From contig JASJOG010000041.1 in NCBI GenBank assembly GCA_030142905.1, positions 1,607,501 through 1,671,500 of the forward strand: DNA of 64,000 nucleotides. The letters are read 5' to 3'. The stretch comes from Heliopora coerulea. Its lineage: Eukaryota > Cnidaria > Anthozoa > Scleralcyonacea > Helioporidae. The position numbers were made by a program, and so were the translations under genes. Of the stretch, positions 1 to 64,000 are shown piece after piece (position 1 is the stretch's first letter; each line of letters starts with the position of its first letter). Below the pieces are notes generated by a model. That model searched no databases. It had not been told where the DNA came from and worked only from the letters and a program-made list of their open reading frames with translations.

Positions 1-556
1 TAACTGAAAAAAATTATTACGAACGGTTTGGAAGGCGTACTCAGCTTAAAGCTACATGTAAACAAACAAAAACGGAAAGTTTAGGTGGATTCGTCTTACC
101 TTCACACAACAAAACACCGATACAGGGAACGTTAAAATAGCTATGAGATATGCTACTACTGTAAGAAGAATACTGAGTATACTTGTACCGGAATTTGATG
201 GCTCACTCCCTAAAGGTGGTTCATAAGAAAAATAAAATGAGTATTTCAGACTCTACAGCGACTTGCAAGACGACAGATGATAAATACCATCTTTTTGATG
301 TAAAATCATGTTACCCGATCGCAAATAGTCATCTGTGTAAAAGTCCACTGAGACTTGTTTCCCAAGAAAGGCGTATTTTGCCATAATTTATGCATCAAAC
401 AAAAGACAAATGTTAAAGTTAAACGTTAGTATGTTACTCTTTCGTGTCCAAATCCATTCTTTGATTGCTTTGAGTTACACGGCGAATAATTTACCGCGTG
501 GTAAAAAGACCAAGCGAAATCTTCTACCGGAAATATTTTTCTCTTATAATTTCAAA
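1..556. other. 5' flank of the MRPL1 gene
   Basis: No coding exon is convincing here. A reading frame runs in from 410 in frame with the MRPL1 start, but its extra residues do not look like a targeting peptide and the ATG at 557 gives a better N-terminus. The stretch is presumably promoter and 5' UTR. No TATA-like element at a sensible distance was identified. Confidence 0.4.
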
Positions 557-823
557 ATGGCAGCTTCGGTGATGCAAAGAACGTCTTTTGTTTTACGTTG
601 TTTATGGGCACCTAGACAAGTTGCATGTTGTCGAGGGAAAGCAAAAACAGTAAGAAAAAAATTGGAAGTAACGCAAGCGCCGAAGGACTACGTATATTTT
701 CTGCACAACCATACGGTGCCATTGCACACTTTCGAAGAGACCATAGCTGTTCTTAAAGCTTACTCGTTCGAAGAAGACAAGGAAACGGTGACAATGTGTA
801 TGAAATGTCAAGGACTGAACAAA
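557..823 (+). CDS. MRPL1: MRPL1 exon 1
   Basis: Residues 1-89, including the basic targeting peptide and a KDYVYFLHN segment. It ends in phase 0 at AAA followed by the donor gtaagt. An unspliced reading runs only 9 codons further to a stop at 854-856. Confidence 0.88.
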
Positions 824-3800
824 GTAAGTTGGGGTAGCAATGAACTTCATGCCTAATGCTATGGGCCAAGTCTGCTATGCTGTAAAATTAAACTCATAAA
901 AGCACTTGTGCAATTCCAGCAACATACATAAATGGCATTTAATTATTCCTTGCTTCTAGCTTAAATATTGACCAAAAAATTAAGTAGCCATATTCAGTTT
1001 TTTCTCCTGGTAGTTCTCCTTGTGATTTGTTATTTTTATCACCAGAACCCTCCTGTTCATTATGACCTTAATCAGTCTGTAATCATAGATAAATTAACAT
1101 TCACTTCCAACACGCTTAGGAGATTCCATCCTTCCGTGGAACACTGATACTACCAAAGCCCTTTGGTGAGACAAAGAAAGTACTAGTATTTGCTGAGGTA
1201 TGCCGAAATTACACGTTTTCCAGGGTTCTGCCTAGGACTATCTGAGTGCTGGATACCTGTAGCCCCCCCCCCCCAAGTCATCAGACAATCTGTTCTGGTA
1301 TTGAATGCATACCATATTTTACTCAATCACCAGTAGGTAATTGTGTGCACATTACAGAGCTGAATTTACCAAATAATGGTCAATAATATTGCTTAAGTTA
1401 AAAAAAGATCACTGGAGGTTTTCTTATCACAGACATGATACTTTTTGAGTGCCAAGTGGAAAGGTCTGCTTTGGCACAAGTGCTGGGTGTTGCTGCCTGG
1501 TGCTGCCCACCATGGGCAGAACCCTGATTATCTAAGATAACTAATCCTTGAGCTGCATTACTTTTGCCAATATTTTCCCCCTAAGCAACTTCATTGTAGC
1601 AACCTGCTCTGTCTATGCATCATAGCAAAGTGGGATGAAAAGAAACACTAAAGAGCCAGCCCAAAATTTAATCATTTAATCATCAATTAGACTGAGGGAA
1701 ATAACTGTTTGTTTGTTTTTAAATTTTTGCTAATTATAATCAATGAAATTTATAATATTACATATTAATATATATACTAGAGCAGTCCTATTTTCTAATA
1801 TTTTGTGGCTATATTTTTGGACTTGGTGTTCATCTTAATCTCACTGAAGATAACAAAACCATAACAGCAGCTATAAAACCACTGATGACAGGTATTTTCT
1901 AAAAGCAAATGACAGTTTTCTCAAGGAAAAACCCCCCAAAAAATCCCCCAAAAAACCTGGGTTTCCTATTTCTTATTGCAAAAACTTAGGTAAGATAGTT
2001 CGGGTTTCTTTTTTTTATACTTTGTTTTAGTGTCCCTGCATGACAGCAATATACATTCAAGCTTATTTTCAGCATGCTTCCAGGATCAGCCACCATTATT
2101 GTTATCCCGAGATGCAAAATATGCTGCTACTCAGGCCCAGGCTCCTTGCAAAATTCAATAAAAAGATTAAGATTGGCAATTTTGGTGGCCAAAAACAAGG
2201 TAGGGTTGGGAAACTGGAAACCCAGGTTGTTTTTTTTTTTTTTTTTTATTTTTGGCCTGATGAGATTACCCAAGGAATCTGCTCCTTCATTTGCAACCAT
2301 GAGTAAAGGTAACAAACAGTGCTTACTAACAAGCAACCTTTGAAGAATATACAGGTACTGTAGGCAGACTGGCCACTGTACTAGCCCTGGGCTATCAAAC
2401 ACCACTGTTCTCATGCCCATGTCCAAGAAGTTCATATGATGACCAAGAAATAAAATTTCAGGGTCTTCAGTTATACTTTGGGTTGCTACATGTTGTCATT
2501 TTCTTGTTCTCTTTTTCATTTGGCCTTATGACTTTCATTAATTTAGGGCGATGCAGCTGAGGCTGCAAAGAATGCTGGAGCAGAATTTGTAGGTGGTGAA
2601 GAATTGATTTCACAGGTGAGAATATTGTAAATTTTCCCTACAAATTAGTGAGCTGCAGTTGTTTATTTATAGCAGGGTATTGATTTAAGAGATAGATGTT
2701 GATGTAATGTTGATTACTGTAACATATGACAATGTCAACAGATGTTACAATGACAACAATTACCTTATACTAGTCTTTAAGGCTGAAACACAATGTGGAG
2801 TCACTGTGATTGCATGACCACAGCAACAAGCCTAAATAACTTTTTGCAAGGATAGAAAGGTATTTAGGCCCAGTACAATTGCATTTCTGGGAGTCAGTGG
2901 TCCACACATGTCACCCTGCCTTTCCTGCAGCTGTCTCACCAAGAGGTTGAACACACTTGCTCCTTCAAAACGAAATTTTTGAAACACTGAAACTGTGTGA
3001 TCACTCTTCAATCTCATTGTAGGTGGAAAATAACGAGCTTGAATTTGATCATTGCTTGGCATCATTGGAAATGGCTGATAAAATTAAACATTTGCAAAAG
3101 GTTTTAAGGGAAAAAATGCCTCACACTAGACGAGGTAAGAAATGGAAGTTCGTTATGCAGCTACATCCAATTAGGAACCATGGACCGGTTGTTCAAAAGG
3201 CGATTTGGTCAATCCAAGATTAGGAAATGGTTTGTGGACAACATTCCGATCATGCTGCTGGGAAAATTCGGGATTTTCTTTAACAGATTTCGGGTGTATA
3301 GGAAAATGTTTTAAGCTGTGAAATCTGAACTAGATTGTTCATCCAAAATAAACGAAGCCAAAACAACAGATTAACTGGTATTCCTGGATTAACGCTAATC
3401 GTGCTTTATCCAACCGGCCCCTGGGGCGGATCCCATAAACCTGGAAAAAAGGGTTAGGAAAGATAGTCCTGTTGAAGGTATTAACATAAAGGAAAATATC
3501 TTTAAGCGAAGTTAAATGAATAGTTCCGGCACAGTTAAGTGAATTTCAAATCAAAACATTGATATCAACCATCAGAGCTGTACCCCATTTACACGGTGCA
3601 AAATTATCGGGATGTACATTGCGATCAGCTTCAATCGCGGTCGATATTAGTCGATTGGATGGTGACCCAGCGGTGGATTGTGAAGGCCACTGACATTCGT
3701 TGTGTGAACAGTTGGATTGAATCATTGAAACCCTAAAACACGATCATACAAGTTATTTTATAGCACAGTTGATGAAGAGCTTTTCCATAACAAGGATAAA

Positions 3801-5348
3801 TGGGGACGAAACGACTTTGTGCGAGGCGACTTTCAGATGGGAAGTGGAACGGCTTTGAGACAGGGACGAAACGACTTTGAGATTGGGTGCATAGCAACCT
3901 CGAGTTGGGTTGCGAAACGATTTTTGAGATTGAGACGAAACGACTTTGTGAACTAGTCCATTCTTGAACTTCATTCTCGAGATATACACTTAATTCTTTT
4001 TCAGGAAGCGTAACTGACAATTTAGGGGACGCCATTCGAACTTTCAAGCACACTCGTGTTTATAAAACTGACCAATATGGTTATGTTAATACAGGCGTCG
4101 GTCTGGTAAGTAGTGCGTGTCCAGTAAATTGATCACTGTGTGACCGTTTCTCTTCATTATACCCTCAGGATTAACTTTCAAGTTCTCCTAGGAATTCCTC
4201 CTGCTGTTGAGATAGATAAAACCAAGACGCTACTTTCGGTTGATTCGACAGCTCAGTTCCCAGTAAAGACGATTGAGGCAGTTAGGGTTACAAACGTACT
4301 GTTATTGGTTGGCTGTCCAACGACTGAAGAAAACTATTTTCTGGTGGTCCGAACTAAAATATAGTTGTCCCATGATAAAAGAACCCCTTGTCAATATGAG
4401 GAAGATTTAATTTTTATTTTGTTTTGTTTTTTGTTGTTTGTTTTTTTGTTTGTTTGTTTTTATTAGTTCATTGTTCATCATATTCAGTGGCGTTTAAATT
4501 TAGCGTGATTCTAACCAATGAAACCATAACATGCTAGCTCATTGTCATTATGATTTAATCATCATCATGATTATTTGAACAACCTGGCTATTCCGCTGAA
4601 GTTAGCATAAATGTATTTTTCAGTTGATTTTACACGTTCTTAAAGTTTAGGCAAATGAAAATGTGGTGTTCTGAAGAAAAATAACTTGCAATACGTAGTT
4701 AGTTTATCCATTTGTGGAAACCCCATAATACGGTACAAGCTGCTCAGCAACATATGTTACTCAATTGTACTTCTTTAGTTACTTGTTGGTTACTGTCCTT
4801 GAGGATTCTTGCCTCCGTACTTAATAGCCATGTTAGCGTTGTTCCAACGGACAGTTTTAAAACCTGGCAGAAATGTAAATCTTTTCATTCAGTTGTGTTG
4901 TTTGTTTTGCAGCTTAGCTTTTCATTAGAAGATCTTCGACGCAATGCTGACGCAGTCATAAATGCAGTTCAGGCACACCGTAAATCCACCAAAGGTACTG
5001 GTAAATAGCGTAGAGTCATCACACAAACTGCTAACACTCACATGAAACACACAATGTTAATACGAGATCACCATTAACCTACTTAACAATACGAAAACTA
5101 AAACCTGAATTTGCAAAATCAAAGCTTTCATACAGTGGTGTAACGCTTTAATTCGTTGCCTGCCGAGCTAAAACAGATCAAAAACTATAGTTCAACATTG
5201 TTTAAATCAAAACTGAAACAATTTTTCCTCCAACTTAGCTATAAAGTTGATCACTTAGAACAACTTTCTTGTCCTAATTCTAAGTACTATGTTGAATATA
5301 ATTAGTATTCGTAAGTATTGTGCTATTGTGCTATATCTCTGTTTTTTA

Positions 5349-5394
<46 letters not shown>

Positions 5395-6257
5395 TGCTAT
5401 TCAATATTACACTTTCTGTATAATCTGGGATCTGTAAATATTACTATTATTTAAGAGTTTACAATCATGCCATACTTGGGTGAGTTTTCCATTTTTTATG
5501 TGCGAAAAGAAATTTTTGTGTTTGTAGAAGTATTTAATCTGGTTCTGTGTATTTTTTTATGAGGGCCATTTGGTAAGATACTGTACTCAGTAATAATATT
5601 ACCCTCACGAAATAAAGTTATTATCATAATAATTATTATTAACGTAACAGCTAGGAGGCACACTAGTTTAATATTCCTGTTACTACAGGGAATGTATTCG
5701 GCAGTTGCACAAGTGTAAAACACTTTGCTGCTTTTTATATACTGTTTTTATTAGAACGAGTAATAGCATGGTTACGAGCACAATTTGGGATAAAAACATA
5801 GTCGTGAGTTTTTCAACGACTATTTCGAGTGCTGTTTGATGTTGAATTGTTAAAATTTGCGCGTAAATTTGCGCGTAGTACGGAGGTTGCCCGAGAATTT
5901 TTCGACGGATTTCGTTAATTGTCGGACAGTGGTCGTCCTTACATCAACTGAGTGCAGAATAGCCTTACCCATAGTACCTACTACTTATCAAGGCTGTTTC
6001 AGAATCATCCTTAGAGATATACGAACAGAAATTTTTCATGATTTAGCCTGTTATAGCCATGTTATATCACTGCTTCAGTTTCCTAGCTGTTATTATGGCT
6101 GCATGAACAATTACCCCAGCGCAACTTACATGACCTTCCACTATTTGCAGGTGAATTTATCAGAAAGATTAGCATGACGTCTACATATGGACCAGGGCTC
6201 CGTCTTTTCCACGCTGAACTTATTCCTTCTTTGAAAGCTAAAACAATAAGGGTGTAG
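557..6257 (+). CDS. MRPL1: Mitochondrial large-subunit ribosomal protein uL1m, 7 coding exons
   Basis: The spliced reading frame joins 557-823, 1120-1197, 2547-2615, 3023-3134, 4005-4105, 4913-5000 and 6151-6257 and encodes 273 aa. uL1 binds 23S-like rRNA at the L1 stalk and helps release E-site tRNA in the mitoribosome. Residues 1-40 are basic, rich in Arg/Ser/Ala and free of acidic residues, as expected of a mitochondrial targeting peptide. Later parts match the uL1 family: a KVLVFAEGDAAEAAKNAGAE stretch (family form: VAVFT...A..AG), GGEELISQ, a long helix with KIKHLQKVLREKMP, a block with VTDNLGDAI then GYVNTGVG, SLEDLRRNADAVINAV, and a C-terminal ISMTSTYGPGL strand (family form: ..SSTMGPG). 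All donors are GT and all acceptors AG, and the phases agree at every junction. The length is between bacterial L1 (about 230 aa) and human MRPL1 (about 325 aa). The start at 557 was chosen for the targeting peptide and an A at -3. Confidence 0.9.
1120..1197 (+). CDS. MRPL1: MRPL1 exon 2
   Basis: Residues 90-115, phase 0 on both sides. The acceptor is preceded by a pyrimidine-rich tract ending in cttag, and the donor is gtatgc. It encodes EIPSFRGTLILPKPFGETKK followed by VLVFAE, which supplies the uL1 strand that leads into exon 3. Confidence 0.82.
2547..2615 (+). CDS. MRPL1: MRPL1 exon 3
   Basis: Residues 116-138 (GDAAEAAKNAGAEFVGGEEL, then ISQ). Acceptor atttag, donor gtgaga, phase 0 on both sides. 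This is the conserved 'A..AGA..VGGEEL' block of uL1. Confidence 0.88.
3023..3134 (+). CDS. MRPL1: MRPL1 exon 4
   Basis: Residues 139-175, encoding the FDHCLAS segment and the KIKHLQKVLREKMPHTRR helix. The acceptor is attgtag and the donor gtaaga. It ends in phase 1, with a single G that completes a Gly codon in the next exon. Confidence 0.87.
4005..4105 (+). CDS. MRPL1: MRPL1 exon 5
   Basis: Residues 176-209, starting with SVTDNLGDAIRTFKHTRVYK and ending GYVNTGVGL. Acceptor tttttcag, donor gtaagt. It enters in phase 1 and leaves in phase 0. Confidence 0.88.
4913..5000 (+). CDS. MRPL1: MRPL1 exon 6
   Basis: Residues 210-238 (LSFSLEDLRRNADAVINAVQ and following). The donor gtaaat at 5001 falls inside a Gly codon in phase 1. 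Reading through this donor reaches a stop at 5006-5008, so intron retention would give a shorter protein lacking the last uL1 strand. Confidence 0.83.
5350..5394. repeat. (AT)n microsatellite
   Basis: An uninterrupted TA/AT run of about 44 bases in the last MRPL1 intron. Confidence 0.95.
6151..6257 (+). CDS. MRPL1: MRPL1 exon 7 (terminal)
   Basis: Residues 239-273 plus the TAG stop at 6255-6257. The acceptor is ctatttgcag. It completes the split Gly codon and reads EFIRKISMTSTYGPGLRLFH and on to the stop. The STYGPG motif matches the C-terminal strand of uL1, which shows that the stop at 5006 is not the normal end. Confidence 0.82.
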
Positions 6258-6456
6258 GACACGAATGACGGCGAAGACCGAAAACATTCTTGGCATTTAG
6301 TCGTGGTGAGCCCAGTTGGCAAAGTTCGTCACAGATCAACAGCGATCCTTCAGACTTAACGTCAAAGTCTTGTTCAGGAATTAATTGACAAATACTGTGA
6401 TCTCCACAGTGTTATTTACAATCCAAACATGTCAAAATACTTCAATGAACAGTTCG

Positions 6457-6462
6457 AATAAA
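6457..6462 (+). terminator. Candidate polyadenylation signal of MRPL1
   Basis: AATAAA lies 200 bases after the MRPL1 stop codon. The distance and strand fit. No transcript evidence is available. Confidence 0.4.
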
Positions 6463-6517
6463 TTATCTGAGATAATGTAATAAATTGTATCTACTACGTC
6501 AAGCTGCATGAAGCCAT

Positions 6518-6806
6518 TTAAATGGACATCTAGTTATCGACTAGGACTTCATCACATTTTTCATGTGGAGCTTATCTCTTCCTTGAGAACCAAAACAAAA
6601 TGGATTTAGGCATTAAGGATAGTTAAGGTTGAAATCCCCCTTGATTTTTAATCGTGATTGGGACCGTTGGCAGAACGACAAAATCCCGTGAAACATCAGT
6701 CTTTTTTAGCAGTTAATCTTCAAATACTGTAATCTCCACTTCGTTATTTACTCTCCAAACAAGTGAAAGTATTTCAATGAACTGTCCATGTATTATGCAG
6801 GATACC
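6518..6806 (+). pseudogene. Diverged tandem copy of MRPL1 exon 7 and its 3' flank
   Basis: This stretch aligns along its length with 6165-6470. The coding part still reads TSSYRLGLHHIFHVELISSL and onward to a stop, against TSTYGPGLRLFHAELIPSLK in the real exon. The downstream part repeats the 'caaatactgt.atctccac...cttc/atttca atgaac' pattern of the first copy's 3' UTR. The glycine-rich GPG core is lost, and no clean AG acceptor in the right phase was found. It is most likely a decayed duplicate that could still act as an alternative last exon or UTR. Confidence 0.6.
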
Positions 6807-7025
6807 AAGACGAGTGATTTCAAAGATGTGATGGTAATAGATTACTCTACATTGGCATTTTTTAAATAAAAAGTTTAAATATGGCTAACTGGCAATTGTA
6901 AGAAGTACAATCTTTACTTGAACGTTTGGAGAGTTAAGGCCAAGGCTGAGTTAAGGCTCTTTCAACTGGCGAATTTTATCACCCGAATCGACATTGTGTA
7001 AGTTGAAAAAAATTCTTTTGTCACA

Positions 7026-7175
7026 GCCTTTATATATTATAAATATATTATATATATTATACATATTATATATTATATTATATATATTATATTATATATA
7101 TTATATTATATATTGTATGTTATATATTACATTATACATTATAGATTATACATTATAGATTATACATTTAAATTA
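7026..7175. repeat. AT-rich TATATTATA satellite-like tract
   Basis: Imperfect tandem TATATTA/TATTATA units grading into 'cattatagattata' units. Simple-sequence DNA with no coding content. Confidence 0.85.
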
Positions 7176-7589
7176 CATATTTCGTTTGTCATATAGATTA
7201 TATGTTATGGATGTTATATATTTGATTCTATCTATGTTGTCTAAGTTAAATATGTGTTATATGTAATATGTGTTATATTTCCGAATTATGACATGCTTTT
7301 CCACGTTTATGTACCATGATATAAATACGCGGGATGTTGTGATACTTGATATGAGCGTAACAAAAGCACGAACCGCAGGCGTATGTTTTTTTAGCTTTTC
7401 GAAAGTCTCACAACATCCAAAGTGTTTATATCATAGTACGTAAACATGAAAAACCGTTTTATATGTTTTTTATAAAATAATAAGCAGTTGTAGAAAAGGG
7501 CAGGAAAATTTGAGGTTTACATAGTCCTACATGAACATGGCTACGGACCAATCAGAGATTGAGTAAGTAGTAACTTACTTTATAAATTA

Positions 7590-7765
7590 TCTATTGTGTG
7601 TTATAACTTTTGTAGTATTTGTATTATGTATTATATATTGTGCATTATGTGTACAGTATGTGATATATGACAAATGTATATTATGTATATATGTATGTAG
7701 ACATTTGTATATGTATGTATATGAGTGTGTGTGTTTGTGTGCATGTTCGTGTGTGTGTGTAATTG
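7590..7765. repeat. TATG/TGTG-rich simple repeat
   Basis: Degenerate 'tattatgta' then 'tatgtatg' then '(gt)n' tract. The Cys/Tyr/Val-rich reading frames across it come from the repeat. Confidence 0.75.
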
Positions 7766-8240
7766 TTAAGCACCTAACAGTAATGCTAAATGGGACACAA
7801 GATGCAAGGCGACTGCCGAATAGTTCCGGTAAAGCACCTTACAAAGGATTTTTAAATGACTTCTAAAACGGCCCTCGGTAGACGCGCCAGTGGAAATAAA
7901 ATCTCATTAATATTCATGAGGAAAACACACAAGAAAATCCTAATCTATATAACTGATACAGACTTGTGCGCTTTTCTCGTCAAATTTTTCCAGCTCAGAA
8001 AACAATTGTCCAACTTTCTTCTTCAATTAGGTTTAAGGGTGATGTTTCAATAGACGACAGGAACAACTAAGTGGTTACATACGAGTTTCAATGATTGGCG
8101 GCCTTGAGATTAAATGGTAAGACGGTTTTTCCTGGAGGAGGATCCCCTTCCGAAAATTCTATCGAAAAATGACTATCTCTTTCGTACCTGTGACGGAAGT
8201 TATCGTCCATACTTTAGTCGGGACTTACGAAGCAAAGGTT

Positions 8241-8515
8241 GGGTGTTAGTGGCACATCAGTGGCGCACGTGTCTCTCACCTCGGTGACAAGGGTTCAATT
8301 TCGACTCCGTGCAGTTATCTGATTGCAATTACGTTGGTCGCATACGAGGAAAAGTGATGTCCAGTTGAACTCTACCGAACTTCGCAGGTTTTTACCGGGA
8401 TCTCCGGTTTCCTCCTGTAGTAACACTGGACCCACAAAGGCGGCCCTTACTGGACCTCCAGGGAGAAGAGCTAAGCTAGCTGATAGGGTTATCCGGTGTA
8501 AGTGAAGACGCTTTT
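8241..8515 (+). mobile_element. tRNA-derived SINE, copy 1
   Basis: The head resembles RNA polymerase III boxes: 'tggcacatcagtggcgcac' is A-box-like, and 'gggttcaatttcgactcc' is B-box-like. The body ('gtccagttga.ctctaccga.c.tcgcaggtttt..ccggg' through 'tggacctcc.gggagaa.agct') is shared with 21946-22227 and with the reverse strand of 49176-49415. Three copies with the same order and ends show a dispersed retroposon family. Confidence 0.7.
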
Positions 8516-11500
8516 CACTATCAGTAATTTCCTTCATTGTTGCTTAACTATGTCTCTTGTTTCGGTGGTATCATCTACATTATTGTTCAAGCGATTTAGA
8601 GTGTCATACAACTGGGAAAAAAAAAGCTTTTTCGAAAGGCACGTCCGACATGTCTTCAGTTAAAGTTTGAAATTTTGATGAACCGAGATTACCTAATATA
8701 GTAAGCATTTACAAAGATGACCACTTGGACTCTGCACTATGACCTTCAACCTTCCAGATTTGGAATTACAACACCATTAAGGCTTAGATTTTCAAAAAAT
8801 TTAACATTAAAGTGGATACAACTAATAGATACAACTAATAGATACTAACAAAATCAAACTTTTAGAGCTATATTGAAACTTACTCCGGAATATTCGTTTC
8901 ATTTGCAAATAAATGAAATTTAAACCACCCTTCCCGTCGAATTGCACGTTTGGTCCACGTTTTCCCGGTAAGCTTTTCCGGTTAGCCGTTTTGTAGGCGG
9001 TATAAAGTCCACGAAAAGTTACCGAGGCACCCCCTGAGAACACAATGGTCGACAGTAATTTTCGGGGTGTTGCGTTTCGCATTCAACAAATGTACAACGG
9101 GTTGTAGGTGGAGCAAGTATATCGCCCTTGGAACAAGACAAGTCATTCGACACTCGGTCGGATATCGTAAGGTTATATTCTTCCTTCATATACTGTAGTT
9201 TCGCCATCGTGCACCTGACTTGCTTGGTCGTCGTGGGGATATCACAAAGCACAAGTAAGTTTTTAGTGTAACAGTAGGTCAATTATTTTGGCAGTAATAA
9301 AGACAACGTCATATGCAAAATAAACGGCCAGCCAAAACCAAGGGCTTCAACTTCGAGTTTACTTTTTGTAGTTGCACTGTTTTAGTTGTGGTTCACAAGC
9401 AGTTGCTTGACCATTAATGGATTTTATCTGCTTCCCAAAAGCACGGTAGGAGAAACATGATGGAAAATAATTAAGTTTCACTTTGCTTACGGGGAATTCT
9501 CTGTGCGGGTTGAATCCAGAAAGTTTGAATATACAGTATGTTCTAGGATGAATATCAATATTTTATACAGTATGTTATGTATGGTAAATCACCTGTCAAA
9601 AATTTCAATATGTTGCATCTGCTTGCGCAAGGTAGCACATCACTCTTACCAGCTCTTCGTTTGTCAGTGAAAGAGTACCCCGTCCTGTAAATTCTAAAGT
9701 ATGTTGATTGAAAGAGAAGAACGCGTCCAAATTCTATGTCTTTATGAATAAAATTTTGACAGGACGTCTAATGTTACAGCTTGACAGCTTCACGTGGTAG
9801 TAGCTGGCAACATGATGCAATGAGGTTGGGAGCAAACTGTAAGGTTATCGTTAAAACAGACAGTGTTTCACTTTAGGTCTATATTTGTCTCCAACCTCGT
9901 ATCTTGCTTTGAACATCGCGAGTCTTATTGCTTATTAACCCATGAGATCAATTCAATGTTTATTTTGAGAAAGTGAAGACGGTCTTTCCGACCATGAAAC
10001 TAAAGGCCAGTTAAAATGCAACCTGATCTTCCGGTTCTTTTAAGCATTTTTGCGTTTGCATTTTTTCCTGATAACTTCCGATGAAATAAGATGTTTCTTG
10101 CTTGAATGTGGGTGAACACAATGGTAAACAAGTATGAACATATTAATGATTTGGCTAGACTTAAACCAAATTCGTATATCTTAGACCCATTAAATTGAAG
10201 GCAGCATTAACGTTTATATAAAAAGACTACTCGTACTAATTGGGGAAAAAATAGCTTTGGAAGTTCGATCAGCTTTTACTCGAAACATTGGTTCATCTTC
10301 ATGTAACAATCATGCTGAGTTGTTTGCAGTTGTCAAGCACCAGAAACTAGTGGAAATATTGGAGAATGATGTTATAAAGATCATATGATTGTTTTTGAAA
10401 ACTTGTTTGGATTACTTTACAGTATCTGCCTGAACAAGTGCAGCAGTTTAGCGAAAGTGAAAGGCAGACATGTGAACAACATTATTAATACATGTTACTG
10501 CTTCAACACAGACCATAGTGGCACCCTGCCTTTGGGTCAAGGGATAATCAACTGGTGAATGATTCTTGTGGATGACAACTCTGCTTGTAAAAGTTACCAA
10601 ATTTGTGGCAAAAAATAACAATTCTTGGGGAGATGGAATATTCAATTTCCATGATTCCAATAAAGTATCATGAGCCAAAGCAACCATCACTTTTCATTCA
10701 AAACCTATCTTCCTTGAATGAATAACACCTATTAAAGGTTTTCAGACATATGCTGTTGCTATACAACAGTTGCTTAAAAGTCAGTTCTTAACTTACTTCC
10801 CAAGGGATTGCTGATTCAAGGAATAACCAAGATATATTTGTGGCAAATTTAGGCAAATTTTTGTTTAAGTTGGTGAAGCTATAGGGTGATGTCACACTGT
10901 CATTAAAAAAAAAAAACTTAAAAACTTATTAATTTTGGTTATTATTAATGCCGTGCTATACTATAGAAAGTCATTTGAATCAGATCAGCTCTCTCCAGAT
11001 GTGAAGAAGTATGCATGTGATTGTTAAGGAATCAAATCGTGGTAAAGTTCTTATAATTTGTTGTATCTGTGAGTCATTTTATACATAAAAAAGTCTACTT
11101 GTCTTTTACAGTGCATTCTTAAAAAAATCCATGCATACATTTTTGAAGAAATCAGGCCAGATTGTAATTAAAGAAAAATAAATTTTCCAATGACTTAAAA
11201 TTGAAGGAAATTATAGGATATTTTTGTTTTTTGATGATCTCGTGATGATGTCAAAACAGCATACCATCAAACAACAGAAGTACACATATACCAAATTGTA
11301 TTGCAAATTGTTCTGTACAGTAGTTGGCTCTTAAAACTGCAAACTGCTTTGAGAATTTGTTGGTTCAAACCATCCTTAGGAATTGGTGGATGTTAGTGAT
11401 ACTAAGTATGTTAAAACACCTTTAAATATTGCACTAATCAAACACTTTCATTACAACTTAGGGACATGGGTAAGGTGAAAATCTTTCACTGATGAAAGGG

Positions 11501-13390
11501 TAATACCTTCTTTTACCTTCCAGTGCTGCCAATAAATACAGATAGGCAAAAGGTTATAGCATGTTATTATACAAGAAAAAAAACAAACAGCTCATATAAC
11601 GGACAGTTAGAATTCTAATCCACATAATGTTAGTTTACGTAGGGAAATCAATTTCATATACTAGTAATCCTAGCTAGAATATTGGCTGTTATTGGTTTCC
11701 TGAAGCATAATTTTTTTAAAGTCAGTAATAAATTTGGGTTATTTTTGTACTCAGTAACTTTGGCCTCCTAAATTTTCTAGGCTAGAACACCAATGCCAGT
11801 GCTTATATTGTGTTTCATGTGCTGTAAGAAAAAGACCATTATTTGTTCAATTTTAATACTGAGTGTAAAATACACAGTAGGGCAACATGGATTCATTGTT
11901 ACATGTTGTGAGACTTGAGCCTTTTTTGTTGATGTTGTTTTGTTTGTTTTGGGTGGTTTCCACTATGTTCATCAGATTTTTACTGCCTAATGGCAACAAA
12001 TACACTGAGGAAGGAATTAGGGACAAGGGCAAGCAGGCCAGTTAGGAATAGGTATTTATGGCTACTGTTGACCTTGAAGTGAAGTCTGGTATTAGAGCAT
12101 ACAGTGCAATGCTTAAGGCAAAAAGGCAACTGGCTATTATTACCTCCAATAACTTTGAATCCTATGAAATTATTGTGTCATTTTTTTGCTTTTTATTTTG
12201 TTGTCAAATAGAATTACAAGAATGCAAAATATCATTAGTAATTTTAATATATGTTAGGATTTATTGACAAGTTCAGATCACATGCATATACATAAGTCAG
12301 GGTTGAAATTTCAAACTATTTGATGATATTGTCAGCCAACATTATTTTCACCTTCCCACCTCTGGCAAATGGAGGTCATTAATCACAATTTTTATCTTCA
12401 CAGTAAATAATTACAATAGTAGGCATTTTTTGCTAAGTTAAAACATAGTCACTGGTTAAAACTACTTGTTTACTTGTAGATATTTTGTGTGAAAATAAAT
12501 GAGTAGGAGTGACTAAGAGTTCATTCAAGTGACAAAGAATCCTTTGTTAAATTCCTACTAACATAGCTTAGTTTCTAGGTCCATAGCATAATATCCTGCA
12601 CCTGCAAACTTTAACTACTTCTTCAGTAAGTAAAAAAAAAAATATACTATATGCAGTAAATATGCTGTAACAATTATGTTAATTTCTTAACAAAGATTTG
12701 TTTGTTCTATAGTACCTGTTTACTATGTCACAAGCTAAAAGATTTAATATAATCAACTGGGCAATTCTATGTGACTGACATTACATTTCAAGCAATTATT
12801 AGAAACAAAATATCTCATAGCTCTTTGAATGTTTATTATTGACTCTTCCTTTTATTCAGGAATATCAGGGACTTATCCTGACTATCTTATGAAAGGGTTT
12901 CCTTGACTTTACATAATATCCTCCAGCTACAGCTGACATTAAGGCATGTGTGACAGACATTACAGAGCATGGACAAATAATAATAATTATTTATTTAAAT
13001 ACTTTGTCTTCAAACAAGAGGACAAAGCACAATGTCCTTATGATATAGCATTAAACAATAAGTGAAAAAAATTCTTTGCCGAAAAATTAGTTATTGTCAG
13101 CCTTTATCCAGGGAGTGTTACAAACAAATAATGCTTTGACTGATGTTACATGACTGAAAGCAATAACTCTAAAGCAACAACTCTATAAAGCAATAACTCT
13201 TGAACAATGTCCCTAAGATACAACCAAACAACCAAAGATGTTATGATTTCCACTTTATATATGGAATAAATGATTTATAAAGAAACTGACTAGTCACTGC
13301 AGTTCAAGACTTTATGGTGAAGTCTGGAGAATTGTAGTGTTCATGAGAGTTGATTAACACTGGTGGGTTTAATGCTTTAACAATCTGATC

Positions 13391-14063
13391 TTAATAATGT
13401 AATAGTTTATCCTCTTGTGCTGACCATTTCCAGTACTTGCCTGCTTTTACCATAACTGAAACTTCATACTTGTCTCCAACAACTGCCTTAATCTCTGAAG
13501 GAAACAATTCCTTATCATGTTCTACCACACACCAAGAGGATACATTAAGAGGAGCTAGATGACTGATGTCATCTTGCTCATAAAATTGTTTAACTAAATT
13601 TTTAATCTCATCACTTACAGCAATTCCATGTGTAAAAGTAGTTTCAATGCTTGATATGGGACCACAGTCTGTTTGGAATTTTTCAGACAACTTCTCACAC
13701 ACAACATGTTTGCATTTTGGTGTGCCTGGCAAGACTGGATCTAATGCTCGTTTTGCTCTTGAAACAGCTCTTCCTAAGGCCTGTGCACTCCAGAAAGCTT
13801 GGAGGTCCTTGCCTTTGATCTTCATTTGATTTCCTTTGCTTCTTTAGTGCTCTACATCTGGTAACATGTTCTCTTGTTTCCTTTCTCCTTCTTTGTTGCA
13901 GCTTCTTTTGTGCATTTGCAGACAGTTTGGCCTCCTTTTTCTTTTTTTCAGCTCTGCTAAGTCTCTTTTGCTGTGCATTTTTTCTTTTGTATTCATCATA
14001 ACTGTTTGTGTCTTTTAGTTTTTCTCTTCTTTTGGCTTGCCTTTGAGGTGCAGTGAGTGCCAT
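13391..14063 (-). pseudogene. Orphan lysine/arginine-rich reading frame with a frameshift, probably repeat-derived
   Basis: Two overlapping minus-strand frames describe one protein-like sequence broken near 13826-13850. The upstream part (from 14063) starts MALTAPQRQAKRREKLKDTN and is a strongly basic, helix-forming Lys/Arg/Gln-rich region of about 75 aa. The downstream frame (KIKGKDLQAFWSAQALGRAV onward, to a stop at 13391-13393) carries a VSDEIKNLVKQFYEQDDISH segment. It ends in a small Trp-containing domain (VVEHDKELFPSEIKAVVGDK, then KYWKWSAQEDKLLHY). I recall similar basic N-terminus plus 'FY..DDIS' plus Trp-rich tail proteins as multicopy families in corals, but I cannot give it a function. 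The step from the DDIS segment straight into the tail could be an internal deletion. A tiny intron or a sequencing error could also explain the break. Confidence 0.45.
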
Positions 14064-15684
14064 TGCAATGTTTCCATCTGGTTTGCATGCTCACAAATTG
14101 CCACCAAAAAATGATAATGTTTCTGTAGTTTTTGAGGCCAGTAGCACTCAACGTAAAAGAGAGGGGTACTTCGTGTAAAATTACACAGAAACATCATGAA
14201 ATGCAAATATTCAATCTGCCCAACATGTGACTGATGTTACATGTGACTGACATTACAGAGTTTACAGTTTAATATCTTGTACATGTGTTAATATTTTTGA
14301 AGCTATTATTGGTTTTTCTTATCTGGGGATATATAAAGAAACAACATGAATGACATTCGTGTGGTTGAGAATATTAGTTAGTTAGAGAAAAAATTATAAG
14401 GTTTTTTTGTGACTGACATTACACAAACATAATTTGTTACATTCAAGTTACTTATTTTGATGTTTATAAATGTCTGTTTGCCAATGAAACATATTCCTAG
14501 AAAAGATGCATCTCCAACTTGCAGGCAGTGGTAGTCAGACTTCCATACAAGTTTTATGGACAAGACAATGAAGATTCAAATTTACACTTTATTACTACAT
14601 CATGTGATCATTCAAAACATGTTCCAGTATGGAACTGCAGTAATTCTCAGAAACAGTACTTTGACTGGGAATAAATAAATTTTCTGTTAGATAAACTACT
14701 GTTTTGTCAAAAGCATAAATTATTTTAATGAGAATCCAAAATTCATTTCTATGGTTAATGTCAACTCTACCATGGAATTGCCCAACTGCCTTTTTAACTG
14801 TGGTCAACCAGTCTATCTAGATTTGTTTTAAGGATTAATATTTGAATGAGTATATGTTGGGTTTTTCATTTGAAAGTAGACATGTCATTGAACAGATCAT
14901 TAAATCATGCAAGCTGATGTTCCCAAATACGGGGGGATGATTTTTTTAGTGTGATTGAACAATATGTGAATTTAGTCTTATACTGACTGTATTTTGTCTA
15001 AAATAATAAAAAGAACTAATTCTTGGGAAGTGAAATTATGTTGAGAGTTTAGCTGCTCTGAATAATATGAGACCAGTAATTTCTCCTGAAATTTTAGCAA
15101 TCACTTTTTAATGTAATAAGAGATTTTCTGAACATATTAGACTTCAACTTTAAGCTAAATAGGACCAGTATCTTTTTTGTTAGATGTTTGAGGGAAAAGG
15201 TTATGGTCCAGCTTACTGAAAAAGTTTATTTATTTTATGCCACATAGTAGTGCATGTATTACCTTAGCTCACTTAACATGCTATAATTAAATTATGAGTA
15301 TGCTACTTCACCACCTGAATTAAGTAGTTAAGTACCATACACCATTTTCTTCATCATTGTTTTAAACAAAAATATGTATCCAAGAGTTTAACTTACCAAT
15401 AATCTGCTTGACGAATGTGATTGAAAGTTTTATTCTTTAAAGACTTTCTAAGGCAGCAGTACATTCTCTACACAATTTCATGCTGAAAGTCAAGGCGTGA
15501 TCAGAGAGACTGAGACCACAAAGTTTCCAGCTGTAAATAATATAAATGTTTCAAAAATACTTTTGTAAGAGAATTCATGTGTAAATACAATCACAAAGTC
15601 TGCTTGTTTGGGTAGTTTCACTCTATTAAACATTCATTAAGTCTCAACTACTCTTTATTTCTTCTGTAGTCAATACATAACACA

Positions 15685-15837
15685 ATGTCAAGTGCTGATG
15701 CACTGAAATTCCTTAGTGAACCAGCTACTCTAGCAAGTCTTGCAGCTGTGGCAGCTGCTGGTATGGCATACATGACTTCCAGACCAACTCCCCTTAAGTG
15801 CCCTGTGGATCCTGAAAAGCAATCAGTTGAAGTACCG
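15685..15837 (+). CDS. ACSL: ACSL exon 1
   Basis: Residues 1-51: start Met, membrane anchor (about 13-32) and the [13 protein letters not shown] linker (here [14 protein letters not shown]). Donor gtaagt, phase 0. Confidence 0.9.
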
Positions 15838-18800
15838 GTAAGTTCTTTTTCTAATCTAACTATACAAGTGAAAGTAAAAGAGCATTTGCTGAAGAGCAAA
15901 CACCTTTCAATGGAAGAAATGGACACCATTTTTCATAGAACCCCACTACTGCTCTTCCTTTGATTTTTATTTTAGATTCATCCTTGTTTAATTGAAAAAT
16001 TAAAAACCCTCTAGTGACAATCTAAAGTTTTTTACTAAATAACAGAAATGTTGGATGAATAAACATCAAAGATTTTACACTGCAGTTCCTGTATGTATGT
16101 CTAACATAGGGCGAAGAAAATACAAGGAAGAGTGCCTTGTCCGAGACCCTTCTTGAGCATTTTTATGACAACGTAAATACTCTTTATGAGGCTTTCATGA
16201 GAGGTTTAGATCTTTCAGGTAAGACATTTAAATCCATTTACAGGTACAACATTCAATTTCCAAGCAAATTTGGAACAACCATAGTATAATAATAGAGACT
16301 GAGAGGTGTCACCAGCTGCCAAAGAGTACAGGGGCAAAGATGGGTGGGGATCTGAGGGTAGAACCTAAAAGTTTTTGAGTGCCATCCCTATTTCAATCCC
16401 AAGAGATGCACCATCTTTACAATTTTCTGCCAATATATGTGTGAAATAATTATTTGGAATTGTGTACTTGGGTGAAGAACCAGGATACATATTAGCACTA
16501 TTCCAAGTGAATGAACCCATACTGGACAAGTAGTAAGAAACTCTATGTGACTACTTGGTAGAATGTCAAACTAGTAAACCAAAGGTTGCAGGTTTGAATC
16601 CAAGCCATGGTCAAGCAGAGTTTTTCTCTACTTGTCCAGTATAGGTTTGTTCACTTGGAGTAGTGCAAATATATATACATGCATAGAATAATAAACACAA
16701 AAAAACTTGAACCAAACATATTGAAAAGTTCACTGTAAGACGATAACTGGCCTATACCAGTAATTTATTGCTTATTTCTTATATCTCTAACACATTTTTT
16801 TGCTATTTACCTGTGTATAAGCAAATAAAAGTAGATTTTGTAGATAAAGCTAACACTCAAATACTTTCTATATCGTCTAGTTAAATTAAAAATTTAAAAT
16901 GAATATCTTCCATTGACGATGGCTAATGATAAAAAAAGATCCTTGCCATAAAATTCATTTGGAAGAGAATGTGAAGCATGTCAAAAAAAATTTGAAGCAT
17001 GTGAAAGAATGACTTAAGTATGCAAGAGGACTGAGTTGTCATTATTTTGATCTAGCAGTGTATATCATTGACAAATGATAACCTTTATAAAAATGATTAG
17101 TGCAGATTGTATATGCAGTACCCAATATGTAATGTCCAAATCACTTGAAAATTTAAAACACAAATAGTCATCTGACTTTGCAAATTATTATCAATCTTAA
17201 GGTGACAAGCCTTGTCTAGGATGGAGGAAAGACTATGATCAAGACTATCAGTGGATAACATACAAAGAGGTATTATTGAGGCTAAATAAATTATAAACAT
17301 TTTAGCTTCTATAATAATATCTGAAAGTGGTAATATAACTAGGACATATCTAGTGGAGCAGCCCTTAACCCTTTCCAGTTCAAGACATCTTCCTTTGGCA
17401 GGTAAAATCAAGTGGCATTAGCCAAAGTAAAACTTAAAAGTTGTATATGGATTGAAAGACTTAATGGAGCATTCTTAAATTTTAAAAGGGCCCAATATTT
17501 AGAGCAGATTTGAGGTGGTGTGTTTCAAGTACATGTATGTCTCAAATATGTCATCTTGCATACCTGCAACAACATTAATATGGAAACATCTTTCTTGATA
17601 GTGGTTCACGATTACAGTACTCCTATGGGGTGGCCCAGTTTTTTAAAGGAGTGTGGCCTTCTGGGCCACTTTCCATGGTTATGTCACTGTGAAAGTTACA
17701 AGACTGCACTCCAGGCAGCTAGGCAGGCAAGCATCCACCTGTGCTATAGAAAGCAACTTTTAAAAAAATGCATCTTTTGGGGGCAGCTGTTTTTCATGTG
17801 GAGGGCAACTTGTAGTACATTCAGGAACATTTTAGTTAACAAATAGAAGTTGGTTGAGTGTCTGTGTTGTAACCAAAAGATGAATGACATTAAGTTCAAC
17901 TGGTAAAATGCCTTGTGAAAACTTGGATAACCAAGTATTTTCAGGTATTTTTCTTGATGAAATGACATCGCAAGTGATTCTATGAAAGCAATTTTATATT
18001 TGTTTTACAAACTAACCAAAGCATTTTCAAATATTTATCATGCTGGTGTCATTCACGTCTCTGTATTCAAATATCAAATGAAAATGACATCAGCTTTGAC
18101 TCTACTCCAAGAAAAAATGAGGCTTGTCCAATCACATGGCTGTGAGCAGGATGTGTGGAACTTTATAAAATAAAATGTGAATATGTGATTTGAGGTAGTA
18201 AAGCTTGTAATGTCACACAGAATTTGGCTTCATTTAGTGATGTGTTTGAAATAGAATATTGGCCAGGAAACAAAATGGTAATGGCTGACATGGATTTATT
18301 AATCTTCCCTAAACAAATTATCCTGCACTACTTTCCTTTGCCGAAAAACTTTGTGTTAATTTGGGCAATTTGAAATCTGCAGATTTATTGATTTTAGAAA
18401 ATTTCAGCTTCTAAAGTGCAAAATTAATGTTGCAGTAGCATTTTAACCCATTAAAGAGCAGGGCTCATCCCTGTAACAAGTAAAATTGTCTGGTGGTAGC
18501 CAGAATAAATTACTAAAGTGCACCCTTGGCCTTTATTGGGCAAAGTATGTAGTACAGCCAAAGCTATTCAGTATGTTACTTATTTTCATCATAGGTCCAT
18601 GAAAGAGCTTTGTGTTTTGGGTCAGGCTTGATTGAACTTGGAGCTGAATCATCTTCTGACCCATACATTGGAATCTATTCACCAAACAAAGTTGAAGTAA
18701 GTGTGTAAGAATCTAAGGTGTCTTTGAGAGCATTTTCAGGGTTTAATCTTGTTTAGGGGATGGGATGGATCTTCCCTTTTGTAATCAGTGGCATACCAAG

Positions 18801-21800
18801 CCCATAGGCCTGCAAATTTTGTTTACAAGGAAATAAAGTAGAAAAATAAGTTGATGTAAACAAAAGAAGATGAAAGGCAAAAATTGCCCAAAGCTTAAAA
18901 TTGTTTTTCATGAAAATTGTTGCATTGATAAACCCAACTCAGTCCACTGACAGCAACCATCAGCTCCACCAGTTTTCCCAGGAGTAATTAATCTAATAAT
19001 TTCTATTTTTAAACACAGTTTTTAAATACGTAGATACCATGGTGATTGGTAATTTAAGATAAAGTTGGAGAAGATGAATAATAATGTATACGCATTAAAG
19101 AGGTATGCACAGCTACCAAAGACTGTTGGATAGTTTAGTTCTTAAAAGAACTGTATGAAACTTAAAGAGGCAAAATTCTGCGTAAAGAATAAGCCTAAAG
19201 AATTAGAAAAAAGCACGATGCATTTCGGCAGACCATTTATCAAGTGCTATACGTCTGCTAACTAAAGAAACATATCACCTGCTTATATAGTCTAAAGAAA
19301 ACTGAAGACATCGACCCAACGGTATGTGGGAGGGTCAAAATAGAGATAGTTGGAAAACAAATTCCTTTTGGTCTGCCGAAATGCATAGTGCTTTTTTTCT
19401 AATTCTTTAGGCTTATTCTTTACGTAGAATTTTAGCTCTTTAAGTTTCATACAGTTCTTTTAAGAACTAAACTATCCAACAGTCTTTGGTAACTGTGTAT
19501 ACCTCTTTAATGCGTATACATTATTATTCATCTTCTCCTACTTTATCTTAAATTACCACTCACCATGGTATCTACGTATTTAAAAACTGTGTTTAAATTT
19601 GTTACCACGACAAAATCGCTGTATTATTATTTCTATTTTACCAAAATTCCAGGGAAGTATTCCTCTAGAACTCCCAAGGAGGTTGCATGTTTGGTGTACT
19701 CGTTTGGTGTCCCAGACCACAAATACGCTGATGCAGTGGCATTGCTAGGGTTAATTTATTGGAGGGTGAAAGCTAAAATTGTGGCATGCTATGAGGTTTG
19801 CCGTAATGGTATGCGGGTATGCTTGGCATATCTAGATGGTTAGTGGAATCGGTGTTCACCACAAAGTAACATCATTGGGAATCACTGGGTAAATGCGACA
19901 AGGGTTTGTTTGATATCGCAGAGGGAAAACCGTGGTTGTAGAAAGGAATGTTGCCAAGATTCAGAACACGAGGCAATAATTTAATGATTCAGTGGGTTCA
20001 ATATACTGGTATGTAATGGTGGGCCAGGCCCTCCAAATTTATGTTTGGGGGACCATGGCTCCCTGGGCCCCACTTGCAATGCCTATGTGCAGATGTCTGG
20101 GTACACTGCTGGTAATATCTCAGCTTTCCTCCCAAATATGTTATATCTTGTTACCCAAGCCCAAGAACATGAAACAAATGACGAACAAGGAACTTAGATC
20201 ATTGGGGAAAAATCTAACCTAGTATCTATAACTGATTCAAATTTTCCCATTTCAAGTATGTTTACAACAACTTGAGTATTTTAGGATTAGAAGTACTAAA
20301 ATATCAACACTGCCACTGCTAAAGACCTTGTTTGGCCAAGGACAACGAGATGCTTAAGGTTATATATTTACATTTACAGTGTGCATTAAGGTTTATTTAA
20401 AAAATAGTTGGGCAGAAGGGGATAATGTTAAGAATAGTCAAAACCCCCACTGTTTCTTTATTCTTAAAAACCCAGAAGATGTGTATAAACCCATTGGTTA
20501 GGGTTGATACGCATTTTTTTCCAGCTTTTAAAGAATGAAGAAACAATGGGGGGAGGACTATTCTTAACATGATCCGACAAATAGGAGACAAAATTGTGGA
20601 AAACTTTCCCCCCTGCAAAATCAAAACTGGATAACACCCTGACTTATCTATATAATGAACTAATCATTTTGATTGTTTGTTGGTTGTTTTGTTTTTTTCC
20701 AAGTGGGTTTTGACTGAGCAAGGATGCAGCTGTTTTTCCCTAGTCCTTATACCTCTGTATGACACACTGGGACCTGATGCTTGTACATTCATATTAAACC
20801 AAGGTAATCATCTTATTCATAGTCAAGAGTGACAATGGTAGTATAGAGAGAATATTTCATGATTGTTCATTTTAATGATTACTCATTGTGGGATAATCAA
20901 TGGTGTCACCAGGCAAAGAATAAGAAGAGAACCAGAAGCCCATCTTGGTGCCTGAACCTTCGAGGTTTATCTCTTTCACTGCGGGAGCTCTCCTTTGACG
21001 AGTAAAATCATCTGGCATTAACCAAGTCATATACCGCTGGGTAACATAAGTATTCCAGCTCTGGTAGAAATGCTACTCCTTTTTTTTCAGAAAAAAAAAT
21101 ATATTAGCTTGTATGACAACTTTGGAGTTCAGACAAAGATACAAATAGCTGCGTGAGACAAGATGTGTCTTCTAGCAATGACTTAGCTGACAAGGAGGTG
21201 TAACATGTACAGAAATGTGTCGTTTATGTTACCTGAGGATGATTCTGAAATAAAGTTGTAAGCCGTTCCTCTTTAAACGCTCAGTGATCAAAATGGTTGA
21301 AGCATTACTTTAAGTAGGCGTGGTGCGAACCTTTCAACAGCTGAAAAAAACTTTTGAAGGGTTGGTTCAAATCTTTGCCCACTTTGTACCACAGTAGCTG
21401 TGAGGTTGTACTGTTAACTAAATAGACATGATGTCTTTTGAATCTTGCTGTCTTTTGTTTGTTATGTCATGTTATGTTCTTTTATGTTACGTTTTTTTAT
21501 GTTATGTTATCTTATATTTTTTTATGTTATGTTATGTTATGTTACGTTTTTTAAGCTCGCATAAGAATCACAGTTTGCGATGAATCAAAAATCGGCCCAC
21601 TGGTAAAGAATTTGGACAAATGCAAAGACCTGAAATACATCATCAAAATTGGTGACAATGTTACCGAAGAGGAAAACGAAATGGCAAAGAAAAGTGGCGT
21701 AGAAATCCTGACTTTTGCTGAGGTGGAAGTAAGTATATTAATAAATACCTCACGGTTTTTCGTATGTGGACACTCTGCTCTTAACCACCAAAAGGTGGGT

Positions 21801-24800
21801 AAGAATAGAGCAGGCGAGAGGATGGAAGCCATTTCCTTCATAACTTTTGAAGGAGACTCTTCTTGCAAGTGGTTGCACTGTCGATGCCAGTGATTTCGTC
21901 CATTGTGCAGGCGGTGGATGACGATATTTTAAAAAATGTAAGTAGGAGTGTTGGTGGCACAGTGATAGTGCACGATAATCTCACTTCTGTGACCAGGGTT
22001 TGATTCCGGATCCATGTAGTAGTCTGCTTAAGATTACCTATGTCACATGTGAGAAGAGTGTTGTCCAGTTTGACTCTACCGAGCATCGCAGGTTTTCTCC
22101 GGGTACCCCCATTTCCTCTTGTAGTAACACTGGACCTATGAGAGGTGGCCGTTGGACCTCTAGGGAGAACAGCTTAGTTGGGTAATAGGGTTGTCAAGTA
22201 TAAATAAAGACACTTAAAAAAAAAAAACTGATTGATAATTCAAGAGGAAAACACAAAAGATTTTGCCTCCTAATTAGTATGCTGTAAATAGGGTACAGAA
22301 TACAAACTAGAATTATGAACTTCTCCCTTCGATTTTCTACTTCAAAATTTACTGAAACTTCAAAATAAACGGCGAACATGGCCATTTAAATGTATTCGTT
22401 CGACTCGCCTTGTAAATCCAGTGCAGATCAGCCGCTCATATTGTATCTGTTACCTAAATTCTTACCCTTTAAGTCTTTCTGTTTATTCGAGAACGAGTTA
22501 TCGACCCTGAGATGTTACATTTACTAACAGTTGTACTTGTCCGTTAGGAAAAAGGAAGGAAATCTAAGAAGGAACCAAAGGTAAGTCAGTTTTTATATTA
22601 TTACTCGTTATTAGTTTTGTCTCACAATATTTACTCAAATAAACGCTGCGGCGCTTATTAAATTTTACGACTTTTTGATGTGGTGCTTATTAGAGGTCGA
22701 CGCTTATTAAAACTAATTGAAAGAAACAATTCTGGATAAAACATGACTACTTGTTATTTGTAATATCGAAAACAACTGGAACAAGAAAACCGAAACGCAC
22801 ACTAAAGTATCTCCACTATTAATGTCCAGTATCTTCTCCCTGATCATTGTAAATCCTGATTATTGGAAATAGTGGTGCTTCAGTTATTTTGTCTTCCATA
22901 GCCTTCGTAAAACGTTATGACTTTTATAGTATTTTCAAAACATGGCCCTTTTGAAATCAGACGTATCTGAAAGGCTACCGTGTATAAAGAAATTAAAATA
23001 GTAAATAGTAATAGACTGGATTTAAATATGATCGAGGTCAGGCACGTGCATCGGGGGACAAGCTTCTTCAACATTATTGCGAATAGGCGCCGCATTCTTC
23101 ATGAGTGCGGCGCTTATTTCAGTAATTTAGGTATCATGCGCGGCGCTCATTCGGGGGCAGTGCTTATTCGAGTAAATACGGTACTCTATCACCTATGCTT
23201 GCCTCGTTGCTCAGTGTGGGTATCAGGATTGTATCATTTCAGTTGCCCTCGGGTGTTCAACTTGAAGAAACGTTTATGAGACTGTTGCACAAGTTTTCAA
23301 AACTGGAAAATTGATATAACATACCATTTCAGAATCATCGTCAGGGTGACATGAACAGAATATTTCATGAATTGACTTACACTGCTAAAGTCAACTAGAA
23401 AAGTTGACTAGAGCGGGATTCGAACGCGCATCTTTTGGTTACCGGACCGTTGCTCTACGAATTGAGCTATCGAGTTAACTGGAAAGTGTGTTCTTGGTCA
23501 ATTCATGAAATATTCTGTTAATGTTACCCTGACGATGATTCTGAAATAGAGTCGAAACGCCACATTTTTTCGGATATCGAGCGCCAAGTTGTCGCGAGAA
23601 TCTCTCGTGCACTTAAAATGGATAAAACGAGCATGCTGTTCCCAGTTGACTCGATAGCTCAATTGGAAGTGCAGCGGTCTGGTAACCCGAAGGTGCAAAT
23701 TTGAATTCCGCTCTAGTCAACTTTTCTAGTTGACTTTAGCAGTGTAGGTCAATTCACGAAATATTCTGTTGATACAAGATAGTGAAGCAAGTTACTTAAA
23801 TCAGACAGATTTGTGTATGTTCGCACCCTGAAGACTGCTCAGTTACGGCAGCTGTTTTAACAGCCATATTTCTGAAGCCACTTTTTAAAAACGACCATGT
23901 ATTTCTGCTTGCCACTTGGGCAAGTTGTATGAACGACATAATACTTCAGTTATATTACAAATAACTCCTTTACCGTTGGGCAAACAAGGCGACTTCCATT
24001 TCCATATTCTATTCAGTCGTGTGCTGATGACCATACTTTGCACAGGCATTCTTTGTTTTCTTAGGTTCCGGATCGTAACTCTATTGCAACCATTTGTTAT
24101 ACCAGTGGGACGACAGGTTTGTCTGAACTTTGAATTTCTTTATTCAACTACAAATATGTTCGCACGCTGACCTCAGTAGGCGTCAATACGGCTGAGAAGG
24201 CCATAGCCCCCAGTACTTTCAGAAAACTGGCCCAGCCCATCCTTTTCCAAGTTATCCAAGCATCCTTTTCCAGTGGTTTAAACACTTTTGATGCTAGAAA
24301 GTCTAAAGTTATTGCTATACGGGAACAACTCGTACACTTTCCTCTTTTTCCCACACCTGATCGCCTGCCTTAAAAAACCCACCAGTAGAGAGTAAAGATT
24401 CCGAAACAAGCACTTGCACGCATAGCTAATGTGCCTCAGTCACTTTTTTCTGGTTGCCCCAATTTTTTCTCCTGCGCAATACCCATGACAACGTTCGAGG
24501 TGTTACGAAATAGGAGCGAAAAATGTTTACCAGTGTTCGCATTAGTTTCAAAAAGAAACCCGTATTTTGGAGAGCGGTAGTCACGATTGGGCATTGAGGT
24601 GGCTGATCTAGCCGAATAATTTCGAGCCCGCCTAAAACTTCACGGAACTACACTGAAAATTTCAAAATTATCGTCAGAGATATATGAACAGAAATTTTTT
24701 CATGATAATCTCTTCGGCAGTGTCAGATTATAATGAAAAAACTTCTGTTCATGTATCTCTAAGGATGATTCTGAAATAGAATTGAAACACTGCACATCCT

Positions 24801-27800
24801 CTCCTGGATAAGCGTTAAGTTGTCGCGAGAATATCTCGTGCGTTTAAGTTGGATAAAAACTCGCCTCCAATTCCTGTAGACTCGATAGATAAACACGTAC
24901 AGCGGCGGACCGGTATCCCAAAAGGTGCGAGCACAAATTCCGATCGAGTTAACATTTTTCAGTTGACTTCGACAGTGTCAGATAATCATGAAAAAATTTC
25001 TGTACGCTGAAGATGATATATTTGTTGTTAGAGAGCTATGTAGCCTCTAAAATAATTGATTGCCTCTCCTAATTTGCCAATAACAAGGCAAGCTTGCTGG
25101 GCCTTGGCATTTCAAACGTAGATTGAGATAAAGGGTAGTGAAATTTATGTGAAGCCATGCTCCAACTGGGAATGCCATGGTTCCACTCGATCCGTGGAGA
25201 ACCGTTCCAGGCAATTGAGCCCAGAAGGGTTGAGTTCACTCGGGAATGTATTAAAACCTGTCTTACTGTTAAAAAACAAGAATAATGTCAAAAGTGAAAC
25301 TTAAATTGAGTTATATCGGTGACTGATTGACCAGTCGGAAATCGCAATCGTAAAAGGAATACTAATGCCAGCACACTATTCTTAGAACAGCCATAACCAC
25401 AAGCATAAAGTTAGAAGATTTAATACAGTCTGACGTTTCGTTGCCAAACGCGTAACATCTTCAGAGAATATTTACACAGTGAGATTGAATCGAAATATAT
25501 AATGACAATTAGAAATTTAGTCGAGTACTATTGCAAATGCTGCATTCTGATTGGCTACGCTACTCGCTATCTATTCGTCGATAGATAGCGAGTAGCGAAA
25601 ATGGCTTCCGCCTCTCGTTTTTGTGAAGTTTCTGAAGTCGAAATAGAATGCTTACTTGAAAGTGCAATCCCAGAGAAGAAGAAAAGAGTTCTTTGCAAAG
25701 TGTGTTTCTACTAAAACAATTAGATTATTCGCTCTCGATTTCTGTGAGGTGATAGTTGACTCGGGCTTCGCCCTCGTCAACTATCACATCATACTAATCT
25801 CGAGCTCATAATCTAATTGTTAAATAGGATGCTAATTAAGTTAACAATTAAACTAGACCAATTAGTATTGTATCTTGCCTCTCTACTCTAATTGGTTGAC
25901 TTAAGTAATTAGCATCCTGTTTGTCATTGTATATTACGATTCAATCTCACTGTGTAAATATTCTCTGAAGAAGTTGCGCACTCGGCAACGAAACGTCAGA
26001 CTGTATTAAATCTTAAGTTTATACTTGTGGTTATGGGTGTTCTAGGAATATTATGCTGGGCATTAGTATTTCTTTTACGATTGAAAGGAAGTGGTACGAT
26101 TGCATTACCGTTTCGTTCTTGTGTGAACAGATTTCACAACGTGAATTTGGACTTGTTAATGTGGCGCGTTCGTGTTTCATGGGTGATCAGACTAGGCCCG
26201 CAGCACGATGGAGAGATCAAACGTCATAAATTAGTCTTCTCCAAACTTTAACTGTTAATTAAAATAGAACGAAATGATTGCCTGCCTGAAATTTTAGCCT
26301 ACTTCGAAAGGGTATTTTCAACTTCAGAAGCCTGGGAGGTTAATCAAGTGTGGGAGTTATATTTTCGAAGGTTGTGGACCAGAGCATATTCGGTAATGGG
26401 GACGTTGTACAGAGTAAACATAATAATTAACTTCCGAGGTAAACGAACTTTATCCAAAAATCACAAACACATCATTTACTCATTTTCAGGCAATCCTAAA
26501 GGTGCTATGGTAACTCATGCTAATATGATATCCCTGGTCTCCTCAATAGCACTCATACTGTCGAAGGTAAGATGGCCCCTGGCATCGGATGATCACCTGA
26601 CGTCATTTTCCTCATTCTTTGATGAGTAGATAGCTCCAAAAGACAACAAGCCCACTTACACGGGACTGGAGGAACCACTGAACGATTTAACGTCGTTAAA
26701 CGAGACGACGCCAAAGCCTTACCGTCTACAGATTGTGATGCAAATGCAGATTTTCTTTTCAGTTATTTTGTGACTTAGAACAGTGGCTCGACTGAGGACC
26801 GAAACTGGGTCTTCCAGTACCGAGTTGAGTGTGGTGACGTAATATAAAGATGAGAGCCTAACTCAGGATTTTTATATGGAGAGCCATAATGACAGAAAAA
26901 ACAAAGTATTTAAAACAACTTTAGTAGCGTTTCGTTGCGGACGTGCAACATTAACAAGTAACAACGAAACGCTAGTAAAGTTGTTTTAAATACTTTGTGT
27001 TTTTTCTGTCGTTGTGGCTCTCCGTATAAAAATCCTGAGCTGGGCTCTCATCTTTATATTACGTCTACGTTTTCCTCCCGGAAAATCAATAGCCACGATT
27101 TTGAGTGTGATGACGATTGGTGAGCTAACTAATCATTGGGATTTGAGGACATAGATGGCTTGCGAAGAGTGAATTTGTGTTCCCTAAAATTTTTGTAAAA
27201 CGATTTAACCGTGTAAGTGAAAAGATTGATGTTGAACTTACTTTATTGCTTTTTTATTTCTTTCTTTAGTGCGGTTACGCTGTCACCAGCGAAGATGTGC
27301 ATATTTCCTACCTACCGCTGGCCCACATGTATGAACGCGCATGTCACGTAAGATTGATAATTTTTTATTCTTTCTGCTTTGAATAACATTGCATGATCTC
27401 CCATTTTAACTTTGTCTTATCCCCGGGGTGAAACTTCCGGTATATAGGGGTGATACCCGGTCTCAAAGCTAGGCATTTCGAACAGTATATCGCTGGGTTG
27501 GTTGTCAATCTTCCTGGTGCGTCACTCCTCGTATCCCCCAGAATCTTACTTATCGCTCAACTCTTTCCAGGCAAGATCAGTCTTTTGCTATTTTACTCTG
27601 GCCAACACCAGACCGTTGAACTCAGGCTAACGCCAGACGATGTTACTCATGAGACATCCTACCAGGAAAGGACTACTGTATTCTTTGCCGATCATAACTT
27701 ATAGCACGCTATTTTGCTGCACATCCTATCTTTCGTTTCTCATCGATTTTGTTTTATTTTTCACTGGTTTACAGCTCATGGTCTTTACTGAAGGTGCAAG

Positions 27801-30800
27801 AATAGGGTTCTTCACTGGAAACGTGCGTCGACTCACGGATGATATGAAGGCTTTGAGGTGCAATAACGTTTTAAAATGTACATATGTTTATTAATAGATG
27901 GATGGACAGGTAGACAGGTCTAATGATTGACCAACAGACAAGGGATCTAACACGTGTTCCTCAGCTTGGAGTTCAGGGTAGTGACTACTGCACTACAACA
28001 GCTGATTAAGTATAGGATCACAACTGAGAGTTCAAAACGGATGATTACTACTAAGAATCTACCAACAAAGTAGTTTTCCTCAGCAGCTGGTACTTAACGA
28101 CGTCCGTACGAAAAGGCGTTCTTTCCGAAGTCAATGAAACAAACCTGTGAACAGCTAAATCGACAGACGGCCAATCTGACAAACTGGTGATAGAGTCACA
28201 GACAATGGCGTAACGCCCTTGCGCTCTCATCCAGTGGAGCGAGGGGACCATCGACCCGTAGGGAAATCTTGATCGACAGATCTTGGTCGAAAATCCATTA
28301 GTATTAAACTCTCACAAAAATTGGCGTTGAAACTTTGTTTTCCTGTTATAATTTTTGATGTGATTATGTTAATGTGTCTCTGAAATCGATTCTCAGCGCT
28401 TTTAAATTTCTGAAATCACTCACTGACTTCGCCTCCTAGACGCCCACCAGAGGTTTCACCCCCTAGATCCCCCTACGCGGCACCCAGTACAAGGCTTGCT
28501 CGCTTCACTCGTAAGGGCCCCATTATTTTATGAGCCAAGGGGCCCTACGGCCCCCGCGCTACGCCACTGAACACAGATGAACAGGCTCGCAGAGTGACAA
28601 ACAGACAAACCCGAAAACATCAACATTCAGATACTTTGAGTCTTTTTTTTTTTTTTACTTCCATGTTGGTGAATTCACCACAATGATTTTGGTCTGGTTT
28701 TTAGACCGACAATCTTCATCTCCGTTCCGAGACTCTTAAACAGGATATACGATAAGGTAAGTCAAAATCTCTTCTCCGGCACCAACATCGCGTGCCGTAT
28801 AATTTGGAAAAGTTAAGGAAACGATTATTCCTTAACGGTCTTCCTAAGTTTCTCAGGTCTTGCGGTTCATTTGTTTTGACCCAGAAGGAAAGTTAGGGAA
28901 TAAAATAGTTTACGTCGTCTCACACACTCGAACAGCTTTACTGCTCGAATAAAAGATTTCACCTGTCGGGTGTTTTCCTCTTCTTGCATTACGTAGGTCA
29001 TGTCTGATTTGGAGAAAAGTTCGCTGAAGAAGTTTCTTTTCAACTTGGCATTGTCTTTTAAAGAAAGCGAATTGAACAGGTTAGTTTTGAAAATTGTCAT
29101 AAGTAATTCAATCATGTGGTTGAAATAATTGTTCGTCTGTTTGGGAAGGTGCTTACGAAGACAATGCTGCTGTTCGTCTTTCGACATACGTTTCCCTTCT
29201 GGAGTTAAGGATCAGAAACGAAGGCGGTGTGAGAGGACTCTTGTCTCCCAATATTTCAGACGGGATGGTTAAGTCCCTCCTGCGATATTTTCAGACGCAG
29301 GGTGAAAACGTACTCTTTACCTATGCTTAACCTAAATGTACAAGAAAGTTGTATCCTTTTTGATATCTTTAAAATCAAAGTACGTAAGCATTCCGGCCGC
29401 CAATGCTGGAAACACGGTACAAGATTGCATTAAATAATGCACGAAATCACCCCGATGTAACTTCGACTCTTACTTTGTCAGAACGTCTACCGCGAAGTTA
29501 CTGTCATTCCGCATTCACCAGTTATTTTTCAAATATTTTACAGGAACATCGTGCGAAACGACAGTATATGGGATTATGTGGTTTTCAGAAAAATCCAAGT
29601 GAGCTTATGAACTGACAAGTTTTTGTATACCTCTCCAAATGCCTTCATGTCTTTTGGTCAGGGTGTAATCCGAACTCTTTCTTTTATCAGGAAAGCCTTG
29701 GTGGTCGCATTCGATTCGTAATAAGTGGCTCAGCTCCACTCTCCGACAGAGTCATGAAATTCCTTCGCTCTTCATTTGGATGTTTTGTAAGTTTGGCTTA
29801 GAACTGTAGTATCTGCAAAGTCGGCCTAAAGGATGTTCTTGGCTGAAGTGATCTTTTGTTGGATATTAATGATATGCGTCGGCAAGTACAAGTGAATAGG
29901 GACCTTAAGGGCACGTTCATTCTAGCTAGTTAGATCGATCCGAGATCGATCTAACTGAAAAGCGATCTGAGTGTGAACGCTTGAATGCGAACTGAGATCA
30001 ATCCAAACGAGTCCATTTCAAGTGTGAACGCCTTCTCATAGCGAACTGAGATCGGTCTCAGATCGGTCTCAGATCGGTCTCAGATCGATTCAAGTTAGAT
30101 CGATCTCAGTGTGAACGGCCCCTAAGATGTACAACGTCAACTTGAACGACGAGGTTCTTTAAACAAAAGAATTCTTCGTGCAAAACAAAGAGAATAAATA
30201 AGTTTTATTCTCCAGAGCATTGTCAACAACGTCGTCATTATGGCTACAACGGTACTTGTACCATTTTCACGTCTTAAGGAAGACGTCAGCACGCAGAGTC
30301 AAAAAAGCTGTTAGTTAAGATTGAACTCAACTCGAGCCTGCATTCGCTTTAGAAGGATTGAAGCGTTTTAGTCGTCATAAAACAACCCGCAAGTATGAAG
30401 AATGGTGATCAAGAATCTGTGGTTTCTTTAAATGCAGAAATTTTAAAAGACGTCTTCGTTCAAGTTGACGTTGTAGATCATAAGGTCCCTAATGACATGT
30501 TGATACCGATTTTGCTGATATCAGGCTATTTTCGATTGAAATAACAGACTTCTACCGTAGTTGAAAAATTTAATTGTCGTTGTAAATGTAAATGCGGATA
30601 AGTTCAAAAGGATCGACGTACCATTGGAAAGACTCGTAGTGTTGTGAATTTCTGAAAGTGAAGCAAGAGATTCGACCAATGTTTTGTCGCGATGTTACGG
30701 ACCTTAAGCAAGCACAACGGGACCGTCGACAAAGACTTACTTCGTACAATTTAGAATTTTCATCAAAACAAGGAGAATGGATAAATGTTAGTCTGAATTA

Positions 30801-33459
30801 GCGAAAATTTGGCGGATAAATTTTGAAAATGCTGCTTTAGAAAGTTGAAATGTTTTCGCTGACATTGTGAGGATGCGAGAAGGTTTTTTGCTATGAAACT
30901 TGAACTCAACTGCTTAACTCTTTCAAGGCGGGAGCTCTCCCCTTGACCAGTAAAATCGTCTGATGTTACCCAGAGTAAAATGATAGAAGTCTTATGCCAC
31001 CAGGAAAGAGTTAACCAAAATACAGAAAACTGAACAGTTTATCTGGTAATCCGGGATTGGTGCTGATAGTCCTTTAAACAACCGGCCCCGGAGTGCTTTC
31101 CATTTGAAAATGTTAGTAGTTTCTTGAGATAATACTTACAAATGTACACAAGGTATTTGATGGACGTTGTCGCGAAGAGGTGGAAATTAGAATTAAGGTG
31201 ACAAAATTGTTTTTTTTGGGGGGGTTTGTTTTTTTGGGGTTTTTTTCGTGGTTCCGTGGATCCGATAAAACTTGAGTCTCCGGAGTCCAGAAGCAAGAGT
31301 ACCAATCATATCGGCATTCTTTTTCCGGTATACTGATACTTTGTTTCTCAGACCGACCGTCTCTTAATAGAAGAAGAGTGATAAAGGATTGGAGAGATGG
31401 CGTAAGAGTTAAACCTTGGTTCCCATGTGACAGTGAAGGTCGGCGATGATCGGAGAAAGCAAACTAATTTGTTTTCTCCGATGTTTGGCAATCGCTTTTT
31501 AACACTTTCTCATATATATTGTAAATGTTGTCGATGTTTGAGGATTAGACTCAACGTTGACAATGTGGATGGTGGTAGGGGTGATATTTCATTTTGCTGA
31601 CCGGTATGGTGTTTGTGTTTTATTCCCAAACCATTTCAGGTTCTCGAGGGCTATGGTCAAACAGAGACGACAGCAGCGGCTACGTTACAGCTGATGGGTG
31701 ATCCAAACATAGGTATAATTAACGGAACTGAGGGGCGCGTTTTCGTGGATTAAATAAACGGATTTTCCTGAAGAAGTTCGGACCATTGAAATCTAAAACG
31801 ACTGGAACGATATCTCGTTGCACCAGGCCTCACGATTGAATGAAGTCGACATGGGGGCAGCCATGTAGGTCTAAAACCCGCGTGGGAAAAGGTTGTATTG
31901 AAGCTTCATTTTTCATGGCCGGTTAATTCTGACAAATATGCAGTCCTAGCGACATTGTCCTACTTACGAAGGATAAAAAAGATAACTGTCAAAAAATCCA
32001 AAATTTAGGTAAATTTTTTCGCACTAGGTTGCGTGTTTTATCGCGTAGGGATCTGGGATGACCTGCAAATTGACCTACATGTCAGCCTCCATGTTGGCTT
32101 TAAAATACAGTTTGCAGGTATCGTTCTAGTCTTTCTAGATTTCAATGGTTCGGACTTAGTTTTCATATACGTTTTCACGCGTTGCAACGGAAGATTAGAA
32201 TCAACATAGATACTCCTCGAACTTCACAGATTTTGGAACCGACTACGACAACCTGTATATGTGCGTACAGTTTTATGGTTTGGTTTCCTGTGGTGACGTC
32301 ATCACTAAAAAGAAAACCCTCATAATTTTTGTATATTTCTGAGTTACGTAATTTTTAAGTTGTTATTAGAATCTGGACTTAATTCCCAAGAAAGCAGGCA
32401 TTATGTCTTATCGAAAGATACGATAAATTGTTGCTACTTCATTGAAATTTGAATTAACGAGTAATCGCATGAATAATTTTTCACGGAGAGCGGATCTTCT
32501 TCAAATGACTTTCAAAAATTTAGTACAATGCTAATAATGGCGAAAAATATGGAGGTCGTAAGTTTTTGATGAGGTTAGTGTGACGTCACCAGACTGCGTC
32601 ACCAAACAGAAAACTTTGCTGACATGTTCCACATATAACCCGGTTATTCCTCGATATTCTGAAATCCGTACCTCAAATATGTTAGCTGCTGAAGTGAGCT
32701 GTCCTTAGCAATTGTAACGGGGCAACGAAATATGTCGAAACACCCTTAACAAAAAGCAGGAGTCGTCTCGCAGTGTTAGAGCTGTTCAAGCATTGAATTT
32801 TCGAAGATTGCATAGCAACAAAATTTCATTTAATCCAGTGGCCTCTTGGCCAAAATTTAGTGGCGTAATTGTACCTGAGTATGGTTCATTGCGCACGCAT
32901 AAAAAGACGTTGAGTTGTCATTTTATCAAAAGAACAGCCACCCGCGAAAACGCAGACATTAAATTTTTGGATTTTAACGTTGGTGAATGCTTCAAAACTC
33001 GGTAAATAAATCACACAGGATAAGTGTGACGATACATCAAAGTTTCAAAATTTGTCTTGGGACATGACTAATTTTACCGACGAAGTCCGAAGATCATGGG
33101 GCTTGATTATGATAGTTGTAAAATTATGCTGTGTATTATGGGCAGTTCCACAATTTGGAAAGCATCTTATGTGTTTGATATTTTTTTTACAGTTAGAAAC
33201 ACACCAAACTGAAGAGATTGGTGTTAACATTTATTAATATATATGTATATACACATATACATGTATTTATATACATACACAAATTTGTACGAGCAATATA
33301 AATCGGGACATATAAAGCTTCCAATGTTTGTATCTTGACAAAGGGGCAGTGCCCCGGAACGTAGATTTTTGTTAAAGATTTTTTAAAGAGTTTTAGCTGA
33401 AAAAAATATTGATGGTGAACTCGATTAGGTGGAGGTTGGTTATTTGGAAATTTTCATAT

Positions 33460-33499
<40 letters not shown>

Positions 33500-33830
33500 G
33501 TATATATTATTATATCGCTTACCTCAAAAAGTCACTACAGCCTGTTTCATCTTGAGGTAGAATCTTCAGGTGACTCTACCATATAATTCTATTTGCTCTA
33601 TCTGTGCGATATTGAGCCCTCTTTGTATTTCGTAAACCAAAACGTTCACGTATATGTATGTAGGTATGTACATATATATATATACATATATCAGGATTGA
33701 GTAACGTGCATAGGTATTTGGATAGGTTGTAGTTATAGGAGCCGATATATATAACTACAACCTATCCAAATACCTATGCACGTTACTCAATCCTATTATT
33801 CCTAATGACCACACTACTAAAGACATATAC

Positions 33831-33871
<41 letters not shown>

Positions 33872-33883
33872 CGTGTATATGTA

Positions 33884-33938
<55 letters not shown>

Positions 33939-36900
33939 ATTTTGACGGTCATAATTTTGAATGTTAACATGGTAGAAATTGAAAGAAAAAACGAAGGAGG
34001 TGTTCGTCGAGAAAAGCATGAATGTTTCGAGGCATTTGATGGACATTGATTAAACCTTAGTTTCTTTTTCCTTTCCTGCATGAATGATCAATGGTTTTGT
34101 GTAATAATTTGACTACTGAAGTGCGAATCTAAACAATTTCTCTGACTGTTTAGGTCATGTTGGACCTCCTTTAGCTTGCAACATGATAAAGCTCGTCGAC
34201 GTTCCAGAAATGGATTACTTTGCAAAAGACGGATCAGGCGAGGTAATGACCTACCAGTAAAATTACCTAGTCCCTCCCCCCCAAAAACAATGTATGGCGC
34301 TCAAGCATCGCACCTTACCTCGGCCGTCGGTACATGTGCGAAGTTCCGACGAACAAGGAGACGCAGAGGTCGTATAACACGGTCTTTGGTGCGATCCATA
34401 TGTTATTCTTGAAACTTATATTCATTCTGTCTTTCTTTAAATTGTCAGCTCGGAATGACGTGATAATCTTGGAGTTTCAATAACTTTCAAATTGCCTTCA
34501 ACCGTTGCATCGGGAACATGACGTGTTAGCCATCATGAATAAACCAAATTACGAGCAGTTTTTTATTTTTTCAGATTTGCTTCAAAGGCTATAACGTCTT
34601 TCAAGGTTACTTATACGACGAAAAGAAAACCAAAGAGGCAATTGATGAAGATGGCTGGCTTCACTCCGGGGATATTGGCACTTGGCAACCTGTGAGATAT
34701 CCATTTTGCATCTCTCTCTGTTTTCATACACCTTTGGCCTTCCTGCCTGCCTATTTTTTCCCTCTCTGTCTCCCTCTCTTCTCCTCTCTTCGTGCCACCA
34801 ACCCCCTTCCCAGGCTCTTTCTCCCACCTACCTATCTGCTTATCCTACCTCTCCCTGTCTTCGTTCTCTCTACCTCAAGCCCGTACGGCGAGGTCACTGG
34901 TAGGGAGGGTAATTGGATTTATTTTCATCCATTATCAATCTCTTGTATGTTTATAATCTTCTCAATTTTCCTCGTCAAATGTAATACTATTTTCCTACAA
35001 TTTTCTAGGGAGGACCAATACCCCCTGTCCCCCCCATCAGGTACGGGCATGCACCTCTCTCCAGCCTTTTATTGCTCCCTACGTGCCTACCTCCCTCACC
35101 CGCGATATGTCTAACCACGTCTGTTCATCTCAATCCTTACCCATCTCTCACTTATCGTCTTTGAATTTTCCTCTCTCTAGAATGGTACTTTGAAAATTGT
35201 CGATCGAAGAAAAAATATATTCAAGCTTTCCCAGGTTTGTCATTTTATTTGGTTTTGGGATTTTGTTGGGGGATTTTACCATCTCTTCACCATTTTGAAA
35301 GTGAACTTGTGAGGAAATATTTCTTGTTTTAATGAGCGTTTCCTCATGCGAGGTGTTACAGCAGTGCATTGAGAGACCATTAGAGATGTTTCGTTGCTTA
35401 ATTTCTTTATTAAGAAACACGACTTATTGACTACAGGGGGAGTACATTGCACCAGAAAAGGTTGAAGAAGTCTACAGTGCCTGTCCTTCCGTCCATCAGT
35501 GTTTTGTTACTGGCATCGGAACGGAGGTTAGTTGAGTTAGTTTAGTTGAGTTAGTTTAGTTAATTTAGGTTAGTTAGTTCGTAAAGCCGTAAAACTTCTC
35601 AATATTTGCGTTTGATATAGAGTTGTGTGGTTGCAATCGTAGTTCCAGAGAAAGAAGAGTTATCGAAAAGATTTAGCGGAGATGTTAGTGACCTTTGTGA
35701 AAGTGAGGTAGGACGACTGATTGTGAAGTTCAAAATTTTCTTTTTTTGGTGTTCGTTATTTGGTACGTTTATATGATTGTGACCTGAAGAAAAATTCCGT
35801 ATGGTTGTAAAGTCATGTTAATCATAAGGTATGTATAAAAAAATGTCTGGATAACTTAGACGTCTGGGTTATGTGAAAGTCCGGGTAGAAATCGGATGAT
35901 TTACCGTCGGAACTATCGTAAAATTGGAATAATGCACAAGTCCGGGTGATCTGAATGTCTAGATGGTTTATCTGTCTAAGGGGCTGATTACGTGAGACCG
36001 GCACGAGTTCAAACCACGACCAAAGTGAAAATTTTCCGTAAGTGTTTACATGACACCGGAATGAAACTAAAGCCATGTTCTTGCAAACATTTCAGTCCGC
36101 ATTCCGTGCTTTTGTTTCCAGCAACAGTGTGTTTCTTGTTCTTTGCCTTATCAATAGTTAATCTGGAGATTTCGCGCTTTCACGAAGAAAATTTCGTACC
36201 AGTCCGAGTTCGAACCGGTCTGAACTCATTCGTGTCGGTCCAGCACTCGAAATGAGTGCGACCGGTCCGAGCTTATTTTTCGAACCGGTCTCATGTAAAC
36301 AAGAACAAGTATTTGTATGGTGTGCGATCTCAAGTCGTGCCGGTCTGACTTCGTACAGGTCTCTTGTAATCAGCCCTTAAAAATCTCAGTGATCTAAAAG
36401 TCCGGATAATCGTAAAGTCTTCATAATTCTGTAGTGAGTCATGATGTTGGAAGGGCAATGTGACCATAGGCGTACGGGGCGGGGGGGGGGGCAAGGGAGG
36501 CAACTGCCCCCCCAAATTTGGAGAGGACCAGATTCGGGCAAATAGCTCAGGTAGAATTGGTAAAAATAAATTTCTAAGCGTGATTAAAACAGAAAAATTT
36601 TCAAAAATCGATAAGGATGAACAAGAGTTTGGATATTAATGTGCATTCAGGTTGCCATATATATACCGTGTGCAGTATGTAATTCTTATTCCTAGGTTTT
36701 TTCTAACTAAACATTCGAGGACAGCGATTCAGGCAGATCGTCTCTGTCCCCCCAAAATGATTAGGGCCCGTACGCCTATGAGTGTGACAGTTGGACTGAC
36801 GTGACGGCCAACTTATTACATGCCTTTGTCATTGACGGGACGACTGCACTTTCGAGGGATACAATTGACGCCATCATTTGGTTGCTTGGAAGAGTTTAAT

Positions 36901-38318
36901 TCGCTTGCGTCAGGATGACGATGAGTAAGTAACGGTAGTTTAAACAATTTTATCGACATTAATTCAAATCCGAACCCTAAATTCGTGTACAGTATTTTGA
37001 TGGCGTGTACATTTTTACGATGGCGTGGATTGTGTCCCCCAAAGTGCAGTCTACCGTCATTGGTAATGACCTAACAGACGTTACCAGTTGAAACCACCAT
37101 CCAATACGCACATATTTTGTTTCAGGAAGTGAAAACACACATCCTCGAAGAAATGACAAAATACGGCAAGAAAGCTGAGCTAAGATCATTTGAACAGGTA
37201 TATATAAAGTCAATAATAATTATAATTATAGATACAGATATCTAATAATTATAGATACAGAAACGTCTAGCAAGCTGAATATAGCTGTAGTGTTTGTTGC
37301 TTGCTTGTTCCAGGGGTGGTGCCAGAGGGGCTGCAGCCCTAGTCGAGGAACCTTGAACCCCCTGCTGGGAAAAAATTAACAATTCAACGTGGAGTTTTCA
37401 CTGATGATAACACGTTCATATATTGTACAAACAACGAGTACTTGTTATTGATTCAGAGAGAAAGTAGACTCATCTTCATTTCAAATCTAAAAATTACGAT
37501 TATTCTTTCTTTTATAAAGGGGACGTGGTCCTGACCCCTCTGGTTTAGCCCTCTGGTTTAGCTCCCTGGTTTAGCCTCCCTGTCGTGGACGTTAGGCTCT
37601 GCGTTGGGGATTTCCTGGCGCCATTCTTGGCCGTTGTTCTCATGACATTGAGTTGTTTTACGACAGCTTCATGTTTAACCACAATCCTTCGCAGGCAGAA
37701 ACTTTTTACCACACTAAAATGTGGGAAGATTTAGTTTGAAAAAGGTTAGATTTGGTAAACAATAAATCGCTTACCCAATTAATTCATGGTAACATGCTGA
37801 ACATCCTTTCGCTGTAATTAGAGTTATTTTAACCTTGTAAAGCATTGTGGATAAATATACAGCCGCCATATTTTTCGGTACCGTCAATTATGTCTAAGGC
37901 TCGCACACATTGGCGCGTGATGCAATGCCTTAACCGTATGCCATACCGCGCGGAAACCAGCGCGATATTGTCTTAATGGTATTGTTCACAGTGAACATGT
38001 TCTCGATGTTGCGTTAGCGTGACCCGCTCAGTGTGACGGCTTTCATTAAGTGAGTGCGGAGCTAATTTTAAAGGGTTACGACATAAGTTGACGGCGTCGC
38101 ATTACGCGTCCAGTGTGTGCAAGCCTTTACTCTGCATTTGCGTCTTACGTCTAGCACGGTCGCTTTTTGTTCTAGCGTGCTTTTTACGTTTCGTATGCTT
38201 GTTTGCTTGCTCGTTTGTTTATTTGTGTTTACACGTCTCATACTTGCTAGGCCTGTAACTATACATCTTCCCACGATATATACATATGTGTATGTATATT
38301 TTTATGTGTATGTATATT

Positions 38319-38349
<31 letters not shown>

Positions 38350-39015
38350 TTGTACATGTATATGTGTATGTATATGTATATTTGTATATGTATGTTTGTG
38401 TATGTACTTATATCGATACAGCTATCACGATACGATACACGATACAATACATATCTAGTTGTGAGAATACTGAGGATCGAACGTGAAATGACTTGCTGTT
38501 TTGACATAATTCTAATCAGTAGGAAAAACAGCTGACTAAGTAAGAAATAAGTAATACACTTCAATCAGAAAAACAATGTGAACAGAAAGCCGTTCTGTGG
38601 TAACTGTATCAAAATGTACCGATAATGCAGGGGCTCAACCAGGAATTTCAAAGGGCAGGAGTCGGATGGTAGTATCACAAGCCACTGTGGGTGTAATTTT
38701 GATTATTTCCAGTGAATTAGATGTACGTGGCTTTGGGAAATGAAGACAAAAAGCTGTCACTAACTAAGCTGTCATGTGATTTTCTTGTCTACGCGTTTGT
38801 TATGCTTCATAGGTTGTTTCTTTTGTGGGTAATCGAAGATTTTCTCTGACTATTAGATTTGGTTTTCATTGTAGGCCAAAGCAATTCACCTACACTCCGA
38901 ACCGTACACAGTTGAGAATGGATTTCTAACACCGACGTTTAAAATGAAGCGGCCGTTGTTGAATAAGTTGTTTGCAGAAAAAATCAACGAAATGTACAGA
39001 CGTTTGAACCCCTGA
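15685..39015 (+). CDS. ACSL: Long-chain-fatty-acid-CoA ligase, ACSL1/5/6 type, 23 exons
   Basis: The spliced frame encodes 678 aa, the usual length for animal ACSL. The exons are listed separately, and all 22 junctions are GT-AG with matching phase. The enzyme activates C12-C20 fatty acids to acyl-CoA with ATP through an acyl-adenylate, at the ER, outer mitochondrial or peroxisomal membrane. Residues 13-32 ([20 protein letters not shown]) form an N-terminal membrane anchor. The AMP-binding P-loop is YTSGTTGNPKGAM (258-270). Then come [43 protein letters not shown] (441-447), the hinge motif [10 protein letters not shown] (518-527), [20 protein letters not shown] (538-557), and a C-terminal TPTFKMKR that holds the adenylation lysine region. 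TSGTTGNPKGAM rather than the ACSL3/4 form places it with ACSL1/5/6. No peroxisomal C-terminal tripeptide is seen (it ends LNP). The start is the first ATG, directly before the anchor. Introns hold many foldback elements and MITEs. Confidence 0.95.
16110..16218 (+). CDS. ACSL: ACSL exon 2
   Basis: Residues 52-87 ([20 protein letters not shown] onward), ending GLDLS with a split Gly codon. Acceptor ctaacatag, donor gtaaga, phase 1 exit. Confidence 0.88.
16497..16664 (+). mobile_element. Palindromic element with a tRNA-like core, ACSL intron 2
   Basis: Outer arms of about 36 bases are near-perfect inverted repeats ('ccaagtgaatgaacccatac' on the left, matched in reverse complement at 16629-16664). 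Between them lies a tRNA-like stretch: 'ctacttggtagaatg' is A-box-like, there is a 7-base loop ctagtaa, and 'ggtttgaatcc' is B-box-like. Read as a tRNA, the loop would give an AGT (Thr) anticodon, but the stems are too poor for a working tRNA. Confidence 0.6.
17202..17269 (+). CDS. ACSL: ACSL exon 3
   Basis: Residues 88-110 ([23 protein letters not shown]), the family block 'PCLG.R......Y.W..Y'. Acceptor atcttaag, donor gtatta. The weak donor is supported by the phase match and the homology. Confidence 0.85.
18443..18546. mobile_element. TTAA-type MITE, left end intact
   Basis: Starts ttaacccattaaagagcagg and carries the family core 'taaaattgtctgg...gccagaataaa.tactaaagtgcaccct'. The right end is degraded. 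Related copies lie at 30914, 42531, 44358, 47560 and 63082. Confidence 0.55.
18595..18696 (+). CDS. ACSL: ACSL exon 4
   Basis: Residues 111-144, ending [11 protein letters not shown], the conserved 'GI.. .NR.E' block. Acceptor tttcatcatag, donor gtaagt. Confidence 0.92.
19011..19594. mobile_element. Foldback element, ACSL intron 4
   Basis: Two inverted arms of about 225 bases (19011-19236 and 19367-19594) match almost base for base. The outer end is aaacacagtttttaaatacg, and the arms meet around 'gcatttcggcagacc'. The loop is about 130 bases. No transposase frame is inside, so it is a non-autonomous foldback or an inverted duplication. Confidence 0.8.
20704..20803 (+). CDS. ACSL: ACSL exon 5
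   Basis: Residues 145-177 ([33 protein letters not shown]), the conserved W...E..C...S.V.VPLYDTLG block. Acceptor ttttttccaag, donor gtaatc, phase 1 exit. Confidence 0.93.
20975..21065. repeat. Degraded TTAA-MITE fragment
   Basis: 'ctttcactgcgggagctctc ... gtaaaatcatctggcattaacc' matches the interior of the 30914-31014 and 44358-44460 elements; the ends are lost. Confidence 0.4.
21455..21550 (+). repeat. Short tandem repeat next to an ACSL splice acceptor
   Basis: Units of 'atgtt' and 'ttttatgttac' run up to the acceptor of ACSL exon 6 at 21555 and supply part of its T-rich tract. Confidence 0.75.
21556..21728 (+). CDS. ACSL: ACSL exon 6
   Basis: Residues 178-235 ([20 protein letters not shown] onward to FAEVE). 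Acceptor gttttttaag, donor gtaagt. The acceptor's pyrimidine tract is the edge of a TGTTA-type tandem repeat. Confidence 0.92.
21946..22227 (+). mobile_element. tRNA-derived SINE, copy 2
   Basis: The clearest copy of the family. 'tggtggcacagtgatagtgc' fits an A box and 'accagggtttgattcc' a B box. The shared body is 'gtccagtttgactctaccga' to 'tggacctctagggagaacag', and the copy ends in an A-rich tail (22216-22227). Confidence 0.75.
22228..22400 (+). repeat. Dispersed repeat, copy 1
   Basis: 'gaggaaaacacaaaagattttg' through 'cttcgattttctacttcaaa' and 'aacatggccatt' is nearly identical to 57352-57540. It directly follows the SINE tail. Type unknown. Confidence 0.7.
22548..22580 (+). CDS. ACSL: ACSL exon 7, 33-nt microexon
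   Basis: Residues 236-246 ([11 protein letters not shown]), a basic linker just before the AMP-binding motif; vertebrate ACSLs have a basic Pro/Lys linker in the same place. Acceptor ccgttag, donor gtaagt. It is 11 codons in phase 0, so skipping would keep the frame. Confidence 0.78.
23328..23552 (-). mobile_element. Palindromic element with a tRNA-like core, minus orientation
   Basis: The arms 'ttcagaatcatcgtcagggt...catgaattgac' (left) and their reverse complement (23499-23552) enclose a minus-strand tRNA-like core at about 23400-23480. That core has 'tagctcaattcgtagagca' as a clean D-arm/A box, 'gcgttcgaatcccgc' as a T-arm/B box, and six of seven acceptor pairs (gactcga with tctagtc). The anticodon stem is poor, so it is a retroposon relic, not a tRNA gene. 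Confidence 0.65.
23553..23780 (+). mobile_element. Second tRNA-like unit, plus orientation
   Basis: It lies head-to-head with the unit before it. 'actcgatagctcaattggaa', a loop ctggtaa (anticodon GGT, Thr-like) and 'ggtgcaaatttgaattccgc' show the same tRNA-like core. The flank 'agttgactttagcagtgtag...caattcacgaaatattctgtt' matches the arms of its neighbour. Confidence 0.6.
24065..24116 (+). CDS. ACSL: ACSL exon 8
   Basis: Residues 247-263, [18 protein letters not shown], the first half of the AMP-binding P-loop. Acceptor gttttcttag, donor gtttgt; the next Gly codon is split (phase 1). Confidence 0.93.
24660..25005 (+). mobile_element. Decayed copy of the tRNA-like palindromic family
   Basis: It starts with a hairpin ('gaacagaaattttttcatga' against 24725-24760) and contains 'actcgatagataaacacgta' and 'ggtgcgagcacaaattccga', mutated versions of the A- and B-box regions. 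It ends with 'cagttgacttcgacagtgtc agataatcatga'. Confidence 0.55.
25345..26083. mobile_element. Foldback element, ACSL intron 8
   Basis: The arms are about 160 bases (25345-25505 and 25925-26083), starting 'caatcgtaaaag.aatactaatgcc' and containing 'acagtctgacgtttcgttgcc' in both orientations. The interior holds two smaller palindromes, around 25569-25600 ('ctcgctatctattcg') and 25753-25790 ('tagttgactcgggcttcgcc'). No transposase is visible. Confidence 0.8.
26490..26566 (+). CDS. ACSL: ACSL exon 9
   Basis: Residues 264-289, [20 protein letters not shown] and on to LSK. Completes the TSGTTGNPKGAM motif across the intron. Acceptor tcattttcag, donor gtaaga. Confidence 0.94.
26836..27065. mobile_element. 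Foldback element, ACSL intron 9
   Basis: The two halves are near-perfect inverted repeats of about 105 bases ('gacgtaatataaagatgaga' outside, 'aaagtatttaaaacaacttt' inside) around a centre of about 20 bases at 26940-26960. As RNA it could form one long hairpin. Confidence 0.8.
27270..27347 (+). CDS. ACSL: ACSL exon 10
   Basis: Residues 290-315, including [18 protein letters not shown], the family LPLAHM.ER motif. Acceptor tttctttag, donor gtaaga. Confidence 0.94.
27775..27857 (+). CDS. ACSL: ACSL exon 11
   Basis: Residues 316-342, [27 protein letters not shown] plus a split Arg. Acceptor gtttacag, donor gtgcaa, phase 2 exit. Confidence 0.92.
28705..28756 (+). CDS. ACSL: ACSL exon 12
   Basis: Residues 343-360, [18 protein letters not shown], the family 'PT.F..VPRLLNR..D' block. 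Acceptor gtttttag, donor gtaagt. Confidence 0.94.
28997..29079 (+). CDS. ACSL: ACSL exon 13
   Basis: Residues 361-387, [27 protein letters not shown] plus split Arg. Acceptor attacgtag, donor gttagt, phase 2 exit. Confidence 0.88.
29544..29598 (+). CDS. ACSL: ACSL exon 14
   Basis: Residues 388-406, [19 protein letters not shown], the family 'RN.S.WD..VF.K.Q' block. Acceptor attttacag, donor gtgagc. Confidence 0.94.
29691..29786 (+). CDS. ACSL: ACSL exon 15
   Basis: Residues 407-438, [20 protein letters not shown] onward to SSFGCF, the SLGGR.R....G.AP.S block. Acceptor cttttatcag, donor gtaagt. The preceding intron is only 92 bases. Confidence 0.95.
29898..30490. mobile_element. MITE with long terminal inverted repeats, interrupted by a second MITE
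   Basis: The left end, agggacctt[insert]aagatgtacaacgtc, and the right end (30450-30490) are inverted copies of about 40 bases around 'caacgtcaacttgaacga'. Flanking TA on both sides fits a Tc1/mariner-like duplication. The element sits in ACSL intron 15. Confidence 0.7.
29909..30122. mobile_element. Nested MITE with TAA target duplication
   Basis: The termini 'gggcacgttcattc' and 'gtgaacggcccc' are imperfect inverted repeats followed inwards by 'gatcgatctaact' in both orientations. TAA lies on each side (29906-29908, 30123-30125). Removing the element restores the outer MITE's end, so it inserted second. A PIF/Harbinger-like origin fits the 3-base TAA. It contains a triple 'agatcggtctc' repeat. 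Confidence 0.7.
30914..31014. mobile_element. TTAA-type MITE
   Basis: TTAA at both ends. It has inverted termini 'ttaactctttcaaggcggg' and 'caccaggaaagagttaa' and the family core 'gtaaaatcgtctgatgttac'. Confidence 0.65.
31640..31712 (+). CDS. ACSL: ACSL exon 16
   Basis: Residues 439-462, [24 protein letters not shown]. Contains the adenylate-contacting EGYGQTE motif. Acceptor ccatttcag, donor gtataa, phase 1 exit. Confidence 0.95.
32440..32745 (+). repeat. Dispersed repeat, copy 1
   Basis: Parts of this stretch ('attgaaatttgaatta', 'gtgacgtcacca', 'catgttccacatata', 'tgtccttagcaattgtaacg...caacgaaatatgtc') line up in the same order with 39826-40035. The ends are not defined. Confidence 0.5.
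33464..33510. repeat. (CA)n and (TA)n microsatellite
   Basis: About 13 CA units followed by a TATA tract. Confidence 0.9.
33693..33794. repeat. Perfect 45-base palindrome
   Basis: 'aggattgagtaacgtgcata' through 'ggataggttgtagttata' is repeated in inverted form, with about 12 bases between the arms. Microsatellites flank it on both sides. Confidence 0.85.
33826..33940. repeat. (TA)n-(GT)n-(TA)n compound microsatellite
   Basis: Alternating purine-pyrimidine tract of about 115 bases; all three forward and reverse frames through it are open only because of the repeat. Confidence 0.95.
34154..34242 (+). CDS. ACSL: ACSL exon 17
   Basis: Residues 463-492, [30 protein letters not shown]. Acceptor actgtttag, donor gtaatg. 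Confidence 0.94.
34575..34691 (+). CDS. ACSL: ACSL exon 18
   Basis: Residues 493-531, [20 protein letters not shown] and the hinge [16 protein letters not shown]. Acceptor ttttttcag, donor gtgaga. Confidence 0.95.
34700..34880 (+). repeat. Pyrimidine-rich intron tract
   Basis: A C/T-rich stretch ('tctccctctcttctcctctc') just after ACSL exon 18, open in two frames by composition alone. Confidence 0.6.
35181..35234 (+). CDS. ACSL: ACSL exon 19
   Basis: Residues 532-549, [18 protein letters not shown], the fatty-acyl-CoA synthetase signature start. Acceptor ctctctctag, donor gtttgt. Confidence 0.95.
35437..35526 (+). CDS. ACSL: ACSL exon 20
   Basis: Residues 550-579, [30 protein letters not shown]. 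Acceptor gactacag, donor gttagt, which opens a 'ttagttgag' tandem repeat. Confidence 0.95.
35621..35707 (+). CDS. ACSL: ACSL exon 21
   Basis: Residues 580-608, [29 protein letters not shown], the family VAIVVPD.E block. Acceptor gatatag, donor gtagga. Confidence 0.92.
35977..36380. mobile_element. MITE with GGGCTGATTAC termini
   Basis: The inverted termini 'taaggggctgattacgtgag' and 'ctcttgtaatcagccctta' enclose about 360 bases rich in 'gaaccggtc' and 'cgtgccggtc' motifs. The 40742-41114 element has related termini. Confidence 0.65.
36465..36780. mobile_element. hAT-like MITE with 8-base target duplication
   Basis: The inverted termini CATAGGCGTACGGGgc and ggCCCGTACGCCTATG are perfect over 14 bases or more. 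The flanking octamers are aatgtgac (36457-36464) and agtgtgac (36781-36788), 7 of 8 identical. An 8-base duplication and a CA-start terminus are typical of hAT elements. A G-run and a C-run flank the interior. Confidence 0.75.
37126..37197 (+). CDS. ACSL: ACSL exon 22
   Basis: Residues 609-632, [24 protein letters not shown]. Acceptor ttgtttcag, donor gtatat. Confidence 0.93.
38278..38405. repeat. TATGTATATTTG minisatellite
   Basis: Tandem 'tatgtgtatgtatattt' and 'gtatatgtatat' units in the last ACSL intron. Open frames on both strands are products of the repeat. Confidence 0.85.
38875..39015 (+). CDS. ACSL: ACSL exon 23 (terminal)
   Basis: Residues 633-678 and a TGA stop at 39013-39015. 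It reads [33 protein letters not shown] and ends YRRLNP. Acceptor ttcattgtag. TPTFKMKR carries the C-terminal lysine region used for adenylate formation. Confidence 0.95.
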   Translation, partial: AKAIHLHSEPYTVENGFLTPTFKMKRPLLNKLFAEKINEMYRRLNP

Positions 39016-39327
39016 GATTAATCGGAGGACATTTACTACACGGATAAAATATCGGGAAAAATGAAGAGCCATTTCGGGGAAAATGACCTTATTTACGTGA
39101 ATTTTACTATTATAGCAGTAGAAAGATTTGAAACAAATTGTAATCGGAAAACTTAGGAATAACGTAGTTAATAATACTACAGGAGAGTGATTAAAACTAT
39201 TTCCGTTGGTGATATTTTTTCTTGCAATGTACTTGCAAACCCAGCTAACCAAACAACTTGTCAACAGGACAACCAAGCAACGAACTAACCCCACCGAATG
39301 ATTGACTAACTAAACAGTAAATTAACC

Positions 39328-39333
39328 AATAAA
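39328..39333 (+). terminator. Candidate polyadenylation signal of ACSL
   Basis: AATAAA lies about 310 bases after the ACSL stop. It is the first exact copy seen on this strand; position is the only support. Confidence 0.3.
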
Positions 39334-39825
39334 CTATGGTAAGAAGCCCACAAAATTCAACTAAACCACGCGAAACTGGTTGACCCGAGCGGAGCTAACA
39401 TAGCCTCGAACTGAATTGAAACAACCAACCAATCCGACCAACCTACCAGTTGCTTTCCACATCAATGGTGAATCTAGACTGTGGAGTCGAGTCTTCCAGA
39501 AGAGTTTCCAATTTCAATTTGGTATTGCCCTGGTATTGATTCTCCGGCATCCCACGAAGTTTTGTGAAATATTTCTTCGAAATAGCATACTGGGAATTTT
39601 GGAAACATGATTTGAGATCATAGTGATCGAAACCTGTGAAAAAAGGTTTCGAGTCAACATTTTCGAAAAAGGAAAAGTTTAATTCGTTTTTTTTTCAGTT
39701 GATTAGAATGTGGACTGGTCCCCCCCCCCAAAAAAAAAAAGCATGGAGTTAAAGAATGTTTAAAAAGTGCTTGAGATATCGAATTTTTAAGTGGAAAGTG
39801 CGTTAGATATACACCAAAATTATAG

Positions 39826-40035
39826 TAACTTCGTTGAAATTTGAGTATTGAATGATCACGTGCGTAATGAACTTTTGAAAAATTATCGAGTTCATAAGGT
39901 TTTCGATGATGTTAGAGCGTCATGTCACCATATAACTTCATCAAATGAAAAAATTTCACCGCATATTCCACAAATACAACATCTTAGTTATACTGTCCTT
40001 AGCAACTGTAGCATAGCAACGAAATACGTCCAACG
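39826..40035 (+). repeat. Dispersed repeat, copy 2
   Basis: Partner of 32440-32745: 'gttgaaatttgagtat', 'catattccacaaatac', 'tgtccttagcaactgtagc...caacgaaatacgtc'. A short plus-strand frame here has no recognisable product. Confidence 0.5.
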
Positions 40036-40741
40036 TCATACCCTGAAAGCCGCGCCGAAAGTGAGACAAAAATCGTTTTCGGATTTTGGCGCGCTTTCCC
40101 GATGTATGTTCTTTGGTTGGTAGCGGCCATGTTGAAAAGAAGTGAGAACCAGTTTTTCCTTGGCAAAGAAACTGTGATGCATCGTATTTATGAAAGATTT
40201 AAGTTAAAGTTAAACTACTTAAGAGATTCCGCAAGTCAAAGTGATGCTGAACACGTCGAAGAAATGTCTTGAAGGGAATATGTCAATGAAGAGCTTACTT
40301 GGTACTTGGCAAGCATCAGGTATTTAGTTTGGACTTTAAGAAATAATATCATCGTTCATGCTTCGTGCAGTTTCCATTTTTTCTCGTTTTATGGTATCAT
40401 TCAACTTGTTGAGCTCGTTGGTGCTTTCCATGCTTGGCTACGCCATGTGTTTTCCCCAGGTATTTTTCCAGTTGAATTAACATTACTCGTGTCTCTATCA
40501 TAGCACAGAGACAGTGAAGCAATTTCCTACTTTTTTAAAACAGTTGATGTATGTTTGTAAATATGTCACTTACAAAACCTGACTTTGGGGTATAGTTGAC
40601 AGAGACGGGCAGATTCAAACGTGAAGTTCAACAGGTTTAACCGTTATGAATGTCCCATTTTAACCTTTTCAACCCCTACAATGTTGGGATGAGTTGTGGG
40701 GCCTTTACTCCTCCCGGGATCTGTCATGTTATCAGCCCTTA

Positions 40742-41114
40742 CTAAGAGGCTGATTACATGGAGATTATCAGTCTGGGCTGAAAATCCAGCCTGGTCAACT
40801 GGGCTGAGATTTCAGCCTGGCCTTCTGATAAAATACTTGAAAAATGGAGCTTGCAATTACATGAAGAAAGTTTCATCCCAGTTGACCAGGCTGAAAAACC
40901 CCATGTAATCACATGAAAAATTTCATCGTGGGCTGAGATGATTGACAGACGTGGGAAGATACAAACTGGTAAAACAAAGAGGGCTACTGACAAATTCCTG
41001 GCTGGGTTACATTCTGATTTCAGTTTCTGCCTGAGCTGAAATATTTTATGTTATTGGAACTTTTTTACAACCCAGTCTGCTGGGCTGAAATATTCCCATG
41101 ATATCAACCCCTAA
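40742..41114. mobile_element. MITE-like element, relative of 35977-36380
   Basis: The left end 'taagaggctgattacatgga' and the right end 'cccatgatatcaacccctaa' are imperfect inverted repeats. 'ctgggctgaaa' recurs inside in both orientations. Confidence 0.5.
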
Positions 41115-41211
41115 GCAGGCTCAGCATTAAGGTACCATAATGGTGCAAAATATTTAGTGGTTGAAATGTTTCCTCAATATTGTCATAAGTGAGGATCCAG
41201 GCAGGAATCTC

Positions 41212-41323
41212 AATCTTGAAACAAATATTAATGCCCAACAAAGTACACGCAATAAGGCCATCATTTATAAATCATGGCCTTATTGCGTGTACTTTGCTGG
41301 GCATTAATATTTGTTTTAAGATT
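41212..41323. repeat. Long hairpin palindrome
   Basis: Arms of about 48 bases ('aaatattaatgcccaacaaa', 'gtacacgcaataaggccat') differ at a couple of positions. The spacer is about 12 bases. Confidence 0.85.
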
Positions 41324-42324
41324 TAGTGGTTGAGTCTTCTTGTGCATAAGCATCAATTTCTTCAAGTAGTTATAATTATTGTTGGGTTTCAAAAGTAAAA
41401 GTTCTGCCAGGAGTTGGCTTCTTTATTGAGCCAATGCATGTGATATGAAAGTTGCCATTTTTGGTGGTAAATTCAAAATTCAGATGTTTAGTACCCAGTA
41501 TAATAAGCAAGATCCACAACCATTTGGTATGAAGATGATTTTGTAATAAAATTGAAATGTTACCATTTCACTTTCTGTCTTGTCTCTTATATTACTCAAA
41601 TCTTGAGTTTACAAGATGACATTTTTTGGAATCTGTTTTATCTTTTACTATACTGAGCAAGAATTCTCCTGTTTATAAACATTTGCCACCTAGCCAGGGA
41701 ATCAGGCTGAATGTGTGGTTTCCTCTTGTTCATCTTTGCTATTGTCTTCTATGTCTTTTCCTTATGCTTGTGCTTAATGCATAAAAGATTAATAAGAGTT
41801 TAACACAAAGAGCCTCCTTCAATTTCATGTCCACAGTTTTCTTGTGGCATATTAAGAGAATGGTCTGAAAATGAGAACGAAATGACTAAATCTATATAGG
41901 GGGGAACTTAGGGTGTCCATTGAGAACTTATACATAGATGATGATGATTATTTGCTTGTTTTGACTATATCGAGGTGTTTTCTTTATTTGAGGTATTTTC
42001 AGTACAGGTATACTGTGGTGTTTTCACTATGTCAATGTGTTTCTTATATATCTGTATAAATATATTGTGTGCTTCATTTTTTTATACTTATTTAAATGTA
42101 AATGAACTATGATATGAAATAATTTTGAATGTTTGCAGGAAGAACAAATCATAGTTGTTTAAGTTGTGAATTAAAAAATCATTCTTGTTTTCGGTTAGGA
42201 AAAAGATTATGCTAGCTTTCATACCATTCTTACACTTTGAGATTCAGTGTTGTTCTTGTTCTTGACTGTTTATCAACAAATCATTCTTGTTAATGATGTG
42301 ACACTTTATGTATAGGCTGGTCTG

Positions 42325-42530
42325 AGTAGCTAGTTGATCTAAGGTCTCGGTAAGTCTACATTGTAACTGGTCTAAGGTCTGAATAGGTCTAAGTAGGTCT
42401 TCTGCAAGTTCAAAGGGGACTATAGGGGTATAATGGGTCTGAGTAGGACTAAACAGGTATTAAGGAGGTCTATATGTAGGGCCAAGTGTGTCAAAGTAAG
42501 TTTTGGTGAGTTTAAGTAGGTCTAGGTAAA
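42325..42530 (+). repeat. 'taggtctaag' minisatellite
   Basis: About ten imperfect 10-base units (aggtctgaat, aggtctaagt, gggtctgagt, aggactaaac and so on) ending at the TTAA MITE. Confidence 0.6.
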
Positions 42531-42636
42531 TTAACCCATTAAGGGACAAGGGTGCACTTTAGTATTTCACTCTGGCTAACACCAGACAACTAATTTTACT
42601 TGTCAAGGAGACACGTCTTGTCCCTTAATGAGTTAA
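42531..42636. mobile_element. TTAA-type MITE, best-preserved copy
   Basis: 106 bases with TTAA at each end. The inverted termini are 'ttaacccattaagggacaag' and 'cttgtcccttaatgagttaa'. TTAA ends and a TTAACCC start fit a piggyBac-type non-autonomous element. Confidence 0.75.
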
Positions 42637-43885
42637 TAAAGTCTGCTTAAAGTGCCAATCCATGATAGCAATCTGTAATGGTTTGTAGCATCTGTATTGT
42701 AAATAGTCAAACCTAAATCATGACTCATATTTCATTGTATAGCCTGGTCCCTGTTCACAGCAAACTGGTATGGATGAAATGGTTCAATCTGCTAACTTAA
42801 ATAAAGCAGAAGATTTTTGTAAGTATATCAAGAACTATAAGACAAATAGAAGGGGATATTTTTATGACCATGTGCAGATGCATCTTCAGTGAAGAATTTC
42901 ATAATCATGGCACAACTTTAACCCTCCACAAAACTTACTTGTATTGATCAATGATGGTTTTAATACCTATGCAGAGATGCCTGCAAAGTATTCCACTATC
43001 ACATTTCAATCTGTTGCAAAAGCCTGGGTACTTTGTCCATCAACATATGTATTTGCATCATAAAAATGTGCACATTTTCTCATTTAAAATAAGTTGGCAA
43101 GTGTGTTCCAACTGCCCAAGCTCCAACATCTGGATAAATATGTAGGCAAACACTACATTATGCAATTGTTAACAGTCAGTCAATACCTTTAGGACCATGT
43201 AAGTCATTTTCAACTTTATTGTTGATTAAATATTAAAAGAGGTTGTGAAACTTTTATGCATGAATATAAGGGTCTCTGAATTCCATAGTCATGTATTCTA
43301 TGTTACTGTACACCACTGCATGAACTAGTTTTAATAATTGCATAAGTTACTAAAGATAGGATTTGTTTACATATCTGTCACACAAACAAATGAAATTGCA
43401 AGAATGTTTATGACTTGTACAATCTAGTTAAAATCCTATATATACCACATTATGTACAAAATACAATGGAAGTGAAGCTCAAAGAATGGTTAACATATTA
43501 ATATAACTATGTATGTTTCTAATAGTGTACCAATAATTTTCCATATCACCCATCACTATAATTATGATATAAATCATGAAATTGACTTAGTAGAAAAAAA
43601 TCTGTTGCATTTACTGAGTTCCCCAAGGATAGAAAATGATGAAGCAGGGTAAACAAGGTCATTTCATGTAGGTGACCTATCAGTTATATACATTTATCCA
43701 TTCATTTTAACAAAAATATTCTGATATTATTTAACCCTTTAATGCTTAGTGCCTGATATAATTACTAGACACTTATAGTAAAACAATAAATTACAGAACA
43801 AAGGCAGAACAAGTAATGAAAGAAAAAAAATTCAGGCATTGAAGGGTTAAACAGCCTCTGAATTGTGATTTTCCTCCTACTGTGT

Positions 43886-44072
43886 TTACATAGTAGTAGA
43901 TTCAGTCTTTAAATTCTTTGCACCACCATCAGTCCCAAGCCCATTGTTACTATAGACCATATCAAGCTGGCTTTCTATTTTGTCTTTGGGTGGTTTATAG
44001 ACCAGCCAGGCCAGCCCAAAGAACGATACAGAAATGATTTTGCAGATCATTGTAACAACCAAAAACACATTA
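43886..44072 (-). CDS. SLCO4A1: SLCO shared exon 6 (terminal)
   Basis: SNVFLVVTMICKIISVSFFG, LAWLVYKPP and a hydrophilic tail ending ESTTM, with the TAA stop at 43886-43888. The acceptor is catttctag. Helix 12 plus 'YKP' is the usual OATP ending. Confidence 0.9.
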
Positions 44073-47000
44073 CTAGAAATGAAAGTAATCCCAAGATTAG
44101 AGTATAATAATCATGACAGCATAACATGCTGGTTTTGAACTGGGCTGGGCATCAGGCAAGGATTGGGATGTTTTACAATAAGCATACAGAAGGACAGAGG
44201 CATCTATTGAGTCATGTTTACCATAATTGCCAATTTTTTTGATAGAATTAAAAAATTTCCAGTTGATAATTCTATAAGAAATTTGGGGTATCAGAGGGAC
44301 CACTTCCTGTAAATCCATCAAAATAAAAAATTAGGAATTACTATTCCCAAGTAGTGATTAACTGATTAAGGGGGCAGGGCTCATCCCTTTGATGAGTAAA
44401 ATCATCTGGCATTAGCCACAGTAAAATACTAAAGTGCACTCTTGCCCCTTAATGGGTTAACAAAAGTTTATCTGTCTTGGACAATTTTCTACCAACAAGC
44501 AGGACTGCTCAGGGAGAGGGAGTTGCTGAAATTGCTAAGGGCCCTGAACAGTGGACAGCTGGGTTTCTGGGCACACAACAGCCAATATGTAAGGGGTAAC
44601 AAGAAGCATGTTAGGGCCCATCATGGCTATGAGTCTCCATAACCCTGGTTACTGGTCCTTTACCCCTAAATAGCTAGGCATTTGCAAGCACCCAGATAAC
44701 TTCTTTGTGGAGAGTAACATCCTTTTTTCCACTTGGATAACCATCAAGTGGATGGCAAATCTTGTTCACTGAATCCAACTTGCTCATGTGCCAGCTTGAT
44801 AAGTTATTCAGACTTTGAGTGTCCATTGTCTGCTCTACAAAGTCATCAACCAGGGTTCTGCCCTGGACCATCTGGGTGCCAGGTACCTGTGACCCTGGGG
44901 TCATACCTCTCAAAAACTTTTGAAATTTTGATTTAAGATAAATGGATATATTTCATCAAATCACCAGTGGCTAATAGTTTGCATGGTATGGTTCTAAATT
45001 TTAATAAATGATGGTCAATAATATTGCTTAAGTAAAAAAATCACTAGAGGTTTTCTTCTCACATATTTCATACTTTTTGAGTGCAGGCAGAAGGGTCTGC
45101 TTTGGTATAAATGCTGAACGTTACAGCTAAGTGCTGGGCAATACTGCCCACCATAAGCCAAACCTTGGTCAACCCACAGCCTTTGCTACTTAGGGGTTGC
45201 TTTCAACAGTACCAACTGGCTTTCTAGGCCATTCCATGAATGGCCTTTGATACTCTAGGCTAACTCTCTAAATGAGCTACAAGCTCATATAAACAATACA
45301 ACTTTTCTTATTAATAATATGTGTCTGTACCTTAAATCTGTGTTTTTATATTCCAAGCAGTTCCTCTCCACATCCTCTTCACAAGGGTCAGTCTCAGATA
45401 ATATGCAAATAGAATCTAGAAGTACTCCATATATTATGGGGGCTGGAATGAATGCCAAAACCCTAGTTACAATTTGCTGCACACCAAGTGCAAAGGACCC
45501 CTGGCTTTTTGGTACACACCTGCAATCAATGTGAAAATTGAAAAACATTTAACATGTAACATTTGTTTCAAACTAATTGAATGATTAAAAGTTCTTCAGT
45601 TTATTAGTAATGGAAGCTCACTAACATTCATTAAGAAAACACAAATTAAAGAGATCTACAAAATTGTGGTTGCTCTGCCTACAGAGCAATAGCCATGCAA
45701 CACTAAAGTCATGAGATCAAATTCTACTCATGCACAGTATTTGGTTTGGGAGTTTGATTAGGAACATGTTACAAGAGTTATATTATTTTAGCACACTTTC
45801 CCAACATTTTGAAGGTAATTTGGGTTTGTTTTCAGGGTTTACCTAGAATTATCTGAAATAAACAATCTCTGACCAGAAAGATATTTAATTTGATGAGCAT
45901 TCAGCCACTAGACTGAATTATCTGATTTAAGTGATCATCATCTAGGCATCACCGTGACTTTTTTCAGTACTTACCTTAGAGTTGCAGTAATGGCAGGGAT
46001 GTTGTTCACAAATGTGAAGGCAATTAGCAGGAACATGATGGCCAGAAAATAGATAATGGAATTGCAGGATTCAGCACAACCTCCATCATATGCCACTGTG
46101 ATGTTAGGAGGCAAGCAACTACAGTTAGTGTATACCTTGAATAAAAGTAAAAATGTCCCCTGTTAATTCATGAAATGGGTCAATGGTAAAATATTTAAAG
46201 TGTGCAATATGTCTTTACTTGGTGGCTACAGTACGTCTGTGCAGGACATTCTACTGCCAAGGGTAAAATCATTCCATAATTGATGAAAAACAAGGAGAGT
46301 TGGAAGTAAGATAATTAGGCCACTAGTAGTTACAGTACTTTCTTTTTTGTCTACTCTAAAATGATGCTCCACATAAAATCTTTCATATGAAGATTAGTTT
46401 TATTTACATATGAACAAAATCCAACTTACGTGTACTGGTAAAAGCTTTTGTACTAAGCCTTATTTTAGAGTAGTTATTTAAAATGGTGATTAGGAAATGG
46501 CCTTTTTTGGGCACCAAGGCCAGAGACAGATATTCTATTTTGCATGTGAAAGCACAAGTAACTTACAAAAAATGTTGTGCAAGAAATAAGACTGATAGCC
46601 ATAGCTTTTTATTAAACAACTCCACTCTTTTTTTCTGTCTAACAAATGATAGAACTCTGCTAAACCTATGGTTTATGGGTGACACATTTCTTCCCTTCAT
46701 CATGAAAAAATATGAAGTCTCTTTTTTGGCAATCTAGAGCAAACCTTTGTCAGCAACACCATGACTGACAGCACAATTACTTATACTGTCCAATGTAGCC
46801 AATTTGTATATTAGCAATATATACAGGCAAAAACGGTGAACATGCATCAAATCATTGCCAGTAGAAATCTGAATTGAAGAGGATGATACTATTTCATAGA
46901 CTATGTTAATATCAACAAATTGTCAAACCCCAAGTGAAAATAAATTTTCCTAACATACCCCACTCAGTATAAAGTGAGAAAATGCCCAAAGAGCAGCATG

Positions 47001-50000
47001 GAGCTTTTGCAATTTTTTACATAAATTTTAACATTGATGTATTTTTTTATAACAACAGTGTATACCCTGTGACCCACTATCGAGTATATTCATAGCTTTG
47101 CCCCCTTGTTTCAAAATTTTAACTGAGTGTCTTGGCTTCAAAATGCCCTGTACTGTCTTTCCACAATTCACTGATCTGTTCTGATCAAAGAAAACTGACT
47201 AACCAACATTAGCCCTGCTCAGCTCTACTAACTTAACCTTCTTTGTTATGATATGATAGACAATTTTGAATAATAATAATGTTCTCCCTTCTAGAACCTA
47301 ATGGAAGAACTTTATCAAATATTTATCAGTTTATACAAGAATTTACTTTACCAATTCACCACCTTGCTCCGTTTTCGTCTTGCATCCAGCGTAACAAGGT
47401 GAGAAATATGTTGTTTGATCTTCTTTTGTGCAGATTGGAATATAATTATCTTGTTTGCAGCTGCAGTTTTGGTTTGTGCTACAGACATCAAGTGAACCAA
47501 ATGTTCTAAAGTAGCAAAACAAATGAATGACAAGATGTCAATTGCCCCATTTTTGACTTAGCCTTCAAGTCATTGAGAGGTGAGGCTCGTCTGCTCAACA
47601 ATTAAAATTGTCTGCCATTACCCAGAGTAAAATGTTAAAATGTGCCCTTGCCCCTAAAGGGTTAACCTAATTCCTTGAGGCCTACACTTTATATACTTTT
47701 GTTAATGATTTGATTGAATATCCTTCTTGCAATTACCAGTAGTGTCCCCTTGTGCATTATTCCCACAAGTTTTAATGCATCTTCAAAAGTACCCCTTCTC
47801 ATACAAACAATGTCATAATGAGTGGTAAAGCAATCATTCAACCTCATACCACTGAATTGAGAAATTTCCAAAAACAATTTTTCCACTCAATTTCTAATAG
47901 AGGAATCCCTGTTAAATTTTGGCTGAAAATCCTACTGGAATCCCAGAATATTACACAGTTGTAGAATTCTGGAGGGAATCCTGTTAGATTAGCAATTGGA
48001 TTTCTTATTAATGCAAATTTCTCTTGGGAATTGTAAAAATACAGTTTTGGTGAACTTTGATGTGTATGTACTGTAGTTCTACCAAAATGTAGCATGCAAC
48101 TGTCCTGGACATGATCATGGGGCACTACAAACTACAAAAAATTCATCACTTATTAACTGGTATTGTTCTATCACAGTTTGCACCAAATCAAAATGCCCAT
48201 TTCCCCATCCCTCAACCTGTTTTTACAGACAATTATCCTTAACACACAGATGAGGTCAGCTGGAATACACATTCACTCAAATGGAATTACTTTGTTAAAC
48301 AAATTAAGCTCTCTGCAAATATCCCAACTATAACTTCCTCTGCTTACTTGTTAATCACACTTTGCATGATGGAAATACTAATACTGGAAATTGTTTTTCC
48401 AGCTGTCACAGTCATTGCATGATTTCACCAAGTATCAATTAATACAACAATGATTACCTGTTGAAATATGGTGTTGTCACTCCTGCTATATTCTCATTTG
48501 GACATCGGACCAAAAAAATTAGAATTGGAAATAATGCCACAAATGCAATGATAGTGCAAGCTCTTATACACTGACGACATGTCCATTGAAACTTTCGAAT
48601 CATGCAACCTCCCAAAAGCATTCCCAAAATCCCACCTGGAATGATTACCGCTCCAGCATAATAACTTGCATTGCTAGACTTCAGATGAAATTGTGATTCC
48701 AAGTATTTTGGGAAGAATGTTGAAGTACCTGCCACTGCAAACCCCTCTGCTGTTCCAGCTATTGTGACGAAAAGGAAAACTTTGTTGGTGAAAAGGGATT
48801 TTAAGGCAGGCAAGAAATGGCCCGTTGTATGAGGTTCTTCTCCATCAGGAACTGTGTCTGGTGCTATCTTTTTTTGTTCATTCAAAGTTTTCACAGAAGG
48901 TATTTCCCTTGGGAAACCAAGGAGTGGAATGCTGGCCAGCAGAGCACAAACCCCTCCAAAAAGGTAGCCCAACCACCATGCTCCAATCCAGCCGTTGTCA
49001 TCTTGCTTCAGCTCAATACCATCTGGCTGTAATGAAAAAGAAAAAAAGATAAGCTTTAAAGCAATCTTTGGTGAACAGGCAATTAATAATGATGGTTCAT
49101 CATGTGGGTTATTCTATCATATATATAAATACTAGAACTGTTTAACCCTTTTTGTATGTTTTCTAAGTTTAAGTGCATTTATTTATACTGGACAACTCTA
49201 TCAGTTACCCGAGCTGTTCTCCCTAGAGGTCCAGTAAAGGCCACCCCTCATGGGTCTGGAGTACCCAGAGTAAACCTGCAATGCTTGTTAGAGTCAAACT
49301 GGACAACACTCTTCTCACATGTGGCCAAGGTAACTTCAATCAGATAACTACCTGGAGCCAGAATCAAACTGTGGAGAGACATGCAACTACCACTGTGCCA
49401 CCAGCACACCCAAGTTAAGATAATTATATCAATTGTCTCTTCATTTCTGCCAGATAACAGGCTAAGACCCAGACGTACCTTACTGGTGCTATTATTGTAA
49501 TCTACACTACACTGTACCATACTAGTCAACTCTCATATCCTCAGGGAGACTCGGACTTTTTCTTGAAAATTAATTACATTTCACTCTTGTTTAACGTTAT
49601 AATCCTCTTGGAAGAAAACATGTTGATTCTGCACAAACTGAGCAATCTAAAATCAAGAGATGTTCTTTGCTTGATGTTACTGGTTCATCACACAACTGTA
49701 ACCTGGTTACTTCAGTAGGCACATTTTGTGAGGTCCCAAAAAGGTCTAGACCACTCCATGGACATGCAGCCAGTCAAAAATCATCAGACTCTAATAGCTA
49801 TGCCACACCGTTCAGCACTACACTATACAACATCATGCCACTGCATATAATTCTACACAGCACTGCACTCTTCTACATTTATCAATTAGCCCAATTATTA
49901 TATTACCTTATGTTCATTAAATAAGCCTAACACACACCAGCTACTATTACTATAAGAAGCGAACCTATCGTTTATAAAACTTAGACTTTAGAGTTCAGTC

Positions 50001-50823
50001 TGCCTGCATTTTGCGCAACCATTAAAACAAATCACAAAGACGATTCTCTTAACCATACCAGCGCAATATCGACGTAGATACTGAGAAAATAGCCGCCGAG
50101 GAGAAAGCCGAGTCCGGGGCCAAGTGTCGATACCGCATAATAGATTCCCAAGTAAACACCGGAATTCTTGCGAGAAGCATTCTCGTCTAAGTACGCTGAA
50201 CCGATGTTATAGACAGGAGAGGCACCGGCCCCGATCAGTAATTGTCCTGCAACAAACACTAGTAAATGATACCATTTAGAGCTCTTGCAATTGCCCTCGC
50301 CAGCGTCGGAAGCGTCGAGCAACGTTTGGTTGCTTCGACACAGATCGGCCGTTTGAGCTACGGCAGGTTCATAATCGCCGACCAATATCTGAGGTAAAGC
50401 GAAGATCAAACAACCTAAGCCTAGAAAAACGGCTCCAGCGCCGAGCCACTTAGGTTTGTGACGATGACCGAAGTAGCTAACCACCAAGGTCAAGATTGTA
50501 TTCCCGATATCATAGCAGGAGAAGATGCCTCCAACTTGGCTACTTTGTAGGAAGTATCTCTTCTCGATCGAGGTGATCACCACTCCAGAAAGTCCTGTTA
50601 CAATCAAACCTTGCGTACAAACAAGCAGGCAACAGAAGAAGAGGATCCATCTTGAAGACAAACAACACTGTAGGCTATGAGGTCTGCACTTCAGCCAGCC
50701 GTAACTCGAGATGTCGCCTCTTGGACAAATCTCGTCGGACAACTGTGGTGTTGTTCTGTTGCTTCCGTCCATAAGTCTTTGTGTTTGCAATGAACGGCCC
50801 ATTTCAATATTTGTTGAATGCAT
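43886..50823 (-). CDS. SLCO4A1: Organic anion transporter (OATP), SLCO4A1-like; first exon A plus shared exons 2-6
   Basis: Joining the complements of 50059-50823, 48458-49026, 47352-47505, 45975-46135, 45331-45519 and 43886-44072 gives one 674-aa frame with all phases matched. OATPs are 12-helix plasma-membrane carriers for bile acids, steroid and thyroid conjugates and other amphipathic anions. Family marks: VITSIEKRY and SYFGHRHKPKWLG in exon 1; IGAGASPVYNIGSAYLDENA; the OATP signature DDNGWIGAWWLGYL at the start of exon 2; and the Kazal-like extracellular loop with paired Cys (NCSCKQDNYIPIC, SPCYAGC) in exon 3. Then come VYTNCSC and PAITATLRCVPKSQGSFALG across exons 4-5, and a last helix with SFFGLAWLVYKP in exon 6. 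The order and wording fit SLCO4A1 best. Met1 at 50823 has a weak context; Met8 at 50802 (GAAATGG) aligns with the starts of the other first exons and is the likelier start (667 aa). Confidence 0.9.
44358..44460. mobile_element. TTAA-type MITE, SLCO intron 5 side
   Basis: TTAA at both ends, interior 'gtaaaatcatctggcattag' and right end 'gccccttaatgggttaa'. It lies between SLCO exons 5 and 6. Confidence 0.7.
45331..45519 (-). CDS. SLCO4A1: SLCO shared exon 5
   Basis: RCVPKSQGSFALGVQQIVTR, VLAFIPAPIIYGVLLDSICI and an extracellular segment with CEEDVERNCLEYKNTDL. The block RC.....SFALG.Q....R.L...P.P...G is diagnostic of OATPs. Acceptor gattgcag, donor gtacag, phase 2. Confidence 0.9.
45975..46135 (-). 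CDS. SLCO4A1: SLCO shared exon 4
   Basis: VYTNCSCLPPNITVAYDGGC, AESCNSIIYFLAIMFLLIAF, TFVNNIPAITATL: the end of the Cys-rich loop followed by a helix. Acceptor attcaag, donor gtaagt, phase 2 exit. Confidence 0.88.
47352..47505 (-). CDS. SLCO4A1: SLCO shared exon 3, Kazal-like loop
   Basis: Encodes about residues 445-496, RTFGSLDVCSTNQNCSCKQD, NYIPICTKED, YFSPCYAGCKTKTEQGGEL. The regularly spaced Cys are those of the large OATP extracellular loop 5. The acceptor is tttag. The donor gtaaag was chosen over a nearer gtggtg because only it keeps exon 4 in frame. Confidence 0.87.
47560..47665. mobile_element. TTAA-type MITE, left end degraded, SLCO intron 2
   Basis: 'ttaaaattgtctgccattac', 'cccttgcccctaaagggttaa' match the right half of the family. 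Confidence 0.55.
48458..49026 (-). CDS. SLCO4A1: SLCO shared exon 2
   Basis: Begins after a long T-rich acceptor (…tttttcattacag) with PDGIELKQDDNGWIGAWWLG, the OATP signature. It continues through GFPREIP, the cytosolic loop and GTAEGFAVAGTSTFFPKYLE, with further helices up to CPNENIAGVTTPYFN. The donor is gtaatc; it exits in phase 2. Confidence 0.92.
49176..49415 (-). mobile_element. tRNA-derived SINE, copy 3, SLCO intron 1
   Basis: Reverse complement of the 8241 and 21946 copies: 'tgtgctggtggcacagtggt' (A-box-like), then 'gtccagtttgactctaacaa' and 'ctggacctctagggagaaca'. It lies in the intron joining exon A to exon 2. Confidence 0.75.
50059..50823 (-). CDS. SLCO4A1: SLCO alternative first exon A (proximal)
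   Basis: Encodes residues 1-255: a cytosolic N-terminus, then roughly the first five or six helices. Landmarks are GYGW-like SSYGWLKCRPHSLQ, VVITSIEKRYFLQSSQVGGI, SYFGHRHKPKWLG, AQTADLC, SAYLDENASRKNSGVYLGIY and GGYFLSIYVDIAL. The donor gtatgg at 50058 is in phase 0. It is the only one of the four whose last codon is Leu (CTG) rather than Gln (CAG). It lies next to exon 2. Confidence 0.9.
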
Positions 50824-51212
50824 AAGAGCTATTATCTATTTGGTGAATGCCATTAGGTTCCCCACCTTTGATATGCCTGCACACGTAAACCACACCGGGG
50901 CGTTAAATTATACTCTAATTGACTCTTGACAATGACTCTTTGCAATGTCGCTACGAACGTCACGTTACAGACGAACGACACACAATAAAAGCGGCAACGA
51001 ATGGCAAGCGGTTTGATGCCATGTTTGGTACCTTGTTTGTTTCATGATTTACCAACGGGAGAAAAGGATGTTATTGTGCTTTATAAAGCAGCTATGGGGA
51101 ATCCTGGTGTTTCGTTCCCGTCGAAAAACACGTTATTGTGCTTTATAAAGTGGTATTAGGGATCCTCAGGTTCCGTTGTTTCCGTGGAAACGCGATGAAG
51201 TTGTGGAAACCT

Positions 51213-51350
51213 GAACAGAAAGCTTTCATGATAATCTGACATTGCCGAAGTCAACTGAATCCCGCTCGAATCAACATTTTCAGTTGACTTCGGCAGGGTC
51301 CGATTATCATGAAAACTTTCTGTTCGTGTATATCTCTGAGGATGATTCTG
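51213..51350. mobile_element. Deleted copy of the palindromic tRNA-like family
   Basis: The arms 'gaacagaaagctttcatgat...gccgaagtcaact' and their reverse complement are intact, but the tRNA-like core is reduced to 'gaatcccgctcgaatcaac'. It ends with 'tctctgaggatgattctgaa', as in the other copies. Confidence 0.6.
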
Positions 51351-52720
51351 AAATTGAGGAAACCTGCCTTGCAGGTCCTTAGATTAGTTTGTTCTCAGGA
51401 AGTTGGGGTTGGTTGTGGAGACAGAATAACGACAATGGACGTCATGGAATGTTAGAGTCATGGTGATATTTCTATTTTTTATTTTGGCTGAAGAAGGTTT
51501 GTTTAGTCGGTAAACTGTTCAGTGTGTGATTTTAAAGTGGAGGTGCTGCATAGGCAGTATCGGGCGACGTGTGAAAAGCCCTTAGGGTCAAGAAATTGCC
51601 AAAACTTTAAGGAAAAATTATTGAAGTTTCTAGCGGAGTCCTGACGTTTCAATGGAGCGTCTAAAACGTTTCCAAAACGTCGGTGTTCTCTACCCTGCAT
51701 TTCGACGGTTCCCAGACACTTTTTACGGTTTACAACTATTCAATATGATGATTTGCGTCAGGGAAATGACCACAATGGGCACATACATAATACCCTGGGG
51801 CGGTCTTGGTGTCCTTCCTGAGGAAACCCATTTTCAGGATACTCAATCCGCAACCTAACTCTATGCAACAAAGTCTATTTATATATCTGACTGGAGGATG
51901 ATCAAACGTAGTTCGTTATAAGTTGGCGCTAGCACGGCTTGGCAGATACTATGAACTGTATTGTTTAGCTGTGGGAAGCCAAGCCGTGACGCACAAATCG
52001 ACATTTCTTTGTATATGTTGAACTGATTTTTCATTTGTTCTACCGAAACCGTGTAAAAAAAGAAAACGTCGCTTCGTGCAAATCATTCGGTGGAAAACAG
52101 TCGAAAAGGTTGTTTTACCCAAAAAAGAAATCCAAATTTTCATGAAAAGGTTCGTGCACTAAATACATTCTGAATATTGTTAAACACAGGTAATTTTGTG
52201 CGTTATGCATTAGGAAAACAACCTAAAACTCTTCCTCCTACAAACATCGAGTCACCATCACGTTTGACCGTGACCTTGGCTTTGCTTTTCTTGACATTCA
52301 ACAGAGGAAAGGTTTTAATAGACTCATACTTAAGCAAATTACTTAAACTGTTATAAAATGTTAGGTTCTGTTGGATTGACTATTTTTCTCTGACTTCCAA
52401 ATCACTGAAAATCGTGTATTTCAGACATGACAGCTCGGAAACAAATGTGCAATCCCAAAATGTTTGAAACAATCTTTTAGATGTAAGACCACTTGGAGCT
52501 GTCAGACTCGTCTCATCAAGATCTTATCACGGTTGCAAAAAATACAATTATGACAGATTTCAAAAGCGCATTTAGTTTAATTTGGCTCCTGGAATAGTCC
52601 AAAGTTAATTTAAATCATCTTTTGCAGCCGTACAAAAAATGTAGGAGACACGAGTCAGCGCGATTAGCCAAGCTGACTGGTCTCGTCGGCATTTTAGGAG
52701 CCGTGTAACATGGAGAGGAG

Positions 52721-53071
52721 TTGAAGGACCAACAGATACTCATCCTAGGCGAGATCACGGCAGGTGGAAGAAATTACCGTCTTCCCGGCTTCGTGGTCAC
52801 ATGGGACAAGCGGATGACTCGCAAGAAAAAAAAAAATTCCCATATCAGCACCTCTTTCCGGGTTACTCGGCATACCAAGATGAATTTCTATTTTCGTGAG
52901 CAAGATAACTTCGTTTATTTGACGCGTACTGGAGTGGACTCACATCCTGCAGTTCGGCTTGCCAAGCAACTCGGTTTCATATTAACAACATCCGTCGAAC
53001 AGATTCGTGAAAATAATGTCAGAACAGCGCAGCAATCCTTAGAGTCAGTACTAAGGAACGAATTGACTTAA
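52721..53071 (+). CDS. Hypothetical open reading frame, 116 codons
   Basis: Starts MKDQQILILGEITAGGRNYR and ends SLESVLRNELT. It is basic in the middle (KRMTRKKKKN), with a mixed-polarity C-terminal half (TGVDSHPAVRLAKQLGFILT) that looks protein-like. No family is recognised, no splice partners are seen, and it lies inside a probable SLCO intron on the opposite strand. It could be a retroelement fragment or chance. Confidence 0.2.
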   Translation: MKDQQILILGEITAGGRNYRLPGFVVTWDKRMTRKKKKNSHISTSFRVTRHTKMNFYFREQDNFVYLTRTGVDSHPAVRLAKQLGFILTTSVEQIRENNVRTAQQSLESVLRNELT

Positions 53072-55029
53072 AAGACATATAGAAACTTGAAAATGACGGT
53101 GCATTTCAGCAGGCAACTTATCAAATGCAAATATGCATTGTTTCTAGTTTTTATCTCCTAGTTTTATTCTTTCCTTAGTAATATATCTTTATATATCTTT
53201 TTATTTCCATCGGTTCATTACGATCTAACTTCGCCATTCACTATGGTAAACGTGCCACCCTTCCTAAACAAATATTTGCGTAGCCATCACAACTAATTTG
53301 TTGTTCCAAAATGAAATTTCTCCACTGAGTTCCGATTGGTAAATGGCTTCGTTGCTAGTCAACAGATACAGATTTATTTGTATTAAACTGGCGTCGGAGG
53401 TGTGGCAAGGACCTGGGGGAGTAGTTCCTCAATGAATAGAATGGGGGTGAGGTGGAGGAAGTTTTCATCTCAATGCAAGAATCTTAGCGGACATGACAGG
53501 AATGTCGCCGGCGTGACGTGTCGTTTCAAAGGAGTTCGAGAAAACTCGACGCGGTTACGTGGACGTGAATGACAATGAGGTCTTAGAATAGAATGTATGT
53601 ACTTGACGTCATAGCTGCCATGTTGGTATTCCTTAAGAAAAGAATTTTGATCATCTTCTTTGGTCAAGTACACCAGCATGGCCGCCATCCTCTTCGTTGG
53701 TTGAATCTCTGTGGACTTAGTGCGTACGCTTTATATCATTTGCCTTCCAAGACTGATGATTTAAGTCCTAAGAGTTTTCTTCGAGCTGTTCAGTCTATGC
53801 CTAAGACGTAACGAACAGCATTAGGGAGTTAACGGAAACGGGACTTGGACATCAAGGAAGACGGGCTATACAACAAGATTTCCCATCCAGAACAAAAGAT
53901 GAATAACTTGTGGTCGGTGGAATGATCTACACGCCGCCCTGGCTCTACACGAGACGTGAGAATGAGCATTTCGTCGTTGTCAAGACGACACTGGGTCTTA
54001 AAACATGTAGAGTTTTGAGCTATATCTAACAGAAAACGTTCGTCGATGTTTTGCAGAAAGAAAAAGAACGTGAGTTTTAATATGCATGGTTTGCTTCCTG
54101 GCCATTAGATTTAAAGTACTCGGTTTACTGGCGTCGGCGTTGCACCTTTTTTAAACTCCCTGTTTCCACGTTTTCACCAGAACGTTAGCCGCTTAAAAGG
54201 CGGACAGCTTTGGGCTGTATTTCGCGAAAAACGGTAATCGACCAGCTAGAATTGCTGCATGTGTTCAGCACGATGAAAAAAGAACATCCCGAGTTCAGCA
54301 TGTGTGATTGGCTTGCAGTGTCGATGTTTCGCTGGAAATGCTTGGCATAAACTTGGATATACAACGACAGACTTGACTGGATATTGATTAACAGACATGG
54401 ATTGGCAGACAGATTGGATATTACAAAACAGACTTCGCACCCATATATCATATCCGGAAGAAGTCAAACGTGACGCAACATCAGCCTTCCGCGTAAAAGA
54501 ATACCGGTATTTATTCTAAAGCGAAGAATCATTCGCGCATGATTGGAGCGGCCAGCTCAGAGAATTCCATGTGGCCAAAATCATTCGGACAACTCAGATC
54601 AACTACAGCGTTTGTTCAGAACCAGACTGAATTTAAATGGGTATTCCTTAATAAACTTTGATGCAAAGCTTTATCCCAGGAAAGTAGTAAGGTAAAAGTT
54701 GTATTTTAAATGTAGATCAATCTATTAAATTTTATGTCATTAGCCAACATGGCCAATTCAACATCAATTAACTGAAAGGCCACCTTGTCAAAATAAATTA
54801 AAGTTAAATTTTTGGTGCACAAATAAATTTTCTCCCAAAATTTTTGACGTAGATCAGTTAAGAAATTTACCCCAGTGTCAGAAGAGGAAGCTCCCTAGCG
54901 ACAGCTACAACTTCAAAAGGTACAACATGGTCACTAAGAAAGGAGCTTAGCTTCACTCGAAACCAAGGGTCAACTAACAATGAACCTGAAGAACCATCTT
55001 TCATTTTGCAGTAATACCGTAAAACATAC

Positions 55030-55770
55030 CTGGAAAATATCGACGTAAATTCCGAGTAAATGTCCTCCAAGGAGGAAACCGATTCCGATACCGATTGCTG
55101 TCGCTGAGTAGTACATTGCAAGATACATGCCAGAATTTCGGCGTGATGTGTTCTCGTCCACATACGCTGCACCAAGGTTGTAAATTGGAGAAGAACCCAC
55201 TCCGATAATAGCTTGCCCAACGATAAACACTAGTATAATGTACCACTTAGAGCTCTTGCAATTTTCCACGCTAGCGCTTAAAGCGTTCAGCAAAGTCCGA
55301 TTGTTTTCACACAAATCTGCAGTTTGACCTACGACAGGTTCATACTCGCCGACTAATAGTTGAGGTAACGCGAAGATCAGACTACCTATGCCTAGAATAA
55401 ATGATCCAACACCAAGCCACTTTGGTTTATGGCGGTGACCAAAATAACTGATTACTACGGTCGAGATGGTATTGGCGATTTCATAGAAAGCGAAGATAAA
55501 TCCGATCTGGCTACTTTGAAAGAAATATCTCTTCTCAATTGATGTTACTACTACCGGTGAAATGCCTGCGACGATGAAGGCATCGCTCAAAACCAGTAGG
55601 CAACAACAGACGAGAATCCATCTCGGAGATAAACAAGATTGTAAATGATTTGGTCTGTAGGTGAACCAACCATAACCTCTATGCCCATTTTCCTTATCAT
55701 TAACGCTTGCAACTGGTAACATGTGGTTCGATTCTCTTCTGTCGTCGGATTCTCTTCTGTCGTTACCCAT
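55030..55770 (-). CDS. SLCO4A1: SLCO alternative first exon B
   Basis: An intact 247-codon open exon from ATG to a phase-0 donor (CAG|gtatgt). It is collinear with exon A: GYGWFTYRPNHLQSCLSPRW, VVTSIEKRYFFQSSQIGFIF, SYFGHRHKPKWLGVGSFILG, AQT-like GQTADLCENNRTLL, IIGVGSSPIYNLGAAYVDEN, GHLLGIYVDIFQ. The N-terminal tail has a doubled 'DDRRES' (SDDRRESDDRRESN-like). There is no own exon 2 between it and exon A, so it most likely splices to 49026 and gives a protein of about 666 aa. Confidence 0.8.
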
Positions 55771-57129
55771 AGATAAGGTAGAATTCAGAATGTTATTTTT
55801 ATTATTAAAGCCTACTTGAAGGTTCGAAAGAGCAATTTCCTATGTCCGTTACGCCCCGATAGCGTCCTTTTGTATTCCATTAGGTTTGCTCATTTGACCA
55901 GCAGAGCGTCACATGCAGGAAAGAAGATTAGGCCATTAATGAGAATGGTAGACTGATGTTCTCTTCATTACTGTCTCTCCTCTCAACACTTTCTTTTGTG
56001 GTAAACACCTGTGAGAGTTCTTAAGCAGCTGAAGCCGCGAAAACACGGTTCACCATTCTACGAAAGGTTGTTGCTATTGCTAAATGTCATAAACGAGGAC
56101 GAGATTTTAAGTGCATTTGTACGTCTTTCGTTGCCATGCTACAATTGCCAAGGATAGCTCTTCCACCTGCTGACTTATTTCCGTTAAAAACAGGACAAAA
56201 GTTAAACCGAGCAGTGTGTGCATTATCTGCTTTGATAAATAATAAACACTTTTTTTTCTGGGGATTCTCGACTTCATCTAAATCATCTTCTTTGGTCTAA
56301 AATTTTCTCAGTTGTCTGTCAAAATTTTAGTGTAAAGAAGGTGATTGAGGTAAAGTCGAAAATTCACTGAAAGAAACTGCTTGTGAATTACCGAAATGGA
56401 TAATGCACACATTCCTCGGTTTAACTTTTATGCTGTTTTTATTGAGGAAATCGGTTAACAGAGGCTTATTTCAGTAAAGATTACAGATTTAGTGAATAAC
56501 GAGGACATCGACAAAGTTTTTTTGTTTTGTTTTTGGTGAGGTTATCCCTCAATGCCCAATGTCCGATAAATCGGACCTAGCGAACGAATGAAAAAAAATG
56601 ACATTTGCCGGTGACATTCTTGTCTTGTTTGTTACTCTCTATTTTTGGAGCAAAAACTCCCCCTCGTCTCGCTCCCATTCTAATTACAGGGGAGCTACTC
56701 CCAGTAACCCCCTACCCACTTCCGTCGCCTGTGCGAAGACGTACAAACAATTTTATTATTGTTGACCAAAGAGTAAGCCTTCAGCCAATCACATTGCACA
56801 GTGTCGAATTGTCTTGTTCGAACCACAAACCCGGCTTCGCCCAGTTGTTGGTTACCACTCGGGAGTGAGCGTCTATTGGTTTCCGTATCAGCGTCAGGAG
56901 GTTTTCTGACAAATGGGGACAAGGTCGATATTGGTGTTAAAGATCCAAGAGCCCTCAACGGAAAGTTTTGAGCTTGCAAGGAGCACAAGTTGTGCTCTGT
57001 TGGAGCACATACCTCGTGCGCTTGGTACCTAGACCGTCGCGCGGTAGACAGAATGAGTGAAAAACTTCTTTGTCGTTGAAACCTTTTGGGTACAGTCGAT
57101 GTAATGAAATTGTTACATCAATACGCCAA
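55771..57129. other. Spacer between first exons B and C
   Basis: Possible 5' flank of exon B at 55771-55850. The rest has no supported exon on either strand; short open frames at 56.6-57.0 kb lack any recognisable content. Confidence 0.5.
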
Positions 57130-57351
57130 TCTGGCAAAAATCGACCGTGTTGGTATTAAATTCGATCGCACAAGATTTGGTCCAGGAAAGCAGGAGAAAT
57201 CGTTCAAACGTTTGCGCACATTTTTGACACCCCTAGTCAAAGTAGGTTGGTACGCTTGTGATCGCAGCTTGCATTTCGCCCCTACCTTACAAAGAGTGCT
57301 TTGAATCAGAGGAGAGTACCTTCACTTTGGAAAAAAACACAACATAAGAAG
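57130..57351 (-). repeat. Downstream flank of cassette C, homologous to that of D
   Basis: Shared blocks with 59870-60075 include 'tcgac.gtgttgg.attaa.ttcgatcg', 'tttgacaccc...gtcaaa..(g/a)gttcg/tacgc' and 'gaatca..g.agag/aatt.actt...ataagaagt'. This shows that the unit that duplicated included intron sequence as well as the exon. Confidence 0.55.
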
Positions 57352-57540
57352 TTAAAAAACTCATTCATAATTCACGAAGAAAACACAAAAGATTTTGGCT
57401 CCTAATTAGTATTCTGTAAATCGGATATAGAATACTAATTAGAATTATGAACTTTTCCCTTCGATTTTCTACTTCAAAATTTACTGAGACTTCAAAATAA
57501 ATGGCAAACATGGCCATTATTTAAATATATTCGTATTTTA
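57352..57540 (+). repeat. Dispersed repeat, copy 2, inside cassette C's intron
   Basis: Near-identical to 22228-22400 ('gaattatgaacttttccctt', 'cgattttctacttcaaaatt', 'aacatggccatt'). It lies between exon C and its cassette flank, where cassette D has nothing, so it inserted after C and D separated. Confidence 0.7.
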
Positions 57541-57631
57541 AGAAAGTTACAATATTCGCGTCCGATCAAGATGCGAGTATTGTAACTGAAAAGCATACCT
57601 GGGCAATATCTACTGTAATTGAAAAGCATAC

Positions 57632-58354
57632 CTGGGCAATATCTATGTAAATAGTCAAAAAATGTCCCCCAAGGATGAAACCCATTCCGGAGCCGATTAT
57701 TGACACTGCGTAGTATATTCCCAGATAAACGCCAGAATTCTCGCGTGATGTGTTCTCGTCAAGAGACGCTGCACCAAGGTTGTAAACTGGAGAACAGCCC
57801 GCTCCGATGATAAATTGCCCCACAGCAAACACAAGCATGTTGTACCACTTAGAGCTCTTGCAATTTGTCTCGCTAGCGTTCGAAGTGTTGAGCAACATTT
57901 GATTGTTCTGGCATAAGTCTGCAGTTTGGGCTATGACCGGTTCGTACTGGCCAATCAATAGCTGAGGTAACGCGAAGATCAGACAACCTAAACCCAGAAC
58001 GAGTGATCCAAGACCTAGCCACTTTGGTTTATGGTAATGACCAAAATAACTGACAACTATGGTCAAGATGGTATTGCCAATTTCATAGAAAGCGTAGATA
58101 ACCCCGATCTGGCTACTTTGTAAGAAATATCTCTTCTCAATTGACGTTACAACTACAGGTAAAACGCCTGTGACGATGAATGATTCCGTAAAGATTAGCA
58201 TGGAACAACAGACGAGAATCCATCTCGGAGATAGACAAGATTGTAAATGATTTGGTCTGTAAGCAAACCATCCATAACCTCTGCATTCATGTGCCGTATC
58301 ATTGTCAGTTGCAACAGGTAGCTCGGTCGTGGATTGTCTCCTGTCCTTGGCCAT
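57632..58354 (-). CDS. SLCO4A1: SLCO alternative first exon C
   Basis: An intact 241-codon exon starting MAKDRRQSTTELPVATDND, with GYGWFAYRPNHLQSCLSPRW, VVTSIEKRYFLQSSQIGVIY, SYFGHYHKPKWLGLGSLVLG, IIGAGCSPVYNLGAASLDEN and GHFLTIYIDIAQ. The phase-0 donor is gtatgc at 57631. A 33-base tandem copy of the exon end makes a second donor at 57598 that would add 11 in-frame codons (VCFSITVDIAQ). The predicted protein with exons 2-6 is 660 or 671 aa. Confidence 0.8.
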
Positions 58355-58430
58355 ACCTCAGAACTCAGAAAGAAGTATTTCTATCATTAAAGTGGGCGTA
58401 AAGTTTCGCAATAGCCGCTTCGCATGCCCA
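58355..58430 (-). promoter_or_regulatory. Conserved 5' flank of first exon C
   Basis: Homologous to the flank of exon D (ctttaatga about 30-40 bases before the ATG, then ttgcgaaact further up). The role is inferred from position only. Confidence 0.35.
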
Positions 58431-59309
58431 TTAAGCCTCGACGCTATTTTGATTACCATTAAATTTTAGTCATTCATATTGTATTCAAAAGGCCTTACAA
58501 AGACCTTCAATATTCAAAGATTCACTTTTCAAAGTAATTTTTTATCACACATGTCAACTCTCTTTTTCAAGTTTATTTTGATGTCTGTAGTACTGGCCAT
58601 AGTTTTGAGTACCTTTGAAAAACGTCGAAGTTTGTAGACTTGACCGTAGTTCTCCCGTACGCATTTTGTCGTTGGATGTCTCAACTGATCCGTCGATTAG
58701 TGAGAGTGTAGAATGTAAATTATTTTTCATTAAACTTTTAAGTGCTGTTAATTTATCTTGACGTTATTTTTCAAACGTGTTCATACTTGATACGAATTTA
58801 TATTGCAGTGAGAGTTCGTGTTTTATGAACCTCGTTGTAGTGTTTGAGAATGACTTCTTGTCTTGGAAGAATGACCGGGTAAAAGGAGTGGGGAGATAGA
58901 GAGAAAAAGCGGGAGAGTGGACATTGTAAGAGAGACCGTTCAGAGAGCAGAAAGTAAAGAATTGTTCATATTCAAAAGATAGTGGTTAATATTCTAAATT
59001 CATCAAAGTGCTTACTATTAACTGCTCATTCTAAGAACGATAGATGCGAAAATAGCTTGAAATAACCATATCAAAGAGTTCGAATATTTTCATCCAGAGT
59101 TTCTTTTCGGAATGCACTGACGACACCGAAGGACGGTTAGAATTGTAGTAAATGACGTCATTTGGAATAACCCTTTTCCCCCACCTGGGAGAATGAAGAG
59201 AGAACTGGTTGATTTAATATATGGAATTTAAATTATGCGACTAACAATGAAGTTTTATAAAGAAAATACAAGTTCTGATTGAAGAGACAAGATATTGCAG
59301 GAACAAATA

Positions 59310-59720
59310 TTAAAAAATAAAGGAGTTTAAGAAAATGAATGACAGAAAAAATACAAGGAAGGAACAAAATAAAGAAACAGGTAAAAAAAGAAATAAAAAT
59401 AAACCAAAGAGAAAAAAGGGACAAAATGTAGAAACAGGTAAAAATAAAAAGAAAGCAAAATGAGACAAGAAAGGAACGAAATGAAGAAACAGGTACGAAA
59501 AGAAGGAACAAAAAGAGACAAGAATTAAAAAACAAACTGAAGAAACAGGTAAAAGAAACAAAGAAACAAAATGAAGAAACAGGTAAAAAGAGAAACCAAA
59601 AAGAGAGAAGAAAGGAACAAAATGAAGAAAGAGGTGAAAAACCGAAACAAAAAGAGACAAGAAAGAAAGAAACAAAATGAAGAAACAGGCACAAAAAGAA
59701 ACCAAGAAGAGAAACAGAAA
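59310..59720 (+). repeat. Polypurine minisatellite between first exons C and D
   Basis: About seven imperfect units of 35-60 bases, each opening near 'gaagaaacaggtaaaa' and ending 'aggaacaaaat'. Nearly all A/G on the plus strand. The minus strand is therefore open in several frames (Phe/Leu/Ser/Pro/Val only). Confidence 0.85.
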
Positions 59721-59869
59721 TGGCAGTAAGTATCGGAAGAGGCGTAAACCTGAGATCATGAACTTAAAAAATGCTGTCTAATTACAAGTAGTTAACCACT
59801 GACTCACGTTGAAGCCCATGACCTAAGTGTCAATATTCAATACAAAGCCTTAGCTGCTGGGAGATTAAA

Positions 59870-60075
59870 ACTACCGAAATCGACTGTGTTGGGATTAATT
59901 TCGATCGGGCATCATTTGCTCCGGTAAAGTAGACAAATTTTATGACACCCTCAATCAAAATGGGTTCGCTAGTCCTGGAATGGCAGTTTTCCTCTTACCC
60001 CTATTTTGTAAATCTTGTGTTGAATCACGGAAAATTTACTTCGTTTCGCGAAAATTAAAATATAAGAAGTCAATA
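59870..60075 (-). repeat. Downstream flank of cassette D, homologous to that of C
   Basis: Partner of 57130-57351. Here it abuts exon D almost directly. In cassette C the matching flank is separated from the exon by the dispersed repeat at 57352-57540. Confidence 0.55.
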
Positions 60076-60114
60076 TCTGGCACGATTTTTTAGAATTTGA
60101 ACTGTAAACAATAC

Positions 60115-60837
60115 CTGGACGATATCGACGTAAATCGCCAGAAAGATTCCTCCAAGAAGGAAGCCAATTCCGGAGCCGATTGCTGCCGCCGCGTAATATA
60201 TTCCAAGATAAACTCCAGAATTTTCGCGTGATGCATTCTCGTCCAGATACGCCGAACCCAGATTGAAAATAGGAGAAGAGCCCGCTCCGATAATAACTTG
60301 TCCCACGACAAACACCAGTATATTATACCAGTGAAAGTTCTTGCCGTCTTTCTCGCCTGCGTTAATAGCATTAAACAACGTTCGATTGTTTTGGCACAAG
60401 TCAGTAGTTTGGGCTGTAACAGGTTCATAGTCGCCGACCAGTAGCTGAGGTAACGCGAAGACCAGACAACCTAAGCCCAGAACAATTGACCCAATACCAA
60501 GCCACTTTGGTTTATGGCGATAACCAAAATAACTAACCACTATGGTGAACATGGTATTGCCAATGTCATAAGAAGCGAAGATAACTCCGACCTGGCTACT
60601 TCGTAAAAAATATCTTCTCTCAATAGATGTTACGACCACAGCCGAAAGTCCTGAGATGATGAAGGATTGGGTGAAGATCAATAGGCAACAACAGACAAGA
60701 ATCCATCTCGGACACAAACAAGATTGTAAAAGATTTGGTCGGCAAAAGAGCCAACCATAACCTCTGTTCTGGTTTTCCGTACCATTATCAGTTCCAACCG
60801 CCAGTTCCGTCTTCGATACACTGTTGTCTTTGGCCAT
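60115..60837 (-). CDS. SLCO4A1: SLCO alternative first exon D (most distal)
   Basis: An intact 241-codon exon starting MAKDNSVSKTELAVGTDNG, with GYGWLFCRPNLLQSCLCPRW, VVTSIERRYFLRSSQVGVIF, SYFGYRHKPKWLGIGSIVLG, IIGAGSSPIFNLGSAYLDEN and GIFLAIYVDIVQ. The phase-0 donor is CAG|gtattg at 60114. It shares MAKD and TEL..(A/G)TDN with exon C, so C and D are the closest pair. It would need an intron of about 11 kb to reach exon 2. Confidence 0.8.
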
Positions 60838-60905
60838 CGATCAGGTAGTAGAATCAAGAGTCCGCTTTTCATTAAAGCCAGGGTGAAGTTACGCAATTGC
60901 TTTTG
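60838..60905 (-). promoter_or_regulatory. Conserved 5' flank of first exon D
   Basis: Just upstream of the ATG, 'ctttaatga' and a 'gcgtaact/gcgaaact'-type block occur in the same order and spacing as at 58355-58430; B (55771-55850) has 'ctttaataataa'. Conserved spacing next to each start suggests 5' UTR or core promoter duplicated with the exon. Confidence 0.35.
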
Positions 60906-63900
60906 TCTATGTTGTCATTAAAAAAAAGTGTTTACTTTTCACAAACATTTTTCCCGCGCATGACAATTCAAATTTATTTTAGTGCTCGTAGCAATAACCA
61001 ATTTTTTAAGTCTTCAGAAGAGCTTAGTTAATGAACCAAATAGTGACGGACCGCAGTTCTCGTAGACGGTTTTTGACTGGTAAGTTTGCATAAATAACTG
61101 TTCCCCAGTCCAAATATTGCAGGAAGCAATATATTTATCATTAACTCTCTCGAGCTCGATTAATTTTAATTACCTCAGTTGTCAAACATGTTTTTACTTG
61201 ACGTATGTTTACCGTGGAATGTGAGCTCTAGTGTAATGGCTTATGTAACGGCTTGTGTAATAATACGCTTGCAAATTTTATTAGCTTTTTTAGAAAATCT
61301 GGTGGATGCATAAAGCCGAATCTCCACACGACTTTTTCAGCGTTCTGTAATCGGGGAGAAATAAATATTTAGAGTGGGTAAGAAATTTGGTGAAAATAAT
61401 TGACAAAAACTTGAAGTTGCGCCAGAGGAAGTACAGATATCTCAAGGAGATTTTTGACCAGGCTACATAGCATTTCTGTGATTCTCTTCCGTGATCACGT
61501 GGGTTCTTCGTAATATTTCGCGCCGAATTCGAAGACCATTATTGTGACAATGGTGCGAGGTCGTAAAAGAAGTTTGCATAAGAATAACGACGGCACGTTT
61601 GTTTTACTGGCCAAACTGGCAAATAGCGTATTTGAGGAAACCTGGATAAGAAATTGTATGAGGTTTAGTTCGGAAGGCGAAATGGCCTGGAATGGGAAGT
61701 AAATTCGATCTGAAGACAACATGGCGTGGAAGAAGTGGCAGCAAACATCCAAAAGGCGAAGCAGCCGTTTTACTCTGTTACCGTCCGTAAGTATTGTATT
61801 ATTATACCATGATATCATAGTCTGACACCTTTACTAAACTGTACGTGGTTAAAAGTGGACAAGTGGTTATTTTTCATAAAAACCTTAATGTCCGCCAAAG
61901 GTATTTCGACGTTTACCGTCAGTGCATTTGTCGGTTTGTAAATGCTGGAAGCCTCCTTGCACATTAAGAGTGGCCGTGTTAATACAACTCCAAATTAATC
62001 TTTAGTTTCTGGCCCACAACCCTCATCCAAGAGCGAAGAAAACAAGTTCACATGGGCGTGCTGGCTGGGGCCGGGGGGATTCAGCTTCCCCAGATTAGAG
62101 GAAACAACATTTTTCGGGTAAAGCAAAAATATTCGGGCAGTAGCCGTGAAAAAAATGAAACAAATATTTTAGATACATGATTGTATGTATGTATATATAT
62201 AATCATGGGCTCTTTCTCCATTAGGTTATAAATTATATCAAGCACAAAGTAAAAAACTTTTTAAAACAAAACATATATTTCTGGGACCAGTCACTTCTTC
62301 AGATCTGTCCATCCAAAGTTAGATCAAAATACTTTAAGTTACTAACATCTTTCTTATGTACCAGGTAAACTTGGTTAGTAACCAATACATTTGTTCATTT
62401 GGTGGTTACAGTGAGAGATGGTTCAAAATGCAGATGACTAGGTACATGATATATCTACCTCCAGCTCATCAAACTTCAACCATGCCCTATCCCACAATCC
62501 CATCACACACCTGGAGGCATTACATATTTCTTGGGTTCACCTGAGAATGGTGGTAGTGGCTGTGGTGAAGTCTTTCAGAGAGGGTTGAGGCTAAGTAAAT
62601 GGTTTGATGATGCAAGACACTACTTTTATCATGAAGTGGCCAACTTCATTGTTGCCTTATAGCCCCTGAAAAAACTATACCAAGATTAATATACATGAAC
62701 AAGATGACAGTTGCTGTATGAGATAAAGTACCATACTACTGATATATGTCATTACTACTACTCTAATGCAGGTGCAACAGTCTGATTGGTTATGCTATTA
62801 AATAACTAATAGGCAATAGATGTTGAGTAAATATGGGATGACAATTGAGCCAGGTTTGTACTCTTATCAAATGTCAACTCAGAAATTTCAATCCTAATAT
62901 GTAATTGTTACAGTAAATATACATATGCTTAATTTTTTTCCCATGGAGGTTCTACTTTGATGCTCTTCAAAAACATGCTAGTTTTATCAGCCACTAAAAA
63001 CCATGCACTTCTTCAGAGTGCATTGCTCTTTAGGGGGTTCCCAATTCAAGGGTGCCTTATGGCACATTGGCTATTAATGGATTAACCCATTGATGGGCAA
63101 GGAGACACTTTGAATTTTATTCTGGTTAAAGCCAGATGATTATATTCAGCAGGGAGGGTGGGGTGTGCCTCTTAACACCCGAAGCTCATCACTGTGGAAT
63201 GTGTTATAGCTTGGCATTAGCTAATAGAGGACACTCTTTCCCCTTTATTGGTTTATCAACACAATTGCTGGAGATTGAGAATGATAGCAAAACTTTTCAA
63301 GACCGAGCTTTGTGTCATATGCCAAAGTTATGGGCTGAGAGACCATGTTGAACAAACCAAGCCTTTGATAATTCTTGTCATGTAAAATTAAGTGACTCCA
63401 ATAATGTAGTTTGCACACCATATTGACTCCATAATGGGGTAGACCCACCTCCCAAATAGGCATGCAACATTCAAAGGGATTTTTCACATGAAGTTGATAT
63501 CTCATAATATTTTAACTTCAATAATGTAATAACAACTTTTAAAATATACAAATATTTGAGGATTTTTTTCCCATTTCAATGACCACATGATGATCTCACA
63601 ACATGTTATTGAAAAAAAGGAACTTCATTTAAGAAATACCATAGGGGTTTCAATATCCACACCCAGAAATCCATTTGGTTCCGTATTTCTTTTATAAGAT
63701 AATGATAGATCAATACCTGTTAACCTCTTTAATGCATTGACAAAGAGAGCAATTCTTCCAAAAATTATTAACTGCCAATCAGAACCTAGCTTGACAAGAT
63801 TAAACCCTGCTCAACAAAGTTAAGCCACTTCAATGAGTTGGGAAGAAAAGTTTTTTTAGCTAAAATATTAGAAAGTTAAGCAACATACCAAATGTTTGAA

Positions 63901-64000
63901 TCCCAGTATTCAAACTAAGAAGAACCATTGTGTATTTCTTTTATAAAATTAACAAGACTGAATGTGCAACACAAACTTCATTAGGCTTTTGACAGCAAAT
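60906..64000. other. Region upstream of the SLCO cluster
   Basis: No exon is supported. There is a TTAA MITE relic at about 63082-63258. From about 62.2 kb CpG becomes scarce again. A fifth first exon is not present before the window ends. Confidence 0.5.
63082..63258. mobile_element. TTAA-type MITE, expanded or degraded
   Basis: Starts ttaacccattgatgggcaag and has 'tctggttaaagccagatgat' and 'cattagctaatagaggacac' inside. The right end 'cccctttattggttta' is decayed. Confidence 0.45.

Follow-up and report, generated by a model that had tools for sequence, protein, structure and literature searches.

The window considered here, a stretch of 64,000 nucleotides (C346:1607501-1671500), comes from the Heliopora coerulea genome (430 Mb, 769 contigs) and displays on its minus strand four homologous OATP exons, A-D, which lie upstream of a single set of five constant exons. 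The features of the locus, including its candidate regulatory stretches, are:

60115..60837, minus strand: variable first exon D, 241 codons, from the ATG to the phase-0 donor CAG/GTATTG
57632..58354, minus strand: variable first exon C, 241 codons, from the ATG to the phase-0 donor CAG/GTATGC
55030..55770, minus strand: variable first exon B, 247 codons, from the ATG to the phase-0 donor CAG/GTATGT
50059..50823, minus strand: variable first exon A, 255 codons, donor CTG/GTATGG, the closest of the four to the constant exons
48458..49026, minus strand: constant exon 2, OATP signature, TM6 to TM9, with no other of its type found in the genome
47352..47505, minus strand: constant exon 3, Kazal-like loop
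45975..46135, minus strand: constant exon 4, end of the loop and TM10
45331..45519, minus strand: constant exon 5, TM11
43886..44072, minus strand: constant exon 6, TM12, C-terminal tail and stop codon
57599..57631, minus strand: 33-base tandem duplication of the 3' end and donor of exon C, use of the second donor would add the in-frame residues VCFSITVDIAQ
55771..55870, minus strand: 100 bases upstream of B, CTTTAAT block 40 bases before the ATG, candidate core promoter or leader
58355..58454, minus strand: 100 bases upstream of C, CTTTAAT block 38 bases before the ATG
60838..60937, minus strand: 100 bases upstream of D, CTTTAAT block 40 bases before the ATG

The four first exons are arrayed on one strand at spacings of 1.8-4.2 kb, and their products share 59-71% protein identity, a level that argues against a chance likeness. 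Their donors all lie at one common residue and in phase 0, the phase in which exon 2 also starts, and the introns of the constant set are GT-AG, giving a spliced constant length of 419 codons plus the stop and predicted products of 660-674 residues. Stop-free translation and a reading of the donors thus bear out a preliminary description of this DNA, according to which there are four intact homologous exons with an ATG and a common phase-0 GT donor; the single constant set it reported, starting in phase 0 with the OATP signature, is also the only one recovered by tblastn, and exons 3-6 now have definite boundaries. At the DNA level, exons B-D are 77-80% identical to one another and A is 65-67% identical to them, which rules out a haplotype duplication; gene conversion is likewise rejected as the main force, with third-position identity among B-D ranging from 0.54 to 0.85 across 40-codon windows and no homogenized block. 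Since the donor of exon C is duplicated in tandem, use of the second, in-frame donor could lengthen the loop between TM5 and TM6 by 11 residues; the same 33-base duplication is found in P0121.

In the product of exon C and the constant half, the Pfam OATP domain (PF03137) crosses the junction unbroken (residues 45-597, E 3.6e-151, 504.6 bits against a cut-off of 25.8), and exons A, B and D on their own match positions 1-199 of the 545 in this profile; the Kazal_2 match is barely over its cut-off (23.1 vs 22.8 bits). Hydropathy profiles of the four spliced products display five hydrophobic regions in the part encoded by each variable exon and seven in the part encoded by the constant set. For P0001, a relative, an AlphaFold model (pLDDT 86) places TM5 at 211-239 and TM6 at 265-284, with the junction (248/249) in the intervening loop. 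Both sources point to twelve helices, with TM9 and TM10 separated by a cysteine-rich Kazal-like loop. Each variable exon is hence predicted to encode the N-terminal tail and TM1-5, with the junction in loop 5-6 and TM6 in exon 2, and the roughly six helices previously assigned to the variable exon are corrected to five. Ten other ORFs compared with Pfam yielded two weak matches, to AMP-binding and to L27, neither of which reached the cut-off.

Splice junctions and flanking sequences

The 100 bases preceding the ATG align above shuffles between B and C and between C and D (0/200 each), with B-D at p 0.07 and no pair involving A above shuffles. Exons B, C and D have in common the CTTTAAT block, 38-40 bases before the ATG, and this block or the upstream stretch around it may represent a leader or a core promoter. 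On the other side of the exons, the 300 intron bases after the donors display no similarity above shuffles in any of the six A-D pairs, and the BLAST similarity of the first exons stops within about 10 bases of the donors. Their frames stay open for some codons beyond the donors. The donor of D has T at +5, and that of A has CTG before the GT. By eye, we also recognize a possible 3' splice site 53 bases before the ATG of A (TTTACGTGTGCAG/G); transcripts of B-D spliced to this site would stop translation after a few codons.

In a protein search with the four first exons (best 120 of 179 matches listed, with the best 46 ORFs fetched), 45 of these 46 related first-exon ORFs reach the junction, and the next residue is V, the codon of the GT donor, in 45/45. 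Four of the 45 come from the window species or its near kin; among the remaining 41, V is followed in 20 cases by S or R, the residues that GTNAGN would encode.

Four first exons against one constant set

Searching the window by tblastn (E<=1) with A-D and the constant half, we recovered only these exons and a 40-residue piece of A (E 0.13), and no second constant set in the window. About 79 kb of flanking sequence (~50 kb upstream and ~30 kb downstream) is without an OATP exon, its single match at E<=1 being a 21% piece of P0002 (E 0.26). Across the genome, where the count of constant sets rests on exon 2 as the query, exon 2 retrieves itself and then, by score, an exon on C106 at 37%, with no other above 38%; we accordingly reject the existence of another such exon 2 in this genome. 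Exon 2 sequences from other genomes form clades I (0.80), IIa (0.99) and IIb (0.89) and are at least 49% identical to this exon 2 (rows P0241-P0256), and the same genome search found no IIa- or IIb-like exon 2 here. With exon A as the query, the genome returns A-D at 62-100%; the match that follows them in score is an N-terminal half on C106 (36%), and there are short partial matches of up to 47%.

At the other OATP loci of this genome, the junction is reached by 19 exons and is the starting point of 18 exon 2 matches. For 18 of these 19 junction exons (the exception is on C49) there is an own downstream exon 2, different in each case, so that one N-terminal junction exon per exon 2 is the rule there, against four to one here. 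This pairing was made by position: ten pairs lie within 2.1 kb, and the other eight, six of them 8-12 kb apart and two 22-25 kb apart, are looser. C49 and C158 possibly represent the same region twice. On C106, as judged from the matches, an ordinary paralog has its N-terminal similarity break off, and its exon 2 similarity set in, at the residues where they do so here, and the intron position therefore looks ancestral. The unusual feature of the present locus thus looks to be the array of exons placed before an ancestral-looking junction. The layout of four variable first exons and one constant set that was originally proposed is now supported in the window, in the ~79 kb of flank and genome-wide, and an assembly with separate copies of exons 2-6 elsewhere has become unlikely.

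This count also bears on two other accounts of the locus. The named proteins closest to the product of exon C and the constant half (best 120 of 419 matches listed) are the Dendronephthya gigantea SLCO4C1-like P0001 (64%, over 96%) and P0002 (52%), each of them one complete protein, which sets them apart from the present locus. Their contigs are of the same reported size, and one could imagine from this pair an assembly artefact, in which complete tandem genes had their exons 2-6 collapsed or lost. We regard this as scarcely credible: the region lies inside a 1.96-Mb contig with no N in the window or the flanks read, a collapse must delete all of exons 2-6 yet keep first exons with distinct flanks, and size-matched database contigs from this or a near species likewise carry A with exon 2 (12031) and B with C (29644). 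Alternatively, B, C and D might be used without exon 2, whether by reading into the intron to yield independent five-helix proteins, by trans-splicing or with unrecognized partner exons. The frames that stay open past the donors are compatible with such a use, and the protocadherin beta cluster, in the available text of PMC7811963, offers a single-exon precedent. We nonetheless consider it highly unlikely, given the loss of similarity just after the donors and the unlike 300 bases that follow, the V kept at the junction in all 45 related ORFs and the lack of any other OATP-like partner exon in ~143 kb. Furthermore, a five-helix piece without TM6-12 and the Kazal loop would not be a complete MFS carrier.

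Constraint on the first exons and their relatives

Pairwise dN/dS values for B-C are 0.41 (NG86), 0.62 (YN00) and 0.54 (ML), for B-D 0.38, 0.54 and 0.50, and for C-D 0.25, 0.39 and 0.34; the NG86 values of A against B, C and D are 0.22, 0.13 and 0.14, with saturated dS. In a codon model on a star tree (241 codons), the joint omega of B/C/D is 0.44 (LRT vs 1 = 31.3). The branches of C (0.32, LRT vs 1 = 13.7) and D (0.35, LRT vs 1 = 16.6) are each below 1, and that of B is 0.80 (LRT vs 1 = 0.46), with no detectable difference from neutrality. These branch values indicate that C and D are under purifying selection, and that B, although intact, could be relaxed or under diversifying change. In neutral simulations, a single copy remains stop-free in 0.4-6% of the runs at 0.1-0.25 changes per site. 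The preliminary description took the intact frames as an argument against dead duplicates and proposed a dN/dS comparison as a check: the outcome is 0.44 over B-D and purifying selection on C and D, with a B branch that is not clearly below 1.

In a tree of 49 rows, which omits eight of the 57 collected (three outgroups, one cut-off row and four near-identical copies), B, C and D fall with a set of first exons from other genomes into a clade that we term type III (99/91); the tree also has a type II clade (99/99), and A and other A-like rows lie outside both. A is the closest of the four starts to P0001 (64% identity, vs 49-53% for B-D) and is tentatively placed with P0001's group by FastTree (0.98). 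The B/C/D lineage predates the divergence of several related genomes. Intact B, C and D are also found in the records P0121-P0123 of close relatives. A spliced protein with a B/C/D-type start is found neither among the best 120 of the 419 matches to exon C with the constant half nor among the best 120 of the 179 matches to the first exons, and the former 120 also contain no second isoform. A profile search of viral contigs and genome contigs with the four-exon alignment found no relative.

Several contigs of other genomes, which we name and match by equal reported size and whose rows are representatives of 90% clusters, carry representatives of more than one first-exon type: 204536 and 252437 (four each), 8443 (three) and 358958 (two). 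Among the representatives listed, 8443 combines three starts (A, II and III) with a single clade I exon 2, type III starts on 358958 and 771146 go with a IIa or IIb exon 2, a type II start on 166094 goes with a clade I exon 2, and 2905 has a type II start with both clades. These combinations speak both for and against a shared constant set. In Dendronephthya P0002, a type II start is joined to its own IIb constant half. This protein, along with the IIa or IIb exon 2 on 358958 and 771146, suggests that the linked first exons of other genomes may be those of adjoining complete genes. As the rows are cluster representatives and the identity of the contigs is size-based, an exon 2 missing from a foreign contig may reflect the 90% clustering or a missed gene call rather than a shared constant set. 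The search for the same cluster in other genomes, also proposed at the outset, recovered related first exons, several per contig, some of which may own their constant halves.

A different reading is that only A works, and that B, C and D are remnants of a neighboring type III gene without its constant half, decaying or serving no transporter. It draws on the type III affinity of B/C/D and the pairing of such starts with IIa/IIb exon 2 on 358958 and 771146, on the lack of any IIa/IIb exon 2 found in this genome and on a B branch whose omega is not below 1. Set against these are the omegas of C and D, each below 1, the small fraction of simulated neutral copies that stay free of stops, the retention of all four donors and the intactness of B, C and D in P0121-P0123 too, in view of which we consider this reading unlikely.

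Predicted products and comparison with known clusters

We posit that the locus is probably a variable-first-exon cluster, similar to those of UGT1 and the protocadherins, for an OATP/SLCO transporter of the MFS fold, with the splicing, the promoters and the transport differences as its predicted elements. It is supported by the intact exons with their common donor, the 4:1 genome count, the one-to-one pairing at the other OATP loci, the ancestral-looking junction, the unbroken OATP profile of the product with exon C, the selection on C and D and on B/C/D jointly, the unlike introns after the donors, the conserved V at the junction and the OATP1B1 residues kept in all four (see below). Against it stand the lack of a spliced protein with a B/C/D-type start among the matches listed, the omega of 0.80 for B, the donor contexts of D and A, the possible 3' site before A, the proximity of P0001 to A, the lost OATP1B1 residue pairs and the possible ownership of linked first exons by complete genes in other genomes. 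In such a cluster, D, C, B and A would each start a transcript of their own, presumably from separate promoters, and would supply the N-terminal tail and TM1-5. Their donors would be joined to the single exon 2, those of B-D skipping the intervening first exons, and the constant set would add TM6-12 and the Kazal-like loop. The predicted output is four full-length transporters of 660-674 residues with common TM6-12, or five with the second donor of exon C (671 residues). These products probably differ in substrate range and in where and when they are made.

The locus shares with the OATP/SLCO family, including the human OATP1B1, 1C1 and 2A1 structures, the PF03137 domain across the junction, the Kazal-like loop, R580, E56, K361 and E364. 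By OATP1B1 numbering, with residues as named in the available text of PMC10709409, E56, K/R57 and an acid at 74 are conserved in all four variable exons, as are R580, K361 and E364 in the constant half. Unlike OATP1B1, the locus lacks K41 and K49 and has its aromatic hub replaced: the pairs K41-E185, K49-D70 and D198-K568 are kept in none of the four, and Y352, F356 and F386 are V, S and G in this constant half. Exons A-D differ in TM1 at 40 (Q/D/E/Q), 41 (G/A/S/S), 42, 45, 48 and 49 (G/P/P/A), as well as at 70-72 in TM2, at 185 and at 216, 217 and 220 in TM5. When the helix limits are drawn manually, variability among the helices is highest in TM1 (15/25 columns vs 10/25 in TM3), and the N-terminal tail (33/43 columns) and the TM3-4 loop (21/33) are more variable still. 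The earlier idea that the exons swap half of the substrate path is therefore plausible and at the same time overstated: in OATP1B1, as far as the available text of PMC10709409 describes it, the core binding hub and most of the described ligand contacts are in the C-terminal half, and an exchange of TM1-5 need not alter the substrates much.

Layouts with variable starts and one common ending are best known from vertebrate detoxification and nerve-cell genes. According to the accessible part of PMC1885805, UGT1 (UGT1A), UGT2A and GCNT2 resemble the present locus in having tandem homologous first exons, which encode an N-terminal substrate-recognizing part, and one constant set; Li & Wu 2007 there call these layouts vertebrate-specific, and a lineage-specific birth of first exons is a further point of likeness. 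The same text describes spliced mRNAs for UGT1, whereas the present cluster is known from genomic sequence; it further differs from UGT1 in encoding a membrane transporter, in belonging to an octocoral and in having only four first exons. Protocadherins alpha and gamma, in the available text of PMC7811963, are comparable in their large tandem variable exons, single constant set and donor-to-common-acceptor plan; the clustered protocadherins are marked by stochastic promoter choice, CTCF sites and a cell-identity function, and in contrast to them the break between the variable and constant parts falls here inside the transport domain. The literature searched, at the level of titles and abstract openings among the matches listed and with few subscription journals covered, yielded no comparable array for a solute carrier or for a cnidarian; the phrases "alternative first exon" and "organic anion transporting polypeptide" occur together in PMC4591525.

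As to the origin of the array, exons B-D could have been adopted by the constant set of A after losing their own. We tentatively suggest, as a possibility that we hold at somewhat less than even, an old octocoral system in which an upstream OATP gene lost its constant half and its first exons consequently took over the constant exons of the downstream gene. The arrays would then have grown separately in several lineages (B/C/D here, the paired type III exons on 204536 and 252437), giving rise to chimeric carriers with exchangeable TM1-5. Such a loss of a neighbor's constant half would offer a testable route for how clusters of this kind arise. If all four starts are used, one locus would yield four OATPs in which TM1-5 are swapped against fixed TM6-12. 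The plan of UGT1 and the protocadherins would then also hold for a solute carrier and apparently for a cnidarian, and these natural chimeras could be used to ask which part of an MFS carrier sets the choice of substrate.

Sequence peculiarities of the variable first exons

Two peculiarities of the tandem OATP first exons recur in closely related database protein records. The first is a duplication at the 3′ end of exon C:

57599-57645, minus strand: tandem duplication of the exon C 3′ end with its donor (33 bases, in frame)

This duplication is kept in the near-identical record P0121. The second is the absence from exon D (60115-60837, minus strand) of the second cysteine of the TM3-TM4 loop (DGKNFHW vs. 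NCKSSKW in exons A-C), which is likewise missing from P0123.

Repeats, a possible leader exon and the neighboring gene

50870-50900, minus strand: plausible 3′ splice site, TTTACGTGTGCAG/G, recognized by eye, 53 bases upstream of the exon A ATG
51213-51325 and 56185-56441: palindromic repeats near exon A and exons B-C
59236-59763: CT-rich low-complexity repeats between exons C and D
about 15670-35111, plus strand: gene fragments with a weak, below-cut-off AMP-binding match (26252-26626)

Exon A, with the plausible splice site before its ATG, may have a leader exon. The palindromic repeats are possibly small DNA transposons, and could have aided duplication. Open frames in the CT-rich repeats reflect base composition. 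Read by eye, the plus-strand fragments look like a long-chain acyl-CoA synthetase; they and the OATP gene are arranged tail to tail.

Other grouped OATP genes

Exon matching across the genome recovered further OATP genes grouped on three other contigs, namely C412 (six junction exons, i.e., N-terminal exons reaching the variable/constant boundary, and six matches to exon 2, the first constant exon), C49 (five and four) and C158 (five of each). Match scores look similar between C49 and C158, which may be haplotypes.
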